Shown piece after piece: positions 1 to 64,000 of a stretch of 64,000 nt of DNA (within the stretch, counting starts at the first letter, position 1; every line of letters begins with the position of its first letter). The notes under the pieces were generated by a model. That model was not told the DNA's origin and did no database searches. It saw only the letters and a program-made list of their open reading frames with translations. The stretch comes from Deltaproteobacteria bacterium (lineage in GTDB: Bacteria > Myxococcota_A > UBA9160 > UBA4427). Location: NCBI GenBank assembly GCA_029261855.1, contig JAJDAN010000088.1, positions 1 to 64,000 on the forward strand, given 5' to 3'. Position numbers and translations under genes: made by a program.

Positions 1-668
1 CGTCCGGCGCGTGTCGCTTGCCGGCTCAAGGTGGTCGCGGAGCGGCCGAGCGGATGCTGCGGTTCCAGGCTCGCGGCGGTGCTGAAGGCCGCCGCCGAGG
101 CCGCCGCGTCACCGCGATAGGCCTGGGACAGACCGATGTAGTAGTTGCCTTCGGCCGACAGCGCCGGGTCGAGGTCCACCGCGCGCTGGAGTGAATCGAG
201 GGCGCTGTCGTAGGCGCCGACCCGGTACAACGCGATGCCCTGGTACAGCCGCGCCAGGGCGTCGTCCGGTTTGCGTTCCAGCGCTGCGTCGAACTGGACC
301 AGAGCCTCGTCGTCGCGCCGGGACTTCAGGAGCTGAGCCCCCAGATCGATCCGCGCGGCGGTGTTGTCGGGCTCGAGAACGACGACCTGCTCCAGGTACC
401 CGATGGCCGACTCCGGATCGCCTTCCTGGATGGCGATCAAGCCGAGATAGTGGATCGCGCTGCTGTCCTCGGGGTCCTCCCGGAGCACCGCCTGGAAGTG
501 CCGGCGGGCTCTCTCGTGGTCACCTTCGCCGAAGGCTGCCACGCCGCGGTGGAAGGACAGCTCGCTCTGGGGGGAAGCCGACGCCGGTATCGCCGCCAGC
601 ACCAGCGACGCGCACAGGAGACCCGCTCGCGCAGCGGCCGCGAGGCCACGCAGCGAGGTGCGAGCCAT
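1..668 (-). CDS. Exported TPR-repeat protein (3' end beyond the window)
   Basis: The reading frame is open from the ATG at 668 to the window edge, giving 222 residues without a stop, so the C-terminus is missing. It starts with an apparent signal peptide (basic start, hydrophobic stretch about residues 14-27, then PASA-S). From about residue 35 there are five consecutive tetratricopeptide repeats of 34 residues, with the usual A/G/Y/P positions and segments such as LEPDN and LDPAL. The product is therefore probably a periplasmic protein-protein interaction scaffold. Nothing shows a specific partner. The gene is divergent from the cysteine-rich protein gene at 987. The start is chosen because the signal peptide follows it directly. 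Confidence 0.8.
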   Translation of the reverse strand, partial: MARTSLRGLAAAARAGLLCASLVLAAIPASASPQSELSFHRGVAAFGEGDHERARRHFQAVLREDPEDSSAIHYLGLIAIQEGDPESAIGYLEQVVVLEPDNTAARIDLGAQLLKSRRDDEALVQFDAALERKPDDALARLYQGIALYRVGAYDSALDSLQRAVDLDPALSAEGNYYIGLSQAYRGDAAASAAAFSTAASLEPQHPLGRSATTLSRQATRAG

Positions 669-986
669 GAGACTCACTTGCTCCTGCGCGGGGGGTTCAA
701 AAGACAGGCAGATCATGCCGCTCCGATCTAGCGGGCCGGGTGCCCGCGCTCGCGACTGCCGCGAGCCGAGTCGCCCCGCAGGGGCCCGAGCCGCTTCCAA
801 CCGGCGTTCCATCATAGCCGCAGCGGCCGCAGGCGGAGCGGAAGAACTGGCTGGGTATGGCCGTAGTGGTCCCGGGGGCGCCTCGAGCCCCTCGCGCCCT
901 CCAATCAGGGGACGCACCCAGGATCTGCGGAACCGAACCGCTCGTGCCGGGTTGATGACCCTGCCCCGAACACAGGAGAGCACCCG
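669..986. other. Non-coding stretch between divergent genes
   Basis: These 318 bases separate the start of the TPR gene from the start of the cysteine-rich protein gene and must hold both promoters. I see no convincing -35/-10 pair, hairpin or small gene. Open frames here encode Arg/Ser/Gly-rich, low-complexity peptides typical of random high-GC frames. Confidence 0.5.
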
Positions 987-1676
987 ATGAGGCATGAGCG
1001 AATTCGAAGCTGGGTACCGATCATCGCGACCGTGATGCTGCTGGGCGTCGCCGGCGAGGCGTCGGCGAACGAATGCAAGGAGTCGTGCTCGGAAGCCCGT
1101 CAGACCTGCATGAAGGCGCGGAAGATCGCGCACAAGCGCTGCGCGACTGGCTGCCAGGAGACCATCCAGGACGCAGTGCGCGACGCGCGTCGCATCTGCG
1201 TCGAGCAAGAGCTCGGCGACGCTGCCTGCAACAACTTGGTGCGGCGCACCGTCGAAGGCGCCCAGAAGGCCTGCCGCGCTGACTGCCGTGTCGATGCGAA
1301 GCTGTCGAAGACGGTGTGCCGCGACGAACGGCGCGATTGTCGCATGGCCTGCACGGACGCCGTCGACCCGGAATGCCGGGAGCCCTGCGTCGACGACTTT
1401 CGGGCCTGCGTCGCGGACCAGCGTGGGTGTGTCGACGTGTGTCACGGCGAGCGCGAGGCGGCCGTTTCGGCATGCAACGACCAGATGGGTGAGGTGTGCG
1501 ACCCGGAGGTGCTGCGTGAGTGCCTCCAACAGGTGCGCCTGGACACCCAGGAATGCGTGCAGGATTGCCACGAAGAGACGAGCTGCGGCGAGAACTTGCG
1601 CGAATGCGTGGGGGACTGTGCGGACGCTTCGGACGAGGAGATGGACGCGCTCGAGATAGACCCGCTCGACGAGTAG
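987..1676 (+). CDS. Exported cysteine-rich protein (25 Cys), unknown function
   Basis: A 229-residue product with a signal peptide (hydrophobic residues about 10-20, then GEASA-N). The mature part holds 25 cysteines in about 200 residues. Most are in short CxxxC pairs (for example CKESC, CATGC, CRADC, CREPC, CVDVC, CVQDC, CVGDC) spaced by charged helical segments, followed by an acidic C-terminal tail. The regular pairing suggests a disulfide-stabilised helical repeat outside the cytoplasm. No metal- or haem-binding motif such as CxxCH is present. The start has a good ribosome site (AGGAG, 9 bases upstream). I do not recognise the family; a structural or metal-trapping surface protein is possible but unproven. 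Confidence 0.8.
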   Translation: MRHERIRSWVPIIATVMLLGVAGEASANECKESCSEARQTCMKARKIAHKRCATGCQETIQDAVRDARRICVEQELGDAACNNLVRRTVEGAQKACRADCRVDAKLSKTVCRDERRDCRMACTDAVDPECREPCVDDFRACVADQRGCVDVCHGEREAAVSACNDQMGEVCDPEVLRECLQQVRLDTQECVQDCHEETSCGENLRECVGDCADASDEEMDALEIDPLDE

Positions 1677-1783
1677 GACTCGCGCGCGGGTCCGGTCGGT
1701 CGCTTCGGACCGGGCCCGCGACGCCTCTCCCCACTCCTGCGTCCCGGGTTAGACTTCGCAATCAACCCAGCAGGAGCCCTCCC

Positions 1784-2245
1784 ATGATTCTCGGTGTCCA
1801 CCACCCCGCGCTGTCGGTCCCCAACCTCGAGGCCGCCCTCGAATTCTATTGCGGCAAGCTCGGCTTCGAGTCGGTCATGAACGCCGAGATCCCGTCGGGC
1901 TACCAGCCGATCAACGAGGCCTTCGGGATCGACGATGCCGGCTGCAAGGTGGCAATCATCAAGCGCGGCAACTCGGCCATCGAGCTGTTCGAGTTCACCG
2001 GCGAGGGGACCCCCGCCGCAGACGCGAACCGCCCCGTCAACAAGCACGGCATCACTCACATCTGCCTGGCCGGGGACGACTACGAGAAGGACTACGCGTT
2101 CCTGAAGGACGCGGGCGTCGTGTTCAACACGGCGCCCATGGGCGAGAGCCCCGCACGCTGGGCCTACGGCCGCGACCCGTTCGGGAACGTGATCGAGCTA
2201 CTCGAGCACGACCCGAGCAGCCCGTCGGCACTCGACTTCCGCTGA
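1784..2245 (+). CDS. VOC-family (glyoxalase/epimerase-like) protein
   Basis: A 153-residue protein with the two beta-alpha-beta-beta-beta halves of the vicinal oxygen chelate fold. Expected metal ligands can be placed: His6 or His7 near the N-terminus, Glu67 (AIELFE), His92 (GITHICL) and Glu138 (NVIELLE), plus the common RDPFGN loop before the last strand. This is the size of single-domain glyoxalase I, methylmalonyl-CoA epimerase and fosfomycin-resistance enzymes; the substrate cannot be read from the sequence. The frame is open upstream, but the ATG at 1784 has a CAGGAG ribosome site and begins exactly at the fold, so it is preferred. It is convergent with the PhyH gene. Confidence 0.85.
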   Translation: MILGVHHPALSVPNLEAALEFYCGKLGFESVMNAEIPSGYQPINEAFGIDDAGCKVAIIKRGNSAIELFEFTGEGTPAADANRPVNKHGITHICLAGDDYEKDYAFLKDAGVVFNTAPMGESPARWAYGRDPFGNVIELLEHDPSSPSALDFR

Positions 2246-2282
2246 GTCAGGGAGCTGACTCGAGGGGCTGATCCGGGGCGAA

Positions 2283-3167
2283 CTAGCGCGCTTCGCGACG
2301 CAGCCGCTCCTGCACCTGGTCGAGGTCGCCGATCTCGCCGAACCCTTCGCGGGTCCGCGACAACTCGGGGCGCACGGCTTCGATGGGGTCGCGGGTGTCG
2401 TCGATGTAGCCGAGCGCGTACGCGCCCTGGGCATAGCCCATGAGACGCAACAGCGATTCGGGCAGCTCCTTCGCGATCTCCAGGGGAACCGACAGGTACT
2501 GGTTCTCTTCCTGCCGCAGCCACGCGACGTTGTAGGTGATGTTGATCCCGACCCGGGTGGCATCGCTCTGATTCGCACCGCCGCCGTGGTAGAGACCCCC
2601 CGTGTAGAAGAGAACCGACCCCTTCGACATCTCGGCGGGCTCGGTGTCCTCGTGCTTGAACTGCAGGCGATCGGCCAGTCGATGACTGCCCGGGATGACG
2701 CGAGTCGCGCCGTTCTGCTCGGTGAAGTCGGTCATCGCCCAGATGGTGTTGCACTGGACCGGATAGGTGTCGGGAAACGGGAAGAAGTCGAACGCCCACT
2801 GGTCCCGATGGATGGACTGCGCGGTCTCGCCGGGACCGATGGCGATCGTCTGGGTGAGGTGCAGCTGGAAATTCGTGGCCTGGGCGAGGATCTTGGAGAC
2901 TGCACCGAGCACCGTCGGCTGTTCGATCAGCTCACGCACGGTCGGCGACCGAGCGATCAGGCCACCCACCCGCTGGGTCTTCTCTCCGGTGAAGACGTCT
3001 CGCCCCGGCGGGACCTTGTCGAACCAGGGGGTCAGCTCTTCGCGGACACGGTCCATGACGGCGGGATCGGCGACCTCGTCGACGACGCAGCAGGCGTCGC
3101 GGTCGAGGATGGCGGCGATCTCTTCGGGAGAAGCGGAGGCGGGGAGGTGTTCGACGGCCATGTTCAT
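2283..3167 (-). CDS. Phytanoyl-CoA dioxygenase (PhyH) family oxygenase
   Basis: A 294-residue Fe(II)/2-oxoglutarate-dependent oxygenase. The iron-binding triad is visible as His120-x-Asp122 (IHRDQW) and distal His194 (LYHGGGAN). Arg205 (TRVGIN) is placed to bind the 2-oxoglutarate carboxylate. The PGSHRL segment at about 159-164 is typical of the PhyH family. Family members hydroxylate lipids, secondary metabolites or small acids, so the substrate is unknown. The gene is divergent from the AttH/CrtC-like gene at 3322, and the roughly 150 bases between them probably hold both promoters. All catalytic residues are present, so an active enzyme is expected. Confidence 0.9.
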   Translation of the reverse strand: MNMAVEHLPASASPEEIAAILDRDACCVVDEVADPAVMDRVREELTPWFDKVPPGRDVFTGEKTQRVGGLIARSPTVRELIEQPTVLGAVSKILAQATNFQLHLTQTIAIGPGETAQSIHRDQWAFDFFPFPDTYPVQCNTIWAMTDFTEQNGATRVIPGSHRLADRLQFKHEDTEPAEMSKGSVLFYTGGLYHGGGANQSDATRVGINITYNVAWLRQEENQYLSVPLEIAKELPESLLRLMGYAQGAYALGYIDDTRDPIEAVRPELSRTREGFGEIGDLDQVQERLRREAR

Positions 3168-3321
3168 CCCTTGATACGGGCGGAGTGGTGGAATGGCGGC
3201 GTGCAGAGCGGCAGGGGACGAGTCCTTGCTGAGCCCGAATCATGGCAGGCTTCGCGGTGCGTCGCGAGGCCGCTACTTTCTCGACCCCTTCCTCGTTCTC
3301 GCCCTCTCCCGGGAGACCCCC

Positions 3322-4446
3322 ATGCTGTCGAAGTTCGACGACTACCCGATCCACCAGACCCCCGAGCCCATCGCCCAGCCTGCGAGCAGCGATCGCAACG
3401 TGTACGACCGCTACTGGTTCAACGGCTACCAGGACGACGGCGAGTTCTACTTCGGCATCGGCTCGGCCATCTATCCGAACCTCGGCATCATGGATTGCGG
3501 GCTCAGCATCGTGCGCGACGGCGAGCAGCACGCCTTCCACGCATCCCGGCGTGCCCCAAAGGAGCCGACCGAAACGCACATCGGCCCCTTCCACATCGAT
3601 GTCATCGAGCCGATGCGGCGCATCCGCGTCACCCTCGACGACAACGAGACGGGTATCTCCGGCGAGCTGCACTTCAGCGCCCGCTCGGCCGCCGTCGAAG
3701 AAGGCAGGCAGACCGCGCGCAACGGCGCCGCCCTCACGATGGACGTCACCCGCTTCGCGCAGTTCGGCTTCTGGGAGGGCGAGCTCCGGTACGACGGAAA
3801 GAGTGTCCGGGTCGACCCGAAGCGCGTGTACGGCACCAAGGACCGGTCCTGGGGGATCCGTCCCGTCGGCGCGCCCGACCCCGGCAAGGCACCGCCCGAG
3901 AAGACCGCCGGCCAGATCTTCTTCCTGTGGGCGCCGCTGCACTGGCCCGACCGCTGCACCCATTTCGGCGTGTTCGAAGACGGCGACGCCCACCGCTGGC
4001 ACAGCGACGGCGCCTTCGTGCCCGTCTACGCAACCCCCGACGACATCCCCGGTGCCGAAGACCCGGACCTCGCCCGGATGGCCAGCGTCGACCACACCAT
4101 CGACTACCTGCCGGGAACCCGCCGCGCGCGGCATGCGTCGATCGCGCTCGTGGAGAAGTCCGGCGCCCGCACCGAGATCGAGCTCGAACCCCTGCTCTGC
4201 TTCCAGATGAAGGGCATCGGGTACATGCACCCGGAATGGGGCCACGGACGCTGGAAGGGCGAGCTCGCCATCGGCGGTGAGTCCTGGAAGTGTGACGACC
4301 TCGACCCGAACGCCTTCGAGAACCAGCACATCCAACAGGTCGTACGTGCCCGGTCGAATGGCGAGCAGGGCATCGGTGTGCTCGAGCAGATCTGCTTCGG
4401 CCCCCACGCACGCTACGGCTTCAAGCAGCTGCTCGACCCCGCGTGA
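3322..4446 (+). CDS. AttH/CrtC-like beta-barrel protein
   Basis: A 374-residue soluble protein without signal peptide. The segment GTKDRSWG at 171-178 resembles the RDHSWG-type signature of the hydroxyneurosporene-synthase/AttH superfamily, lipocalin-like double-barrel proteins that in some members hydrate or modify lipids and carotenoids. A second aromatic-rich block with FFLWAPLHW follows at about 205-220. The assignment is from pattern recognition and is uncertain in detail. The frame is open further upstream, but the ATG at 3322 starts where conserved-looking sequence begins. The neighbours are a divergent dioxygenase and a convergent DUF899 protein, which suggests small-molecule metabolism but no defined pathway. 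Confidence 0.6.
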   Translation: MLSKFDDYPIHQTPEPIAQPASSDRNVYDRYWFNGYQDDGEFYFGIGSAIYPNLGIMDCGLSIVRDGEQHAFHASRRAPKEPTETHIGPFHIDVIEPMRRIRVTLDDNETGISGELHFSARSAAVEEGRQTARNGAALTMDVTRFAQFGFWEGELRYDGKSVRVDPKRVYGTKDRSWGIRPVGAPDPGKAPPEKTAGQIFFLWAPLHWPDRCTHFGVFEDGDAHRWHSDGAFVPVYATPDDIPGAEDPDLARMASVDHTIDYLPGTRRARHASIALVEKSGARTEIELEPLLCFQMKGIGYMHPEWGHGRWKGELAIGGESWKCDDLDPNAFENQHIQQVVRARSNGEQGIGVLEQICFGPHARYGFKQLLDPA

Positions 4447-4459
4447 CCGCGGCCTGCCG

Positions 4460-5134
4460 TCAGTAGTCGAGACGCGGCATCCAGTCCGCTCGACCCTCGG
4501 GCGTCAGGTCCAGGAAGTTCCACACCGGGCTCAGCAGGTCCATGCCGCGGAAGTGTCCCGGCGCCATGAACGCTCCGCCGGTGTAGAAATGCCGGACGGC
4601 TCCGTCGTCGCCGAGGGTGAAGACCGAAGCGCCCGGCATCTGCCCGCCGGACTCGTCCTCCATCCCGAAGTCTCGCTTGAACGAGGTGCCCTGGCTCGAC
4701 AGCAACCTCAGGTTCTGCCAGCCCCGCGACCGCGCGTGACCGCGGAAGGCAGTCAGGTCTCCCGCCACAACGACGCCGAAGTTCAGGTTCTGCTCGAGAT
4801 GGGCGACCACCCCGTCGTACCCGTCGGCCCACATGCTGCACATGGGGCAGGGGCTCGTCTGGTTTTCGCCGAACATGAACTGCATCAGCACCAGCGGCTT
4901 CGCGGGGTCCAGGAAGAGGTCCGCGAGCCGGCGCTCCAGCAGCGGCTCGTCGCCGCCGGCCAGGTCCCGGGGGCCCTCTCGCAACACGTACGCAGTCTCG
5001 ACGAGGGTGTCTCCTGGCAGCTGCCTGCGCAGCGACGCGACGCGTTCTCGCTGGTCCTTGAGCGCGATCTCCGCCTCCAGCAGCTCGGCGCGGACTTTGC
5101 GGTACTCGGGACTCTCGTTGGGTAGCTGGCTCAT
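4460..5134 (-). CDS. DUF899 thioredoxin-fold protein
   Basis: A 224-residue protein with the hallmarks of the DUF899 family. An N-terminal helical segment of about 40 residues is followed by a thioredoxin-like domain with the motif CPMCSMW (Cys96 and Cys99), preceded by LVLMQFMFGENQ. The C-terminal part has a long loop then VFTLGDDGAVRHFYTGG, as expected for the family. Members are often linked to peroxide or thiol redox chemistry; the true reaction is not established. It is convergent with the AttH/CrtC-like gene with only 13 bases between the stops. Confidence 0.85.
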   Translation of the reverse strand: MSQLPNESPEYRKVRAELLEAEIALKDQRERVASLRRQLPGDTLVETAYVLREGPRDLAGGDEPLLERRLADLFLDPAKPLVLMQFMFGENQTSPCPMCSMWADGYDGVVAHLEQNLNFGVVVAGDLTAFRGHARSRGWQNLRLLSSQGTSFKRDFGMEDESGGQMPGASVFTLGDDGAVRHFYTGGAFMAPGHFRGMDLLSPVWNFLDLTPEGRADWMPRLDY

Positions 5135-5262
5135 CTGAGATCTCCATGCTGGGTCGGAACGGCCGACAACCGATCGCGCTTTCGCTTTACTACTAGGCCC
5201 CGCAAGCTCTCGGCCCGCTCTCGCTCAGCCCCATTCTGTGTCGAACTCCAGGAAACGCTTCC

Positions 5263-5688
5263 ATGTGCTCGATTCTCTGTCCACGGTCCCGGCCGACCAC
5301 CGCCGTCGTCCCCCTTCTCTCGGGTCTTTTCTCGTCTCGTTTCTCGGCTCGGGCTCTAGTTCTGGCTCTGGTTCTGCCTCTCCCTGTGGCTCTGGGCTGC
5401 GGCGAGCGACAGCCCGACCCGGCCGTGTCGACGGCCGCAGCGTCCGCGCAGGCCGCGGTGCGGATTCCCTTCGAGCTCTATGGCCATCCCGGACCGTGGT
5501 GGCGCGACGACGCCAGTCAGGCGGAGTTCGACCAGGACATCTGGCAGTGCCGCACCGAGAGCAAGCGCGCCCGTGCCGATGCCCCGTCGGAAGCCCGCAA
5601 GGACGTGGCGTACCGGGCGTTCGTCGATTGCATGGCCGCCCAGGCCTGGCATCGGGGTCAACCGCCCCGAGAGGAAGCTGCAGGCTGA
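5263..5688 (+). CDS. Small putative lipoprotein
   Basis: A 141-residue product with a long N-terminal hydrophobic region ending in VALGC at Cys46, an imperfect lipobox. It is followed by an Ala-rich linker and a domain with two further cysteines (WQC, VDC). The latter half (PWWRDDASQAEFDQDIWQC, then AFVDCMAAQAW) looks like the small envelope lipoproteins that end in a DCMxxxGW-type motif. The DNA coding for the hydrophobic region is a low-complexity CTCGGGCTC/CTGGCTCTG run. The start is uncertain because in-frame alternatives exist. Function unknown. Confidence 0.55.
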   Translation: MCSILCPRSRPTTAVVPLLSGLFSSRFSARALVLALVLPLPVALGCGERQPDPAVSTAAASAQAAVRIPFELYGHPGPWWRDDASQAEFDQDIWQCRTESKRARADAPSEARKDVAYRAFVDCMAAQAWHRGQPPREEAAG

Positions 5689-5812
5689 TGCATCCATGGG
5701 ACCCTCCCGCGAGATCTGGTCTCGATAGGCTCGGGCCCGTGTGGGCCTCTACGGGAACGACGATCGGGGGCCGGGCGGAACGACAACGCGAGCGGAAAAA
5801 CCGCTCGCCGGG

Positions 5813-7075
5813 TCAATCGGCTTCCGCATCCGGCTCTACGTCTCGCGCCGCGGCGTTGAAGATGGACTTAGCCATCAGGCTGGTCTCGGACTTCGCGCGG
5901 GTCCGGTAGACCAGGGCGCGAACACTCCGGGTCTTGTCGTCGTCGGGCTCGGCCAGCCAGGCGAACTCGGCGAGCTCGCAGGCCAGTGCCAGGTCGCCGT
6001 CCGAGCAGGCGTCTTCCGCACGCTCGGCGAGGTGGCGGGCGCCACCGGCCGCAACCGCCAGCGCACGGGCGAGATCCGCGTCGCGAGACGGCTTCAGGTG
6101 CGCGGGGTTGCCGTCGTACCAGCCGCCGTACAAGCGCCACAGGTTGCGGACGATGAAGAGCGGATCGTCGTAGATCGGCCGGAGATACGGGCGCGTGAGC
6201 AGCTCCTCGGGCAGCTTCACCCCGTGGACGACGTCGTTCAGGGTCGCACCGTCGTTCATCAGCGCGAGGGTCTGCTCGCTGATGGTCTCGAGCAGCTCCG
6301 CCGACTCGGAGAGCGCGCGGGCAACGCGATCGGCGCCGAGGATCGGCGGACCGTGGCCCGGAAAGAGCTGCTCGGGCGAGAGAGCCGCCATCTTGCGGAG
6401 CGCGACCGCCCATTCTCGGGGATAGCGCTGGGCCTTCTGGGGATTCCCGCAGTTCGGAGCAGCCCAGATGAACAGGTCCCCGGTATAGATCGCCTTGCGG
6501 TCGGGCACCCAGGCCCAGATGCCATCGTCGGTCTCGCCGCGGTCGTGGAACAGCTCGACGGTCGTGCCCCCCACCTCGATCCGCCGTTCGGCCCCGACGG
6601 TTTCATCGGGGTAGCGGTAGTCCTTGGGGAAGACCGGCTTCGGGAAGCCAAACTGGCGGGCGTTGATGTGGCCGTTGTAGCCGTTGGTGAGCTGGTAGCG
6701 ATCAAAGCGGGCGGGGCAGGCTTCGTGGGCGACGATGCGCGCGGCCGGCCGGCCCTGGTCTACCGCCTCAGCATGGAAGTGATGCAGCCCGAAGACGTGG
6801 TCCACGTGGCCATGGGTATAGATGCCGGTGTGGACGGGCGCGTCGGTCCATGCCCGGACCGCGTCGTACATGGCCTGGGCGTGGAAGAAGCTCGACGTAT
6901 CGACGAAGACGAGCCCCTCTTCGGTCTTGAGGATGAGTGCGTTCGAAAAGGCCGACATGAACGCCGCACCCTCATCGAGCACCTCGAGTCCCACGAGAAC
7001 GCGACCCGGGTGGATGTTGACCTCACCGAGGTCACCATTCCACGCCCGCTCCGCCAGCTCCAGCACCTCTCCCAT
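5813..7075 (-). CDS. Alkyl-sulfatase-like metallo-beta-lactamase-fold hydrolase
   Basis: A 420-residue enzyme with the metallo-beta-lactamase signature THGHVDH (His88, His90, Asp92, His93). Further metal-ligand candidates lie in ELFHDRGETDD and YTGDLF, with a late His in FPGHGPP. The C-terminal 130 residues (RNLWRLYGGWYDGNPAHLKP, then ARHLAERAEDACSDGD) match the alkyl sulfatase dimerisation domain. The SCP2-like third domain of long SdsA enzymes is absent. It probably hydrolyses an alkyl sulfate or a related ester; there is no signal peptide. The ATG at 7075 is preferred over the in-frame codon at 7099 because GGAAAGGGG precedes it at ribosome-binding distance. Confidence 0.85.
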   Translation of the reverse strand: MGEVLELAERAWNGDLGEVNIHPGRVLVGLEVLDEGAAFMSAFSNALILKTEEGLVFVDTSSFFHAQAMYDAVRAWTDAPVHTGIYTHGHVDHVFGLHHFHAEAVDQGRPAARIVAHEACPARFDRYQLTNGYNGHINARQFGFPKPVFPKDYRYPDETVGAERRIEVGGTTVELFHDRGETDDGIWAWVPDRKAIYTGDLFIWAAPNCGNPQKAQRYPREWAVALRKMAALSPEQLFPGHGPPILGADRVARALSESAELLETISEQTLALMNDGATLNDVVHGVKLPEELLTRPYLRPIYDDPLFIVRNLWRLYGGWYDGNPAHLKPSRDADLARALAVAAGGARHLAERAEDACSDGDLALACELAEFAWLAEPDDDKTRSVRALVYRTRAKSETSLMAKSIFNAAARDVEPDAEAD

Positions 7076-7705
7076 GACCGCCCCTTTCCAAAGGAGCAAT
7101 CAGGGTAGCCCGAGACCCGACCCTGCAAGTCGGGACGACACGGGCCGGTCTCAGAGCCCGAATGACACCACGGCGGTTCGGGTGAACGGCTTCCGGCGAT
7201 GGAAAACAGGATGAGCGGCCGGATGCGGACGGCCGCTCATTCCCATTTTCGCTCCTCGCGGTGCCGGCGGGTCCCCAGAAGCCAGGGTCCGAAGACGCGT
7301 GCGACTACTTGTGAGAGACGTGCCAACAGGGTGCGGCGGGGTGCTTCGAGCACCCAGGGTTCATCGTGCTGACCCCGGCCCGGGTCCTCTTGATCCAACA
7401 CCACCACGTGACACATGTTAAGGCACGACGGGGCCTTCGGGGAATACCCCAATTGGGTGGCGAGGCCAGTTCTTCGACACGTCAACGGCGGTCGCGTGAC
7501 GGCAACGCGAAGAGATCGGTGAACGGGGTCCAACCGAGACTCCAATGCGACACGCGTCGGGAACGCCTTCCCTGAAGTTCCGCTGCCACTGCAACCCACC
7601 CGGACGGCAACCGGCCATGCTTCGGTTCAGCCTGTCCGACGGCCGACCGATAGACACACCAGGCGGCGTACGTCCGGCGCTGACGCAACGGGTTGAGGAA
7701 CGCCC
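7076..7705. other. Long intergenic region
   Basis: About 630 bases between divergently oriented genes with no gene I can support. The only clear structure is the perfect inverted repeat at 7211-7240. Open frames on both strands lack protein-like composition. The region just before 7706 presumably holds the promoter of the PilZ gene, but I see no convincing hexamer pair. Confidence 0.5.
7211..7240. terminator. Perfect 10-bp inverted repeat (possible terminator)
   Basis: ATGAGCGGCC and its exact reverse complement GGCCGCTCAT flank a 10-base spacer. TCCCATTTTC follows on the plus strand, a weak T-rich tail. It lies about 135 bases upstream of the start of the minus-strand hydrolase gene and faces no plus-strand gene end within 1.5 kb, so a protein-binding or structural role is as likely as termination. 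Confidence 0.35.
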
Positions 7706-8971
7706 ATGGGGTTGAGTTCGAAGACGCTCGACGTCTCCTTCGATGACCAGGAGGACTTCGAGCACGAGTACCGGACGAACATCAGCAATGGTGGGATCTT
7801 CGTCGCGACGAGCCAGATCCTCGACGTGCGGGACCGGGTCACGATCGAGCTGAAGCTGCGCTTCGTACGCAAGGGCCTCAATCTCAAGGGAGAGGTCGTG
7901 CACGTCGTGGGCGAAGAGCTCGCGGCCACCGGGGCAACGCCGGGCGTCGCCGTCCAGTTCGAGGCACTCCCGGCAGAGATCCGGATGGTCTTCGAGCCAG
8001 TACTCGCGGCAATCGCCGCGCAACCCAAGCCCGCCCCGCGTCAGAAACCGAAGAAGACCGCGCCGAGCCCGGATCCAGACCACGACGATCGACGCGCCGC
8101 GCCCCGAAGTCGCGCCCGCGTGCGGGCACGTGTCCACTGCCCCGGCTGCGAGATCATCGAGGGCCGAACCCGCAACCTCAGCATCACCGGTCTTCTGGTG
8201 TCTATCGGCAATGCTTCGCCCATCGACATCGGCGAGCCCGTGCGCGTGACCATCACCAACCCCGAGACCGGCGTCGAACGCGAGATCCTCGGCAAGGTCG
8301 CGCGACACGTGAAGGGAGAGGGCGGCGTCATTCGCGCAATCGGCGTGCAGTTCTACGTCCGCGACGCGGAACGGGCTGAAGTAGAGCAGTTCCTGCGCGA
8401 TCTGCGGGCCACGGAGCACACCCGACATCTCGGCGGGATCCAGGGCGAAATCTCGGAGCTTGGGCTCGCGAACCTGGTGCAGACACTGGGTCTGGCCGCC
8501 CGCGAAGGGACCCTCGACGTCATGCGCGGCGCCGAAGAGGGCTACATGGCGTTCGAAGGCGGCTGCCTGCGCGCCGCGAGCCTGGGAGGCGCCCGTGGCG
8601 TCAAGGCCCTCGCGCGCATGTTGACCTGGACCGAAGGGCGCTTCGAATTCCATGCCCGGGTCGACCCCTCGCTCCCGCCCGGCGATCTCACGCCTCTCGA
8701 GGGCGCGTTGCTCGAAGCCATGCGACTGATGGACGAGAGCGCGGACGTCGACCGAAGCAACTTCCCACCGGATGCGCTGCTCGACGTCGATGCCGCCGCG
8801 CGGCAGGCCGGTGGTGAATGCAGCAAGCTCGAGGATTCGGTGCTGGACCTCGCCGTCACGGGCATGAACGTGCAGCGAATTCTCGACATCGTTCCGGAGA
8901 CCGACGACGAGATCTATCTCGCCATGTGGAACCTCAGCGAGCGCGGACTCGTGTCGATCCGGCGCGCTTGA
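7706..8971 (+). CDS. PilZ-PilZ-DUF4388 protein
   Basis: A 421-residue cytoplasmic protein. Residues 1-105 form a PilZ-like domain of the variant common in deltaproteobacteria (YRTNISNGGIFVAT). Residues 128-235 are a second PilZ domain with an Arg-rich start (RRAAPRSRARVRARV) and N157-LSITG162, close to the RxxxR...(D/N)xSxxG cyclic-di-GMP-binding pattern. Residues 240-345 (GEISELGLANLVQTLGLAAREGTL...) fit DUF4388. A helical tail follows, with repeating ILDIVPETDDEIY. A role as a second-messenger effector adaptor is inferred. There is no adjacent signalling gene. The ATG follows TGAGGAACGCCC, a weak ribosome site. Confidence 0.85.
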   Translation: MGLSSKTLDVSFDDQEDFEHEYRTNISNGGIFVATSQILDVRDRVTIELKLRFVRKGLNLKGEVVHVVGEELAATGATPGVAVQFEALPAEIRMVFEPVLAAIAAQPKPAPRQKPKKTAPSPDPDHDDRRAAPRSRARVRARVHCPGCEIIEGRTRNLSITGLLVSIGNASPIDIGEPVRVTITNPETGVEREILGKVARHVKGEGGVIRAIGVQFYVRDAERAEVEQFLRDLRATEHTRHLGGIQGEISELGLANLVQTLGLAAREGTLDVMRGAEEGYMAFEGGCLRAASLGGARGVKALARMLTWTEGRFEFHARVDPSLPPGDLTPLEGALLEAMRLMDESADVDRSNFPPDALLDVDAAARQAGGECSKLEDSVLDLAVTGMNVQRILDIVPETDDEIYLAMWNLSERGLVSIRRA

Positions 8972-9006
8972 CGCGGCATTCCCAGCGACGCACGCTCCGA
9001 CCGCCC

Positions 9007-10011
9007 ATGCCCCCGCCCCCCGTCCCCGCGTCCCTCTACGACCGCGCGGTTCGCCCGATCTCCGACCCCGACGTCCCGCAACCCGCTTGCGAGATCTGCG
9101 GTGCGAAGACGGCAAGGCCCTTGTTCGAGATCGAGGGCGTCGACGCCCCCATCGTGGCGTGCACGGGCTGCGGGCTCGGCCGCTTCCATCCCATGATCGA
9201 CGACGAGCGCATCCGATCCTTCTATCCCGAGAACTACTACGGCGAGCCCGGAACCAAGTTCCGTCCGATTCTCGAGCGCCTCGTCCGGGCGGTTGCGGCG
9301 CGCCACATCGGCTTCCTCTCGCGCGACGTACCTTCGGGCGGGTCGATCCTCGACGTCGGCTGTGGGCGGGGCGTTCTGTTCGGGCCGCTTGCCGACCGAG
9401 GCTTTCGGGTGTTCGGGGTCGAGGCCAACGAGCACGCGATCCGAGGCTGTGATGCACGCGCCGAGGTCCGCATCGCGACGCGCCTCTCGGACGCCGGCTT
9501 CGAGGCGGAGAGCTTCGACCAGATCGTCATCTGGCACGTCCTCGAGCACATGGTGGACCCCTTCGACGCCATCGCAGAGTGCAGTCGCCTGCTGCGGCCG
9601 GGAGGACGGCTGATCGTCGCGGTACCGAACTTCGAGAGCTGGCAGGCGCGTTGGAGCGGACCGCACTGGTTCCACCTGGATCCTCCCCGCCACCTCTACC
9701 ACTTCCCGTGTTCCGCTCTCGCGACACTGGTCGAGAAGCACGGCTTCCAGGTGACCTCGAGCCACCACTTCTCCTTGCGTCAGAATCCGTTCGGCTGGAT
9801 CCAGAGCGCGCTCAACCGCTTCACGCGCCAGCCCACCGGTGGGCTCTACACGCTGCTCCACCAACACGAAGGAGCTGCCCTGTCGACGACGACCCGTGTC
9901 GGCATGTGGCTCTGCCTGGTTGCGGCGACGCCCCTGGCGATCGGTCTCAGCGTGATCGCCGCCTGGCTACGGACCGGGGCGACGGTGCACGTGGTGGCGG
10001 TCAAGCAGTAG
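9007..10011 (+). CDS. Class I SAM methyltransferase with N-terminal zinc ribbon
   Basis: A 334-residue protein. Cys28-x2-Cys31 and Cys52-x2-Cys55 form a zinc ribbon. The Methyltransf_23-type domain begins at motif I ILDVGCGRG (114-122), with WHVLEHMVDP and LRPGGRLIVAVPN further on. A hydrophobic helix near the C-terminus (about 295-317) suggests membrane association. This architecture is common next to glycan biosynthesis genes and may act on a sugar or lipid-linked intermediate. It is a paralogue of the gene at 54588-55508 in overall layout. The ATG at 9007 is chosen because it precedes the zinc ribbon at a sensible distance; longer in-frame starts would overlap the PilZ gene. Confidence 0.85.
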   Translation: MPPPPVPASLYDRAVRPISDPDVPQPACEICGAKTARPLFEIEGVDAPIVACTGCGLGRFHPMIDDERIRSFYPENYYGEPGTKFRPILERLVRAVAARHIGFLSRDVPSGGSILDVGCGRGVLFGPLADRGFRVFGVEANEHAIRGCDARAEVRIATRLSDAGFEAESFDQIVIWHVLEHMVDPFDAIAECSRLLRPGGRLIVAVPNFESWQARWSGPHWFHLDPPRHLYHFPCSALATLVEKHGFQVTSSHHFSLRQNPFGWIQSALNRFTRQPTGGLYTLLHQHEGAALSTTTRVGMWLCLVAATPLAIGLSVIAAWLRTGATVHVVAVKQ

Positions 10012-10036
10012 CCGCGAGAAGCGCGCGTCGAGAGCA

Positions 10037-11320
10037 CTACTCCAGATAGCCGAGTGCCCGCAGGCGCGACGCGTCCTCTTCGCTGATCTCTCCCTCGCCC
10101 CTGTCCTCGGCGGCGAGCTTCGCGGTCAGCTCCTGGACCCGGGCGAGATACTCGAGCCCGACCTCGCGGTCCTCCCCGATCCGGTTGTCGGTCTCACCGG
10201 GGTCGGTTTCGAGGTCGTAGAGCTGCCACTTGCCCATCTTGCGGCGGTGGAAGGCGGCCTTGTAGCGGCCGCGACGGTACGTGATGTAGTCGCGCTCGCT
10301 CAGGAAGAGCTCATCCGGTGCGAACAGCTCCGATTCATCCGCCAGCTCCGGGCGGAGCCCCGCCACGCTTCGGACCAGGCCCGGAACATCCCGGGTACGC
10401 AGCAGGCGGGACGGTTCGTCGAAAACCGCGGGCGAGACGATCAAGGGGATGTCGAGCAGGGGCTGGAAGGACGGGTTCCCGAAGTGATGATTCACGGGGC
10501 CCTTCCAGTGCAGCTCGCCCAGGTTCTCGCCGTGATCGGAGATCAAGAAGAGGACCGTTCGCTCGCCGCGCAGGCCGGCGTCTGCCAGGATCGCGAGCGC
10601 CTTCGACAGTTCGACGTCGAAGCGTTCGACAGCTTCTGCGTAGCTCTCGAGCTTGGTCTGGTAGTCGTGTACGTCGAGGTAGTGCACATAGACGAAGGCG
10701 GGGCCCGGTGGTCTGTCGCCAAGGACCTTCTCGAGGGCACCGTTCACGAGAGGCGCGGCTCTTGCGGCGACGAGCACCTGCCGCGGCAGGTCCGCGCGTT
10801 CGGCGCCAACCTCCGCCCAGGCGTCGAAGCCCTGGTCGTAGCCCGCAGGAGCAAAGAGCAGACGATTCGCGACGACACCCGCCGTCCAGTAGCCCGCGTC
10901 CCGCAAGGACTCGGCAAGGGTGGTCAGACCCTGGGGCACGCAGCTGTCCTCTGGGCCCGCGGCGAAGCGCACCATCCCGCACCAGTGGCGCCCCTCCCAG
11001 CCGAGGGGCTCTGCGACGACACCCGACTCGATGCTCGGCGTCCGACCCGTGAAGAGCGCCGCCATCGACATCGTGGTCTGGTGATAGGACGCCTGGAGCT
11101 GCGTGAAGACCTGGCCCGCGTCCGCCAGGCCCTGCATCGTCGGGGTCGCGATGTCTGCGCCGTAGGCCGAAACGTGGTCACGCCGCAGCGTATCGACGAC
11201 GATCAGCACGATGTTCGGCGGCGCGTCGGCGGAGGTCTCCCGGTCCGCGCAGCCGATCGAAAGGGCTCCCGCCAGCAGCAGGAACAGAAGCGGGGACCAG
11301 AGGACGGAAGAGCGCTGCAC
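10037..11320 (-). CDS. Sulfatase-fold lipoprotein with Thr at the nucleophile position
   Basis: A 427-residue member of the alkaline phosphatase/sulfatase superfamily. A signal peptide ends in the lipobox SIGC (Cys24). The metal-binding Asp43 lies in NIVLIVVDTLRRD and a later DHGE lies in LISDHGENLGE. The CxPxRxxxxTG sulfatase signature is replaced by TTMSMAALFTG, which puts Thr82 where formylglycine forms; it is therefore probably not a classical sulfatase. It may be a phosphodiesterase or phospho-group transferase. The C-terminus ends in LRALGYLE. The GTG at 11320 is preferred: it gives a proper lipoprotein signal and leaves room for the divergent gene at 11433. Confidence 0.8.
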   Translation of the reverse strand: MQRSSVLWSPLLFLLLAGALSIGCADRETSADAPPNIVLIVVDTLRRDHVSAYGADIATPTMQGLADAGQVFTQLQASYHQTTMSMAALFTGRTPSIESGVVAEPLGWEGRHWCGMVRFAAGPEDSCVPQGLTTLAESLRDAGYWTAGVVANRLLFAPAGYDQGFDAWAEVGAERADLPRQVLVAARAAPLVNGALEKVLGDRPPGPAFVYVHYLDVHDYQTKLESYAEAVERFDVELSKALAILADAGLRGERTVLFLISDHGENLGELHWKGPVNHHFGNPSFQPLLDIPLIVSPAVFDEPSRLLRTRDVPGLVRSVAGLRPELADESELFAPDELFLSERDYITYRRGRYKAAFHRRKMGKWQLYDLETDPGETDNRIGEDREVGLEYLARVQELTAKLAAEDRGEGEISEEDASRLRALGYLE

Positions 11321-11432
11321 GCACCCATTCTGGGAGAAGCGTGTCTCGCCTGCCACTCGTGCGCGGCTCTCGCGACCCCTCTTGCACCCCGCATGCACAC
11401 AGCAGTGGGCGCCTTCGTGATAGCCTCGCGCC

Positions 11433-13445
11433 ATGCCCCGTCCCCGCCAACCTGTGCTGCTCCTGGGGTGGATTGCGTCCGCGGGTCTGGCGACGGCCTT
11501 GCGCGGATGGAACGCGATCTTCGGCCCGCTCTTCTACGGCTACGACGCGTGGGGGCACATCGCGTACGTCTTCTTCCTGGACATGTATCGGGCGGTCCCC
11601 TACGCGGACCAGGGCTGGTCGTACTTCCACCCGCCACTCCACTATCTCTTCGGCTGGGCCCTGATGCAGTCGGGCAGTCCGGACGTCCTCGTCGTCGGGT
11701 TGTCGCTGCTCGGCGGCGCTGCCAGCCTCGGCGTGGCCGTGCTGGCCGCCTGGATCGTGCGTCGTCGCTTCCCCGCCCGGCCGGGCTACGCGCTGCTGGC
11801 CTTCACGGCGATCGCCTTCCTCCCGGTGCACGTCTACACGAGCCCGATGCCCGGCAACGAGATGACGGCCACCTTCTTCGCCGCCGCCGCCTTCGCCGCC
11901 CACCTCCGCAACGAGTCGCGCGAGTCACCCAGAATCGCGGGCGACGTCCTGACAGGTGTCCTCGCGGGCCTCGCGATGTTGTCCAAGTTCACCGATCTCA
12001 TCCCGGTGCTCGCCATGGGCGCGCTGAGCGCGCTGATGTGGCTGCGCGCAGGACCGACACGAGCGACCACTGCACGACTGGCGCGGCGTGCCGTCGCCAT
12101 CGCGATCCCGCTGCTGGTGCTGGCGGGTCCGTACTACGGACGCAACCTGGCCGAGTTCGGAACGCCGTTCATGACCAGCGCCGACGTCCCCGACGTACAC
12201 CGCATCCAGGCGAGCCAGCCTCCGGGCGAACGCGCGCTCGTCGACTTCTTCCGCTTCCCTGCCGCCGTCCTCGACGAATCGGTTCCCAGCGCGCCCCACA
12301 TGATCCACGCGGTCTGGCCCAACACCTATCTCAACGTCTGGTTCGACACGTTCCGCGAGAGTCAGCTGCCCTTTCCGCGAGACCTCACCCCTCATCCCTT
12401 CATCCACCAGCTGACGATCGGCTTCGGGGTGCTGGGCATCTTGCCCGGCCTGCTGGTCCTGCTCGGCGCGGGGTCGTCCGCCCGACGCGCGCTGCGCGAC
12501 CCCGGCAACGTCGTCGACGCGGGCATGTGGATCCTGGCGGCCGGGACCTTCGCCGCCTTCGTCCTGTTCTCCATCCGGGTCCCCACCTGGGCGGCCCTCA
12601 AGGCGTCGTATCTGCTGAACCTGTCGCTTCCCTATGCGTGGTTCATCGTGCGCGGCACCCAGGTCCTGCGCCGCCGGGACCCCTGGCTGGGCGCGGTGGC
12701 CCCGATCGTCATGGCCGTGCTCGCGCTCGCGGTCAGCTACGTGTTCGCCACCGGACGCCCGCCCGGCCTGATGCGTCGCGACTTCGACAGCATGCAGATG
12801 CACCAGCTGCGCGCGCACTTCGGCGAGTACGCGGCCGTGCGTCAGATCTTCCGGATCGACGCACCCAAGCGGAGCTACATCGAGTCGCGCGCGGCCGTCG
12901 AGCTGCAAGACGGAAATCCGAGAGTCGCGCGGCGTTTCTACGAACGAGCCGGCCAGATGGAGAGCGCCGATCCCGACCAGGAACCGTACTGGCTGAACCG
13001 CCTGGCCGTCGCGTACGCCCTCGACGACCACCCCGAACGCGCGCGCATCCTGCTCGATGACGCGCTCGCCTTTCGCGGCAAGGAGCGCGCGCTCGAAGAG
13101 CTGCTCGTCAACCGCGCCGCTCTGCGAGCGCGAGAGGGGGACTGGGCGGGCGCCGCGGCGGACCTGCACGACGCCCTCGCGGCCGCTCCGGGATTGCCCC
13201 CTGCCTGGTGGAACCTGGCCGTCGTGCTCGATCGCCTGGGACGGACCCAGGACGCCGAAGCTGCGCGGCGCCGCTTCGACGAGACCGCCTCTCCCGCTCC
13301 GCGCGGCTTCCCGTACGGGGTCGGGAACGGCTTCCTCTACGAGTCCGGTGCCGGCCAGCGCTACATGCTGATGCTCGCACCCGACGCGAGCCTGTCCCTG
13401 TACCGACCGCCCCGGGCGCGCAACCGTCCCAGAGGTGTTCGCTAA
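11433..13445 (+). CDS. GT-C-type membrane glycosyltransferase fused to a TPR domain
   Basis: A 670-residue protein with about 10-11 membrane helices over residues 1-450 and a soluble C-terminus. Asp38 in the first extracytoplasmic loop (GYDAWGHIAY) is the likely catalytic Asp of ArnT/PMT-like enzymes that use polyprenyl-phosphate sugars. HPPLHYLFGWAL follows at about 66. Residues about 480-600 contain TPR-like helical repeats (EPYWLNRLAVAYALDDHPERA; PPAWWNLAVVLDRLG). It is closely paralogous to the protein at 16729 (shared HPPLxY, YYGRNLA, KASYxLxxxLPxA segments), which lacks the TPR part. The acceptor is unknown. Confidence 0.8.
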   Translation: MPRPRQPVLLLGWIASAGLATALRGWNAIFGPLFYGYDAWGHIAYVFFLDMYRAVPYADQGWSYFHPPLHYLFGWALMQSGSPDVLVVGLSLLGGAASLGVAVLAAWIVRRRFPARPGYALLAFTAIAFLPVHVYTSPMPGNEMTATFFAAAAFAAHLRNESRESPRIAGDVLTGVLAGLAMLSKFTDLIPVLAMGALSALMWLRAGPTRATTARLARRAVAIAIPLLVLAGPYYGRNLAEFGTPFMTSADVPDVHRIQASQPPGERALVDFFRFPAAVLDESVPSAPHMIHAVWPNTYLNVWFDTFRESQLPFPRDLTPHPFIHQLTIGFGVLGILPGLLVLLGAGSSARRALRDPGNVVDAGMWILAAGTFAAFVLFSIRVPTWAALKASYLLNLSLPYAWFIVRGTQVLRRRDPWLGAVAPIVMAVLALAVSYVFATGRPPGLMRRDFDSMQMHQLRAHFGEYAAVRQIFRIDAPKRSYIESRAAVELQDGNPRVARRFYERAGQMESADPDQEPYWLNRLAVAYALDDHPERARILLDDALAFRGKERALEELLVNRAALRAREGDWAGAAADLHDALAAAPGLPPAWWNLAVVLDRLGRTQDAEAARRRFDETASPAPRGFPYGVGNGFLYESGAGQRYMLMLAPDASLSLYRPPRARNRPRGVR

Positions 13446-13456
13446 CTTCCGGGGCC

Positions 13457-14677
13457 ATGAAACCCCTGGACCCTTCCGCCACCGAAGTCGACGCCAACAA
13501 CACCTGGCGCCTCGCGACCCCTGGCGTCGAGGGTTGGTCGCGCACGGCGAGACCCGACGACCCCAACAAGTACTTCATGGTCTCTTCCGACGGGCATCTG
13601 CATGAGCCCGCGGACCTCTGGAAGGAGCGGATCGAAGACCGCTTTCGCGAGCGACTGCCCGGCATCACCCTGGATCTGGCGGGCAACGCGAGCCAGAAGA
13701 GCGAGGGCTTCCGCCCGATCAAGTTGCGCAACATCAAGTTCGAGGGCGAGGACATCCTCCGGGCCGTCGCCGGCCGCACGCCGGAGGAGCGGCTCGCCGA
13801 TCACGCCCGCGACGGCGTCGACGCGGAGATCCTCTTCCCCAACAAGGGTCTCGTGATGTGGGCGACACCCGACCCCGAGTTCAGCCAGGCGATGTGCCGC
13901 GTCTACAACACCTGGGCCTGGGAGGTGTTCGGGCCCTACAACGATCGACTGTCTCCCATGGCCTGCCTCGCGACCGGTGACATCCCCGGTGCCATCGCCG
14001 AGGTCGAGCGCGTCGCCCGCCTCGGCTTCCGAGGTGTCTGTCTGCCGTGCAAGCCGATCTGGGGTGGTCACGACCACGAGCACCTCAACTACAACCTGCC
14101 GGACTTCGATCTGCTGTGGGCAGCGATCCAGGACGCGGACCTGCCCATGACCTTCCACGTTTCGACCGGACGCGACCCGCGCGCTTCCCGGGGCAACGGG
14201 GGAGCCATCATCAACTATGCGGTCCACTCCCTCGCCCCGACCATGGAGCCCGTCGCCAACCTGTGCGCCTCGGGAGTGCTGGCGCGCTTCCCCGGGCTTC
14301 GCTTCGCCACCATCGAAGCCGGCATCGGCTGGGTGCCGTGGGCGCTGTCGGCCATGGACGAGGCCTACAAGAAGCATCACATGTTCGTGCGACCGAAGCT
14401 CGACATGCTGCCCAGCGAGTACTTCAAGCAGCACGGACACGCATCGTTCCAGGAAGATCCGGCGGGCCTCGACCTGGCCGTCTCTCACGGCCTGGTCGAC
14501 AACTTCCTGTGGGCCAACGACTACCCGCACCACGAAGGCTCGTGGCCGCACTCCGCCCAGGCCATCGAGCGCACCATGGGCCATTTCGAGGACGACGAGC
14601 GCGCGAAGATCCTGGGCCTCAATGCGGCGCGGCTCTTCAAGTTCGACGTTCCGGACCACCAGCGCGCCAGCAGCTGA
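13457..14677 (+). CDS. Amidohydrolase family (Amidohydro_2, COG2159) enzyme
   Basis: A 406-residue TIM-barrel metal hydrolase. SSDGHLHEP supplies His47-x-His49, FHVSTG supplies a further His, and WANDYPHHEGSWPHS carries the late Asp and His residues of the family. Relatives include decarboxylases and ring-cleavage hydrolases such as ACMSD-like enzymes; the substrate cannot be predicted. The ATG at 13457 is 11 bases after the stop of the GT-C/TPR gene, so co-transcription is likely although the functions look unrelated. TAACTT sits 8 bases upstream of the ATG but overlaps the previous stop codon. Confidence 0.88.
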   Translation: MKPLDPSATEVDANNTWRLATPGVEGWSRTARPDDPNKYFMVSSDGHLHEPADLWKERIEDRFRERLPGITLDLAGNASQKSEGFRPIKLRNIKFEGEDILRAVAGRTPEERLADHARDGVDAEILFPNKGLVMWATPDPEFSQAMCRVYNTWAWEVFGPYNDRLSPMACLATGDIPGAIAEVERVARLGFRGVCLPCKPIWGGHDHEHLNYNLPDFDLLWAAIQDADLPMTFHVSTGRDPRASRGNGGAIINYAVHSLAPTMEPVANLCASGVLARFPGLRFATIEAGIGWVPWALSAMDEAYKKHHMFVRPKLDMLPSEYFKQHGHASFQEDPAGLDLAVSHGLVDNFLWANDYPHHEGSWPHSAQAIERTMGHFEDDERAKILGLNAARLFKFDVPDHQRASS

Positions 14678-14796
14678 GCGTCTGCGCACGCGCTGCCGGT
14701 TCCTGAAGGGGTGCCCGACACGCGTGCGAAAGCAGTACAGTATTCGTCCTGTCCGTCCTGCCGATCCCGGAAACACTATCCGATGAGAAGGGACTC

Positions 14797-15513
14797 ATGC
14801 GCCGCGCCATCGTCGTCATCCCCACCTACAACGAGGCCGAGAACCTTCCCCTGCTCGTCCCGGAGGTGCTGTCCCAGGACGAACGCCTCGAGGTGCTGGT
14901 CGTCGACGACAACTCGCCGGACGGCACCGGCAAGCTCGCTCAAGAGCTGTCGGACCGGAACCCGCGCGTGCACGTCCTGCACCGGAGCGCCAAGCAGGGA
15001 CTCGGCGCCGCGTACCGCGCCGGCCTGGCCCGGGCCCTCGAGCTCGATGCCGACGCCGTCTTCCAGATGGACTGCGACTTCTCGCATCCGCCGAGCGTGC
15101 TGCCCTTGATGCTCGAAGAGATCGAGACCCACGACGTCGTCCTGGGCTCGCGCTACGTAAACGGCATCACCGTCGTGAACTGGCCCATCGAACGCATCCT
15201 CATCAGCTGGGCGGCCAACAAGTACGCTCGCTTCGTCACCGGGCTCCCCATCACCGACATCACCGGCGGGCTCCGCTGCGTTCGCAGCGACCTGCTGGCC
15301 AAGCTCGGATTCGAACGCATCCGCTCCGACGGCTATGCGTTCCAGATCGAGATGAACTACCGCTTCGTGAAGCACAAGGCGCGCATCAAGGAGATCCCCT
15401 TCTTCTTCGTCGACCGCACCCGGGGTGAATCGAAGCTCGATCTGCGGATCGCCATCGAGGGGCTGTGGATCTGCTGGTGGATGCGCGTCGCGGACCTCTT
15501 CGGACGACTGTGA
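14797..15513 (+). CDS. GT2 polyprenyl-phosphate sugar synthase (DPM1-like)
   Basis: A 238-residue GT-A glycosyltransferase. It begins VVIPTYNEAENL and VVDDNSPDGTG, has the nucleotide-sugar DxD as Asp92-x-Asp94 (QMDCDFSH), then GSRYVNG and the RGESKLDL region near the C-terminus. These are hallmarks of polyprenol-monophosphomannose synthases, which load a sugar onto polyprenyl phosphate at the inner membrane face. No C-terminal membrane helices are evident. It is the first gene of a five-gene operon whose third product is a GT-C enzyme that would consume this donor. AGAAGGGA is the ribosome site. Confidence 0.9.
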   Translation: MRRAIVVIPTYNEAENLPLLVPEVLSQDERLEVLVVDDNSPDGTGKLAQELSDRNPRVHVLHRSAKQGLGAAYRAGLARALELDADAVFQMDCDFSHPPSVLPLMLEEIETHDVVLGSRYVNGITVVNWPIERILISWAANKYARFVTGLPITDITGGLRCVRSDLLAKLGFERIRSDGYAFQIEMNYRFVKHKARIKEIPFFFVDRTRGESKLDLRIAIEGLWICWWMRVADLFGRL

Positions 15514-15529
15514 GCAGCGCGACCCTCCC

Positions 15530-16732
15530 GTGAGCCACCCGCTTCGCGTCCTCGTCCTGAACGAACGAGACCCGCATCATCCCAACTCCGGTGGTGCAGA
15601 GATCCACGTTCACGAGATCTTCCGCCGCCTGGCGGCCCGCGGCTGGAAGGTCACCCAGCTGGTCTCCCAGGGTCGCGACACGGCAGCGCACGAGCTTCTC
15701 GACGGCGTCGAGATCCGTCGCCTGGGGCGCATCCGTTTCTACTATCCGCGCGTAGCGTGGACCTGCATGCGCGAGACCCGACGCGGCGACTACGACGTGG
15801 TGGTCGAGTGCCTCAACAAGGTCCCCTTCTACGCGCCGGTGTACTCCAGAGTCCCGGTGCTCTCCATCTGCCATCACCTGTTCGGTGAGGTTGCCTTCCA
15901 GCAGGTCGCCTGGCCCATCGCTGCCGCGGTGTGGGGCGCCGAGCAGCTGATCCCACCGCTCTACCGGAAGTGCGAGGTCGTCGCGATTTCCGCTTCCTCG
16001 CGCGACGAGCTGATCGCCCGCGGCCTCGCGCCAGAACGGGTGCGGGTCAGCCACTGCGGCATCGACCATCCGGACGTCGAGGTCGAAACATCGACGCCGC
16101 GACCGCCGCGCGTGGCCTACCTCGGCCGCCTCGAGCCCTACAAGAACGTAGACATCCTGTTGCGAGCCATGGCGAAGCTGAGCGATCGCTTCCCGAACGC
16201 CGAGATCCTGGTGATCGGTCGGGGCGGCGCCCGCGCGAGCCTCGAAGCCCTCGCCAGGCAGCTCGGCATCGCCGATCGCACCCGCTTCACGGGCTTCGTG
16301 AGCGACGCCGAGCGCAACGCCCTGCTGCTCGGCACCCGGGTCTGTGTCTGCCCCTCGGAAAAGGAAGGCTGGGGACTCACGGTGATCGAGTCGAACGCAA
16401 CGGGAACGCCGGTCGTCGCCACCGACGCACCGGGCTTGCGGGATTCCGTACGTCACGGCGAAACCGGCTTCCTGGTCCCGACCCGGGACGTCGACGGCTT
16501 TGCGGCGCGAATCGCAGAGCTGCTGGACGACGATGCGCTGGCGACGCGCATGTCCGGAGCAGCCCTCGAGTGGTCGAAGGAATTCGATTGGGACGTCGCC
16601 GCCGACGAGATGGCCGACGCCCTCCACGACGCGGTCCGTCTCGGACCGACGCGGCCGGAGCGGGCCGAGTCGGAGCGGGCCGAGTCGGAGCGGGCGGGAT
16701 CGGAGCGGGCCGAGTCGGAGAAAGACACTTGA
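15530..16732 (+). CDS. GT4-type glycosyltransferase with repetitive C-terminal tail
   Basis: A 400-residue GT-B enzyme. The N-terminal Rossmann domain begins RVLVLNERDPHHPNSGGAEIHVHE. The C-terminal domain has AYLGRLEPYKNVDILL and the donor-binding segment SEKEGWGLTVIESNATGTPVV, as in retaining GT4 enzymes. The last 25 residues are a hydrophilic repeat (ERAES units) encoded by 15-base tandem repeats. The GTG at 15530 lies 16 bases after the previous stop and just before the first strand. The stop overlaps the TTG start of the next gene. Its probable role is transfer of a sugar to a lipid-linked intermediate in the cytoplasm. Confidence 0.88.
   Translation: MSHPLRVLVLNERDPHHPNSGGAEIHVHEIFRRLAARGWKVTQLVSQGRDTAAHELLDGVEIRRLGRIRFYYPRVAWTCMRETRRGDYDVVVECLNKVPFYAPVYSRVPVLSICHHLFGEVAFQQVAWPIAAAVWGAEQLIPPLYRKCEVVAISASSRDELIARGLAPERVRVSHCGIDHPDVEVETSTPRPPRVAYLGRLEPYKNVDILLRAMAKLSDRFPNAEILVIGRGGARASLEALARQLGIADRTRFTGFVSDAERNALLLGTRVCVCPSEKEGWGLTVIESNATGTPVVATDAPGLRDSVRHGETGFLVPTRDVDGFAARIAELLDDDALATRMSGAALEWSKEFDWDVAADEMADALHDAVRLGPTRPERAESERAESERAGSERAESEKDT
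16656..16720 (+). repeat. 15-base tandem repeat inside the GT4 gene
   Basis: Four copies of CGGAGCGGGCCGAGT (the third with two changes), plus five bases of a fifth. The unit is a multiple of three, so copy-number change would keep the GT4 frame. It encodes the ERAES repeats at the C-terminus. Confidence 0.9.
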
Positions 16733-18156
16733 GCGACACCACCCGCGCGGACCGCGGCTTCGCGATCGGAGCTCTCGCGCTTCTCGTGGTGGGTGTGGCC
16801 ATGCGCTTCCACAACGCCATCGCGTATCCCAAGCGCTGGGGCTTCGACGGCCTCTTCAATGAGCGCTACATCGGTCGATTGCTCGAGAGCTTCGCGTTGC
16901 CGGCGCCCGACACGGACTGGTCGACCGCGCACCCACCGCTCTTCTACTACTTGTCCGCCGGGCTGGGACGGCTGCTGGGCGTGGCCGACTCTCTCGAAGC
17001 GGTGGTTCCGGCGCGCCTCGCCAGCAGTCTGGCGGGCCTCGTGATGGTCGGGCTGTGCTTCGTTCTCGTACGGCGCGCCGTCCCCGAAGACCCGAGACGC
17101 GCCTGCCTCGCGGCGGCGCTGGTGCTCTTCCTGCCGGCGCACATCTACATGAGCGCCATGCTCAACGAGGAGATCCTCGCTGCCACCTTCGTGACCATCG
17201 CGATCTTCGGCGTCTGCGTTTCCGTGATGCGGCGCGACGGAGATCCGGTGCCGTGGTGGCACGACGTCGGCATCGGAGTCGCCGCGGGTCTGGCCCTGCT
17301 CACGAAGTTGAGCGGGCTACTCGTCATCGCTGCGGCGATCGCCGCCTATGGCTGGATGGGCCTGCGCGACCGCCGACTCGCTCCCGCCCTGCGCCGCGCA
17401 GCCGTGATCGCGGGCGTCGCGCTGCTCGTTGGCGGTTGGTACTACGGCCGCAACCTGGCGCTCTACGGCTACCTCTATCCGCAGGACCTCTCGACCCATT
17501 CGCTGATGTTCAGCATGCCGCCGGGCGAGCGACACGTGCTCGACTATTTCTACGTACCCCTGGCCACCTTCACCGACCCCCAGGTCCTGAACGAGGATCT
17601 CCTGGAATCCATCTGGGGAAGCACCTATGTGACCCTCTGGTACGAAGGGCACGGGCACTTCCTCCCGAAGAACGAGCCCGCGGTGGCCCGACTGGGGGCA
17701 GCGCTGCTCGTCCTGGCCCTGCTGCCCACCCTCGCCTTCGTCATCGGCTTCGGGCGCGCGATCCGCCGCGGGCTGCAGGACCCTCATTCGCCAGACGCCC
17801 CGCTGGCCATGCTCTCCCTGCTGACCGGGGCGGGCTATGTGGTGTTCACCTGGGGCAATCCCTGGTTTGCCACCGTCAAAGCGAGCTACATGCTCGGCAT
17901 CGCGCTTCCATTCGCGTACTTTGCCAGTGCGGTCCTGTCGGACTGGATGCGCGGCAGCGGAGACCGCGCGATCGCCATCTCGATCATTCTGGGAGCCCTG
18001 CTCGTGGGAATCTGCGCGGCCTTCACCACCGACATCGGCCTCTGGGACCTGACGCCGAACGGTGCCCTGCCGGGACTGCACTGGGACGGTGCGCCGACCG
18101 TCGCACCGGGAGTGCCTGTTCCGGGAGAACTTCAGCCGGGAGCAAGCGCGCGGTGA
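16729..18156 (+). CDS. GT-C-type membrane glycosyltransferase
   Basis: A 475-residue protein with about 10 membrane helices. Asp40 in the first outer loop (KRWGFDGLFNERY) is the probable catalytic base. AHPPLFYYLSAGL follows, and LAKLL/YYGRNLALYG and VKASYMLGIALPFAYF are shared with the GT-C/TPR protein at 11433. It would transfer a sugar from polyprenyl phosphate outside the cytoplasmic membrane. I place the start at the TTG that overlaps the previous stop (TTGA), because the later Met at 16801 would delete most of the first membrane helix. The gene is translationally coupled to both neighbours. Confidence 0.82.
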   Translation: MSDTTRADRGFAIGALALLVVGVAMRFHNAIAYPKRWGFDGLFNERYIGRLLESFALPAPDTDWSTAHPPLFYYLSAGLGRLLGVADSLEAVVPARLASSLAGLVMVGLCFVLVRRAVPEDPRRACLAAALVLFLPAHIYMSAMLNEEILAATFVTIAIFGVCVSVMRRDGDPVPWWHDVGIGVAAGLALLTKLSGLLVIAAAIAAYGWMGLRDRRLAPALRRAAVIAGVALLVGGWYYGRNLALYGYLYPQDLSTHSLMFSMPPGERHVLDYFYVPLATFTDPQVLNEDLLESIWGSTYVTLWYEGHGHFLPKNEPAVARLGAALLVLALLPTLAFVIGFGRAIRRGLQDPHSPDAPLAMLSLLTGAGYVVFTWGNPWFATVKASYMLGIALPFAYFASAVLSDWMRGSGDRAIAISIILGALLVGICAAFTTDIGLWDLTPNGALPGLHWDGAPTVAPGVPVPGELQPGASAR

Positions 18157-19121
18157 GCCAGGCGAGTCGAACCCGCAAGGCCTTGCGCTGGACGCTCCCG
18201 TTCGCGATCACTGTCGCGGCGCTCGCCTATGTGTTCCAGAGCATCGACTTCCGGAGCGTGCTCGACCGGCTGACCCCCGCCGCACTGTGGGTGATGGTTC
18301 CCTCGATCCTGGCCTTCGGCGCCGTCGCCCTGGCGATCGAAGCCGAGTGTCTCGTCCGTCTGCTGCCCGCCGACCGCCGCGTCTTCGGACGCAAGACCGC
18401 GGCACGCATCAAGGCCGCCAGCTATCCCCTTTCCCTCCTCCACTACGCGCTCGGCGCAGGCGGGCTCGCGGTGCTGTTGGGGCGGCGCACCGGCCGCAGC
18501 GTCGCAGACGCGGCCGGTGTCGTGGGACTGATCACGCTCTTCGACGTCGGGATCCAACTCGTGCTTCTCGTCATCGGTCTGACCTATCTGGGGACCGATG
18601 CGCCGGCCGTGCGCGGCGGCATCGCGGTGACCCTGATCGGCGCCATCGCGTGCGGCTTCGTCGGCCTGCGCGCGAAGTTCTCCCTGGGGCCCATCGATCG
18701 TCTGCGCGAGCTTTCGATCTTCGATGCCGCCCGCACCACGCCCCTGCCGCTGTTACTGCAGATCGGCGTACTACGCGTGTTCTTCGCCTTCAGCTTCATC
18801 GGTCTCATCTGGGGCTGTTGCATCGCCTTCGGGATCTATGCCCCCCTGAGCTTCCTCGTCGCGGCCGTCCCGATCCTGATCGTGGTCGCCATGATTCCCT
18901 CGGTGGCGGGGCTGGGGACCGGGCAGGTCGCCTTCGTGCAGGTGTTCTCGCGCTACGCCGACGACGAGACACTACTCGCCTGCAGCCTGGCGTTTTCCAC
19001 CGGGCTGATCATCATGCGCGCCGGGCTGGGTCTGATCTTCGCGGGCGAGTTCGCCCGCGAAGCCCTGCTCGCCGCCCGCGAGGCCGAAGCCGCCGAAGGA
19101 ACCGGGGAGAGCGTCGCATGA
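18153..19121 (+). CDS. LPG-synthase transmembrane-domain / flippase-like protein
   Basis: A 322-residue membrane protein with about 8 helices. Its layout matches the lysylphosphatidylglycerol synthase membrane-domain family (UPF0104): an early TM, a loop with RVFGRKTAARIKAASYPLSLLHYALGAGG, and a late PSVAGLGTGQVAFVQVF motif. The soluble aminoacyl-transfer domain of MprF is absent, as in many stand-alone members linked to lipid or glycolipid translocation. The start is a GTG overlapping the previous stop (GTGA). The operon position suggests it moves or handles the glycolipid made by the preceding enzymes; this is inference. Confidence 0.8.
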   Translation: MSQASRTRKALRWTLPFAITVAALAYVFQSIDFRSVLDRLTPAALWVMVPSILAFGAVALAIEAECLVRLLPADRRVFGRKTAARIKAASYPLSLLHYALGAGGLAVLLGRRTGRSVADAAGVVGLITLFDVGIQLVLLVIGLTYLGTDAPAVRGGIAVTLIGAIACGFVGLRAKFSLGPIDRLRELSIFDAARTTPLPLLLQIGVLRVFFAFSFIGLIWGCCIAFGIYAPLSFLVAAVPILIVVAMIPSVAGLGTGQVAFVQVFSRYADDETLLACSLAFSTGLIIMRAGLGLIFAGEFAREALLAAREAEAAEGTGESVA

Positions 19122-19897
19122 CCGAGACCCTGCTCACCGGAGAACGTCTCCAGCCCGGGAGCGAGCTGTTCGGGGTCGACCTCGCCCGGCACCGGGCCGC
19201 CTACGCGTACGCGAATCTCAATGCACGCGGCGCGCGGCTGCTCGACCTCGGCTGCGGGACCGGCTACGGGACCGCCGAGCTCGCCGATTCCGCGACGACG
19301 CGGATCGGCATCTTCGGTCTCGACCGGGTCATGCCCGTCGCCAGCTCGCGACGCCCCAACGCCAACTTCGTTCGCGCCGACCTCGGCGGGATCCCGCTGC
19401 GGGACGGCACCTTCTCGACCATCGTCAGCTTCCAGGTGATCGAGCATCTCGACGACCCGACTCCCTATGTCCAGGCAATCGCCCGGCTGCTCGAGGCGGA
19501 CGGCACCGCCTACATCACGACACCCAATCTCCTGACCTCGGACGGCGTGAACCCCTGGCACGTCCACGAGTACGAGGCGGAAGAGCTGCGAAAGCTGCTA
19601 CTCGCACACTTCGGTGAGGTGGAGATGCTCGGGGTCGGGATCGGTGCGCGCGTGGCCGGCTACTTCGACGCCCGACTCGCTCGCATCAAGACGATCATGC
19701 GGATCGACCCTCTCGGCCTGCGCAAGCTGCTCCCCGCCGCCTGGATCGACTGGCTCTTCGCCCGTTTCGCCATCCTCGTGCGCCGGGGCATCCAGCAGGA
19801 CGCCGGGCTGCCTGATGCCCACGTGGACGACTTCCCGATCGGGCCGGCCCGTCCCGGCGACATCGACCTGCTGGCGGTCTGCCGCAAGCCCCGCTGA
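19118..19897 (+). CDS. Class I SAM methyltransferase
   Basis: A 259-residue soluble enzyme with motif I LLDLGCGTGYG (41-51), motif II-like IFGLDRVMPVA, FQVIEHLDDP and TTPNLL. It belongs to the Methyltransf_11/23 group. Its ATG overlaps the previous stop (ATGA), and it closes the 14797-19897 operon, so methylation of the same glycan or lipid is likely. It is convergent with the MFS gene, 5 bases away. Confidence 0.88.
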   Translation: MTETLLTGERLQPGSELFGVDLARHRAAYAYANLNARGARLLDLGCGTGYGTAELADSATTRIGIFGLDRVMPVASSRRPNANFVRADLGGIPLRDGTFSTIVSFQVIEHLDDPTPYVQAIARLLEADGTAYITTPNLLTSDGVNPWHVHEYEAEELRKLLLAHFGEVEMLGVGIGARVAGYFDARLARIKTIMRIDPLGLRKLLPAAWIDWLFARFAILVRRGIQQDAGLPDAHVDDFPIGPARPGDIDLLAVCRKPR

Positions 19898-19902
19898 ACG
19901 CT

Positions 19903-21174
19903 TCAGACGGCTGCGCGCGCTTCGGCACGGGTGTCCGGGAGCGAGCGCAACAGCCCAAGCGACACGACGCTGAGCGCGATCCCGACCCCGAAGAACACCG
20001 CGAAGCTCGGCGCGTCGACGCCGGGCGCGTCTCCCGCGGGTCGCAGCATCAGCCCCCATAGCATCGGACCCAGTCCCTGCAGTACGCCGGACACCGCGCC
20101 GAAGACGGCGATGGCGATGGGGCGCTTCAGGGGCGGGGCGAGCTCGGGCAGGAAGGTCATGTGGGCGGCTCCGTTGACCCCCACCGCGAAGCCGACGACG
20201 AAGAACGCCGGCAGGACGAAGTCCAGCGCGCCCGGAACGCCCAGCACCACCGCCAGCCAGAAGACGTAGAGCAGGCCCGAGACCATCACGGAGAGCTGGA
20301 AGAAGCGGCGGATCGGGATCCGGTCGATGAAGCGTCGCATCGCCCAGGTGGCCAGGATCGAGCCGGCGAACTGGGCCGCCGTGAAGGTGAGGATGTCACT
20401 GGAAGCGATCCCCGTCTCGGTCTTGAGGAAGTAGATCGTGAACGAGATCGACGAGGACCCGACGATGGCGCCGACGGCGGTGAGCACCAGGAACTGCCGG
20501 AACAGGCCCGGTCGCAGGCACAGGCGGAGCAGCTCCGGGCCCATCTCGCGAACCGGAGAGGGCGGCGGCCGCGGACCCGCCGGCAACCGGAGCAGGTTGG
20601 CGACCGCCATCACCGAACCGAACAGCGCGACGCCGTAAACGACCCGGAAGGCCGAGTAAGGGGGCAAGACGGCAAAGAGCCCGGCGCAGCCCAGCAGGGC
20701 AAAGACCCCGACGCCACTGGTCACCGCCTGCTCGGTCGCGAAGAAGCGACCCCGCACGCGGTCCGGCACGATGGCCGCCAGCCAGGGCACGTGACACGCC
20801 ACGCCCCACGCCCGGAAGAAGCAGAAGCCGAAGATCGCCGCCACCACCGCCCCCGGCATCCAGGGCGCGGGCGATTCCGGCGCATGGATCGCGATCCCGA
20901 GCGGCACCCCCAGGAAGACGGCGCGTACGCTCCACGCCAGAACCATCTGGCGCTGGAACCCCAGCCGCGACAGGGTGGCCGTCGCGAAGACCTGGACCGG
21001 GTACAGGACGAAGAGCGACGACGTGACGAGGCCGACCTGGAAGGTGGTCGCCCCCAGGTGCTCGAGCAGCAGCACCATCGGCGTCCCGAAGGTCATCATC
21101 CACGTCAGGCCATTGAAGCCTCCGAACCAGTAGCCAGCGCGAAAGGGGCGTAGAGCGGTGCTGTCGTCGTCCAA
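19903..21174 (-). CDS. Major facilitator superfamily transporter
   Basis: A 423-residue protein with about 12 hydrophobic helices in two halves separated by a central loop with PAGPRPPPSP. The N-terminal half has an RVRGRFFA segment after helix 4-5, like the family's charged inter-helix motif. It resembles the sugar/drug-type MFS proteins found scattered in environmental genomes; there is no substrate clue. It stands alone on the minus strand between two plus-strand units. The start ATG directly follows a GGCGACCTT stretch with no strong ribosome site. Confidence 0.85.
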   Translation of the reverse strand: MDDDSTALRPFRAGYWFGGFNGLTWMMTFGTPMVLLLEHLGATTFQVGLVTSSLFVLYPVQVFATATLSRLGFQRQMVLAWSVRAVFLGVPLGIAIHAPESPAPWMPGAVVAAIFGFCFFRAWGVACHVPWLAAIVPDRVRGRFFATEQAVTSGVGVFALLGCAGLFAVLPPYSAFRVVYGVALFGSVMAVANLLRLPAGPRPPPSPVREMGPELLRLCLRPGLFRQFLVLTAVGAIVGSSSISFTIYFLKTETGIASSDILTFTAAQFAGSILATWAMRRFIDRIPIRRFFQLSVMVSGLLYVFWLAVVLGVPGALDFVLPAFFVVGFAVGVNGAAHMTFLPELAPPLKRPIAIAVFGAVSGVLQGLGPMLWGLMLRPAGDAPGVDAPSFAVFFGVGIALSVVSLGLLRSLPDTRAEARAAV

Positions 21175-21290
21175 GGTCGCCCTGGGATAGCACGAGACTG
21201 CCTGCGGGAGGCGACACGCTCAAGTGAACGGGTGGATCTCTCGATGAAGGGAGCGATGAGCGAAGCGATGAAGGAAGTGTGAGGTAGCTC

Positions 21291-22043
21291 GTGGCCATTG
21301 GTGCACTCGTCCCTCTTGCGCTGTTCATCATCGTCCTCGGAAGCGTCGGATACCGGCTGGTCATGCTCTGGCGTCGCACCCGACAGGTTCCGGAGATGCT
21401 CCTGGGTTTCGGACTCCTCACCGTGGGGTCGTCGTTTCCGCTGTCGGCCATGGGCCGGGCTCCCGCGCTGGCTCTCGAGCCGTTCGGCCGCTGGTGCTTC
21501 GCGGCAGGACTTAGCGTCAGCGTGGTCGGCCTCGCCCTGATGGTCTTCTTCAACTACTGGGTCTTCCGCAGAGGCTCGTCGTGGGCGATGGGCTTCTTCA
21601 TCGGGGTGTGCGCGCTGCTCGCGGGGTCCGTCGCGTTCATCGCGCTGGCGAACTTCTCGGGAGAGAGCATCGACGAGATCAAGCGCGCCATGCGTCCCGG
21701 CACCCTGACGATGATGTGCTCGGCCCTCGTGGCGTTTGCCTGGGGCGGGATCGAGTCCCTCCGCTACTGGGCGGCAGCCCGTCGACAGCTGGCACTGGGA
21801 CTCGCCGACCCCGTGGTCGTGAACCGCTTCTTGCTCTGGGGTACTTCGGGAGTGACGGCGAGCGTCCTGGTGGGCGCGATCGTTCTGTGCGTGCTTGCCA
21901 ACATGACCATCCTGCAAGAGCCGTTGCCGTTGGCCGTCCTGGCCAGCTGCGGAACGGTCGCGAGCGCGACGTGGTATCTCACCTTCCTGGCCCCGCCGCG
22001 CTACCTGGCCTTCATCCGCGCGCGCGCCGCTCAGAATTCCTGA
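21291..22043 (+). CDS. Seven-helix integral membrane protein, unknown function
   Basis: A 250-residue protein with seven predicted helices and almost no soluble part. Short charged loops occur, such as WRRTRQVPE after helix 1 and ESIDEIKRAMRPG in the middle. The layout (helix-loop pattern, GMGR/AMGRAP segment) resembles sensor-type 7TM domains without any attached kinase, but I cannot name a family. GTG start after GAGGTAGCTC. The 3' end overlaps the stop region of the antisense microprotein gene by 13 bases. Confidence 0.7.
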   Translation: MAIGALVPLALFIIVLGSVGYRLVMLWRRTRQVPEMLLGFGLLTVGSSFPLSAMGRAPALALEPFGRWCFAAGLSVSVVGLALMVFFNYWVFRRGSSWAMGFFIGVCALLAGSVAFIALANFSGESIDEIKRAMRPGTLTMMCSALVAFAWGGIESLRYWAAARRQLALGLADPVVVNRFLLWGTSGVTASVLVGAIVLCVLANMTILQEPLPLAVLASCGTVASATWYLTFLAPPRYLAFIRARAAQNS

Positions 22044-22156
22044 TAGATGAAGACCTGCGGGTCGCCCGGCGCAAAGATCACGAGCAGCGTGATCGCGCTC
22101 GCGTAGAGCAGGGCGTAGAGGCCGATCTTCAGGACGCGTTCAGCGTTCGCGGACAT
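22031..22156 (-). CDS. 41-residue membrane microprotein ending in an FIYxxF acyl-shuttle-like hexapeptide
   Basis: A complete small gene with ATG at 22156 and TGA at 22031-22033. The product starts MSANAERVLK, has one hydrophobic helix (about residues 11-29) and ends in APGDPQVFIYQEF. The basic residues precede the helix, so an N-in, C-out topology is expected, with the last six residues FIYQEF outside the cytoplasm. The layout is that of DltX and DUF5989-type microproteins. The Tyr of such a C-terminal hexapeptide accepts an acyl group from an MBOAT and passes it to a partner transferase. The start overlaps the end of the upstream SGNH gene by 17 bases, so the two are coupled. No MBOAT lies in this operon. 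Confidence 0.8.
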   Translation of the reverse strand: MSANAERVLKIGLYALLYASAITLLVIFAPGDPQVFIYQEF

Positions 22157-23315
22157 TCAGGATCTCCTGCGCCAGACGACGCTCGAGCTCTTCCAGCTCG
22201 AAGATGGGGTGGTCGAAATCGAGGAAGCGGTCGGCGGGAAGCCAGTCCCGGGCATCGACGACGGGGATCCCGTGAGACGCGGCCAGCTCGCGGGCGATGC
22301 CGGCAGCTCGTGCGGAGAGCCCCGGCCGGTGGAAGTCGCCATCGACGTCCTCCGCCAGGATCGGGTTCTCGGGCATCAGCACCAGGATCGCGGGCGGGTC
22401 CCCGGCTGCGAGACCGGCGAGCAGCGCGTCGAGTGCCACCACGGACGGAGTCTCTCGCGTCAGGGGATCCCGGCTCTGCGCCCGTTCCTTGCCCCGGACG
22501 AGGTGGCCCGGGCTCGCGGTCTCGAGATAGCGGGCGTAGCGCGCGAGGCCGCCCTGGGTCTGCCAGCTGCGGAACGCCGCAGCCACGGCGTCTGCACGGT
22601 CGCCGTAGAGGTGGGCGAAGAGCTCCTCCCGTGTCGCGAACTCCTCGGGCGGCGCGCCCGGGTCCGGCCTGGCAAGCAGACGATCGAGAATCGCTTCCCG
22701 GGCGAACTCGCGGAAGCGGTAGAGCGGCCAGACGGTGCGCAGCCAACGATCGATCTTTTCGCCAACCCCCGAAGCCGCGACCGAGCCATCGCGAAACCCG
22801 ATCTGCAGCAGATCCATCGGCCCTTCGCCCGGTGGGTGCGTGGCCTCGCGAATCAGGTCGGGGGCGCCCAGGGCCAGCACCACTACGTCCGGATCGAGGG
22901 CACCGAGGTGGCGCGCGAGCATCTCGGTCTCGCCGAGGAACGAACCGAAGATGCCCAGGTTCGAGGTGGCGATCTCGAGGTCCGGTCGGACGGCCGCGAA
23001 GGCGCGGTCGAGTCGGCGCTCGCGCACGGCGAGCACGACGCGTGAGTTGCCGAGCAACGCGACCCGAAGATCGGGGTCCCCCGCTGGCGCATAGATCTTC
23101 CGGGCCACCTGATAGGTCTGTGGGAACACCAGGCGCACCCCGCCGCTGTGCTCGAAGGCGGTCGGGCCCCACAGCAGGCTGGTGCGAGTGATGGCCCCAT
23201 CGAAGACGACGACCAGCGCCAGGGCCAGCAGCCAGGTGACCGGCGAGCGCCCGGGGTGCCCCGCGGCAGGCGAGGTGGGTGACGCAGCTGCGGAGGGAGC
23301 GGAGGGTTCGGCCAC
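22140..23315 (-). CDS. Membrane-anchored SGNH-like protein (candidate acyltransferase)
   Basis: A 391-residue protein. Residues 1-25 are Pro/Ala/Ser-rich, followed by one membrane helix (about 27-42). An extracytoplasmic alpha/beta domain then begins with LLGNSRV (Ser91 as the block I nucleophile candidate), a middle block ALGAPDL and a C-terminal DFDHP with Asp366-x-x-His369. This is the arrangement of SGNH hydrolase-fold O-acyl transfer proteins (DltD, AlgJ/AlgX, PatB relatives). It sits between another SGNH gene and the microprotein gene, which supports a role as the transferase that takes an acyl group from the microprotein. Confidence 0.75.
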   Translation of the reverse strand: MAEPSAPSAAASPTSPAAGHPGRSPVTWLLALALVVVFDGAITRTSLLWGPTAFEHSGGVRLVFPQTYQVARKIYAPAGDPDLRVALLGNSRVVLAVRERRLDRAFAAVRPDLEIATSNLGIFGSFLGETEMLARHLGALDPDVVVLALGAPDLIREATHPPGEGPMDLLQIGFRDGSVAASGVGEKIDRWLRTVWPLYRFREFAREAILDRLLARPDPGAPPEEFATREELFAHLYGDRADAVAAAFRSWQTQGGLARYARYLETASPGHLVRGKERAQSRDPLTRETPSVVALDALLAGLAAGDPPAILVLMPENPILAEDVDGDFHRPGLSARAAGIARELAASHGIPVVDARDWLPADRFLDFDHPIFELEELERRLAQEILNVRER

Positions 23316-23347
23316 GCGAGACGACTAGCCCGCTGCCGCGAGCGATG

Positions 23348-24529
23348 TCAACGCGCGTCCGTTCGGGCTGGGTTCTGGGTCATCGATGCAGCAATGGCTT
23401 GCGCGATGCGCTCGTAGCCCAGGGGCGTGAAATGCCCGTCCGCATTGGGCGGGAAGATCGCCTCTCCCTCGGACACGGACTGCTGCAGCACGGGCAGCAG
23501 GTCCAGGTATCGAAGACCGAGCCGATCCATGCGGCCCGCGAGTCCTGCCGAGATCCGCCGCTCCTCGCGGACGCCCCGCCAGTAGTCGTCGGGCGGGTCC
23601 CCCGCAACCCCGCCGGCCTCCACCGCCTGCGCGAAGATCCGTTCCTTCGTGGGGATCAGCACGATCAGCAGACGCGTATCCGGGAACGCTCGAATGCGCT
23701 GCTGCAGATCGTCGAGCACCGCGAGGGTGATCCGAAGACCTTCGCGGATCCTGGGCAGGCGGGAGTCGAGGGCTGCGAGTCGGTAGCGGGTGTGGAAGAC
23801 CGTCGACAGCCGGCCATCGTCGTAGACGAAACCCTCCTCGGGATGAGCCTGCGCCCACGCCCGGTCGCGTTCGGCGTCGACAGGGTCGTTGCCGCTGCGC
23901 GCGAACATGCGCGCCAGGGCGCTGTGCCGCGACAGCCACCCCGGGCTCGCCGGGGCTTCTCGACCGTGGTTCACGCGTTCGAAGAACATGCGCTGCAGCT
24001 CGGGATAGTCGGACTCGACGATGCGCCGACGCAGCCCCGCGTCCGGGTGACGCAGGGCCGCATGTGCTTCCAGGCCGTATGCGAGGGAGTATGCGTCGTA
24101 GACGTCGTTGCCGAAGTAGAGTGCGATGACGACGGTGGAAGGCGCGAGGGCCAGCGCTTCTTCGAGCTGGTGGCGGTACTGCACGATCCCGTAGCCGCCC
24201 CGTCCCATGTTGTAGACGCTGAGGTCCGCGATCTCGGCCAGACGTGCGGGCCAGGTGTCATCGATGTCCGCATTGACGCCCCAGGTCTGCGAGTCGCCGA
24301 GCGCCACGACGTCGACACGGTCCGGCCGCTCCCGGTTGCGGTAGCCCGCGGCGTCGTTCTGCCCGCTGCCCGGCAACGTGCGGTACTCGAGCAGCGGGTC
24401 GTCGACCCGTTCGCCGATGTCGTCGACGAGCAGACCGGACGCGCGCGATTCCAGGAGACGCGCCGCGCCTTCGGCGAGGGCCAGCCCGACCAGCGAGCCC
24501 AGCACGACAGCGAGCACCCGCTTCGTCAC
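23348..24529 (-). CDS. Membrane-anchored SGNH/GDSL hydrolase-fold protein
   Basis: A 393-residue protein with an N-terminal membrane anchor (about 4-22). The classical SGNH blocks are visible: ALGDSQTWG (Ser80), the Gly region NMGRGGYG, YFGNDVYD (block III) and DGHFTPLGY (His366). All catalytic elements are present, so an esterase or O-acyltransferase outside the membrane is expected. The start is a GTG overlapping the stop of the YfhO-like gene (GTGA), so I do not use the longer upstream open frame. It is the first of two different SGNH-type genes in this operon. Confidence 0.82.
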   Translation of the reverse strand: MTKRVLAVVLGSLVGLALAEGAARLLESRASGLLVDDIGERVDDPLLEYRTLPGSGQNDAAGYRNRERPDRVDVVALGDSQTWGVNADIDDTWPARLAEIADLSVYNMGRGGYGIVQYRHQLEEALALAPSTVVIALYFGNDVYDAYSLAYGLEAHAALRHPDAGLRRRIVESDYPELQRMFFERVNHGREAPASPGWLSRHSALARMFARSGNDPVDAERDRAWAQAHPEEGFVYDDGRLSTVFHTRYRLAALDSRLPRIREGLRITLAVLDDLQQRIRAFPDTRLLIVLIPTKERIFAQAVEAGGVAGDPPDDYWRGVREERRISAGLAGRMDRLGLRYLDLLPVLQQSVSEGEAIFPPNADGHFTPLGYERIAQAIAASMTQNPARTDAR

Positions 24530-26820
24530 GACGGAGACCGCCGGCGCCGCCACGCCGGCCACAGGAGCAGGCCGACCAGCACGGCCGCGGTCGCCCCGCT
24601 GATCCAGGCGCCCGATCGGAACGACCCGGGTTCGAAGTCGAGCTCCACGCGGTGGCGACCCGGTGACACCGCCACCGCCTTCCCGAGCAGGTTCGCCGCG
24701 ACGATCGGAACCGGCGCTCCGTCCAGCCGCGCCGTCCAGCCGGGATACGGCGCGTCCGCGACGACCAGATGAACGGGCTCGCTCGCCTCGACGACGACCG
24801 CGTAGCGCTCGGCGCTGCTCTCGACGGACACCAGCCGCGCGGCGGCCGCGGCCTCTTCCACCGGCACCGAGATCGGAATCGGCACCGGGGCCGAACCCTC
24901 GAGGACGGTGCGATCCCCTTCGGAGGGACCCGCGAATGCCTTCGCTGCAGCGGCTGCATCCGGAACCCAGCGCGTCTCGTGCGCGCGCGCAAGCTGCACG
25001 CGCGGTCGCGCGGCGGGGTTCTCCAGTACGAAGAAGCGACGCGCTTCGTCCTCGAAGACGCGCGTGAGATCCGGCGCATAGGGCGACGGCACGCGCCGAT
25101 CGCGCGCCACCACCCAACGCACGCTCTCCGCGTCGATGAAGCGCGTGCCCGGCGCTCGCGGCGATTCTCCTCGGACTTCGGTTGCGACGATCGGCTCGAC
25201 GGCTTCGCGACGAGCGAGCGGCAACGCCAGGTTCGCGTTCAGCGAGGGAACACCCCACAGCAGGTTCGATCCGGCGTCCAGCGAAGACAGATACAGCCCG
25301 ACGAGCCGATCGAGACCCGTCGCGTCCGGTGACGCGAAGCCGATGTAGGAGAAGAACCGCGGGACGTTCGCGACGCGGAAGCCCTGCTCGTCCGGCAGGC
25401 CCTGCAGGTAGGCGACCGTGGGCGGAGGCAGGCGAACCGACTCGATGTCGACCAGCGCGTGACGCGGGCGCACGAGCGCGATCTCGACGAGCAGCAACAC
25501 GACGAGTGCCATCGGGAGTCGCCTGCCGATGCGCCGCCCGCCCGCGACGACGACCCCGACTACACCGACTGCCGCGATCACGGGGAACGCGTAGCCGAGC
25601 GCTCGCACCTCGTCATCGTGGAGCCATAGACAGAGACCCGTGAGCACGACAGCCACGAAGAGCCCCTGGAACAGCAAGGGGCGGGTCGGCTCGGCTTCGT
25701 CGCACAGTCGCTGGACCCCGTACCCCGCGAGCACCGCCACCCCGATCAGCCCGACCGTCGAATACAGATGGGTGATCCGGAAGCTGTCGAGGCCGGGCAG
25801 CACGCCGTGCAGCGCGGAATACAGGGGTGAGCGGTCTGCGAGGCCAAGCTGGAAGAGCACGAGGGTGGCGAGCAGCCACGCGAGGGGTTCCCGAGCAGCA
25901 CGTAGCCCGAGACCCGCGAAGAGCAGCACCAGGAGGCTCCCGAGTCCGGGTTCGACTGCGGCGAGCTTGCCGACACCGAAGAGCAGACCGCGCAGCTGCA
26001 GAGCGGGCTCACCGGACTGCGCCAGCTCGACACCACCCGCCCGCACCGACTGCCCGGCGAGCTCGAGGGTCGGCAGCAGCTGGACGGCGGACAACCCCGC
26101 GGCGACGGCGACGGCCAGCAGTCCCGTCGCGAGGTGACGACCGGGCGCGCGCCAGCGCGTCGCGTCCGAGCGCACCAGCAGCAGAACGCCCGCAAAGATC
26201 GCGAATGCGTGAACCGCCTGGGGGTACCCGGCCAGCAGCATCGCCGCGACGGCGGCACCCAGCACGCCTGCGGTGACGACGCCCGGCGCGCGCCACCAGC
26301 GCTCGAGCGCCCAGAGGGCCAGCGGCGCGATCGAAGTCGACAGGGCGATCGCCGAATTACCGGTCAGGCCGAGCCAGTCCTGGGACGCCGCCAACGCGAG
26401 GCCTGCGAACAGAGATGCCGCCACGCCCAGACCCAACGCGCGGCACAGCCCGAAGGTCCCGAAGGCGGCAAGAAAGGCGCAGATCACGTGCAGGAGTCCG
26501 TGTCCGTACAGGGTTCCGGCGTCGCCGAAGACGCGCGGCAGCGCGCCGAAGAGCAGCAGATTCAGGGGGTGCAGAAAGCCGCCCTGACCTTCGGCGAAGA
26601 TCGGATGGCCGCCGTAGATGGCGTCGGACCACAGGGGAATGCGGCCTTCTTCGAGCGCCGATGCGAGCAGGGTCTGCAGAGGCAGGCTCACCGACAGCGC
26701 GTCGCCGTGCGCGAAGGTCGCGTGACCCGCGACCACCGGACCGAAGAGCAGCGCGAAGACCCCGACGAAGAGCACGGCTGCACCGAGGGCGGGCGGCACG
26801 CTGCGCTGGGAATTCGCCAA
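24526..26820 (-). CDS. YfhO-like GT-C membrane glycosyltransferase
   Basis: A 764-residue protein with about 12 or more membrane helices (to about residue 470), an extracytoplasmic C-terminal domain and a final helix (about 735-755). The HGDALSVSLP loop carries Asp40, then GRIPLWSDAIYGGHP, typical of the YfhO family. The C-terminal part has YPGWTARLDG and VSPGRHRVELDFEPG, as in other members. YfhO in Bacillus transfers sugars to envelope polymers with a GT2 partner. I choose the TTG at 26820 because GAGGAG lies 6 bases upstream; longer frames would overlap the divergent gene at 26870. It heads the operon that ends with the microprotein. Confidence 0.8.
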   Translation of the reverse strand: MANSQRSVPPALGAAVLFVGVFALLFGPVVAGHATFAHGDALSVSLPLQTLLASALEEGRIPLWSDAIYGGHPIFAEGQGGFLHPLNLLLFGALPRVFGDAGTLYGHGLLHVICAFLAAFGTFGLCRALGLGVAASLFAGLALAASQDWLGLTGNSAIALSTSIAPLALWALERWWRAPGVVTAGVLGAAVAAMLLAGYPQAVHAFAIFAGVLLLVRSDATRWRAPGRHLATGLLAVAVAAGLSAVQLLPTLELAGQSVRAGGVELAQSGEPALQLRGLLFGVGKLAAVEPGLGSLLVLLFAGLGLRAAREPLAWLLATLVLFQLGLADRSPLYSALHGVLPGLDSFRITHLYSTVGLIGVAVLAGYGVQRLCDEAEPTRPLLFQGLFVAVVLTGLCLWLHDDEVRALGYAFPVIAAVGVVGVVVAGGRRIGRRLPMALVVLLLVEIALVRPRHALVDIESVRLPPPTVAYLQGLPDEQGFRVANVPRFFSYIGFASPDATGLDRLVGLYLSSLDAGSNLLWGVPSLNANLALPLARREAVEPIVATEVRGESPRAPGTRFIDAESVRWVVARDRRVPSPYAPDLTRVFEDEARRFFVLENPAARPRVQLARAHETRWVPDAAAAAKAFAGPSEGDRTVLEGSAPVPIPISVPVEEAAAAARLVSVESSAERYAVVVEASEPVHLVVADAPYPGWTARLDGAPVPIVAANLLGKAVAVSPGRHRVELDFEPGSFRSGAWISGATAAVLVGLLLWPAWRRRRSPS

Positions 26821-26855
26821 GACAAGCTCCTCGGGCGCAAACCCTAGTCGATCCG

Positions 26856-26861
26856 TATCCT
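26856..26861 (+). promoter_or_regulatory. Possible -10 hexamer of a leaderless transcript
   Basis: TATCCT ends 8 bases before the ATG at 26870, and no ribosome site lies between. No -35 is recognisable at 16-18 bases. It falls in the 49-base gap between divergent genes. Confidence 0.35.
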
Positions 26862-26869
26862 CTCGCGCG

Positions 26870-29041
26870 ATGTCCCCGATCTCCCGCCAGGCCCTTCGCA
26901 TCGCGGTGGTCCTCGCGGTGGTGGCCTTCGCAATCCCGCTGTGCCGACGGTCCATCGTGCTCGCAGACGAGGGCTACATCCTGCTGCAGTCCTGGGACCT
27001 GCTGCAGGGGAAAGTCCTGTACCGGGACATGGATGCCTTCGTGACGCCCGGCATCTGGGTGTTGCTGGCCGGCACCTTCAAGCTGCTCGGGCCGAGCGTG
27101 ATCGCATCGCGCGTCCCAGTGTTCTTCGCCTTGCTGGCGATGTACGCCGCCGGCTACCGCATCACCGAACGCCTGGCCGGCCCGCGTCACGCTCTCGCAA
27201 GCCTCGCCGGATTGGCGGTGTTCACGGTGTGGGCGTTCCCGAGCTGGACCTTCGCATTCTACTCGCCGTTTGCCGTGACCTTCGCCCTGATCGCCCTCGA
27301 ACGGCTGCTCGCCTGGCGCGATTCGTCCCGCCCCCGCGATCTTCTGGTGTGCGGTGCGATGGTCGGCGCGGCGATCGTCTTCAAACAGAACTACGGGGTC
27401 TTCGCCCTGATCGGGATCGCCCTCGGCGTGCTCGCGGTGCGCGCCGAGCAGGAAGAGGCAGGAGCCTGGGTGAGGAAATGGGTGCGGGCATGGACCCGTG
27501 ACGGACTCGTCGTCGCCACCGGTGTCGCGGCCGTCGGTCTTCCCTTCATTGCCTGGCTGGGGTGGCAGGGCGCGCTACCTGCGACCTGGGAGAGCCTCGT
27601 CGTACATCCTTTCGAGTTCGGAGCGGCGCACGGCATCCCCTACCTGCCGCTGTCCGCACTGACCTGGCCGGGCCTGATGAAGACGGCAGACCAGATGCTG
27701 ACCTATGCCGCGCAGCCCGTGTACCGGGTACCGCCGGCCGCAGGCTGGCTGTATGCGATCGACTTCGTCGAGCGAATGCACGTCCTGATCTACTGGGTGC
27801 CGCCGGTGATCCTCGGCCTGGGCGCGGCGCTGTCGTACCGGCCCGACGCGAAGCGTCGGATCGACGCGGGCCTGGCCAGCGTCATCGCGGTGGCCGGCAT
27901 GGTGTTTCTCGGGGTCTTCCCGCGCGCGGACTTCAATCACCTGATCAACGTCTATCAGCCCATCGTCGTCGCGGGGGTCGTCTTGACGCACCGGCTGCTC
28001 GGCGGACGACCGCGTCCCGGGTCTCTGACACGACGGCTCGCGTGTGCCGGTGGAGCCCTCGTCCTCTCTCTCTATGTGGCCGTCGCGGGCTACTGGTACT
28101 GGGGACTGCTCCACCATCTCGACACCGAGGTCAGCGTCGAGCGGGCGGGGGTCCTCGATCGCAGCGAGCAGGCCCAGCGGATCGACTACCAGGTCCGGAC
28201 CATCCAGTCCGAGATCGCGCCCGGCGAGGCACTGCTCACCGTCCCGGACCTGGCCATGCTGAACTTCCTGAGCGACCGCCCGATGCCGAGCCCCTACTAC
28301 AACCTCTACGACCACCACATTGCTCACGACGGCGGCGCCGCCGTCGTGGCGGGCGCACGCGAACGCGCCGGGCCACTGGCGATCACCCGCTTCAACGACT
28401 TCTTCTCGGACCACCGCGGACTGCGCCGGTACGCGCCCGAGCTCATCGACTATCTCCACGACGAATGGGACATGAAGTACAAGGTGGGACGCGAGGACTT
28501 CGTACACCTCGTGCGCCGCGATTCACCGCGCACGGACGCGCCCGGCGAGAGCATCCTTCCCTACTGCGATCTCTCGCGGGGCTATCAGACCGTGCGCGAA
28601 CACCTCCTGTTTCCGGCCCTTTATCACGACCCGGGCACGGGGCGCGAGATGGAAGCCGCCACCATCGAAACCCTGTGCAGCGTGCCGGTCCCGGAGGAAG
28701 GCGGGGTCTTCGAGGTGCGCATCGACTACCGCGCACCCGCTTCCGTCGGGCCGCGAACCACCCTCACCGTCGAGGTTCTGGTCCTCAACCCCGGCGAGAA
28801 GATCCGAATGGGACGCAGGGTGTTCCAGGTCAAGGCCGACCCGGGCTTCCCCCGGCGCGTGGCCTTCCAGCAGCCCTTCCGACTCGACCTCTCGCCCTGG
28901 GCGGGAAGCGAGGTCCGCTTGATCCTGCGCACGATCCGCCGCGGCCAGGTGGAGATCCGCCCGCTCGAAGCCCGGGGCTTCGGAACCGTCTGGGAAGACC
29001 CGCGCCTGCTTCCGCCGGACCCGACGGGGACGGGCTCGTGA
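26870..29041 (+). CDS. GT-C-type membrane glycosyltransferase with C-terminal beta domain
   Basis: A 723-residue protein with about 10 helices over residues 8-420 and a large outer domain. The first loop has LADEGYILL (Asp33-Glu34), matching the acidic pair of GT-C enzymes, then DMDAFVTPGIW. It is a paralogue of the protein at 55514-57757, where MDEGHVLLF, LYPLPGAFYALAQAFKLFG and FKQNYG/CKQDYG segments line up. The C-terminal region has a jelly-roll-like stretch (PVPEEGGVFEVRIDYRAP; RRGQVEIRPLEARG). It overlaps the SGNH start (GTGA), so it belongs to the GT-C, SGNH, MBOAT operon. Confidence 0.82.
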   Translation: MSPISRQALRIAVVLAVVAFAIPLCRRSIVLADEGYILLQSWDLLQGKVLYRDMDAFVTPGIWVLLAGTFKLLGPSVIASRVPVFFALLAMYAAGYRITERLAGPRHALASLAGLAVFTVWAFPSWTFAFYSPFAVTFALIALERLLAWRDSSRPRDLLVCGAMVGAAIVFKQNYGVFALIGIALGVLAVRAEQEEAGAWVRKWVRAWTRDGLVVATGVAAVGLPFIAWLGWQGALPATWESLVVHPFEFGAAHGIPYLPLSALTWPGLMKTADQMLTYAAQPVYRVPPAAGWLYAIDFVERMHVLIYWVPPVILGLGAALSYRPDAKRRIDAGLASVIAVAGMVFLGVFPRADFNHLINVYQPIVVAGVVLTHRLLGGRPRPGSLTRRLACAGGALVLSLYVAVAGYWYWGLLHHLDTEVSVERAGVLDRSEQAQRIDYQVRTIQSEIAPGEALLTVPDLAMLNFLSDRPMPSPYYNLYDHHIAHDGGAAVVAGARERAGPLAITRFNDFFSDHRGLRRYAPELIDYLHDEWDMKYKVGREDFVHLVRRDSPRTDAPGESILPYCDLSRGYQTVREHLLFPALYHDPGTGREMEAATIETLCSVPVPEEGGVFEVRIDYRAPASVGPRTTLTVEVLVLNPGEKIRMGRRVFQVKADPGFPRRVAFQQPFRLDLSPWAGSEVRLILRTIRRGQVEIRPLEARGFGTVWEDPRLLPPDPTGTGS

Positions 29042-30186
29042 AGGTCGCGATCGCCGCGGCGTCGGTCGCGGTCTTTCTCCTCATCTCGATCGCCGTGCCC
29101 ACGGCGATCTTTCGCGCCGCCAAGGCCCTGCACGAAGACGCGGTCGCCGTACCACTCGACGCCCTGTCCCGCATCGACATCCGCCTCGGACGCCTGTCGA
29201 AGGTTGCACCCGAGCTCGAGCGGATCGCCTACCTCGGCGACTCGATGCTGGTGTCGTTCGGGCCGACGCCCGCACCTCCTCAGAAGCTGCAGGCCGCCCT
29301 CGACCGGAAGGTCGGAGCCGGCCGCTTCCGGGTGCAGGCCGTCGCCGCCCCGGGCATGGGCCCCTTCGACTTCTATTTCATCGCGGATCGGGTCGTCGCC
29401 GCGCGGCCGGACCAGGTCATCCTGCCCGTCAATCTGACCGCCTTCTCGAAGAGCTGGCGCGAGACCTTCCCCCGCGAGCAACTCGCCGGCGTCCTGCAGA
29501 TCGAGCGCATCCCCGAGGCCCTGCGCCTACCACTCGGGTGGATCGGCATGACGGCGGATCGGCTGCTCGGGTATGTCGCGGTCGTCCAGCTCGGTGGTCT
29601 CGATGCCTGGCGCCGGCTTTCCCGGGACCAGGCGCGTGTGGGAGCGCTTCGCACCTCCCTCGCACGTCGACTCGGTCACCACTTCGGAAACGACGCCGAC
29701 AATCGCTTCGCGCTGCTGCACGTCCGGCACTTCAAGGCGAAGTTCAACCTGCCGGACAGCGGGCGGCTGACCCCCGAGGCCATCGACAACCGCTTCGGCA
29801 CCGCACTGCGTGGGCTCCCCGAAGACGATCCCAACCTGGCGATGCTCGACGCGACGATCCGCATCCTGCGCGACGCCGGCATCGACGTCCTGGTCTACGC
29901 GAACCCGACGAACGTCGAACACATCGAACGCGTCGGCGCGGCGAATCGCGCGGGATTGGCGAAGAGCATCCGGGCAATCGAGTGGACGGCCACCGCCGCC
30001 GGCGCGCGCTTCATCGACCTGCACGACCGGGTGGGGGACGACGGCTTCAAGGACGGCGCCGGGCATCTGAATCTGCAGTCGGGCGAAGGAGTAGTCGATG
30101 GCGGCCAGCTGCTGGCCGACAGCCTGGTGCCGCACCTGGTCGAGCAGGCAAGGCGGCGCCTGACAGCCGAAAAGAGCGGCGACTGA
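29038..30186 (+). CDS. Membrane-anchored SGNH-fold protein, partner of the adjacent MBOAT
   Basis: A 382-residue protein with an N-terminal anchor (about 3-24). LGDSM contains Ser69 as the block I nucleophile, ILPVNLTAF stands at the block III position with Asn, and the late DGAGHLNLQSG has Asp and His. It is a divergent but plausible SGNH O-acyltransferase. The GTG start overlaps the upstream stop (GTGA), and its TGA overlaps the MBOAT ATG (TGATG), the strongest coupling possible. An AlgX/AlgJ/DltD-like role, receiving the acyl group from the MBOAT's C-terminal motif and placing it on a glycan, is inferred. Confidence 0.75.
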   Translation: MKVAIAAASVAVFLLISIAVPTAIFRAAKALHEDAVAVPLDALSRIDIRLGRLSKVAPELERIAYLGDSMLVSFGPTPAPPQKLQAALDRKVGAGRFRVQAVAAPGMGPFDFYFIADRVVAARPDQVILPVNLTAFSKSWRETFPREQLAGVLQIERIPEALRLPLGWIGMTADRLLGYVAVVQLGGLDAWRRLSRDQARVGALRTSLARRLGHHFGNDADNRFALLHVRHFKAKFNLPDSGRLTPEAIDNRFGTALRGLPEDDPNLAMLDATIRILRDAGIDVLVYANPTNVEHIERVGAANRAGLAKSIRAIEWTATAAGARFIDLHDRVGDDGFKDGAGHLNLQSGEGVVDGGQLLADSLVPHLVEQARRRLTAEKSGD

Positions 30187-31589
30187 TGCTCTTCAACAGC
30201 TTCCAGTTCGCCGTCTTCTTCGCCGTCGTGCTGCTGCTGCACCGCAGCCTGCCGGCGTCGCGACGCAACGGCTTGCTGCTGGGCGCCAGTCTGTTCTTCT
30301 ACGCCATGTGGGTGCCCGCCTATCTCGTGCTGCTGCTCGGCGAGATCGGCATCAACTACGCGCTGCTGCGCACGATCGCGCGAGGTCGACACAAGCGCCT
30401 GGCACTGACCGCCTCCGTGGTCGTCACCCTCGGTCTGCTCGGCGGTTTCAAGTACGCGGCGCTGGCGGTGGGGACCCTCGCGCCGATCCTGCAGACGGGC
30501 TTCGGCCTCGACGTTCCCATCCCCGAGATCTTCCTGCCCCTGGGCATCTCCTTCTACAGCTTCCAGATGCTGGGGCTGGCCATCGACACCTACCGCGGAG
30601 ACCTCGAGCCTCCCGAGTCGCTGTCCCGCTACGCGCTCTTCGTCTCCTTCTTCCCCCAGCTGATCGCGGGACCGATCCTCCGCGGCAGGGAATTCCTGCC
30701 CCAGCTGGCGCGCGGCGCGCGACCCACCCCGGAGCGGACGCAACGCGGCCTCTGGCTCATCGCCTTCGGTCTGATGAAGAAGGTCGTCCTCGCGGACTTC
30801 CTGCTCGCTCCGTTCGTGAACGACATGTTTCGCGTGCCCGGTCTCGGCAGCGCAGCCTTCCACTGGGTCGGGGCGTTCTGCTTCGCCTTCCAGATCTACT
30901 ACGACTTCTCGGGCTATACGGACATGGCGCGGGGCATCGCGTTGCTGCTCGGCTTCGAGCTGCCGGCCAACTTCCTGGAGCCCTACCTGTCCAGGGACCC
31001 GTCGGAGTTCTGGCGGCGCTGGCACATCACGCTATCGACGTGGCTTCGGGACTATCTCTACATCCCCCTCGGCGGGAATCGCGTCGGGCCTTCCCGCACG
31101 CTCGTCAACCTGCTCATCACGATGCTGCTCGGCGGCCTGTGGCACGGAGCCGCCTGGAACTTCGTCATCTGGGGCGCGCTACATGGCGCGCTCCTCATCG
31201 TGCACCGCTTGTTGGGCGGTCGTCGCGACCCGGACCGATCCCTGACGATGGGCGACGTCCCCCGCATCGCTGCGACCTTCGGGGTGGTATCGATCGCCTG
31301 GGTGTTCTTCCGCGCGCCAACCTTTGCCGACGCGAGCGCGTATCTGTCCGGCATGCTCGGCGCCGGCGACGGCACGGGCTGGCCCCTGTTCCAGACCGGG
31401 CTGGTCGGGATATGCGTCGGCCTTCACGTCCTCGAGCGGGTCGGCCGGCTGCGGGCACCCGAGCTGCGCACGGCGCTGAACCGGCAGTGGTTCGGTCCGC
31501 TGGTGCAGGGCGCAGCCTACGGGGTCGTCGTCGGGCTCGTCATCGCCGTCGCCGGCGCAGGCGGAGAGTTCATCTACTTCCAGTTCTAG
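30186..31589 (+). CDS. MBOAT O-acyltransferase (AlgI-like) with fused FIYFQF tail
   Basis: A 467-residue membrane-bound O-acyltransferase. The start MLFNSFQFAVFF, the EFWRRWHITLSTWLRDYLYIP block (His280) and the invariant His320 in GGLWHGAAWNF are diagnostic of the AlgI/DltB/PatA group. It has about 11-12 helices and normal AlgI length. The last six residues are FIYFQF, the acyl-shuttle hexapeptide that in AlgI/PatA-type systems is fused to the MBOAT. The neighbouring SGNH protein is the likely acceptor of the Tyr-bound acyl group. The substrate polymer is unknown; the upstream GT-C gene suggests a glycan. Confidence 0.92.
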   Translation: MLFNSFQFAVFFAVVLLLHRSLPASRRNGLLLGASLFFYAMWVPAYLVLLLGEIGINYALLRTIARGRHKRLALTASVVVTLGLLGGFKYAALAVGTLAPILQTGFGLDVPIPEIFLPLGISFYSFQMLGLAIDTYRGDLEPPESLSRYALFVSFFPQLIAGPILRGREFLPQLARGARPTPERTQRGLWLIAFGLMKKVVLADFLLAPFVNDMFRVPGLGSAAFHWVGAFCFAFQIYYDFSGYTDMARGIALLLGFELPANFLEPYLSRDPSEFWRRWHITLSTWLRDYLYIPLGGNRVGPSRTLVNLLITMLLGGLWHGAAWNFVIWGALHGALLIVHRLLGGRRDPDRSLTMGDVPRIAATFGVVSIAWVFFRAPTFADASAYLSGMLGAGDGTGWPLFQTGLVGICVGLHVLERVGRLRAPELRTALNRQWFGPLVQGAAYGVVVGLVIAVAGAGGEFIYFQF

Positions 31590-31651
31590 GTTCCTCAGCA
31601 AGAACCGCTGGGAGCTTGACAGGTGGGACTTCCGCGTGGGACAAGACGCGG

Positions 31652-33721
31652 ATGAGCTCTCACGACTCTCACGACCCGCACGCGGGCGAGCAGGCCTTCC
31701 GCAACCGGGGTCTCGACATCGGCGACCGCGTGTCGGCGCTCCTCGCCGCGCTCACACTCGACGAGAAGCTCGGGCTCTGTTCCGGTAGGAACTTCTGGGA
31801 AACCAGGTCCGTCCCGCGCCTGGGCATCCGCTCGATGCGGCTCACGGACGGTCCGCGGGGCGTCGCCTTCCACTCGACCTGGCGCCGGGGCACTGCGTTC
31901 CCCTCTGGTATCGCGCTCGGCGCCAGCTGGGACACGGATCTCGCGCGACGCCACGGCGAGGCACTGGGACGCGAGACCCGCGAAGCGGGAGCCCACGTGG
32001 TGCTCGGCCCCGCGGTGAACCTGTGCCGCACCCCGATGTGCGGTCGCACCTTCGAGTATCTCACCGAAGACCCGCACCTGAACGCACGCCTCACGGTCTC
32101 CTATGTCCGCGGCGTCCAGGGCGAGAAGGTCGCGGCCTGCGTCAAGCACTTCGCCGCCAACAACCAGGAATCGAAGCGGATGCAGGTCAGCGCCCAGGTG
32201 AGCCAGCGGGCACTGCGCGAGCTCTACCTGCCTGCCTTCGAGGCCGCCGTCCGCGAGGGCGGCGCGCAGGCGGTGATGTCGGCCTACAACGGTGTGAACG
32301 GCACCAAGGCAGGAGAGAACGAGGCGCTGCTGTGGGACGTGCTGCGCGAGGAGTGGGGCTTCGAGGGCTTCGTCGTTTCGGACTGGTTCGCCGCGCGCAA
32401 GGCGACGAGCGCAGAAGCCTGCATCCGCGCGGGAATGTCCCTCGCCATGCCGGGCCGTTGGTCGCGCTACCGCATGCGCGACCTGCGCGAGGCCGTGCGC
32501 CGCGGGCGCTTGCACGAAGAGGATCTCGACCGGGCGCTGCGCGGCCTGCTGCGGGTGATGTTCGAAATCGGCCACATCGACGAACCCGCGCGCCCGCGGC
32601 GACGCGGGATCAGCACGCCGGACAGTCAGGTGCTCGCCCGCGAGATCGCCGCCGCTGGCATCACGATGCTGCGCAACGAAGCCGGGCTCTTGCCCCTGGA
32701 CGCGAGTCGGCTCCGCAAGGTTGCGGTGCTCGGCCCCACGGCCCGTCAGCGCAACTGCCTGCCGCTCTGGGGCGGAAGCGCGGGTGTCTGGCCGCCTCAC
32801 GAGATCACGCCCGCCGATGGCATCCGAGAGGCGCTGGGCCGCAGCGCCGAGATCGTCGACGACCCTGCCGGCGCGGACGCGGCCATCGTCTGCGTCGGAC
32901 TCAGTCACCGACCGGGCGGCGATTCCGAGGGCGTCGACCGCAAGCACTTCGATCTGCCCAGCGCGCAGGTGGCGCTCATCCGGAAGACGGCGGCGACGAA
33001 CCCGAACACCATCGTGATACTCGTGGCGGGCGGCCCCGTTTCCATGGACTGGGCAGAAGACGTGTCGTCCGTCCTGGTGGCCTGGTACCCCGGCATGGAA
33101 GGCGGCAGGGCCATCGCCGACGTTCTCACGGGCGCGGTGAATCCGTCGGGGCGCCTGCCGGTGACCTTTCCCCGGCGGCTCCCGGACTCGCCGGCACACC
33201 GTTCCGGGCGGACCTTTCCGGGCGACGGTCGCGAGGTGCTCTATCAGGAGGGCGTCTTCGTCGGCTACCGGCACTTCGACCGCGAAGACATCGCGCCGTC
33301 CTTCCCCTTCGGCCACGGACTGTCGTACAGCGACTTCGAGTACAGCGACCTGCAGGTGGAGCACGCCCGTTGGGAAGGCGAAGGAGGCCTGGGCGTTTCC
33401 TTCAGCGTCCGCAACCGGGGCGATCGGGATGGCGCCGAGGTGGTTCAGCTCTATGTCGGAGACCCGGAGTCGAGCGTGCCGCGACCTCCGCGCGAGCTGC
33501 GCGCCTTCGAGAAGCGCTTCCTGCGCGCGGGCGAAAGCGCGCGCATCCGCTTTGAGCTGCAGGTTCGCGACCTGGCCTGGTTCTGCGAGTCGCCCCTGGG
33601 CTGGCGCGCGGAGCCAGGCGGCTTCGAGATCGAGATCGGCTCCTCGTCCCGGGACATCCGCCTGCGCGGCCGCTTCGAGCTGGTGAAGGACTGGTTCCTG
33701 GCGGTGGGGCCGACGGTCTGA
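31652..33721 (+). CDS. Glycoside hydrolase family 3 (beta-glucosidase-like)
   Basis: A 689-residue GH3 enzyme without signal peptide. The N-terminal barrel has LTDGPRGVAFH, GRTFEYLTEDP, VKHFAANNQE and the nucleophile in FVVSDWFA (Asp of SDW). The alpha/beta sandwich and a C-terminal fibronectin-III-like domain (SFSVRNRGDRDGAEVVQLYVGDP) follow. This is the layout of broad-specificity beta-glucosidases/xylosidases. The ATG at 31652 follows the MBOAT stop by 62 bases, so read-through is possible. Cytoplasmic location suggests it cleaves imported oligosaccharides or glycosides rather than acting on the outer polymer. Confidence 0.9.
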   Translation: MSSHDSHDPHAGEQAFRNRGLDIGDRVSALLAALTLDEKLGLCSGRNFWETRSVPRLGIRSMRLTDGPRGVAFHSTWRRGTAFPSGIALGASWDTDLARRHGEALGRETREAGAHVVLGPAVNLCRTPMCGRTFEYLTEDPHLNARLTVSYVRGVQGEKVAACVKHFAANNQESKRMQVSAQVSQRALRELYLPAFEAAVREGGAQAVMSAYNGVNGTKAGENEALLWDVLREEWGFEGFVVSDWFAARKATSAEACIRAGMSLAMPGRWSRYRMRDLREAVRRGRLHEEDLDRALRGLLRVMFEIGHIDEPARPRRRGISTPDSQVLAREIAAAGITMLRNEAGLLPLDASRLRKVAVLGPTARQRNCLPLWGGSAGVWPPHEITPADGIREALGRSAEIVDDPAGADAAIVCVGLSHRPGGDSEGVDRKHFDLPSAQVALIRKTAATNPNTIVILVAGGPVSMDWAEDVSSVLVAWYPGMEGGRAIADVLTGAVNPSGRLPVTFPRRLPDSPAHRSGRTFPGDGREVLYQEGVFVGYRHFDREDIAPSFPFGHGLSYSDFEYSDLQVEHARWEGEGGLGVSFSVRNRGDRDGAEVVQLYVGDPESSVPRPPRELRAFEKRFLRAGESARIRFELQVRDLAWFCESPLGWRAEPGGFEIEIGSSSRDIRLRGRFELVKDWFLAVGPTV

Positions 33722-33810
33722 GGCATCGGCCGTCTGGCCTCGCTCGTCGGAGACTGTCCCCGGGCTAGCCCCTACCGGACCCGCAACCAGCGCTCCAGGG
33801 CCCTGCCCGC

Positions 33811-33883
33811 AGGAGCTAGCTGCGGGCTGCCGACCTTTGCGTCGTCGCCTGTTTCCCAAGACTGCGTCGTGGGTCAGGCTCCT
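33811..33883 (+). repeat. Structured intergenic element, copy 1
   Basis: An outer stem AGGAGC (33811-33816) with GCTCCT (33878-33883) encloses hairpin a, GCCGAC/GTCGCC (33829-33834, 33844-33849), whose 9-base loop is CTTTGCGTC. Hairpin b is CCCAAGAC/GTCGTGGG (33855-33862, 33866-33873) with a 3-base loop. The outer stem can extend with CCTGCCCGC (33802-33810) and GCGGGCAGG (33889-33897). A competing hairpin, GCCCGCAG/CTGCGGGC (33805-33812, 33820-33827), excludes the outer stem. A second copy with compensating changes lies at 52566. It sits after the GH3 gene and overlaps the stop codon of the convergent lipoprotein gene. Confidence 0.7.
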
Positions 33884-34265
33884 AGTTCGCGGGCAGGACC
33901 TCGAAGCAGCGGGAACTCACCCACAGGCCCGTCGAGTCACTCGCGATCCGAATCGACGTGATGATTCGACCGGCATCCGCCTCGACCCGGAGAACACAAA
34001 CTGTGTGTACGGTTGATCCCCGGTCGGTCCCGGAGTGCTCCATGTGTGCCGTTCGGTCACCGCCGAAGCCGAATTCGTGAACTCTCCGACCGTCCCCCAT
34101 GATGTATGTGGCTCTGGGAACCCCGTTGACCTCAACGAAGAGATCCGCTGAGCGTCCGACCCAGAAATCCGAGAATGCAAAGAGCCGATCCTGCGGGCTG
34201 ACGCACCCGATCATCGACAGAATGATGAGCCCGAGAGCGCACCTGCGCATTGTGATCTCACTCAT
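33882..34265 (-). CDS. Small lipoprotein, unknown function
   Basis: A 127-residue product if started at 34265, 122 if at the in-frame Met at 34250; both give a lipoprotein-type signal ending in SMIGC (Cys21 of the longer form). The mature part is a small beta-rich domain (LFVEVNGVPRATYIMGDGRRVHEFGFGG). It resembles the short outer-membrane lipoproteins with a 'GxPxxxY..GdG.....Y' layout, but no family name is secure. Its base composition is visibly lower in GC than the flanking operons and fits the metal island that begins here. It is divergent from the metal-sensor gene. Confidence 0.7.
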   Translation of the reverse strand: MSEITMRRCALGLIILSMIGCVSPQDRLFAFSDFWVGRSADLFVEVNGVPRATYIMGDGRRVHEFGFGGDRTAHMEHSGTDRGSTVHTVCVLRVEADAGRIITSIRIASDSTGLWVSSRCFEVLPAN

Positions 34266-34313
34266 GAATCCAGGAGGGGTCGATCGAGCCCCAGCGGTTC
34301 GACCGTTCGACCT

Positions 34314-34337
34314 TATAGTCTAAGGGGGTATACTATA
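34314..34337 (+). promoter_or_regulatory. Predicted RcnR/CsoR-type operator overlapping the -10 region
   Basis: TATAGT (34314-34319) and ACTATA (34332-34337) are exact inverted repeats flanking CTAAGGGGGTAT. A central G-tract between A/T-rich inverted arms is the pattern bound by RcnR/CsoR-family repressors. TATACT at 34329-34334 can serve as a -10 box, so repressor binding would block the promoter. The start codon lies 6 bases downstream, implying a very short or absent leader. Confidence 0.6.
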
Positions 34338-34342
34338 TCGGC

Positions 34343-34621
34343 ATGGCGCATCTGGCTCGGGACAAGAAGAAGCTCTTGAATCGGGTTCGCCGCATTCGCG
34401 GTCAGGTCGAGGCCGTCGAAAGGGCGCTCGAGACCGAGGGCGAATGCTCTTCGGTGCTTCAGCTGATTGCGGGCGCGCGTGGCGCGCTGAACGGACTGAT
34501 GGCACAGGTGCTAGAGGGGCATGTCCGAGAGCACGTGATCGACCCGCGTCGAAAGCCATCCCGCGGCCAGCTCGATGCCGCCGACGAGCTAGTGGATGTG
34601 CTGAGGGCCTACCTGAAATAA
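34343..34621 (+). CDS. RcnR-like metal-responsive repressor (CsoR/RcnR family)
   Basis: A 92-residue all-helical repressor of the CsoR/RcnR/FrmR family. The residues His3, Cys35, His60 and His64 are all present at exactly the positions used by RcnR for Ni(II)/Co(II). CsoR instead uses a Cys-His-Cys set, and FrmR lacks His64. Release from the operator when metal binds would turn on the downstream genes. The stop codon overlaps the next ATG (TAATG). The operator at 34314-34337 suggests autoregulation. Nickel/cobalt sensing is inferred from the ligand set. Confidence 0.88.
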   Translation: MAHLARDKKKLLNRVRRIRGQVEAVERALETEGECSSVLQLIAGARGALNGLMAQVLEGHVREHVIDPRRKPSRGQLDAADELVDVLRAYLK

Positions 34622-35010
34622 TGGATACACGTTCGGGCACGAGGGGACGAGCTAGACAAGGCCGGCTACGGGGTCGTGCCGCGTTGCTCGCGGTGGTCTG
34701 GGCGCTGTCCGGCGTGTGGCCCGTCGCCCATGCTCATGCACATGGGCACCACGACCCGGGCGAGCACTCCGGGGCAGGCGAACTCGCCGGGATGAGTGGC
34801 ACTCACGACCATGGGCACTCGCATCCGCAAAGCTTGCCGGTCGTTTCCAACGCGAAGGCGCCCAAGGTCACCGCTCTCGTGGTTTTCGTATCGTTCGCCG
34901 AGTTCGCATCATCCGATGCGCCCTTTCCGTGGACCACGCGCAGCTCTCCAGCTCGCGCTTGTCCAGGAGTTGGGCCTGTTTCTGGAGCACGAGCCCCTCC
35001 CATTTCCTAG
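34621..35010 (+). CDS. Exported histidine-rich small protein of the metal-efflux operon
   Basis: A 129-residue product with a signal peptide (hydrophobic about 20-36, then AHA). A His-rich segment of about 35 residues follows (HAHGHHDPGEHSG; GTHDHGHSHPQS), with 12 or more His. The remainder is a Pro/Ser-rich tail with a short hydrophobic stretch. Such proteins in czc/cnr/ncc-type operons bind metal in the periplasm as chaperones or sensors (compare CnrX, CzcI). It is not homologous to those by eye. Its ATG overlaps the repressor stop. About 130 bases without a gene separate it from the pump genes. Confidence 0.65.
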   Translation: MDTRSGTRGRARQGRLRGRAALLAVVWALSGVWPVAHAHAHGHHDPGEHSGAGELAGMSGTHDHGHSHPQSLPVVSNAKAPKVTALVVFVSFAEFASSDAPFPWTTRSSPARACPGVGPVSGARAPPIS

Positions 35011-35138
35011 GTAAGTGTCACAGGGCTGCCTGCCGCACCAGCAGCAACCACTCGCGACGACTCGCCGCTGCACTCGATATCGACCCAACTCGAGCGCGTA
35101 GCGTGGTTGTCCGCAAGACGTCTACCTAGGACTAGGGA

Positions 35139-36461
35139 ATGGAACAGAGAAATGTGCTCGCTGAAGCGGGCGCGTGCATTCGGCCAATCGTCGGCAGCCG
35201 CCCTTTTGGTTTGCTTCTCGCCCTACTGACGGCGACCTTCGTGCTTCATCCGAGCACGGTCCATGCCGAGGGCGAGCGGGCCAACGGCGTCGCCCTGGGC
35301 CTGCCCGTAGCCCTCGCCAAGGCGATTCAGCACAACAAGGAACTTGCCGCGTTCGAGTTTCGGCTCGAGGAACAGCTGGGACGGGTCCAGCAAGCCGGCC
35401 TCGTTCCGAACCCGGAACTCAAGGTCGTTCTCGAGGACGCCGTCGGTAGCGGCAAGTTCAGCGGCTTCAGCCGCGCGCAGACTACGCTCAGTCTCGAGTG
35501 GGTCCTGGAGGGGAGGATTCGCAGGCGCCGGGTCGGGGTGGCAGCGGCACGCTCCAGTCTGCTGGCTCTGGACGCCGAGATTCTTCGGCTGGACGTCGCG
35601 GCCGAGACCGCACAACACTTCCTGAGCAGCCTCGCGAACCAGGCGCGACTCGAGAACGCAAGCGAGGCGGTCTCTCTTGCGGAACAGCTGGTTGGCGCAG
35701 TCAAGCGCAGGGTCCGCGCCGGCAAGTCACCAAGCGCGGAGCTGGCCCGCGCGGAAGCGGAACTCGCTGCCATGAGGCTCGCCCGCGACGACATCACCCA
35801 CGAGCTGTCTATCGCCTATCACCGACTTGCTGCCCAGTGGGGCGACATGGAGCCAGGCTTCTCGAGTGTCGGTGGAGACCTTCTGGCCCTACCCACCACG
35901 GAACCCTTTCCCACCCTCGCTGCGCACATCGAACAGAATCCGCAGTTCACGCGTTTCGTGTCGGAAGCGCGGGTCGCGGAAGCGAACGTTCGCGCTGCTG
36001 AGGCGCGACGCTGGCCCACACTGCGACCTACTCTGGGCGTGCGCCGCTACGAAGAAACAGACGATGCTGCGCTCTACGCGGAGCTGACAATCCCGCTTCC
36101 CTTGTTCAGCAGAAACCAAGGCCAGCTCACCGAGTCCCGGGCTGCCTTGGCGAAGACGCGCGCGGATGCGAGCGCCGCGCGAGTGCGGGTGCATACCGTG
36201 CTCTTCGAGCTCTACGAGGAGCTTCAACACCACCTGCACCGCGCGGAGACTCTCGACGACGAGATCATTCCGCGACTCGCGCAAGCTCTCGAAGAGACGC
36301 GCCGGGGATACGAGCAGGGCCGGTACAGCTATTTCGAGTGGGGAATCGTTCAGGCTGACCTGATCGCCGCAAGAAACGAACTGATCGAGGCGAGCACCGG
36401 TGTGCATCGACTCGTCATCGCACTCGAGCGCCTAACTGGCGAATCGATGACTAGACCATGA
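35139..36461 (+). CDS. czcC: TolC-type outer-membrane factor of the metal RND pump (CzcC-like)
   Basis: A 440-residue outer-membrane efflux protein. The signal peptide is followed by two internally related OEP halves with long amphipathic helices. The typical starts are ALAKAIQHNKELAAFEFRLEEQLGRVQQAGLVPNPEL in style and, in the second half, RVAEANVRAAEARRWPTLRPTLGVRR, ending in VIALERLTG. CzcC/CusC-like length and position before the adaptor and pump genes fix its role: the exit duct for metal ions. ATGA overlap with the adaptor gene shows coupling. The symbol is by analogy; cnrC or nccC may be equally apt. Confidence 0.85.
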   Translation: MEQRNVLAEAGACIRPIVGSRPFGLLLALLTATFVLHPSTVHAEGERANGVALGLPVALAKAIQHNKELAAFEFRLEEQLGRVQQAGLVPNPELKVVLEDAVGSGKFSGFSRAQTTLSLEWVLEGRIRRRRVGVAAARSSLLALDAEILRLDVAAETAQHFLSSLANQARLENASEAVSLAEQLVGAVKRRVRAGKSPSAELARAEAELAAMRLARDDITHELSIAYHRLAAQWGDMEPGFSSVGGDLLALPTTEPFPTLAAHIEQNPQFTRFVSEARVAEANVRAAEARRWPTLRPTLGVRRYEETDDAALYAELTIPLPLFSRNQGQLTESRAALAKTRADASAARVRVHTVLFELYEELQHHLHRAETLDDEIIPRLAQALEETRRGYEQGRYSYFEWGIVQADLIAARNELIEASTGVHRLVIALERLTGESMTRP

Positions 36462-37705
36462 GGTGGGTCATGATCAATCGCACGGCACGGGCCTGGGCCG
36501 GGCTGCTCGCCGTCCTGCTCATCGCTTGCAGCGGAGGCTGGGAGCCGGGGGGCGAGCGTCATGGAGAAGGGACCTCTCTGGAACCGAAGGGGCCAAACGG
36601 TGGTCGCTTGCTGGTCTCGGGCGACCTCTCGCTCGAACTCACGATTTTCGAACGCGGCCTTCCGCCGGAGTTTCGAGTCTGGGCGACGAAAGACGGAGAA
36701 GCGCTGGACCCCGGTGACATCGAGCTGAGCATCGAACTCACGAGGCTCGGGGGAAGAGTGGACAGGATTTCGTTCCTGCCGCAGGGGGACTTCCTCCGAG
36801 GCGAGAGCGTGATCTACGAGCCGCATTCCTTCGCAGTATCGATCGAAGCGGTCCACGAGGGCAAGAAACACACGTGGGAGTACGACAACTTCGAGGGGCG
36901 CACGAGAATCGAGGCCGCGGTAGCAGATGCGCTCGGAGTCAGAACTGCGATAGCTGGGGAAGTGACATTGGTGAACAGCGTGCGCGTCTACGGTCGCATT
37001 CGCGTCGACCCGAAGCGCGTCCGCGAAATTCGAGCCCGATTCGATGGCATGGTTCGCGAAGTGCACCCAGATGTCGGGACGTCGGTCCGGAAGGGCGACA
37101 GACTTCTCACTGTAGAAAGCGACGAGAGTCTGAAGACCTACACCATTTCCGCACCGATCGGGGGTGTCGTAACCCAACGCGACGCCAACCCCGGCGAGCA
37201 CACGAGCGGACGACTCTTGCTGACCATCACCGACACGTCCTCCGTCCGGGCCGACTTGGCTGTATTTCCCGGCGACCGAGCGCTCGTCCGCGTCGGCAAT
37301 CCCGTTGCCATTGCTCTAGCTACGGGTGGTAGCCCGGTGTCGGGCGTCATCTCCACGCTCGAGGTCCTCGCGCGAGATGACCAGTCGGTAGTAGCCCAGA
37401 TCTTCCTCGAGAATCCGGACGGCGAGCTTCCGCCCGGCAGCTTCGTGGTTGCAGATGTGACCGTCGGGGAGCACTCCGTGCCGGTCGCGGTAGAGAAGGT
37501 CGGACTCCAGGCGTTTAGAGACTTCACGGTCGTCTATGCGCAGGTGGGTGAGGAGTATGAAGTTCGGATGCTCGAACTGGGTCGGGACGCGACGGACTAC
37601 GTGGAGGTGTTGAGTGGTCTCGACCCTGGAACACGCTACGTGACCGAGAACAGCTACCTCATCAAAGCCGACATCGAGAAGTCCGGCGCAACCCACGACC
37701 ACTGA
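36458..37705 (+). CDS. czcB: Membrane-fusion adaptor of the metal RND pump (CzcB-like lipoprotein)
   Basis: A 415-residue periplasmic adaptor. The signal peptide ends in a good lipobox, LIAC. A CzcB-type N-terminal beta domain precedes the barrel-sandwich hybrid with FDGMVREVHPDVGTSVRKGDRLLTVES and SAPIGGVVTQRDANPGEH. Beta-barrel and membrane-proximal domains follow, and the tail ends in THDH. It links the RND pump to the outer-membrane duct and may hand over metal. It starts within the czcC stop (ATGA) and lies 9 bases before czcA. Confidence 0.88.
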   Translation: MRWVMINRTARAWAGLLAVLLIACSGGWEPGGERHGEGTSLEPKGPNGGRLLVSGDLSLELTIFERGLPPEFRVWATKDGEALDPGDIELSIELTRLGGRVDRISFLPQGDFLRGESVIYEPHSFAVSIEAVHEGKKHTWEYDNFEGRTRIEAAVADALGVRTAIAGEVTLVNSVRVYGRIRVDPKRVREIRARFDGMVREVHPDVGTSVRKGDRLLTVESDESLKTYTISAPIGGVVTQRDANPGEHTSGRLLLTITDTSSVRADLAVFPGDRALVRVGNPVAIALATGGSPVSGVISTLEVLARDDQSVVAQIFLENPDGELPPGSFVVADVTVGEHSVPVAVEKVGLQAFRDFTVVYAQVGEEYEVRMLELGRDATDYVEVLSGLDPGTRYVTENSYLIKADIEKSGATHDH

Positions 37706-40837
<3,132 letters not shown>

Positions 40838-40921
40838 GAAGCTGGAGCAGCTGTCTTCGGCCCGATGGCACTCCTCGCGGCCGGCTAGTCCATGGCAAGC
40901 CGCACTTCGGAGGCATCTCGT

Positions 40922-42067
40922 TCAGGACGTGAGCTGTTCGAGTAGCCGGACCGCATGGTCTGGACCCGGTAGGGCCTCGATCTCCTGCTCGAACTCGCGT
41001 GCCCGCCGGCGCATTGCAGGGTCCTGCAGGACCGCTGCGGCTGCGGCGCGCACGTCGTCGGAACTCGAGTCCGTCGCCGACAGTACGCGCGCGACTCCCA
41101 GGGCCTTGCAGCGTGCCGCGTTCAGCGGCTGATCCGCACCGATCGGAATCAGCACCGAAGGCAAGCCGTGGGCCAGGGCGCCGAGGACGCTGCCCGAGCC
41201 TGCGTGCGAGACGACGAGATCACAGTGCGGAAGCAGCGCTGCCTGGGGGATGTAGGACGCGACGTGCACGTGGCCTGGCTGGGGGCCGAACTCCCTCGGG
41301 TCGATCTCGCGTCCCACGGTCACGACGGCGTTGACCGGAAGCTCGCGCAGTCCGGCAACGACGCGCGAGAACAGGTCGCCGGACTCGAGATTGAAGACCG
41401 TGCCCAACGTGAAGTACACCGTCGGGGCGTCGGGCCGTGTCACCGGCCACGTGGGACGCGCGATCTCGCCCGCTGCCCGGGATTCGCCGCGGAAGTGGTG
41501 CGCGGTCGCCGGCAGTGGAAAGGCGGGGTCGCGATAGCGCGGCGGGACCGGCGCGAGGACCAGATGACGACCGGGGGCCTCGAGGCGAGGATCCGGGTCC
41601 AGGCCGTGGGCGACCCGCAGCTCGTCGAGCGCCTCGACGACGACATCGGGCCGGACGAAGCCCCCCGCTGCGATGACAATGAAGGTCGCGAACGGCAGCC
41701 CCCGTCGCTCCGCCGCGACGAGCGCGCCGAAGTCCGTCTCGTCGAAGACGAGCACGTCCGGCCGCCAGTCCTCGCACAAGGCCATCAGCCTCGGTGCGCG
41801 GTACGCGCCGGAACGCCTCACGAAGCGTTCGCGCAGGTCGCGCTCTTCCCGCGCGCGGTCCAGGGGCTGCAGGTCCGTTCTTCCCCGCGGAGTCGGGGCC
41901 GACTCGCCCATCGGACGAGCCGCGAAGCCCGCGGCCTCGACCTCCGCGGATACCCCAGGCGAGCAGGCGAAGGCGACGACGTGTCCCTTCGCGACGGCAG
42001 CGCGGGCCACCGGAATCAGCGGCTCGAGATGACCGATCCCGCCCACGAAGCTGAAGAGGACACGCAC
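40922..42067 (-). CDS. GT1-type (UDP-glycosyltransferase/MGT-like) glycosyltransferase
   Basis: A 381-residue GT-B enzyme of the GT1 family. The N-terminus RVLFSFVGGIGHLEPLIPVARA is the acceptor-domain start. VYFTLGTVFN opens the C-terminal domain. The donor-binding motif is SHAGSGSVLGALAHGLPSVL followed by IPIGADQPLNA. Such enzymes glycosylate small hydrophobic molecules such as macrolides, sterols or hopanoids. It is the first gene outside the metal island and has island-unlike high GC. The next gene upstream in transcription lies 7 bases away, so the two may be co-transcribed. Confidence 0.9.
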   Translation of the reverse strand: MRVLFSFVGGIGHLEPLIPVARAAVAKGHVVAFACSPGVSAEVEAAGFAARPMGESAPTPRGRTDLQPLDRAREERDLRERFVRRSGAYRAPRLMALCEDWRPDVLVFDETDFGALVAAERRGLPFATFIVIAAGGFVRPDVVVEALDELRVAHGLDPDPRLEAPGRHLVLAPVPPRYRDPAFPLPATAHHFRGESRAAGEIARPTWPVTRPDAPTVYFTLGTVFNLESGDLFSRVVAGLRELPVNAVVTVGREIDPREFGPQPGHVHVASYIPQAALLPHCDLVVSHAGSGSVLGALAHGLPSVLIPIGADQPLNAARCKALGVARVLSATDSSSDDVRAAAAAVLQDPAMRRRAREFEQEIEALPGPDHAVRLLEQLTS

Positions 42068-42074
42068 CCGGGAG

Positions 42075-42464
42075 CTACCAGACGCGATCGGGAAGTCGGC
42101 CCAGGAAGGCGCCGATCACCCAGACGAACAGCGCCAACGACGCAACGACGTCCACGAGCATCACGCGCCGGATCTGCTCGTTCGTGTCGCCGACGAGCAA
42201 CACGATCACCACGAAGGAGACCATCGAAACCAGCCCTGCTGCGACGGCGGCGGGACGCAGCGGCAGGTGGAAGACCGACACCAGGAGCAGCACGCCGACG
42301 ATCCCGAACAGCACGGCGCGGTGCCGCATCAGCACGATCCCGTTGGGATCGACGAACGGAATGCCGTAGAGCGCCTCCAGGCGACCTGCGGAAACGACAC
42401 CGAGGACCGGGGCCAGATTGACCAGGGTCGCCAGCGCGATCACACCCGTGTAGATCTTCTCCAT
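42075..42464 (-). CDS. Small four-helix membrane protein
   Basis: A 129-residue protein with four hydrophobic helices: MEKIYTGVIALATLVNLAPVLG at the start, and a conserved-looking loop ALYGIPFVDPNGIVLMRHRAVLFG between helices 1 and 2. A family with this look exists in proteobacteria and is often misnamed in databases; no function is known. The start at 42464 is used because it precedes the first helix directly. It is 7 bases upstream (in transcription) of the GT1 gene. Confidence 0.65.
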   Translation of the reverse strand: MEKIYTGVIALATLVNLAPVLGVVSAGRLEALYGIPFVDPNGIVLMRHRAVLFGIVGVLLLVSVFHLPLRPAAVAAGLVSMVSFVVIVLLVGDTNEQIRRVMLVDVVASLALFVWVIGAFLGRLPDRVW

Positions 42465-42490
42465 CCGATGGGACCATGGCGGTCGCAGAC

Positions 42491-42712
42491 CTAGCGGGAA
42501 TCGGGGCGAGCAGACCGGTCGCGATCCGCCTGGCGGCGAAGCACGAAGCGCCGGGTCACCGCGAACAGAAGCACTGCAGCGACGGTGAGCCCGACGTGGA
42601 ACGGATCCGTCAGGAAATGCACGAAACCGGAATTCCCGGATGCATGGTCCGGGTGCGCGATGGCGGCGCTCGGAAGAAGGATGGTGGCGACGACGAGGGT
42701 GAATCTGGACAT
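42491..42712 (-). CDS. 73-residue exported/membrane small protein
   Basis: A signal-like N-terminus (VVATILLPSAAIAHPDH) is followed by a short segment HASGNSGFVHFLTDPFHVG and one membrane helix (about 40-55), then a basic tail RRFVLRRQADRDR. HPDH after the signal cleavage site resembles HupE/UreJ-like proteins, which begin with a metal-binding His motif, but this one is far shorter. The His residues could bind metal. It lies 26 bases from the four-helix protein gene. Confidence 0.55.
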   Translation of the reverse strand: MSRFTLVVATILLPSAAIAHPDHASGNSGFVHFLTDPFHVGLTVAAVLLFAVTRRFVLRRQADRDRSARPDSR

Positions 42713-42736
42713 GCGGACTCCTTGGCAGGGACGATA

Positions 42737-43195
42737 CTAGGGTTGCGAGATCTCGGGCTGCGCAATCCGCGGCTGAGGGATCTCTGGCTGAGAGAGGCGG
42801 GAGCTGTCGATGAGCGGCGTCCCTTCGACGACCATCCGCTTCACCTCCCAGATGTACGGGATGAAGACCTGCTTGCGGCGTGTGATCGACCCGTCGAGAA
42901 GCGCCACGCAGCCGGGCTCCAGCTCGAGCGCCATGCCGATGGCCTCCTGGGCGTGGATCTCGCCGTCGGGGATCCAGAAGATCTTGCGCGCCACGATCTC
43001 GGACTTCACGCGGCCCTTCCCGCGCCTCAGCTCGTCGTTGCCCTCGAGCTGAACGCTGTAGGTCGACACGACGCTGAAGTCGAGCACCCGAGTCGTCGTG
43101 CAAGCAGACGAAGACACGAGCACCCCACAACCGACCGCGACGAGCAGCGCGCGACGGCGGGCTCCGGGGCGACGGGGCGAAACCAGCTGGATCAA
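42737..43195 (-). CDS. Lipoprotein with Pro-rich repetitive tail
   Basis: A 152-residue product with a lipobox SSAC (about Cys32) followed by TTTRVLDFSVVSTYSVQL. The mature domain is small and mixed alpha/beta (VARKIFWIPDGEIHAQEAIGMALELEPGCVALLDGSI) and resembles small periplasmic lipoproteins of unknown role. The C-terminus is a tandem SQPEIPQPRIAQPEISQP. The start overlaps the preceding gene's stop by 4 bases (ATGA), tying it to the acylation operon upstream. Confidence 0.65.
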   Translation of the reverse strand: MIQLVSPRRPGARRRALLVAVGCGVLVSSSACTTTRVLDFSVVSTYSVQLEGNDELRRGKGRVKSEIVARKIFWIPDGEIHAQEAIGMALELEPGCVALLDGSITRRKQVFIPYIWEVKRMVVEGTPLIDSSRLSQPEIPQPRIAQPEISQP

Positions 43196-43812
43196 TCGGA
43201 CTTCCTTCCGGGTTCATGGCGCTCGGCGTCCACGATGTGCCCATGGATAGTCCGGGAGACGGTCGCGCGCCAACGCTGCTTCGCGGCCGGATCCCGGGCC
43301 GAGAGGCGGTCGAGAAAGCGAACCACCTGGTCCTTGTTTCCTTCCAATAGCTTGGAAGCGACGGACTTGACCGGTTGCTGCTTCAGCTCGTCGACGTGAA
43401 AGGCGTGAATCAGCCGGTCGATCAGCAGGATCTTGTCGGGATACGAGCTCGCCCGGGGGTAGCCGCGATGGAAGTCCTGGAAGGCGGCGATGGCGCGCCC
43501 TGTGTGCGCGTAGTGGTTGCGGACGCTCTGCCAATAGGTCTCTGCCGTCGTCGCCCAAAAGCACCTCGCGGCGGGACAGGGGCTTTCACCCCGTGCGGCG
43601 ACCGCGTAGACCTCGCCGCAGGCCGGGCACTCCACCTCGCGATGATGCACGAGGACGAAGACGCGACAACGGGCGTGCAGGCGAAGCCCGACGTCATCGC
43701 ACAGCTCGAGATCCCGGAACCCCTGGGCATCGGACTCGTACAACCGCTGCAGCAGGCGCGGCGGCAAGCGACCCGCCCAGCGGATCTTCGGGCGCGGGTC
43801 CTGCGAAGTCAT
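43192..43812 (-). CDS. Unknown 206-residue protein with a CxxC cluster
   Basis: A soluble 206-residue protein without signal peptide. VECPACGEVYAV and SPCPAARC (about residues 60-82) hold four Cys that could bind zinc. A helical C-terminal half follows (DKILLIDRLIHAFHVDELKQQPVKSVASKLLEGNKDQVVRFLDRLS), suggestive of a helical bundle. I do not recognise the family. The ATG has a GGAG site 5 bases upstream and overlaps the stop of the methyltransferase gene, so it is co-translated with the acylation genes. Confidence 0.7.
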   Translation of the reverse strand: MTSQDPRPKIRWAGRLPPRLLQRLYESDAQGFRDLELCDDVGLRLHARCRVFVLVHHREVECPACGEVYAVAARGESPCPAARCFWATTAETYWQSVRNHYAHTGRAIAAFQDFHRGYPRASSYPDKILLIDRLIHAFHVDELKQQPVKSVASKLLEGNKDQVVRFLDRLSARDPAAKQRWRATVSRTIHGHIVDAERHEPGRKSD

Positions 43813-44576
43813 CGCGCTCCTTCTCCGGCGACCCCTCTCTCTCCTGCAACTACAAGGCGATACCCGAGATCGAGGGCCGGCCCCGTCAGCCCTCGGCCGT
43901 AGCGCCGCTCCCATGCACCCGAGGCGAGGTCGCTCTGCAATGCGGCGAGCCCCGGTTCCGGGTCGGGCAGGTTGGCGAGGCTCGAGATGGCGCCGCGCAC
44001 GTCCTCGCGCAGGTAGGCCTCGGGACGCTTCCAGTAGGCTCCGAGGAAGCCGTCCGTGCAGTCTTCGGGCACCGGCACGTCGAAGACACTCGCCTTTCCG
44101 AGATGCCGCTGGATCTCCGACAGCGACGGCATGGTCCGCCGGTCGATCTCGACGATCTCCGGAAAGTAGTCGGCGAGCCAGAACCCCTCGAAGGCCGGGT
44201 CGTAGGTCAACAAGACGACCCGCCGGCGTGCGATGCGACGAAGCTCGTCGAGACCGCGCCCGAGGTCGGGCCAGTGGTGGATCGTCAGGATCGCGAGACT
44301 GGCGTCGACCGCGTCGTCGCGGAACGGCAGGTCGTTCGCCGAGGCTCGAATCACCGGAGCCGCGTCTGCGTCGCGTTGGCGGATCATGACGATGGAAGGC
44401 TCCACCGCGAAGAGGGTCCGGTCACGGGGTTCGTACGAGCCCGTCCCCGCGCCGACGTTCACGACACGGGTCGCGTCTCCAAGCGCGTCGTGGATCCGCG
44501 CTGCGATCCGCGAATCCGGTTGCCGCAGCGCCCGATAGCCGCGCCCGATCGTGTCGTAGAGGGTCACCGCGGACAC
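43809..44576 (-). CDS. Class I SAM methyltransferase of the acylation operon
   Basis: A 255-residue enzyme. Motif I is VVNVGAGTGSYEP, then LFAVEPS, ANDLPFRDDAVDASLAIL (Methyltransf_11 type) and LLTYDPAFEGFW. No membrane helices. It lies 7 bases after the MBOAT gene and overlaps the next gene (ATGA). It may methylate the sugar or acyl group handled by the operon; no direct evidence. Confidence 0.85.
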   Translation of the reverse strand: MSAVTLYDTIGRGYRALRQPDSRIAARIHDALGDATRVVNVGAGTGSYEPRDRTLFAVEPSIVMIRQRDADAAPVIRASANDLPFRDDAVDASLAILTIHHWPDLGRGLDELRRIARRRVVLLTYDPAFEGFWLADYFPEIVEIDRRTMPSLSEIQRHLGKASVFDVPVPEDCTDGFLGAYWKRPEAYLREDVRGAISSLANLPDPEPGLAALQSDLASGAWERRYGRGLTGPALDLGYRLVVAGERGVAGEGAR

Positions 44577-44583
44577 CCCCGCC

Positions 44584-45768
44584 TCAACCGAACAATGCGG
44601 CGCTGAACGCCTTCGCTCCTTCGATGCCCGTGAAGAAGAGGATATTCGTGAACGCGAAGTAATGGAAGGTCACGAGGGCACTGAGAGCGTAGCCCGCGCG
44701 TGAGCCGCGCCAGAGGCTGCGCCAGCCGGCCGGCAGACGCGCGCCTAGCGTCCTCGCGGGAGCCGCGACCCACAGCATTCCGGCCGCCTGGAGCAGCCCC
44801 CACAACACGAAGTTCCATCCGAGCCCGTGCCACAAGCCGCAGAAGGTCATGGTGACCGCGTGCGCGACGCCAATGGCGGCGACTTCGAAGCGATCGCCGC
44901 CGCTGCGCAGCAGCTTCCGGCTGATGGGAACGAACAGATACACGCGCAACCAGCGGGTGAGTGTCATGTGCCAGCGCTGCCACAGCTGCGTGATGTTCCG
45001 GCGAACCAGCGGGTTGTCGAAGTTCTCCTGGATCCGGATGCCGAACAGGGCGGACACGCCGATGGCGATGTCCGAGTAGCCCGCGAAGTCGAAGTAGATG
45101 CGCAGCGTGGTGGCCTGTACGGCCAGCAGCAGAACCCACCCGGACTGACCGGTGGGATCTTCCAGGATCGGCGCGGACCAGACCGCGAGGTAGTGCGAAA
45201 AGAGCATCGTCTTCACGAGCCCGAAGAGGATCCGTTCGAGACCCGCGAGGGCGTCGGGCAGGCGGGGACGCGGCACCTGCTTGCGGAAGTGATCGAACTC
45301 TTCGATGGGTCCGCTGCTGTAGATGGGCAGGAAGGCGATCCAGGCGAGCACGTCGACGAACGACGCGTCGCGCAACGCACCCCGCCACGCGTCCACCAGG
45401 GCGGCCGCCGCCTTCAAGGCGAGGTACGAGACCCCGAGCAGCACGAGTCCGCCCTGAGACGGCAGCAGGCCCCCGGTGTCGCCGCCGAACCCGCTCGGAC
45501 CGAGCTTGTTGAAGACGAAGAGCGCGACCAGCAGTGCGAGACCCGGAACGACGACGAGGGCGGGCCTCGGTCCAGCCCCGGAACCGAGGCTGCGAACGAC
45601 TGCGTAGACTCCGGCCGCCGTCGTCAGGACCAGGACGGGTAGGCGCAGGTCGAGGATCGCGAGCCCGACCAGGCTCGCGACGAGCAGCGCTTCGCGCCGA
45701 AGCCGGCTGGGCACCGAAAACGCGAAGATCGGTGCGAGAGCCAGCGCGCAGAGCAGCGCGAGCAACAT
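44584..45768 (-). CDS. MBOAT O-acyltransferase (DltB-like) lacking a C-terminal FIYxxF motif
   Basis: A 394-residue MBOAT with about 10-11 helices. LWQRWHMTLTRWLRVYLFVPISR contains His267, and the invariant His314 is in FCGLWHGLGWNFVLWG. IYFDFAGYSDIAIGVSALFGI is also typical. It is shorter than the AlgI-like MBOAT at 30186 and ends KAFSAALFG, with no hexapeptide. Immediately upstream lie an acyl carrier protein (1 base away) and an AMP ligase, the DltA-DltC-DltB order. The acyl-ACP would be the donor. It needs an acyl shuttle in trans, for which the 22031-22156 microprotein is a candidate. Confidence 0.9.
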   Translation of the reverse strand: MLLALLCALALAPIFAFSVPSRLRREALLVASLVGLAILDLRLPVLVLTTAAGVYAVVRSLGSGAGPRPALVVVPGLALLVALFVFNKLGPSGFGGDTGGLLPSQGGLVLLGVSYLALKAAAALVDAWRGALRDASFVDVLAWIAFLPIYSSGPIEEFDHFRKQVPRPRLPDALAGLERILFGLVKTMLFSHYLAVWSAPILEDPTGQSGWVLLLAVQATTLRIYFDFAGYSDIAIGVSALFGIRIQENFDNPLVRRNITQLWQRWHMTLTRWLRVYLFVPISRKLLRSGGDRFEVAAIGVAHAVTMTFCGLWHGLGWNFVLWGLLQAAGMLWVAAPARTLGARLPAGWRSLWRGSRAGYALSALVTFHYFAFTNILFFTGIEGAKAFSAALFG

Positions 45769-45769
45769 G

Positions 45770-46024
45770 CTACGCAGACCGCTCCTGCACGTAGGCGACG
45801 ATCATCGCGACCGTATCGAAGTGGTCTGCGTCGATGTCGCGGTCCGGGATCTCGATGTCGGCCAGGCGCTCGATGTGCGTCGCGAGCCGAACCAGATTGC
45901 CCGAATCGACGAGCCCGCTGCTGACCAGCTCTTCGTCTCGCCCGACTCCCGACACGCCGAGCTTCTTCTCCAGCCAGGCGCACACCTCGCGCTCGAGGGT
46001 CTCAGCTTCCATCTCGTCCTCCAA
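45770..46024 (-). CDS. Acyl carrier protein (DltC-like)
   Basis: An 84-residue acidic helical protein. The phosphopantetheine attachment site is Ser41 in LVSSGLVDSGNLVRL. The sequence around it (GLVDS) resembles stand-alone carrier proteins paired with FAAL or Dlt-type ligases more than the DSLD of fatty-acid synthase ACP. The start overlaps the ligase 3' end by 23 bases (Met5 at 46012 would reduce this), and one base separates it from the MBOAT. It should carry the acyl group activated by the ligase to the MBOAT at the membrane. Confidence 0.9.
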   Translation of the reverse strand: MEDEMEAETLEREVCAWLEKKLGVSGVGRDEELVSSGLVDSGNLVRLATHIERLADIEIPDRDIDADHFDTVAMIVAYVQERSA

Positions 46025-47747
46025 AGATCTCGGGGTAGCGGTCGCGGGTCGCGCTCCTTGCGAGCTTCCCGCTCGTGGTCTTCTCGATCCCGCCGGGCGG
46101 CACCAGATGCAGGTGACGGACGCCGAGCCCGAGGGTCCGCGTCACCTCCTTGCGGATGGTTCGGCGCAGCGCGTCGAGATCGGCGGGATCTTCGAGCTTC
46201 GTCTCCGCCACGGCCCCCAGGTCCTCGGTGCCCGAGTCGGTGTTCATGACGCCGAAGGCCACCGCGCAGCCCTCGCGCACACCCGGCACGGCGTTGATCA
46301 CGGCTTCGACGTCGTGCGGCGCGTACTTCTCCCCGCCGATCACGACGAGGTCCTTCTCCCGCGACACGAAGTAGAGATCGTCTCCCACCAGATAGGCGCG
46401 GTCTCCGGTGTCGAACCAGCCGTCGATCTTCACCTCTGCGGTGCGCTCGGGGTCGTTCTTGTACCCCTCGAACAGACAGGTCGCCCGGACCCACAGGATT
46501 CCCACATGACGATCGGGCAGGGCTTCACGGGTCTCCGGGTCGCGAATCTGAAGCTCGATTCCCGGCAGCGGACGGCCGACCGCGACCACATCGATTCCGT
46601 CCCCCGCCGTCGGCTCCGCGATCTCTTCCTGCACCAGCTTCAGGCGGTCGACCCGGTCGACCACCGGCTTCTCCCCGACCGGATGCGCGGTCACCGCCAT
46701 GACGGTCTCCGCCATGCCCCAGGCCGGGGTCATGGTTTCCGCCCGGTAGCCATACGGCGCGAAACGCTCGGCGAACGCTTCGAGGGTCGGGGCGAGCACC
46801 GGCTCGCTAGCGCTCAAGGCGATCCGCCAGCTCGACAGGTCGAGCCCCTCGATCTCGTCGTCCTCGATGCGCTTCGCGCAGAGTGAATAGGCGAAGTTCG
46901 GCGCCCAGCCCGCCGCACCGCGGTAGGCGTGGATCGCCCACAGCCACAGGGACGGCGAGCGCAGGAAGTCCATGGTGGGGATCAGCACGGCCGGGAAGCC
47001 GCAGAGCAGCGGCATCAGGAACGCGCCGAACAGGCCCATGTCGTGGTACAGGGGAAGCCAGTTGACGTTGACGTCTTCCGGCCCGAAGCCCACGCCGTCT
47101 CGCAGCAGCCGCATGTAGGCGAGCATGGCCCGATGGCTGAGCATCACGCCCTTGGGGTCACCGGTGGTGCCGGACGAGTACTGGATCGTCGCGACCTCGT
47201 CGGCGGACGCGGGGAAGGTCGCGGGGAACTCGCTCACCGGCAGGTCCGTGATCTGGTCCGTCGTCAGGACGACCGCGCCCGCGAGCGCATCGCTTCCGGC
47301 GTCGCGCAACAGCTTCGCGACCTCCCCCTCGCTGACGACGAAGCGTGCGCCGGCGTTGCCGAGGACACGGCCGAGGAAACGTACGTAGAGAGCGTGGTCG
47401 GAGATCCGGTTCGAGGGGCCCGCCGTCAGCGCCGGCACGCCGCCGGCGAGCATCACGCCGAAGTACGACGCGACGAGGTCACTTCCCGTCGGCAGGATCA
47501 GCACCGCGTGATCGCCGGGCCGAAGGCCGTTGCTTTCCAGCAGGGCCTGCGCGGACTTCGCACGCTGCCAGAAGCGGGCGAGAGAGGTGCGGTCTTCGCT
47601 GCCGTCGCGATGCAGGATCGTCAGGCACTCGTAGTCCGGGAAGCGCTCGACCAGTTCCTGGATGGCCGCCGTCAGGGTCGTGCAAGCGTCGAGGAAGTCC
47701 GGGGGGACGGGGCTCGGCGGAAGCTGCCGGGCTTCGAGAGGCTGCAT
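46002..47747 (-). CDS. Fatty-acyl-AMP-ligase-type (FAAL) adenylating enzyme
   Basis: A 581-residue ANL-superfamily enzyme. P-loop IQYSSGTTGDPKGVMLSH; WLPLYHDMGLFGAFL, a signature of fatty-acyl-AMP ligases; GWFDTGDRAYLVGDDLYFVSREKDLVVIGGEKYAPHDVE at the A7/A8 hinge; catalytic Lys561 in TSGKLARS. All catalytic elements are intact. It would activate a fatty acid (or small acid) as acyl-AMP and load Ser41 of the carrier protein. The DltA role is filled by a FAAL-like enzyme here, pointing to a lipid acyl group and not D-alanine. It lies 3 bases after the GT2 gene. Confidence 0.88.
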   Translation of the reverse strand: MQPLEARQLPPSPVPPDFLDACTTLTAAIQELVERFPDYECLTILHRDGSEDRTSLARFWQRAKSAQALLESNGLRPGDHAVLILPTGSDLVASYFGVMLAGGVPALTAGPSNRISDHALYVRFLGRVLGNAGARFVVSEGEVAKLLRDAGSDALAGAVVLTTDQITDLPVSEFPATFPASADEVATIQYSSGTTGDPKGVMLSHRAMLAYMRLLRDGVGFGPEDVNVNWLPLYHDMGLFGAFLMPLLCGFPAVLIPTMDFLRSPSLWLWAIHAYRGAAGWAPNFAYSLCAKRIEDDEIEGLDLSSWRIALSASEPVLAPTLEAFAERFAPYGYRAETMTPAWGMAETVMAVTAHPVGEKPVVDRVDRLKLVQEEIAEPTAGDGIDVVAVGRPLPGIELQIRDPETREALPDRHVGILWVRATCLFEGYKNDPERTAEVKIDGWFDTGDRAYLVGDDLYFVSREKDLVVIGGEKYAPHDVEAVINAVPGVREGCAVAFGVMNTDSGTEDLGAVAETKLEDPADLDALRRTIRKEVTRTLGLGVRHLHLVPPGGIEKTTSGKLARSATRDRYPEIFGGRDGS

Positions 47748-47750
47748 CGC

Positions 47751-48728
47751 TTAGCTCGCCCGCCGATCGCTCTGGTCGTCGATCCCCGAGGTGGAAGCGA
47801 TCAGGTAGCGGGGACGACGCTTCACCTCCTCGTAGGTCCTGCCCACGTACTCGCTCACGATGCCGAGAGACAGCAGCTGCACGCCCCCGAAGATGAGGAT
47901 GAGGATGACGATCGAGGTCCCGCCGCTGCCCTCGACCCGTCCGAGGAAGTAGGAGACCAGCCAGAAGATCCCGAAGGCGACGCCGAACAGGGTCGTCGCG
48001 AGCCCGAGCATCGAGATCAACCGCAGCGGAATGACCGAGAACGAGAAGATCGCGTCGAGACCCAGACGAAGCTGCTTGCGGATGCCGTACTTGCTCTCGC
48101 CCGCGAAGCGTTCTTCCAGCGCGTACTCGACGAACGCGTCCCGGAAGCCCATCCAGGGGATCAGGCCTCGCACGAAGACGAAGTGCTCGTCGAGTGAATT
48201 GAAGGCGTCTACCGCCTTGCGGTCGAGCAGGCGGAAGTCTGCGCTCGTCGTCACGACGGGCACCGCGGTCATCCACGACAGCACGCGGTAGAAGAGGCCG
48301 CTGGTACGGTCCTTGTTGGTCTTGCGAGCACCGGCCGGCGCCTGGCGGCCGGTGTTGACGACATCCGCGCCGGCGCGCCAGGCCTCCACCAGGTCGGGCA
48401 CGCATTCCGGCGGATGCTGCAGGTCGCCGTCCATCGTCACGACCGCGTCGCCACGGGCATGCAGCAGACCCGCGACGAGCGCTGCCTGGTGGCCGAAGCT
48501 GCGCGTCAGGCGGATCGTCTTCACCTGGGGGTCGCTCGCGTGAAGCGCGTGGATGCGGTCGGGGGTCGAATCCGTACTGCCGTCGTCCACGAAGAGGATT
48601 TCGTAGCGAACGCCGGCCTTCTCGGCGGCCGCGCGCGCGCGGCGGACGAACTCGTCCACGCAGCCCTCTTCGTCGAGCACGGGCACGACGAAGGACAGCA
48701 GCGGATCCGAGGCACGTTCGACGTTCAT
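47751..48728 (-). CDS. GT2 polyprenyl-phosphate glycosyltransferase with two C-terminal TM helices (CsbB/GtrB-like)
   Basis: A 325-residue enzyme. The GT-A domain begins LSFVVPVLDEEGCVDEF, has LFVDDGSTDST, TMDGDLQHPP (DxD) and TSADFRLLDRK, then two membrane helices (about 230-255 and 268-292) and a short cytoplasmic tail. This is the GtrB/CsbB/ArnC layout, which makes polyprenyl-phosphate sugar for a GT-C partner. The partner is the YfhO-like gene 13 bases upstream, as with CsbB-YfhO in Bacillus. The Met at 48728 is chosen because longer in-frame starts overlap the YfhO coding region. Confidence 0.9.
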   Translation of the reverse strand: MNVERASDPLLSFVVPVLDEEGCVDEFVRRARAAAEKAGVRYEILFVDDGSTDSTPDRIHALHASDPQVKTIRLTRSFGHQAALVAGLLHARGDAVVTMDGDLQHPPECVPDLVEAWRAGADVVNTGRQAPAGARKTNKDRTSGLFYRVLSWMTAVPVVTTSADFRLLDRKAVDAFNSLDEHFVFVRGLIPWMGFRDAFVEYALEERFAGESKYGIRKQLRLGLDAIFSFSVIPLRLISMLGLATTLFGVAFGIFWLVSYFLGRVEGSGGTSIVILILIFGGVQLLSLGIVSEYVGRTYEEVKRRPRYLIASTSGIDDQSDRRAS

Positions 48729-48741
48729 GCGGGGGCCTGCT

Positions 48742-50973
48742 TCACGGGGCGGGGCGTGCATTGGAAGAGTCGTCGCGAGGGATGGAACCACCGGGTCCGG
48801 ACACTGGCAACTCATCGGCCCGCCGCGCGAACACCCAAAGCCCGACGATCCCGATCGCGGCCAGTCCGCTCACCGCTGCGCCGCCGGGCACCGTCCAGGG
48901 TCGATACTCGAAGACGACGCGATGCCGGCCGGCGGGGAGTAGCACACCCCGGAAGAGGTGGTTCACGGCCAGGATCTCGAGCGCCTCCCCGTCCACGCTG
49001 GCCTGCCAGCCCGGATAGACCGAATCGACCAGCACCAACAGGCCCTCCGCTTCGAGGTCGGCCTCGATCTCCACCCGGGTGTCCTCGTCGACGACGATAC
49101 GCGCGGGCCCCCCGCGGCGCGCGGCGGACACGCGCGCCGTGACACCTTCCGCATAGCTGCGCATCAGAGGATCGAAAGCCGGGTCCGCCAGGGTGGCAAG
49201 GAGCGTCAGCGGGTCGGCGGCGGGCTGCACGTCGTAGACGGTGTACGCCCGGGGGACCGCGTGCGGGTTCCGCAACAGCACCGTACGTTCGCTGCCATCC
49301 TCCACGACGAGACCTCGCTCGGCGACATACGCGTCGACTTCGGGCATGCGCAGCGCCGCGCGCTGGATCACGAACCACCGCACCGCCGCCACATCGAGGA
49401 GATGGCCGCGCGCGAGCAGCGCACCGGGATAGATGGGCTCGGTGAGATGCTTCAAACGACCCGAGTACGGCTGTCCCTCGTGCTTCGGCGTCAGGCGCCC
49501 TTCCATCAGGTAGGTGAAGTAGTCGCTCTGTCGGCGCTGGTTGAGCGGCTCGTAGTCGCCAACCGACCGCATGCGGCGATAGCTCGCCAGCTTGGGCAAC
49601 GGGTGGTGGATGTTGGGGCTGCGGATCCACGCGCGTTCGCCCGACGCCGCGACGCGGTCGAAGATTTCACTCTGCTTCTCGTCGCTCTGCCTGGAATAGC
49701 CGGACATGGTGTCCAGTGCGAGCCGCAGGTCCGCCGGGTTCCCTGGAGCGCGAAAGATCTCGACACCCAACAACAGGGCGGGCAACCAGGCGACGGCGAT
49801 CGCCGCACGGCTCGTCGCCGACCCGAGACGGTCCGTCGCGCGCTGGATCCACCACTGCACCCCCGTCGCCAGGGCGATCCCTGCGAAGAAGTCCAACATG
49901 AACAGCGATCGGCGGGGGAAGCGGAACCAACCCAGTGCCGGCAAGTTCGCCATCCAGTCGAAGACGGGTGTCGCGGGTCCCATTGCGAACAGCGCCACCA
50001 CGACCGCCATCCCGAGGCTCGCCAACCCCAGCGCGCGCTGACGCTTCGCGAAGAAGGTCGTGATGAGCGCTGCGATCGCGACCCAGCCGAAGGAGAAGGC
50101 GAGCTGCGGGAAGGGCGCCCTCAGGGTGCGCAGGATGCCCCACAGCCCCGAGCCGTACCACGCCATGGGGAATTGCTCGGCGCGAGTCAGCGTCTCGGCA
50201 GAACGGGTGCCCTGGGCCGTCAGCTCCCAAGCGGGCAGCAACTGCGCCGCGGCGAGCGCCACACCGAGCGACAAGCCGAGGCCGAACAGGGCACTCCCGC
50301 GCAGCCACTCTCGCGCACCCCGTCGGTCCAGGATCGACAGGATCGCAAGCAGGGCGCCCCAGCTGTACACCGCGTAGACGGTCACCTGCGGATAGCCGGC
50401 GAGCAGGCTCATTCCAGTGCACGCGGCGACACCCAGAGCCGACCGCAGGTCTCCGCGGCGGACGACTCCGACGACGCACACGGCCCCCAGCGGAAGCCAG
50501 GCCGCCGCCTCGAGCATGTTCGGGAAGAAGATCATCCCGGGGTAGCGCCCCCGGAGCGCGACGAAGAGGGCGGCAGCCACGGCCGCTCCCATGCCGAAGC
50601 CCAGCCTTCGCACCAACAACCACATGCCGAACCCGATGCCCGCGAGATGCAGCACGCAGGAAACCGCGAAACCCAGCTCGACGGGCAGCACCAGATAGAC
50701 GAGGTGCACCGGATAGAAGAAGCCCGCCTGCAAGCTCGCGAGCATCGGCGTGCCGCAGATCTGATACGGATTCCACAACGGAATCTCTCCGGCGAGCAGC
50801 GCGCCGTACAGGATCTCGTAGCTGGGGAGGTAGTAGACGAACAGATCCGTGATCAGCAGCTCGAGCTCGGTCCCGGGACGCAGGATGCGATAGACCCAGA
50901 AGAGAGCGGCAACGGTCACGAAGCCCGCGCCGAGGACCCAGTAGCGCAGGGACGGCAGCCGGGCGGAATTCAT
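48742..50973 (-). CDS. YfhO-like GT-C membrane glycosyltransferase
   Basis: A 743-residue protein with about 12-14 helices, an outer domain and a final helix. LLITDLFVYYLPSYEIL carries Asp43 at the catalytic position, followed by EIPLWNPYQICGTPMLASLQAGFFYPVH. The late VDSVYPGWQASVDGEALEI and LLPAGRHRVVFEYRPW are YfhO-family features. It is a paralogue of the gene at 24526-26820 with the same start-to-end layout. It heads the operon with its GT2 partner directly downstream, so it probably adds a sugar to a lipid or polymer outside the membrane that the FAAL-ACP-MBOAT part then acylates (inference). Confidence 0.88.
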   Translation of the reverse strand: MNSARLPSLRYWVLGAGFVTVAALFWVYRILRPGTELELLITDLFVYYLPSYEILYGALLAGEIPLWNPYQICGTPMLASLQAGFFYPVHLVYLVLPVELGFAVSCVLHLAGIGFGMWLLVRRLGFGMGAAVAAALFVALRGRYPGMIFFPNMLEAAAWLPLGAVCVVGVVRRGDLRSALGVAACTGMSLLAGYPQVTVYAVYSWGALLAILSILDRRGAREWLRGSALFGLGLSLGVALAAAQLLPAWELTAQGTRSAETLTRAEQFPMAWYGSGLWGILRTLRAPFPQLAFSFGWVAIAALITTFFAKRQRALGLASLGMAVVVALFAMGPATPVFDWMANLPALGWFRFPRRSLFMLDFFAGIALATGVQWWIQRATDRLGSATSRAAIAVAWLPALLLGVEIFRAPGNPADLRLALDTMSGYSRQSDEKQSEIFDRVAASGERAWIRSPNIHHPLPKLASYRRMRSVGDYEPLNQRRQSDYFTYLMEGRLTPKHEGQPYSGRLKHLTEPIYPGALLARGHLLDVAAVRWFVIQRAALRMPEVDAYVAERGLVVEDGSERTVLLRNPHAVPRAYTVYDVQPAADPLTLLATLADPAFDPLMRSYAEGVTARVSAARRGGPARIVVDEDTRVEIEADLEAEGLLVLVDSVYPGWQASVDGEALEILAVNHLFRGVLLPAGRHRVVFEYRPWTVPGGAAVSGLAAIGIVGLWVFARRADELPVSGPGGSIPRDDSSNARPAP

Positions 50974-51072
50974 GGGAAGGCGATCTTATCAGATCGACGC
51001 CACCGAACGGGCCTGCTTGTCCGGTGCGCGGCCTGCTAGCTTGCGCGCGAATCGAAGAGATCGCGGAAGACG

Positions 51073-52503
51073 GTGACGAGAACCTGGCAGAAAAGACCGC
51101 ACAGCGTCCGCGCCGTCCTGGCCCGAAGCCTGGCGACCGTGACGGCGGCAGCCCTCGCGCAGCTTGCGTGCAGCGAGCCAGCACCCCCGGCCCCCAACCT
51201 GGTGCTCATCACGCTCGACACGCTCCGCGCCGACCGCCTCGGCAGCTATGGCCATGCTCCCGCCCGGACCCCCGTACTCGACGGGATCGCCGCCGGCGGC
51301 GTTCGCTTCCAGGACGCCGTATCCCAGGCCACCACCACCCCGCCGAGCCACGCGTCGATCCTCACCGGACTGAACCCCGCGCGACACGGCTTGCGGAAGC
51401 TCCACGGACAGCGGCTTCCCGAAGCGAACGAGACCCTGGCCGAGATCCTGCGCGCTCGGGGCTATACGACCGCAGCCTTCGTGAGCGACCTGCCCCTCGG
51501 CAGCCGCACCGGACTCGACCAGGGCTTCGACCTCTACGACGAGCTCGACGAGCAGATCCCTGCCGGCGCTGGCGAGGCCGGGGACACGAACGCGCGCGTG
51601 TTCCGCTGGCTGGACGACGCACCCGAGGCACCGGTCTTCCTGTGGGTCCACTACTTCGACCCGCACCATCCCTACTACCCGCCCACCGACTACCGCGACG
51701 CCGTCGGCCTCGGCGACGCGGACTGGGCCCAGAAGGTGCTCCCCCGCAACACCAACCGGAAGCGCCCCGATGGCCGCACCTTGAAGACACCAGCGCCGAA
51801 GGTCACCGAGAACATGAGCCGGCTCTACGACGCCGAGGTCGCCTACACGGATGCGGCGGTGGGAGCGCTTCTCGCGCGCCTTCGCGAGGAGGGTCTGCTG
51901 GACGATGCCGTCGTCGCCTTCGTCGCCGACCACGGCGAGCAGCTCGGCGAGGGCGGCTACTACTTCGGCCACTGGGACGTGCTGGAAGAGACCGCGCGCG
52001 TCCCCATGGTGATCTCCCATTCGGACGGCCGCCACGCGGGCGCCGTCGTCGAGCAGCTGGTCGCGACCATCGACCTGCTGCCGACACTGCTCGCCTGGCT
52101 CGGTGTCGATGCGTCGCTGGACTTCGACGGCCGGGACCTGACCCCGCTGGCCCGGGGTGAAGCGCTTCCCGAGCGACCCGTCTACACCGAGCAGTTCGAG
52201 TACTTCCCGGTGCGCGCCATGCGCGGGCGGGACTGGATGCTGCGACAGGCAGCCGCACCCCGGGCGCGGGTCGAAGACGCGGAAGCCCTGCTCCAACCGC
52301 GCACCCGGGCCAGATCGAACCGGGCATCCCCGCGCGACGTCGTCGCGGCAGAAGACGCGAAGCAAGCCCTGTCCCAGGCCCTGTCCGAAGCGGCGCATCC
52401 AGAGGAGCGTCACGAAACCGAGTGGATCGAGGTGCCCGGCGCCGTACGCGCCCAGCTGCGCGCCCTGGGTTACACCGACGAGGCACGCGGTCCCGACCGC
52501 TAG
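51073..52503 (+). CDS. Sulfatase-fold lipoprotein with Thr at the nucleophile position
   Basis: A 476-residue sulfatase/alkaline-phosphatase superfamily protein. The lipobox is QLAC (Cys33). NLVLITLDTLRADRLGSYG has the first metal-binding Asp49. The signature region reads TPPSHASILTG, with Thr89 in place of Cys/Ser. ADHGEQLGEGG supplies the second metal Asp/His, and WVHYFDPHHPY is typical. The C-terminus ends AQLRALGYTDEARG. A Ser/Cys-dependent formylglycine is therefore impossible here; Thr could act directly, as in phosphoethanolamine-transferase-type enzymes. GTG start. Divergent from the YfhO gene at 50973. Confidence 0.85.
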   Translation: MTRTWQKRPHSVRAVLARSLATVTAAALAQLACSEPAPPAPNLVLITLDTLRADRLGSYGHAPARTPVLDGIAAGGVRFQDAVSQATTTPPSHASILTGLNPARHGLRKLHGQRLPEANETLAEILRARGYTTAAFVSDLPLGSRTGLDQGFDLYDELDEQIPAGAGEAGDTNARVFRWLDDAPEAPVFLWVHYFDPHHPYYPPTDYRDAVGLGDADWAQKVLPRNTNRKRPDGRTLKTPAPKVTENMSRLYDAEVAYTDAAVGALLARLREEGLLDDAVVAFVADHGEQLGEGGYYFGHWDVLEETARVPMVISHSDGRHAGAVVEQLVATIDLLPTLLAWLGVDASLDFDGRDLTPLARGEALPERPVYTEQFEYFPVRAMRGRDWMLRQAAAPRARVEDAEALLQPRTRARSNRASPRDVVAAEDAKQALSQALSEAAHPEERHETEWIEVPGAVRAQLRALGYTDEARGPDR

Positions 52504-52535
52504 CGGCGCGGCAGAAGGCCGCGCACCCGCAGCAA

Positions 52536-52560
52536 GCCGGAACGGAGCTCCAGTTCCGGC
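52536..52560 (+). terminator. Stem-loop after the sulfatase-fold gene
   Basis: GCCGGAAC (52536-52543) and GTTCCGGC (52553-52560) form a perfect 8-bp stem with a 9-base loop, 33 bases after the stop at 52503. There is no T-run, so intrinsic termination is only possible. It directly precedes the structured element at 52566. Confidence 0.4.
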
Positions 52561-52565
52561 CGGCT

Positions 52566-52626
52566 AGGAGCGGTCTGCGACCTTTGCGTCGTCGCATCCC
52601 GAGACAGGGTCTCGGGTCACGCTCCT
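52566..52626 (+). repeat. Structured intergenic element, copy 2
   Basis: The outer stem AGGAGCG (52566-52572) pairs with CGCTCCT (52620-52626). Inside are hairpin a, TGCGAC/GTCGCA (52576-52581, 52591-52596), with the 9-base loop CTTTGCGTC, and hairpin b, CCCGAGAC/GTCTCGGG (52598-52605, 52609-52616), with a 3-base loop. Together they make a three-way junction. Copy 1 is at 33811. The loop of hairpin a is identical in both copies, while the stems differ by compensating changes. Bases 52627-52771, up to the GST gene, hold no further feature I can support. Confidence 0.7.
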
Positions 52627-52771
52627 GACCGACGGTGCGTCTGCGACGTCGGCGCCGTGTAGACGCGCACCTCGAAGTCCATGTACTCTGCCTTCTCGAC
52701 TCCTCCTTGCTCTGCGTCTTGCTCGCGGCTCTCGCTTCGATCGCCACACTGCGTTCTGGAGAGGATCTCCC

Positions 52772-53692
52772 ATGCCCGAAATCTCGAAGCCTGCGAGTCC
52801 CCTGATCCCGCAGCTGCGCGGGGTGCACCTGTTCCATTTCGAAGGCGCTCCCTGCGCGCAGCGTGTTCGCTTCGGGCTCGCCGAGAAGGGGCTCGAGCGG
52901 GGAATCGAAGTGCCTTGGGATTCCGACGCGGCGAACACGCTCGTCGCCGAACCGGGCACCTGGGCCAGCCGGCACGTGTCGCTGATCAAGAAGCAGCACC
53001 TGACACCGGCCTACGCTGCGATCCAGCCGCACATGGTCGTTCCGGCACTCGTGCACGACGGGCGGCTCTACGTCGAGTCGATGGACATCCTGGACTATCT
53101 CGATCAGGTCTGGCCCGAGAACCCGTTGATGCCCGAGGACCCGGACACCGCGCGTCACGCGCGCGAGCTCATCGAGTGGGGGAAGAAGCTGCACGTGTCG
53201 GTCCGCTTCGTCTCGTTCCGCTGGGGGCTCGGACGACTGGGACGCATTGGCGCCAAGGCCGAGCGAACCCTGAGCCAACTCGAGGTGAAGGACTCGCCCG
53301 AGAAGCTGATGGACTTCTACAGTCGCTACGACCGGGGCAAGATCGAGGAGGCGACCTTTCTGGAGCATCTGGCCGCTCTCGAGAACGGCTACGCGTCCCT
53401 CGACGGGCTGCTCGAGAAGGATGGGCGCCCGTTCCTCACGGGACCGGCCTTCTCTTCTGCGGACATCATCTGGTCCATCAAGGTCCTGCGGATCCACGAG
53501 TGCGGCTACCCCTTCGAACGCAACTTCCCCGCGTTGTTCGACTGGTACCTCCGCGTGTCCCAGCGCCCGGGCTTCCAGCAGGGAGTGATGGCGCGGCACG
53601 CCCGAATGAGCCGGGCATTCCGCATCAAGGCAGCCTTCGAGAACCTGCTGGGGCGGGGGCTGCGCGGCGTCAGCGCTGCCGCCAGAGCCTAG
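52772..53692 (+). CDS. Glutathione S-transferase family protein
   Basis: A 306-residue protein. The thioredoxin-fold N-domain starts LHLFHFEGAPCAQRVRFGLAEKGL-like, has PHMVVPALVHDG with the cis-Pro and YVESMDILDYLD with the Glu-Ser glutathione contact. The all-helical C-domain contains FLTGPAFSSADIIWSIKVLRIHECGYPF, typical of GSTs. The putative catalytic residue is the Cys of GAPCAQR or a neighbouring residue. Longer than average because of an insert between domains (about 125-180). Detoxification of an electrophile is the general role. AGGATCTCCC precedes the ATG. Confidence 0.88.
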   Translation: MPEISKPASPLIPQLRGVHLFHFEGAPCAQRVRFGLAEKGLERGIEVPWDSDAANTLVAEPGTWASRHVSLIKKQHLTPAYAAIQPHMVVPALVHDGRLYVESMDILDYLDQVWPENPLMPEDPDTARHARELIEWGKKLHVSVRFVSFRWGLGRLGRIGAKAERTLSQLEVKDSPEKLMDFYSRYDRGKIEEATFLEHLAALENGYASLDGLLEKDGRPFLTGPAFSSADIIWSIKVLRIHECGYPFERNFPALFDWYLRVSQRPGFQQGVMARHARMSRAFRIKAAFENLLGRGLRGVSAAARA

Positions 53693-54468
53693 GGCCGGCT
53701 GCTCGCCGTCGCGCGACGCGCTTCCCTCACGGCCTCGGCCTTGGCGGGCAGGGGAGGCGGCCGCAGCGCGGTCACCAGGACGTGCCAGGCGGCGCGATAG
53801 ATTTCCGGCGAATCGATCTTCGAACTGCCGGCGCGCCGGTTCTCGAACACGATCGGGACCTCGCCGACCGAGAAGCCGCAACGGCAAACGCGAAAGGCCA
53901 TCTCCTCGAGGAACGAGTACCCGGACGCCTTGATGTCGAAGGGCTCCACGGTTTCGAGCACGTCCGCCGAATAGCAGCGAAATCCGGCGGTGCAGTCATG
54001 GACCGGTAAGCGCAACAGGGTGCGCGCGTAGAAGTTCGCGAAGGCGGACAGGATCCGGCGGTGCACCGGCCAGTTCTCGATCCCACCACCGGGTACGTAG
54101 CGAGAGCCGATCACCACGTCGTGGCGTTCCATCTCTTCGAGCATGCGCGGGATGTACTTCGGGTTGTGGCTGAAATCGGCGTCCATGGTGAACACCTGGT
54201 CGAAGCCGTGCTCGAGCCCGTAACGAAAGCCGGCCAGGTAGGCGGTGCCCAGCCCCAGCTTGCCTGCGCGACGGATGAGATGGAGTCGAGTCTCCGTGCG
54301 CGCTCGTTCGGCGACGAGGTCGCCCGTTCCGTCCGGACTGTTGTCATCGACGACGACCACATCGAGACCGGGCGCCACCGCGAGCACCAACTCCGAGAGC
54401 GGCAGGATGTTCTCGGCTTCGTCGTAGGTCGGCAAGACGACGAGAGACCGGCGCGGGGTCGAGGACAA
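53689..54468 (-). CDS. GT2 polyprenyl-phosphate sugar synthase (DPM1-like)
   Basis: A 259-residue GT-A enzyme and paralogue of the one at 14797. SLVVLPTYDEAENILPL, VVVVDDNSPDGTG, FTMDADFSHNPKYIP (DxD), GSRYVPGG and FENRRAGSSKID are family hallmarks. It would make polyprenyl-phosphate mannose or a similar donor for the GT-C enzyme two genes upstream (55514-57757). A TTG start is used; no good ribosome site is seen, so the start is tentative. It overlaps the convergent GST gene by 4 bases at the stops. Confidence 0.88.
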   Translation of the reverse strand: MSSTPRRSLVVLPTYDEAENILPLSELVLAVAPGLDVVVVDDNSPDGTGDLVAERARTETRLHLIRRAGKLGLGTAYLAGFRYGLEHGFDQVFTMDADFSHNPKYIPRMLEEMERHDVVIGSRYVPGGGIENWPVHRRILSAFANFYARTLLRLPVHDCTAGFRCYSADVLETVEPFDIKASGYSFLEEMAFRVCRCGFSVGEVPIVFENRRAGSSKIDSPEIYRAAWHVLVTALRPPPLPAKAEAVREARRATASSRP

Positions 54469-54587
54469 GAAGGGGGGAACCTCTACGGGGGACTACAGTC
54501 CGCGCAGCCTATCAGCTCCGGCCCCGCAAGTGAAGAGAGGCGGGCGTGGACGCCGGCCGAGTACGGGCGTGGCTCTCGGCATGGCTG

Positions 54588-55508
54588 TCAGCCTGCCTGT
54601 CCGCTGCCGGAAGCTTGCGCGTCCCCCGGTCGCGCGACTGCGAAGAGACGGTTCTCGAGCCCGGTGAGCCGCGCGACCAGGAACATCGATTCGAGCACGA
54701 GCCGGATGACGGGCGACAGGGTGAGTCGGCGCAGGTCCGTCGATTCGAGATCCATCACGTCCACCCGAAAGCCCGCACGGGTGAGGGCCTGGGCGAGGGT
54801 GTGGGGTGTGAAGTAGAGGAAGTGTTGCTCGATGTAGAACTTCTCGAGCGCTGCCGTCGCACGGCCCCCGGACAGGTGGTAGAAGGAGCCGGCGATCACG
54901 TCGAGAATGCTGCGCTGGTTGGGGGTCGACAGCGCCACGACGCCGTCGGGCTCGAGACAGGCACGCATGGCGCGCAGCACCTCGAGCGGCTTGCGGGCGT
55001 GCTCGATGATGTCCCAGCCGGTGATCGCATCGAAGCGGCGGCCCTCCGACGGGAAGTCGGCGAAGTCGCCCACCCAGACATCGAGCCCGAAGTGGTCGCG
55101 CGCGTGCTTCGTCGCCTCGGCACTGTCGTCGATGCCAAAGGGCTCCCAGCCACGCCGCCGGGCGACGGACAGGAAGAGTCCCGTGCCGCACCCGACGTCG
55201 AGGATGCGCCCGGGCGCGCGCTGCGCCTCGACCCGGTCGAGCCAGGCTTCGTACTGCTGCACGAGGGGGTTGTCGGCTGAGTCCTCGTAGCAGAAGTCGT
55301 AGTAGCTCTTCAGCTCGGGAACCGAGCCCTCTCCCTCGGTGTACAGCCGCGCGAACATCACCCGGATCTCCTCCGGGCTGGGCAGGGGATACAGGTAGAC
55401 CTGGCGACAGGGCCGACAGCGCAGCACCTGGAAGCGGGTGATCTGGTACCGGAGCTGCGGCTGATCGTCGCCGCAGATCGGGCACCGCGGCGGGCTGTCC
55501 TCGTTCAC
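54588..55508 (-). CDS. Class I SAM methyltransferase with N-terminal zinc ribbon
   Basis: A 306-residue protein. CPICGDD and CRPC form the zinc ribbon (about residues 8-34), as in the gene at 9007. RILDVGCGTGLFL is motif I; GWDIIEHARKP and LEPDGVVALSTPN follow. A hydrophobic C-terminal segment (VIRLVLESMFLVARLTG) may touch the membrane. The GTG start at 55508 is 5 bases after the stop of the GT-C gene, so co-transcription with it is certain enough. Predicted substrate: the sugar or lipid built by this gene set. Confidence 0.86.
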   Translation of the reverse strand: MNEDSPPRCPICGDDQPQLRYQITRFQVLRCRPCRQVYLYPLPSPEEIRVMFARLYTEGEGSVPELKSYYDFCYEDSADNPLVQQYEAWLDRVEAQRAPGRILDVGCGTGLFLSVARRRGWEPFGIDDSAEATKHARDHFGLDVWVGDFADFPSEGRRFDAITGWDIIEHARKPLEVLRAMRACLEPDGVVALSTPNQRSILDVIAGSFYHLSGGRATAALEKFYIEQHFLYFTPHTLAQALTRAGFRVDVMDLESTDLRRLTLSPVIRLVLESMFLVARLTGLENRLFAVARPGDAQASGSGQAG

Positions 55509-55513
55509 GGCGC

Positions 55514-57757
55514 TCAGTCTGCCACAGCGCCCGGACGGCGACCAAGCACCTCGTTTCGCGAGCCGGTGCGCGACCGGATGCGCGGCTCGGCGAAGCCTCC
55601 GACGCGAAGCGACTCTCCCGCCTCGTCGTCGACGCTGACTGAAAGCTCTAGCCACGGCTCGCGACCCGCCCATGCCGACAGCGGAATCTCGACGTCGAAC
55701 CAACCGCGATCCAGGGTGTCGCGGTGGGGATCGAGGGTGCGCACGAAGAGCGACTCGCGATCTCCCTCCGCGCCCGGCGCGACGACGGCGACCTCGAAGC
55801 GCGTCACGAAGCCTGGCAACGCGAACCACATGTCCGGATGCAGGCCGATCGCGGTCTCGAGCACGTCGCCTTGCTTGGGCTGCGGTAGCGGCAGGCGAAG
55901 CACCGTCCGGCGCGCGCCGGTCGAGGGGCGCAGCGCCAGGGTGCGCCGGAAGGGCCAGGCAGCGCGCTCGACGAAGCGAGCCCTTTCGGAAGGCGCGATG
56001 GCCAGGGGAGGCGCCTCGTCGGACCCGATCCAGAGCGTCGCCTCCGGCCAGGCCGCGTCGACGAGCCGCGAGGGACGCTCGGTCACGTCGCTACGCCGCA
56101 GCCCGGCGAGACGGTAGCCGGACTTGTCGTAGCTGAAGACTCGTTCGATCTCGAAGTGGTCGACCAGATAGGCGAAGAGATCGGGAGAGAACACGTCCAT
56201 GGTCGGGAAGGTCGAGAATTGCGTGAAGTTGTAGACGGCGATCCGGGTGCCCTTCTCTTCGAGCGAAGCGATGATCCGCTGGTCGCGATCGGGGAACTCC
56301 GGAAAGGGCCAGACGATGTATGCCGAGCGGTCCGGCCCCACGCGGTCCGCAAGGAAATGCACGATCGGGAAGTAGGGCATGACGGCGACGGTCTCGTCGG
56401 GGCCACTGTTCTCTCGCATGAAGCGCACGACGTCCCCGAGCAGTCGTGCCTCGCTCGGTCGCGCGAAGATGCCAGCGCGGTCCACGGGAACCGAGGTGTT
56501 GTTCTCGCTGTGAATCCGGAGGTAGGCCCTCGCCGTATAGCCGAGCAAGGAGATCGTCGGGATCGCGAGCAACACGCAGAGGCAGGCTGTCAAGACCGGC
56601 CGGGCCCGAAGCAGATTCGACGCATAGAGGAGCGACAGACAGATCATCGGCCAGACCAGCACCGCCACGTGCAGGAAGTCCTGGGGACGATTCACCGTCA
56701 GCAGCAGTACGAACGCCGCCGTGAAGCCGGCCAACATGGCCTCCGCGAGCCAGGCACGCGACTTGTCCGCTTCGGTCAGCTGGGCCCGGCTTCGGAACAC
56801 GCGCACCAGCGCGTACGCGGCGAAGACGTAGCTGCCCCAGTAGAAGAGCTTGAGGGCGACGTCGTAGACGAAGGTCTCCCGGAACAGGAAGTCCTGGCGG
56901 AGTGTTTCGAGGTCGACAGTCGTGACGATGCCCGGAAAGAACGCGAAGAGGCCGGACTGGCTGCGAAGCGCCGGGTCCTGCGCAAACAGCGGGAACAACG
57001 AGGGGTAGGTGGTGTACTCGAAACTACCGATTCCGCGAACATGGTTGAGGATGGTCTGCTGGATGAGGTCGGGCAGCACCCCCTGCCACGCGAAGTAGAG
57101 CCCGACCAGCGCACCCACGGCCCCGCCGGCGCCGACGAACACGGCCACGGGCTTGGCGACCGATCCCGGCTGCGACGATGCACGACCGCGTCCTTCGACC
57201 CAGAACAGCGTCGTCATCACGAGCAACGCGGCCGCCCCGTAGTCCTGCTTGCAGTAGACCGCGAGGCCGAAGAACAGACCGCAAGCCAGCAACCAGCTCG
57301 TGCGCCGGGCGTCGAACCAGCGCAGCTGGCAGCACATCGCCGCCAGCAGGAGCAGCAGGGCAGTGGTCGAGTAGCTGTAGACCTGCCAGTGCGGGAAGGC
57401 CCAGATGCGATACACGAGCATGCCGAAGACCGCGACGGCGGCGGTACGCGGCGAGCCCAGCCGCCGCATCAGCAGGTACACGAGGACCACGAACAACGTG
57501 AATTCGAGCATCACGATCCAACGGGAGACCAGGATCGATGCACCGAAGAGCTTGAACGCCTGGGCGAGGGCGTAGAACGCACCCGGCAACGGATACAGGG
57601 TGGCATCCCGATACAGGTCGCCACCCTTCGCGACCAGGTCGGCGAAGAGCAGCACGTGACCCTCGTCCATGTGGCTGAACCAGCGGTCGAAGATCGGCAG
57701 CTGGAACACCAGGACGACGACCGCGACGGCCACAACGGCGATGCGCACGGGGCTCAT
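55514..57757 (-). CDS. GT-C-type membrane glycosyltransferase with C-terminal beta domain
   Basis: A 747-residue paralogue of the 26870 protein. The first loop has SHMDEGHVLLF (Asp31-Glu32), then a TLYPLPGAFYALAQAFKLFG segment. About 10 helices run to about residue 400, followed by an outer domain with KGTRIAVYNFTQF and a late jelly-roll-like part (GFVTRFEVAVVAPG; EPWLELSVSVDDEAG). It probably uses polyprenyl-phosphate sugar from the GT2 at 53689. The ATG lies 42 bases from the divergent phosphodiesterase-like gene. Confidence 0.82.
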   Translation of the reverse strand: MSPVRIAVVAVAVVVLVFQLPIFDRWFSHMDEGHVLLFADLVAKGGDLYRDATLYPLPGAFYALAQAFKLFGASILVSRWIVMLEFTLFVVLVYLLMRRLGSPRTAAVAVFGMLVYRIWAFPHWQVYSYSTTALLLLLAAMCCQLRWFDARRTSWLLACGLFFGLAVYCKQDYGAAALLVMTTLFWVEGRGRASSQPGSVAKPVAVFVGAGGAVGALVGLYFAWQGVLPDLIQQTILNHVRGIGSFEYTTYPSLFPLFAQDPALRSQSGLFAFFPGIVTTVDLETLRQDFLFRETFVYDVALKLFYWGSYVFAAYALVRVFRSRAQLTEADKSRAWLAEAMLAGFTAAFVLLLTVNRPQDFLHVAVLVWPMICLSLLYASNLLRARPVLTACLCVLLAIPTISLLGYTARAYLRIHSENNTSVPVDRAGIFARPSEARLLGDVVRFMRENSGPDETVAVMPYFPIVHFLADRVGPDRSAYIVWPFPEFPDRDQRIIASLEEKGTRIAVYNFTQFSTFPTMDVFSPDLFAYLVDHFEIERVFSYDKSGYRLAGLRRSDVTERPSRLVDAAWPEATLWIGSDEAPPLAIAPSERARFVERAAWPFRRTLALRPSTGARRTVLRLPLPQPKQGDVLETAIGLHPDMWFALPGFVTRFEVAVVAPGAEGDRESLFVRTLDPHRDTLDRGWFDVEIPLSAWAGREPWLELSVSVDDEAGESLRVGGFAEPRIRSRTGSRNEVLGRRPGAVAD

Positions 57758-57784
57758 TCGCGCGCGAATCTAACCCAGGCCCGA

Positions 57785-57790
57785 TATGAT
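57785..57790 (+). promoter_or_regulatory. Possible -10 hexamer of a leaderless transcript
   Basis: TATGAT ends 9 bases before the ATG at 57800, and no ribosome site lies between. No -35 hexamer is recognisable. Confidence 0.35.
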
Positions 57791-57799
57791 TGGGCGCCC

Positions 57800-59137
57800 A
57801 TGCTGCGCAGGCACCCCGCTCTCGCCCCGCCTTGCGGGACAGCCCCGATCTTCGCGTTCGTCGCCGCGCTCGCCTTCGCCGCGGCCCTCACCGCGGTCAT
57901 CGGCGGCTGTCAGCCGGACGCGCCGCCGCCCGGTCGGGTTCTGCTCGTCGGCATCGACGGCGCCTCCATGCGCGTCGTGGGTCCCCTGCTCGACCAGGGA
58001 CGCCTGCCCAACCTCGCCGGCATCGCGGCCGCCGGCGTGCACGGCACGATCCGGTCCCAGCGTCCGATCGACTCTCCCCCCGTCTGGAACACGGTCGTGA
58101 CCGGGGTCGCACCGCGAAAGCACGGCATCCGCAGCTTCGCCCACAAGAACGAAGACGGCGGCAAGGACCTCTTTCTCAGTACCGACCGCAAGGTTCCCGC
58201 CGTCTGGAACATCCTCGACGCCGCCGGCTTCTCCGTGGGGGTCGTCAACTTCTGGAACACCTACCCGCCGGACCGGATCAACGGTGTCATGATCAGCGAT
58301 CACGTGCTCGCCCGAGAGGTCGAGGGGCGCGCCATGATCTCGAAGACCGAAGCGCCGAGCGAGGGGACCACCGTGTATCCCGCGGACTGGGCCGGCCGCC
58401 TCCGCGAGATCCTCGACGTCTCGGACCCGCTCACCAGGATCGCGAATCCGTTTCGGGACAATCCGTCGCTGCCCCACTGGGTGCTGACCAAGGATCTCAT
58501 CCGCCGCTACGAGGAGGACGGCGCACTCGGACGCATCGCCCTCGCCGTCGAAGAAGAGGTACGTCCCGACCTTCTCATGGTGCTGCTGCCCGGCGTCGAC
58601 CGCGTGTCCCACCATCTCTGGGGAACCATGGAGCCGGGTGAGAAATATCCCGAACGCCTGCGACCGAGCGATGCCGAGCGCGCAGGCGGCCGCGGCGCGC
58701 TCGAGACCTACTACCAGTACGTCGACGAGATCCTCGGGCTGCTGCTGCAGGACTTCGGACCGGATGATCTCGTGATCGTGCTGTCCGATCACGGCTTCGA
58801 AGCAGGAACGGCGCTGATGTATCTGACGGGCAGGCACGAGTCCGACGAGGCCATCGACGGGATCTTCTTCGCCCGGGGTCGCGGCATCCAGCCCGGAGGC
58901 GCCCCCGGTCCGATCCACGTGCGGGACGTCACCCCGACCCTGCTCGCGTGGTTCGGTGTGCCGGTGGCGGACGACATGGACGGCCGGCCCATGGGCTTCC
59001 TCGAGAGTTCGTCGCACGCCACGCGAGTCGCCAGCCACGCCGATACGCCCATCGACAAGGTGACGACCCGACCCTCGGGCGCGGAGGACGACATCATCGA
59101 GCGCCTGCGGATGATCGGGTACCTCGAAGAGAAGTAG
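57800..59137 (+). CDS. Type I phosphodiesterase / alkaline phosphatase-superfamily lipoprotein
   Basis: A 445-residue protein with a lipoprotein signal ending VIGGC (Cys37). RVLLVGIDGASMRVVGPLLDQGRLPNLAGIAAAGV is the classical start of nucleotide-pyrophosphatase/phosphodiesterase-like enzymes, with metal-binding Asp53. The nucleophile region reads SPPVWNTVVTG, with Ser92 where Thr is usual. PGVDRVSHHLWG and VLSDHGFEAG give the remaining metal ligands. It would hydrolyse or transfer a phosphoryl group at the outer face of a membrane. The C-terminus ends LRMIGYLEEK, like the tails of the two sulfatase-fold lipoproteins. Confidence 0.85.
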   Translation: MLRRHPALAPPCGTAPIFAFVAALAFAAALTAVIGGCQPDAPPPGRVLLVGIDGASMRVVGPLLDQGRLPNLAGIAAAGVHGTIRSQRPIDSPPVWNTVVTGVAPRKHGIRSFAHKNEDGGKDLFLSTDRKVPAVWNILDAAGFSVGVVNFWNTYPPDRINGVMISDHVLAREVEGRAMISKTEAPSEGTTVYPADWAGRLREILDVSDPLTRIANPFRDNPSLPHWVLTKDLIRRYEEDGALGRIALAVEEEVRPDLLMVLLPGVDRVSHHLWGTMEPGEKYPERLRPSDAERAGGRGALETYYQYVDEILGLLLQDFGPDDLVIVLSDHGFEAGTALMYLTGRHESDEAIDGIFFARGRGIQPGGAPGPIHVRDVTPTLLAWFGVPVADDMDGRPMGFLESSSHATRVASHADTPIDKVTTRPSGAEDDIIERLRMIGYLEEK

Positions 59138-59154
59138 CGCGCGGCTGATCCGCG

Positions 59155-59184
59155 AGATCAGACCCACCTAGATCGGACCCACCC
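59155..59184 (+). repeat. Two 15-base direct repeats upstream of the ankyrin gene
   Basis: AGATCAGACCCACCT (59155-59169) and AGATCGGACCCACCC (59170-59184) are adjacent copies with two differences. They lie 48 bases before the -10-like hexamer at 59232, so a regulator-binding site is possible. Confidence 0.5.
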
Positions 59185-59231
59185 TTGAAATCCGATCAGC
59201 GGTCGTCGCGGGACCGCAGGCGGCCGGCTGA

Positions 59232-59237
59232 TATAGT
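59232..59237 (+). promoter_or_regulatory. Possible -10 hexamer upstream of the ankyrin lipoprotein gene
   Basis: TATAGT ends 7 bases before the GTG at 59245. This supports the GTG start over the upstream TTG at 59185 and would give a leaderless message. No -35 is evident. Confidence 0.35.
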
Positions 59238-59244
59238 CCGCCGC

Positions 59245-60651
59245 GTGCTGCTGAGCCGCCTCCGTCGCCGCCGCTCGCGAAGGGACGCGTCATTCGTCCT
59301 GCTGGTCCTGCTGGCCCTGGCCTGCAGCGACGCTCCGCAATCGCCGGCCCCGTCGGGCGCGCCCGGTGCTGCCCCCCTCCTCGGCGGTTGGCAGGCGATC
59401 CACGTCGCGGCGATCGACGGATCGACCCCCACCCTGGCGGCCTTGTTGCGGGCCGGGATGGATCCGAACGCCCGCACCACCGCAGGCTTCACGCCGCTCT
59501 ACCTGGTCGCACAGGAAGGCGGGGCCAGCGCTGCGTCCCTGCTGCTCGAGCGGGGTGCGAGCCCGGAGACACGGCACCTGGACGGCTGGACGCCCCTGCA
59601 CATGGCAGCTGCGACGGGCCACACCGACATCGTCCAACAGCTGGTAGCCGCCGGCGCCCGCGTGGATGCGCGCAGTGACAGCGGCCTCTCGCCCCTTCAG
59701 GTCGCGTCCCTGGCCGGGCAAGGCGAAGCGACACGCGCGCTTCTCGCCACCCGTGCCGTCGACCGCGGCGATGCCTCTCTCCTTCGTCGCGCCGCGGCTC
59801 GGGGGCACACCGGGGTCGTCGACGCATTGATCGACGCAGGCCAGGCCGTCGACGCGACGGACTCCCAGGGCGACACGCCGCTGATGGAAGCCGCTCGGGC
59901 CGGCGAGACGGAGGTCGTGTCCCGGCTTCTCGAGCGAGGGGCGCGGGTTGCGGCGGTCAACCGGTCAGGGCGCAGCTCGGCGATGGAAGCCGCGGCGCAC
60001 GGGCGAGCGGACGCGCTCGAGAGGCTGCTCGACGCCAGCAGCCCGCTGGAGGCGCGCTCGACCAACGCCGGCGCCGAGCGCGGCTTCGGCCTGCTCCACT
60101 TCGCCGCGCGAGCCGACGACGAGAGCGCCACGCTGTTGCTGCTCGAGCGAGGAGCGGACCTCGACGCCCGGAACGGCGAAGCGGCGACGCCGCTCTGGGT
60201 CGCGGCACAGGCCGGCAAGAACCGCGTGGCGGCGGTGCTGCTCGAGGCCGGCGCAGACCCGAACGCCCAGAACCGAGACGGCGCTGGACCCCTCTACATT
60301 GCCGCCTTCCTGGGCAACGCGGCGCTCGCCGAGCGACTGCTCGACCACGGCGCCGAGATCGACCTGCGCGCCATCGATGCTTCCACGACGCTCCACCTCG
60401 CGAGCCGCCAGGGTCACCTCGCGATGGCGAAGGTGCTCGTCGAAGGCGGCGCCGAGGTCGATGCGCGAGACCACCGCGGGGCAACGCCCCTGTACCAGGC
60501 CGCCGAGGCGGGCCATGCGGACGTCGTGGGCTTTCTCGTCCAGCACGGCGCCGACCCACATGCCCGAACGACGGACGGGCGACAACCCGCGGACGTGGCT
60601 GCGAACGAGCAGGTTCGCAGTGCTCTGCGAAGCAATGGGGAATCGAGTTGA
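59245..60651 (+). CDS. Ankyrin-repeat lipoprotein
   Basis: A 468-residue product from the GTG at 59245 (488 from the TTG at 59185). The basic signal sequence ends in the lipobox LALAC (Cys27). Twelve ankyrin repeats plus a partial thirteenth fill the rest, each with variations of GxTPLxxAAxxGxxxxVxxLLxxGAxxxA (for example LDGWTPLHMAAATGH). It is probably attached to a membrane facing the periplasm and serves as a binding platform. Its stop overlaps the TTG start of the HpnN-like transporter (TTGA), so it is likely a partner of that transporter. Confidence 0.88.
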   Translation: MLLSRLRRRRSRRDASFVLLVLLALACSDAPQSPAPSGAPGAAPLLGGWQAIHVAAIDGSTPTLAALLRAGMDPNARTTAGFTPLYLVAQEGGASAASLLLERGASPETRHLDGWTPLHMAAATGHTDIVQQLVAAGARVDARSDSGLSPLQVASLAGQGEATRALLATRAVDRGDASLLRRAAARGHTGVVDALIDAGQAVDATDSQGDTPLMEAARAGETEVVSRLLERGARVAAVNRSGRSSAMEAAAHGRADALERLLDASSPLEARSTNAGAERGFGLLHFAARADDESATLLLLERGADLDARNGEAATPLWVAAQAGKNRVAAVLLEAGADPNAQNRDGAGPLYIAAFLGNAALAERLLDHGAEIDLRAIDASTTLHLASRQGHLAMAKVLVEGGAEVDARDHRGATPLYQAAEAGHADVVGFLVQHGADPHARTTDGRQPADVAANEQVRSALRSNGESS

Positions 60652-63323
60652 AGGACCGGATCGACGCTTTCCTGGCGAACCGCGCGGAGCGCTGGGTGGA
60701 CGGCGTCCAGCGACACGCCTCGTTCGTCGCCTGGTCGAGCGTCGCACTCACCGTGGCCTGCCTCGCCTACGCGGCGCTCAGCCTCGGCATCAACTCCGAC
60801 AACGTCCGGATGCTCGCCGACACGCTGCCGTCGAAGATCGCCTACACCGAGTTCTCCAAGTACTTCCCCAATCTCGACGACGCCCTCCTGATCGTCGTCG
60901 ACGGCGACACGACCGAGCGCACCCGGGAAGCGGCAGACGAGCTCACCGCCGCTCTCGCGGAACGAAGCGACTCCTTCACCAACGTCTACATCCCGGGCGG
61001 CGGCTCCTTCTTCGAACGCAATGGGCTGCTCTATCGCGAAGTCGACGAGCTCGATGCGTTCGCCGATCAGATGGCGACCCTGCAGCCAGTCCTCGCCCAG
61101 CTCGAGACCGACCCCAGCATCGAGAGCCTCGCGGGCATCATCCGACTCGGCCTTTCGGCCGTCCAGGACGAGGGCGGCGCCGAGGATGAGTGGCAGTCGA
61201 TCCTCGACCGGGTCGGCGATGCAACGGTCACCATCTTCGACGAGTATCCCGTCGCCGTCTCGTGGGAAGAAGTCCTGCTGCGGGGCTCGTCCATCGAAGT
61301 CGTCAAGCGCCGGATCATCATCGCGCACCCGATCCTCGACTTCGACAGCGTACTGGCCGCCGGACGTTCCCTGGAGGTCATCCGCGACACGGCGGCCGAG
61401 CTCGGCCTGACACCCGAACGGGGCGTCACGGTGCGTATCACCGGCAATCCGGCGCTCAACTACGAGGAGATGATCGGCCTCGCCTGGGACATCGGCGGCT
61501 CGGCGGTCTTCTGCTTCCTGCTGGTCTGCGCCGTGCTGCTGCGGGCGCTGCGCTCGTTCCGGGTCATGGTTGCCAGCATCGCGACCTTGCTGATGGGCCT
61601 GGTCTGGACCGCCGCCTTCGCGGCGGCCTCCGTCGGCAACCTCAACATCCTCTCGCTCACCTTTGCGGTGCTCTTCATCGGCCTGGGCATCGACTTCGCG
61701 ATCCACTACGGCATGCGGTACGTGCACCTTCTGGGCGAGGGCATCCCGCACGAGCGCGCGATCACCAAGGCTGCGGGGCAGGTCGGCAGCTCGCTCGTGA
61801 TCTGCACGATTACCACGGCCATCGGCTTCTACGTCTTCCTGCCCTCGGACTACCGCGGTGTCGCCGAGCTGGGGCTGATCGCGGGTACAGGGATGTTCAT
61901 CATCGTCTCGCTGACGCTGACGACCCTGCCGGCCCTGCTGTCCAGCTGGCTCAGGCTCGACCCGAGCCTCGCCCCGCCCAAGGACGTCCACTTCGACGCG
62001 CCCTGGCTGCACAGCCTCGCGGAACGCGCCGGCGTCGTCCGAGCGACAGCGGTCGCGGCCGGGCTCGGCGGACTGGCGTTGCTCTACTGGCCCGGTGCCC
62101 ACTTCGATTCGAACCCCATCCGCATGCGAAACCCGGACACCGAGTCGGTCCAGGCCTTCGACGACGTGATGGACATGGCCGGGACCTCCCCCTGGTACGC
62201 GAACTCGCTCACTGCAAACCTCGCGGATGCCGAGGCAGAAGCCGCGAGGCTGAGGGAGCTGCCGAGCGTCGAGCGAGCCATCACGCTTTCCGACTACATC
62301 CCCAAGAACCAGGAAGCGAAGCTCGAGATTCTCGACGACGTCTCCTTCCTGCTGCAGGCGCCGCCCGACATGCCGCAGGATGCCAGCGGAACCGGCGGCC
62401 CGAGCGTCGAAGAGCAGGTCGCCGCGCTGCGCGAGCTCACGGCCTTCCTGTCTCAGGACTGGGTGGACGACGCGCGCTCCCCCCTCGGCGAGAGCATGCG
62501 CCTCCTACGTGAACGGCTGCGGGACTTCCTCTCGCGAATCGACCACGAGGAAGACCCGGCGACCGCACTCGACAACCTCGAAAGGGTGCTGCTCTCGCGG
62601 CTGCCCGCGCAGATCCAACGCTTGCGCGACGCCGTCGAGCCGGAAGAGATCAGCCTCGAAACGCTTCCTTCAGAGCTCAGCGAGCGCATGGTTGCGCCCA
62701 CGGGCGAGGCCCGGGTGCAGATCTTTCCGCGCGAGAATCTCCAGGACACGGCGGCCCTGGACGAGTTCGTGGAGGAGATCCGCACCATCGACCCGATGGT
62801 CTCCGGGATCTCGGTCAACCTCTTCGACTTCGGCCGGGCGACCGTGTCGTCGTTCCAGGAGGCACTCGCGCTGGCACTGGTGTTGATCTCGGCACTGCTC
62901 TACCTGCTGTGGCGGAACGTCCGGGACGTGGGCCTCGTGCTGGCGCCGCTCCTGCTCGGCGCAGTGCTCACCGTCGCGGCCATGGTGGCCCTCGACATCT
63001 CATTCAACTTCGCCAACGTGATCGTCCTGCCCCTGCTCTTCGGGATCGGCGTGGACAGCGGAGTCCACCTGGTCCACCGCTCGAAGATGCGCATGTCGAA
63101 GGACGAGCTGCTGCTCGGCACGACGACCGCACGCGCCGTCTTCTACAGCGCCATCACCACGATCGTCAGCTTCGGGACGCTGGCATTCTCGTCCCATCGC
63201 GGCGTCGCGAGTCTGGGCGTCCTGCTCACCATCGGCATGCTGCTGACGGTGATCTGCAACCTGATCGTGCTGCCCGCGCTCATCGAGCTGCGCGGACACG
63301 ACCCGGACGCCGGCTACGAGTGA
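60648..63323 (+). CDS. RND-superfamily lipid transporter (HpnN/MMPL-like)
   Basis: An 891-residue protein with two repeats, each of one helix, a large periplasmic domain and five helices. AVLFIGLGIDFAIHYGMRY (first half) and LLFGIGVDSGVHLVHRSKM (second half) are the charged helix-4-type motifs of HpnN/MMPL proteins. Length and layout match hopanoid-transporter-type HpnN. Substrate export (hopanoid, sterol or another lipid) to the outer membrane is inferred. The TTG start overlaps the ankyrin gene stop. The 3' end overlaps the convergent gene by 10 bases. Confidence 0.85.
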   Translation: MKDRIDAFLANRAERWVDGVQRHASFVAWSSVALTVACLAYAALSLGINSDNVRMLADTLPSKIAYTEFSKYFPNLDDALLIVVDGDTTERTREAADELTAALAERSDSFTNVYIPGGGSFFERNGLLYREVDELDAFADQMATLQPVLAQLETDPSIESLAGIIRLGLSAVQDEGGAEDEWQSILDRVGDATVTIFDEYPVAVSWEEVLLRGSSIEVVKRRIIIAHPILDFDSVLAAGRSLEVIRDTAAELGLTPERGVTVRITGNPALNYEEMIGLAWDIGGSAVFCFLLVCAVLLRALRSFRVMVASIATLLMGLVWTAAFAAASVGNLNILSLTFAVLFIGLGIDFAIHYGMRYVHLLGEGIPHERAITKAAGQVGSSLVICTITTAIGFYVFLPSDYRGVAELGLIAGTGMFIIVSLTLTTLPALLSSWLRLDPSLAPPKDVHFDAPWLHSLAERAGVVRATAVAAGLGGLALLYWPGAHFDSNPIRMRNPDTESVQAFDDVMDMAGTSPWYANSLTANLADAEAEAARLRELPSVERAITLSDYIPKNQEAKLEILDDVSFLLQAPPDMPQDASGTGGPSVEEQVAALRELTAFLSQDWVDDARSPLGESMRLLRERLRDFLSRIDHEEDPATALDNLERVLLSRLPAQIQRLRDAVEPEEISLETLPSELSERMVAPTGEARVQIFPRENLQDTAALDEFVEEIRTIDPMVSGISVNLFDFGRATVSSFQEALALALVLISALLYLLWRNVRDVGLVLAPLLLGAVLTVAAMVALDISFNFANVIVLPLLFGIGVDSGVHLVHRSKMRMSKDELLLGTTTARAVFYSAITTIVSFGTLAFSSHRGVASLGVLLTIGMLLTVICNLIVLPALIELRGHDPDAGYE

Positions 63324-64000
63324 CGCGTGCGCCTTTCCAGCTCGACGTGTAGCTGGGCGGCGGTGTCCGGATGCAGATCCGAATCGCCCCGCATTTCGCG
63401 CAGGTCTTCGAGGGGAAGCGACGCGACGATCCCGGTCGCGATCTCGACCGGGCAGTAGGGGTTGCGGGCGAGCGCCTTGCGCACGGGGTTGCGGGAGAAC
63501 CAGCGCGAGCACTTCGAGATCTCGACCAAGGCCGCCGTGGCCACCGGCCGCGAGGCGGCGATCCGCACCACGTCTGCTTCCACCGTCCGGGGGTTGCTGA
63601 GCAGGTTGGCGATGACGATCGGGTCACAGTCCCGGGCAAGTTGTTCGAGCCACTGGGGGTGGCGACCGCGCGCCATCGCCCGTCGGCGGCCGAGGGGAAT
63701 CTCGGCGAGCTCCTTGGACAACAGGCGCTCGGGCTCGTCGACCCGGGCCCGTGCCGGCACGCTTCGCAGCAGGCGCATGATCTCTTCATCCCCGCGCTGG
63801 GACGCCTGGCTGTACAAGTCGCTGCGGCGGTCGTAGTCGAGACGCGCACAGGGCACGCTGGTCAGCACGTCGCACAGGGCCCGGCGCAGGGGATCGGCGG
63901 CACGGCCGCGCGCCAGGACGGCACCCGCCACGTCGCAGAAGTCTTCGGGGTCCTGGAGCTCGATCCACTCGAGGACCAGGGCGCGTCGCATCTCGGGCTC
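63314..64000 (-). CDS. HEAT-like/leucine-rich-variant repeat protein (5' end beyond the window)
   Basis: The frame is open to the window edge; the Met at 63991 lacks a ribosome site and is preceded in frame by Glu-Pro-Glu, so it is probably internal. The visible part is about 228 residues of short helical repeats (SNPRTVEADVVRIAASRP; RNPVRKALARNPYCPVEIATGIVASL), like the DUF2336/leucine-rich-variant helical repeats common in Myxococcota. Cytoplasmic. No enzymatic motif. Function unknown. Confidence 0.7.
   Translation of the reverse strand, partial: EPEMRRALVLEWIELQDPEDFCDVAGAVLARGRAADPLRRALCDVLTSVPCARLDYDRRSDLYSQASQRGDEEIMRLLRSVPARARVDEPERLLSKELAEIPLGRRRAMARGRHPQWLEQLARDCDPIVIANLLSNPRTVEADVVRIAASRPVATAALVEISKCSRWFSRNPVRKALARNPYCPVEIATGIVASLPLEDLREMRGDSDLHPDTAAQLHVELERRTRHS

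Follow-up and report, generated by a model that had tools for sequence, protein, structure and literature searches.

Organization of the Locus

The window analyzed here is the whole 64,000-nucleotide stretch of DNA, which comes from a deltaproteobacterial (probably Myxococcota) genome. Two gene clusters of interest lie 20 kb apart within it. The first contains a microprotein gene and two SGNH-fold genes.

22031-22156, minus strand: 41-residue, one-helix putative acyl-shuttle microprotein, DltX-like in form, with tail FIYQEF and Tyr38 (read from the open reading frame)
22034-22051, minus strand: codons of the C-terminal hexapeptide FIYQEF
22140-23315, minus strand: SGNH-A, a DltD-like, membrane-anchored putative transferase with conserved Ser91, Asp366, and His369 (Pfam, alignment)
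23348-24526, minus strand: SGNH-B, apparently in one operon with SGNH-A and upstream of it; associated with the system (Pfam)

The microprotein, MSANAERVLKIGLYALLYASAITLLVIFAPGDPQVFIYQEF, has its tyrosine at residue 38. Its gene starts inside the 3' end of the SGNH-A gene, with a 17-nt overlap, and the start is preceded by GGAG, which resembles a ribosome-binding site. The open reading frame and this overlap confirm an earlier note on this DNA, which described a 41-residue, one-helix protein ending in FIYQEF and coupled to two SGNH-fold genes. The single hydrophobic helix has basic residues before it and an acidic tail after it; by the positive-inside rule, the FIYQEF tail should therefore face the periplasm. 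The microprotein matches no Pfam family, DltX included, and is not recognized by NCBIfam. Nothing in the genome exceeds the cut-off of the DltX family PF12459, which two control genomes did exceed. On the plus strand, a convergent membrane-protein-like gene (21291-22043) overlaps the microprotein stop by 13 nt.

Across the whole 6.96 Mb genome, the pattern FxYxxF followed by a stop has nine true stop matches, namely seven MBOAT tails, one DUF5989 protein, and the window microprotein. The DUF5989 protein (PF19451; C62:39374, minus strand, or L026:6375-6659) has one helix and ends in FIYTLF, and its gene neighbors those of SxtJ and a carbamoyltransferase. L136 (FIYMVF) and L092 (LLYTLF) contain tails like it. 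The DUF5989 tail may be shuttle-like, in a system that has no MBOAT.

SGNH-A and SGNH-B both score over the Pfam PF13472 cut-off and are separated by 32 nt. Across 12 MBOAT-linked SGNH proteins, Ser91, Asp366, and His369 of SGNH-A show no or almost no variation. The top Foldseek rows for SGNH-A are DltD chains (E 1.5e-3), with low TM and on a poor model (pLDDT 53).

The Ligase, Carrier, and MBOAT Cluster

The second cluster, at 44584-47747, encodes three proteins in genes that overlap or abut.

46002-47747, minus strand: fatty-acyl-AMP-ligase-type (FAAL-type) adenylating enzyme
45770-46024, minus strand: acyl carrier protein with phosphopantetheine Ser41 in a DS motif (PF00550 over cut-off)
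44584-45768, minus strand: tail-less MBOAT, 394 residues, DltB-like architecture, catalytic His314

On the minus strand, the order is ligase, carrier, and MBOAT, as the earlier note had it, and the MBOAT lacks a C-terminal hexapeptide as it also stated. The MBOAT ends in KAFSAALFG and stops short of the final two helices and tail found in PatA-type MBOATs. His314, in the motif GLWHG, is conserved. The AlphaFold model (pLDDT 88) has DltB (6bug, 8jem) as its best PDB matches, with a VIA-align Z of 34.0 and 377 of 394 residues aligned, against a Z of 28.3 for the next fold relatives. The score to TIGR04091 (DltB) was rejected as a marker of tail-less MBOATs because tailed MBOATs score equally.

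The best family models and structures for the ligase are FAALs, with 7r7g and 3pbk first, which bears out the proposal that a FAAL-type enzyme takes the place of a D-alanine ligase. The match to NF006624 is full-length and above other acyl ligases; at 372 bits, it is under the 600-bit cut-off of that model. For the carrier, the top NCBIfam match is DltC, below cut-off. YfhO-like membrane proteins flank both halves of the system (24526-26955 and 48742-50973, Pfam on the first only), and a PgfS-like GT2 lies at 47751-48815; together they make a sugar-lipid glycosylation setting.

Linkage of the Genes in Related Genomes

Orthologues of SGNH-A are found in two related genomes, G003 (54% identity) and G086 (36% identity), and the MBOATs of both are 49% identical to the window MBOAT. 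A microprotein of the same length, with a single helix and a tail, lies in the same position beside SGNH-A in each (FVYQGF and FIYEAF, respectively). In G086, a single locus of 4.6 kb holds all five genes; G003 has four of them within about 3 kb and the ligase on another contig.

G003, contig C58 (L028):
1492-2667, minus strand: MBOAT
2712-3038, minus strand: carrier
3202-4452, plus strand: SGNH-A
4436-4567, plus strand: microprotein, tail FVYQGF

G086, contig C82 (L067):
5637-7439, plus strand: FAAL
ending at 7690, plus strand: carrier
7713-8882, minus strand: MBOAT
8930-10096, plus strand: SGNH-A
ending at 10220, plus strand: microprotein, tail FIYEAF

SGNH-B has no orthologue in either G003 or G086. 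It was rejected as a core part of the system, and the place that the earlier note gave it does not hold, as SGNH-A alone accompanies the microprotein in the relatives.

Among 379 genomes sampled from the phylum, the SGNH-A and MBOAT orthologues occur in an identical set of three, with a wide score gap below, and in none of the 379 does one occur without the other. A separate contig scan with SGNH-A as the query matched G003 as the sole genome. Three orthologous systems are known in all. The ligase has orthologues in G001 (61%), G003 (53%), and G086 (51%), after which identity drops to about 31%. G001, which is of the same genus, encodes this ligase orthologue together with a carrier and a tail-less MBOAT that is highly divergent (C87, L154); SGNH-A and the microprotein were looked for in G001 and not found.

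Because the five genes are linked in relatives, with SGNH-A and the MBOAT orthologue confined to the same three genomes, they are best read as one set whose linkage is variable, with the split in the window being local. The physical split looks like a lineage-specific rearrangement. The suggestion that the two loci form one pathway is upheld by the linkage of five of five genes in G086 and four of five in G003, and a check on co-occurrence, with SGNH-A and the 44584-type MBOAT in the same 3/379 genomes, came out in its favor.

MBOATs of the Genome

The genome encodes nine MBOATs. Seven of these end in their own FxYxxF tail and are of the PatA kind. The two that are tail-less, the window MBOAT at 44584 and one at C89:163394-164371, each have a microprotein. 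The latter is accompanied by its own SGNH protein, a carrier domain, and two ligases, as well as by a microprotein of 47 residues that ends in LRYLEI; a relative in G007 ends in FRYADI.

One of the tailed MBOATs is also in the window.

29038-30186, plus strand: SGNH protein paired with the tailed MBOAT
30186-31589, plus strand: MBOAT with its own FIYFQF tail; rejected as the microprotein's partner

The earlier note overlooked this MBOAT, which is nearer than the one at 44584; its choice of partner stands, since the nearer MBOAT is self-sufficient. With nine MBOATs in the genome and one only 8 kb away, the microprotein and SGNH-A could serve another MBOAT, such as that at 30186-31589, leaving the ligase, carrier, and 44584 MBOAT as a separate pathway. 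This is quite unlikely. The 30186-31589 MBOAT, like six others, has its own tail, and with an SGNH protein alongside it has no need of an external shuttle. The second tail-less MBOAT already has its own SGNH protein and microprotein, and the orthologue of the 44584 MBOAT is the neighbor of the microprotein and SGNH-A in both G003 and G086.

A Tail or a Microprotein

Seventeen tail-less MBOATs were compared with 17 loci that have a tailed MBOAT. A shuttle-like microprotein was defined as a one-helix protein of 32-47 residues with [FLV]xYxx[FI] at its very end. Such a microprotein adjoins 13 of the 17 tail-less MBOATs, and three more have one elsewhere in the genome; none was found in the 177 kb searched around the 17 tailed MBOATs. 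The difference in adjacency (13/17 against 0/17) has a Fisher p of 5e-6, with the related genomes being non-independent trials. One fixed script recovered a microprotein at 8 of the first 9 tail-less loci and at 0 of 17 controls. Visual inspection identified the one of the ninth locus (L077, FDYGRF) and the relatives in L041 and L113, which makes the count less than fully blind. The outcome that would have told against the proposal, that the microproteins go mainly with tailed MBOATs, is not what is found.

In G357 and G341, no microprotein adjoins the tail-less MBOAT, and scanning the genomes turned up microproteins ending in FIYVDF on other contigs; they resemble the microprotein that is adjacent in L115. 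An unlinked arrangement like that of the window therefore recurs. In G253, which has a tail-less MBOAT, a microprotein was sought and not found. An in-frame stop interrupts the gene for the tail-less MBOAT of L091 (G075:C111, near 5804).

Trees of the MBOAT core, read without a root, place all tailed proteins together on one side of one branch (100/99), so a single gain or a single loss of the tail is enough to explain the distribution. Tail-less MBOATs with a nearby carrier or ligase (the window, G003, G086, L027/L041, and L077/L113) group at 99/98 when long branches are dropped. The carrier and ligase are not exclusive to tail-less MBOATs, and that idea was rejected. In L122 (G081:C492), a FAAL and a carrier adjoin an MBOAT ending in FIYFQF, which is a carrier-fed system with a fused shuttle.

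The microprotein is short and without a family match, and a DUF5989 protein of the same genome likewise ends in an FxYxxF tail, so it could be taken for a chance open reading frame or an unrelated small membrane protein, such as a DUF5989-like one, with a coincidental tail. This is very improbable given that its size, helix, tail, and overlap with the SGNH-A stop are kept in three genomes whose SGNH proteins are 36-54% identical, and that no such open reading frame occurs in the 177 kb around the 17 tailed MBOATs. A different reading sees the microprotein as no more than a structural subunit or regulator of SGNH-A; the ligase, carrier, and MBOAT would then transfer the acyl group straight to a membrane lipid or protein, in the manner of eukaryotic MBOATs. 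In its favor, lipid and protein acyltransferases are among the fold matches of the MBOAT, and fatty acids, which a FAAL would suggest, are not known to us to be moved by any studied bacterial MBOAT-SGNH pair. Even so, direct acylation is unlikely: the invariant tyrosine hexapeptide and the SGNH triad agree with the acyl-tyrosine shuttle shown for DltX and PatA, and so does the way in which tail-less MBOATs and microproteins complement each other.

Comparison with Known Systems

To our knowledge, acyl transport on the tyrosine tail of a separate microprotein has so far been reported only for D-alanine decoration of the Gram-positive wall. In the Dlt pathway, DltB moves D-alanine from DltC to the tyrosine of DltX and then to the serine of DltD (PMC12148441). 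PatA takes an acetyl group from acetyl-CoA, places it on the tyrosine of the tail that it carries itself, and delivers it to PatB (PMC12148441). According to a 2025 paper on PatA/PatB, non-Dlt MBOAT-SGNH pathways have neither a carrier protein nor a microprotein of the DltX-like kind (PMC12148441).

The window system shares with Dlt (DltX-DltA-DltB-DltC-DltD), which D-alanylates teichoic acids, an adenylating ligase, a carrier that adjoins the MBOAT (here 45770-46024), a tail-less MBOAT, a separate one-helix FxYxxF microprotein, and a putative SGNH transferase. The MBOAT model is closest to DltB, and SGNH-A is closest to DltD on a low-confidence model. The systems differ in several respects. 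The ligase is FAAL-type rather than the D-alanine ligase DltA, the host is of the Gram-negative type and without known teichoic acid, and the microprotein is not recognized by Pfam DltX. The MBOAT and carrier score far under the DltB and DltC cut-offs, and the genes are split over 20 kb, with the microprotein coupled to the SGNH gene. Since the ligase and microprotein fall outside the DltA and DltX families, the system is not filed as a member of Dlt, though its working is probably Dlt-like.

PatA/PatB and other MBOAT-SGNH O-acetyltransferases (such as AlgI and WssH) likewise have an MBOAT, a periplasmic SGNH protein, and an acyl-carrying FxYxxF tail (PMC12148441). In those systems, the MBOAT itself bears the tail, on two additional helices, and acetyl-CoA serves as donor, whereas the window system has the tail as a separate protein and a carrier protein. 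The FAAL-ACP loading modules of lipopeptide and polyketide synthases share the ligase family and the carrier partner; here, there is no synthase, and a membrane acyltransferase would be the next step.

Proposed Pathway

The linkage in relatives and the shared genomes show that the parts, whose catalytic residues are conserved, belong together as a set. We consider it probable (roughly 0.8) that the two clusters make up one carrier-dependent transmembrane MBOAT-SGNH acylation pathway. Each transfer step in the following scheme is inferred from Dlt and PatA/PatB biochemistry. In the cytoplasm, the FAAL-type ligase would activate an acyl acid and load it onto the carrier protein. The tail-less MBOAT would take the acyl group from the carrier and conduct it along its tunnel to the microprotein, where Tyr38 would accept it in the periplasmic tail. 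The acyl-tyrosine tail would then swing to SGNH-A, where Ser91 would accept the acyl group and deliver it to a glycan of the envelope, the product of the neighboring glycosyltransferases. The ligase family suggests that the acyl group may be a fatty acid. The YfhO-like neighbors and the PgfS-like glycosyltransferase point to a sugar polymer or lipid-linked sugar as the likely acceptor.

Implications

For deltaproteobacterial (probably Myxococcota) genomes, these loci contradict the claim that MBOAT-SGNH pathways outside Dlt lack a carrier and a microprotein. The simple rule that a tail-less MBOAT requires a tail on another protein finds unannotated proteins of 32-47 residues, and in a carrier-fed system the acyl group could be something other than acetate or D-alanine. 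Should it prove to be a fatty acid, the system would represent a novel route for lipidating the cell surface. A broader reading, offered tentatively and at a little under even odds, is that free-standing shuttle microproteins are a general, and possibly ancestral, component of bacterial MBOAT-SGNH systems beyond Dlt, and that this branch moves a fatty acyl group from a FAAL-loaded carrier to an envelope glycan. If true, it would be a fatty-acylating relative of Dlt in Gram-negative bacteria, working across the inner membrane.
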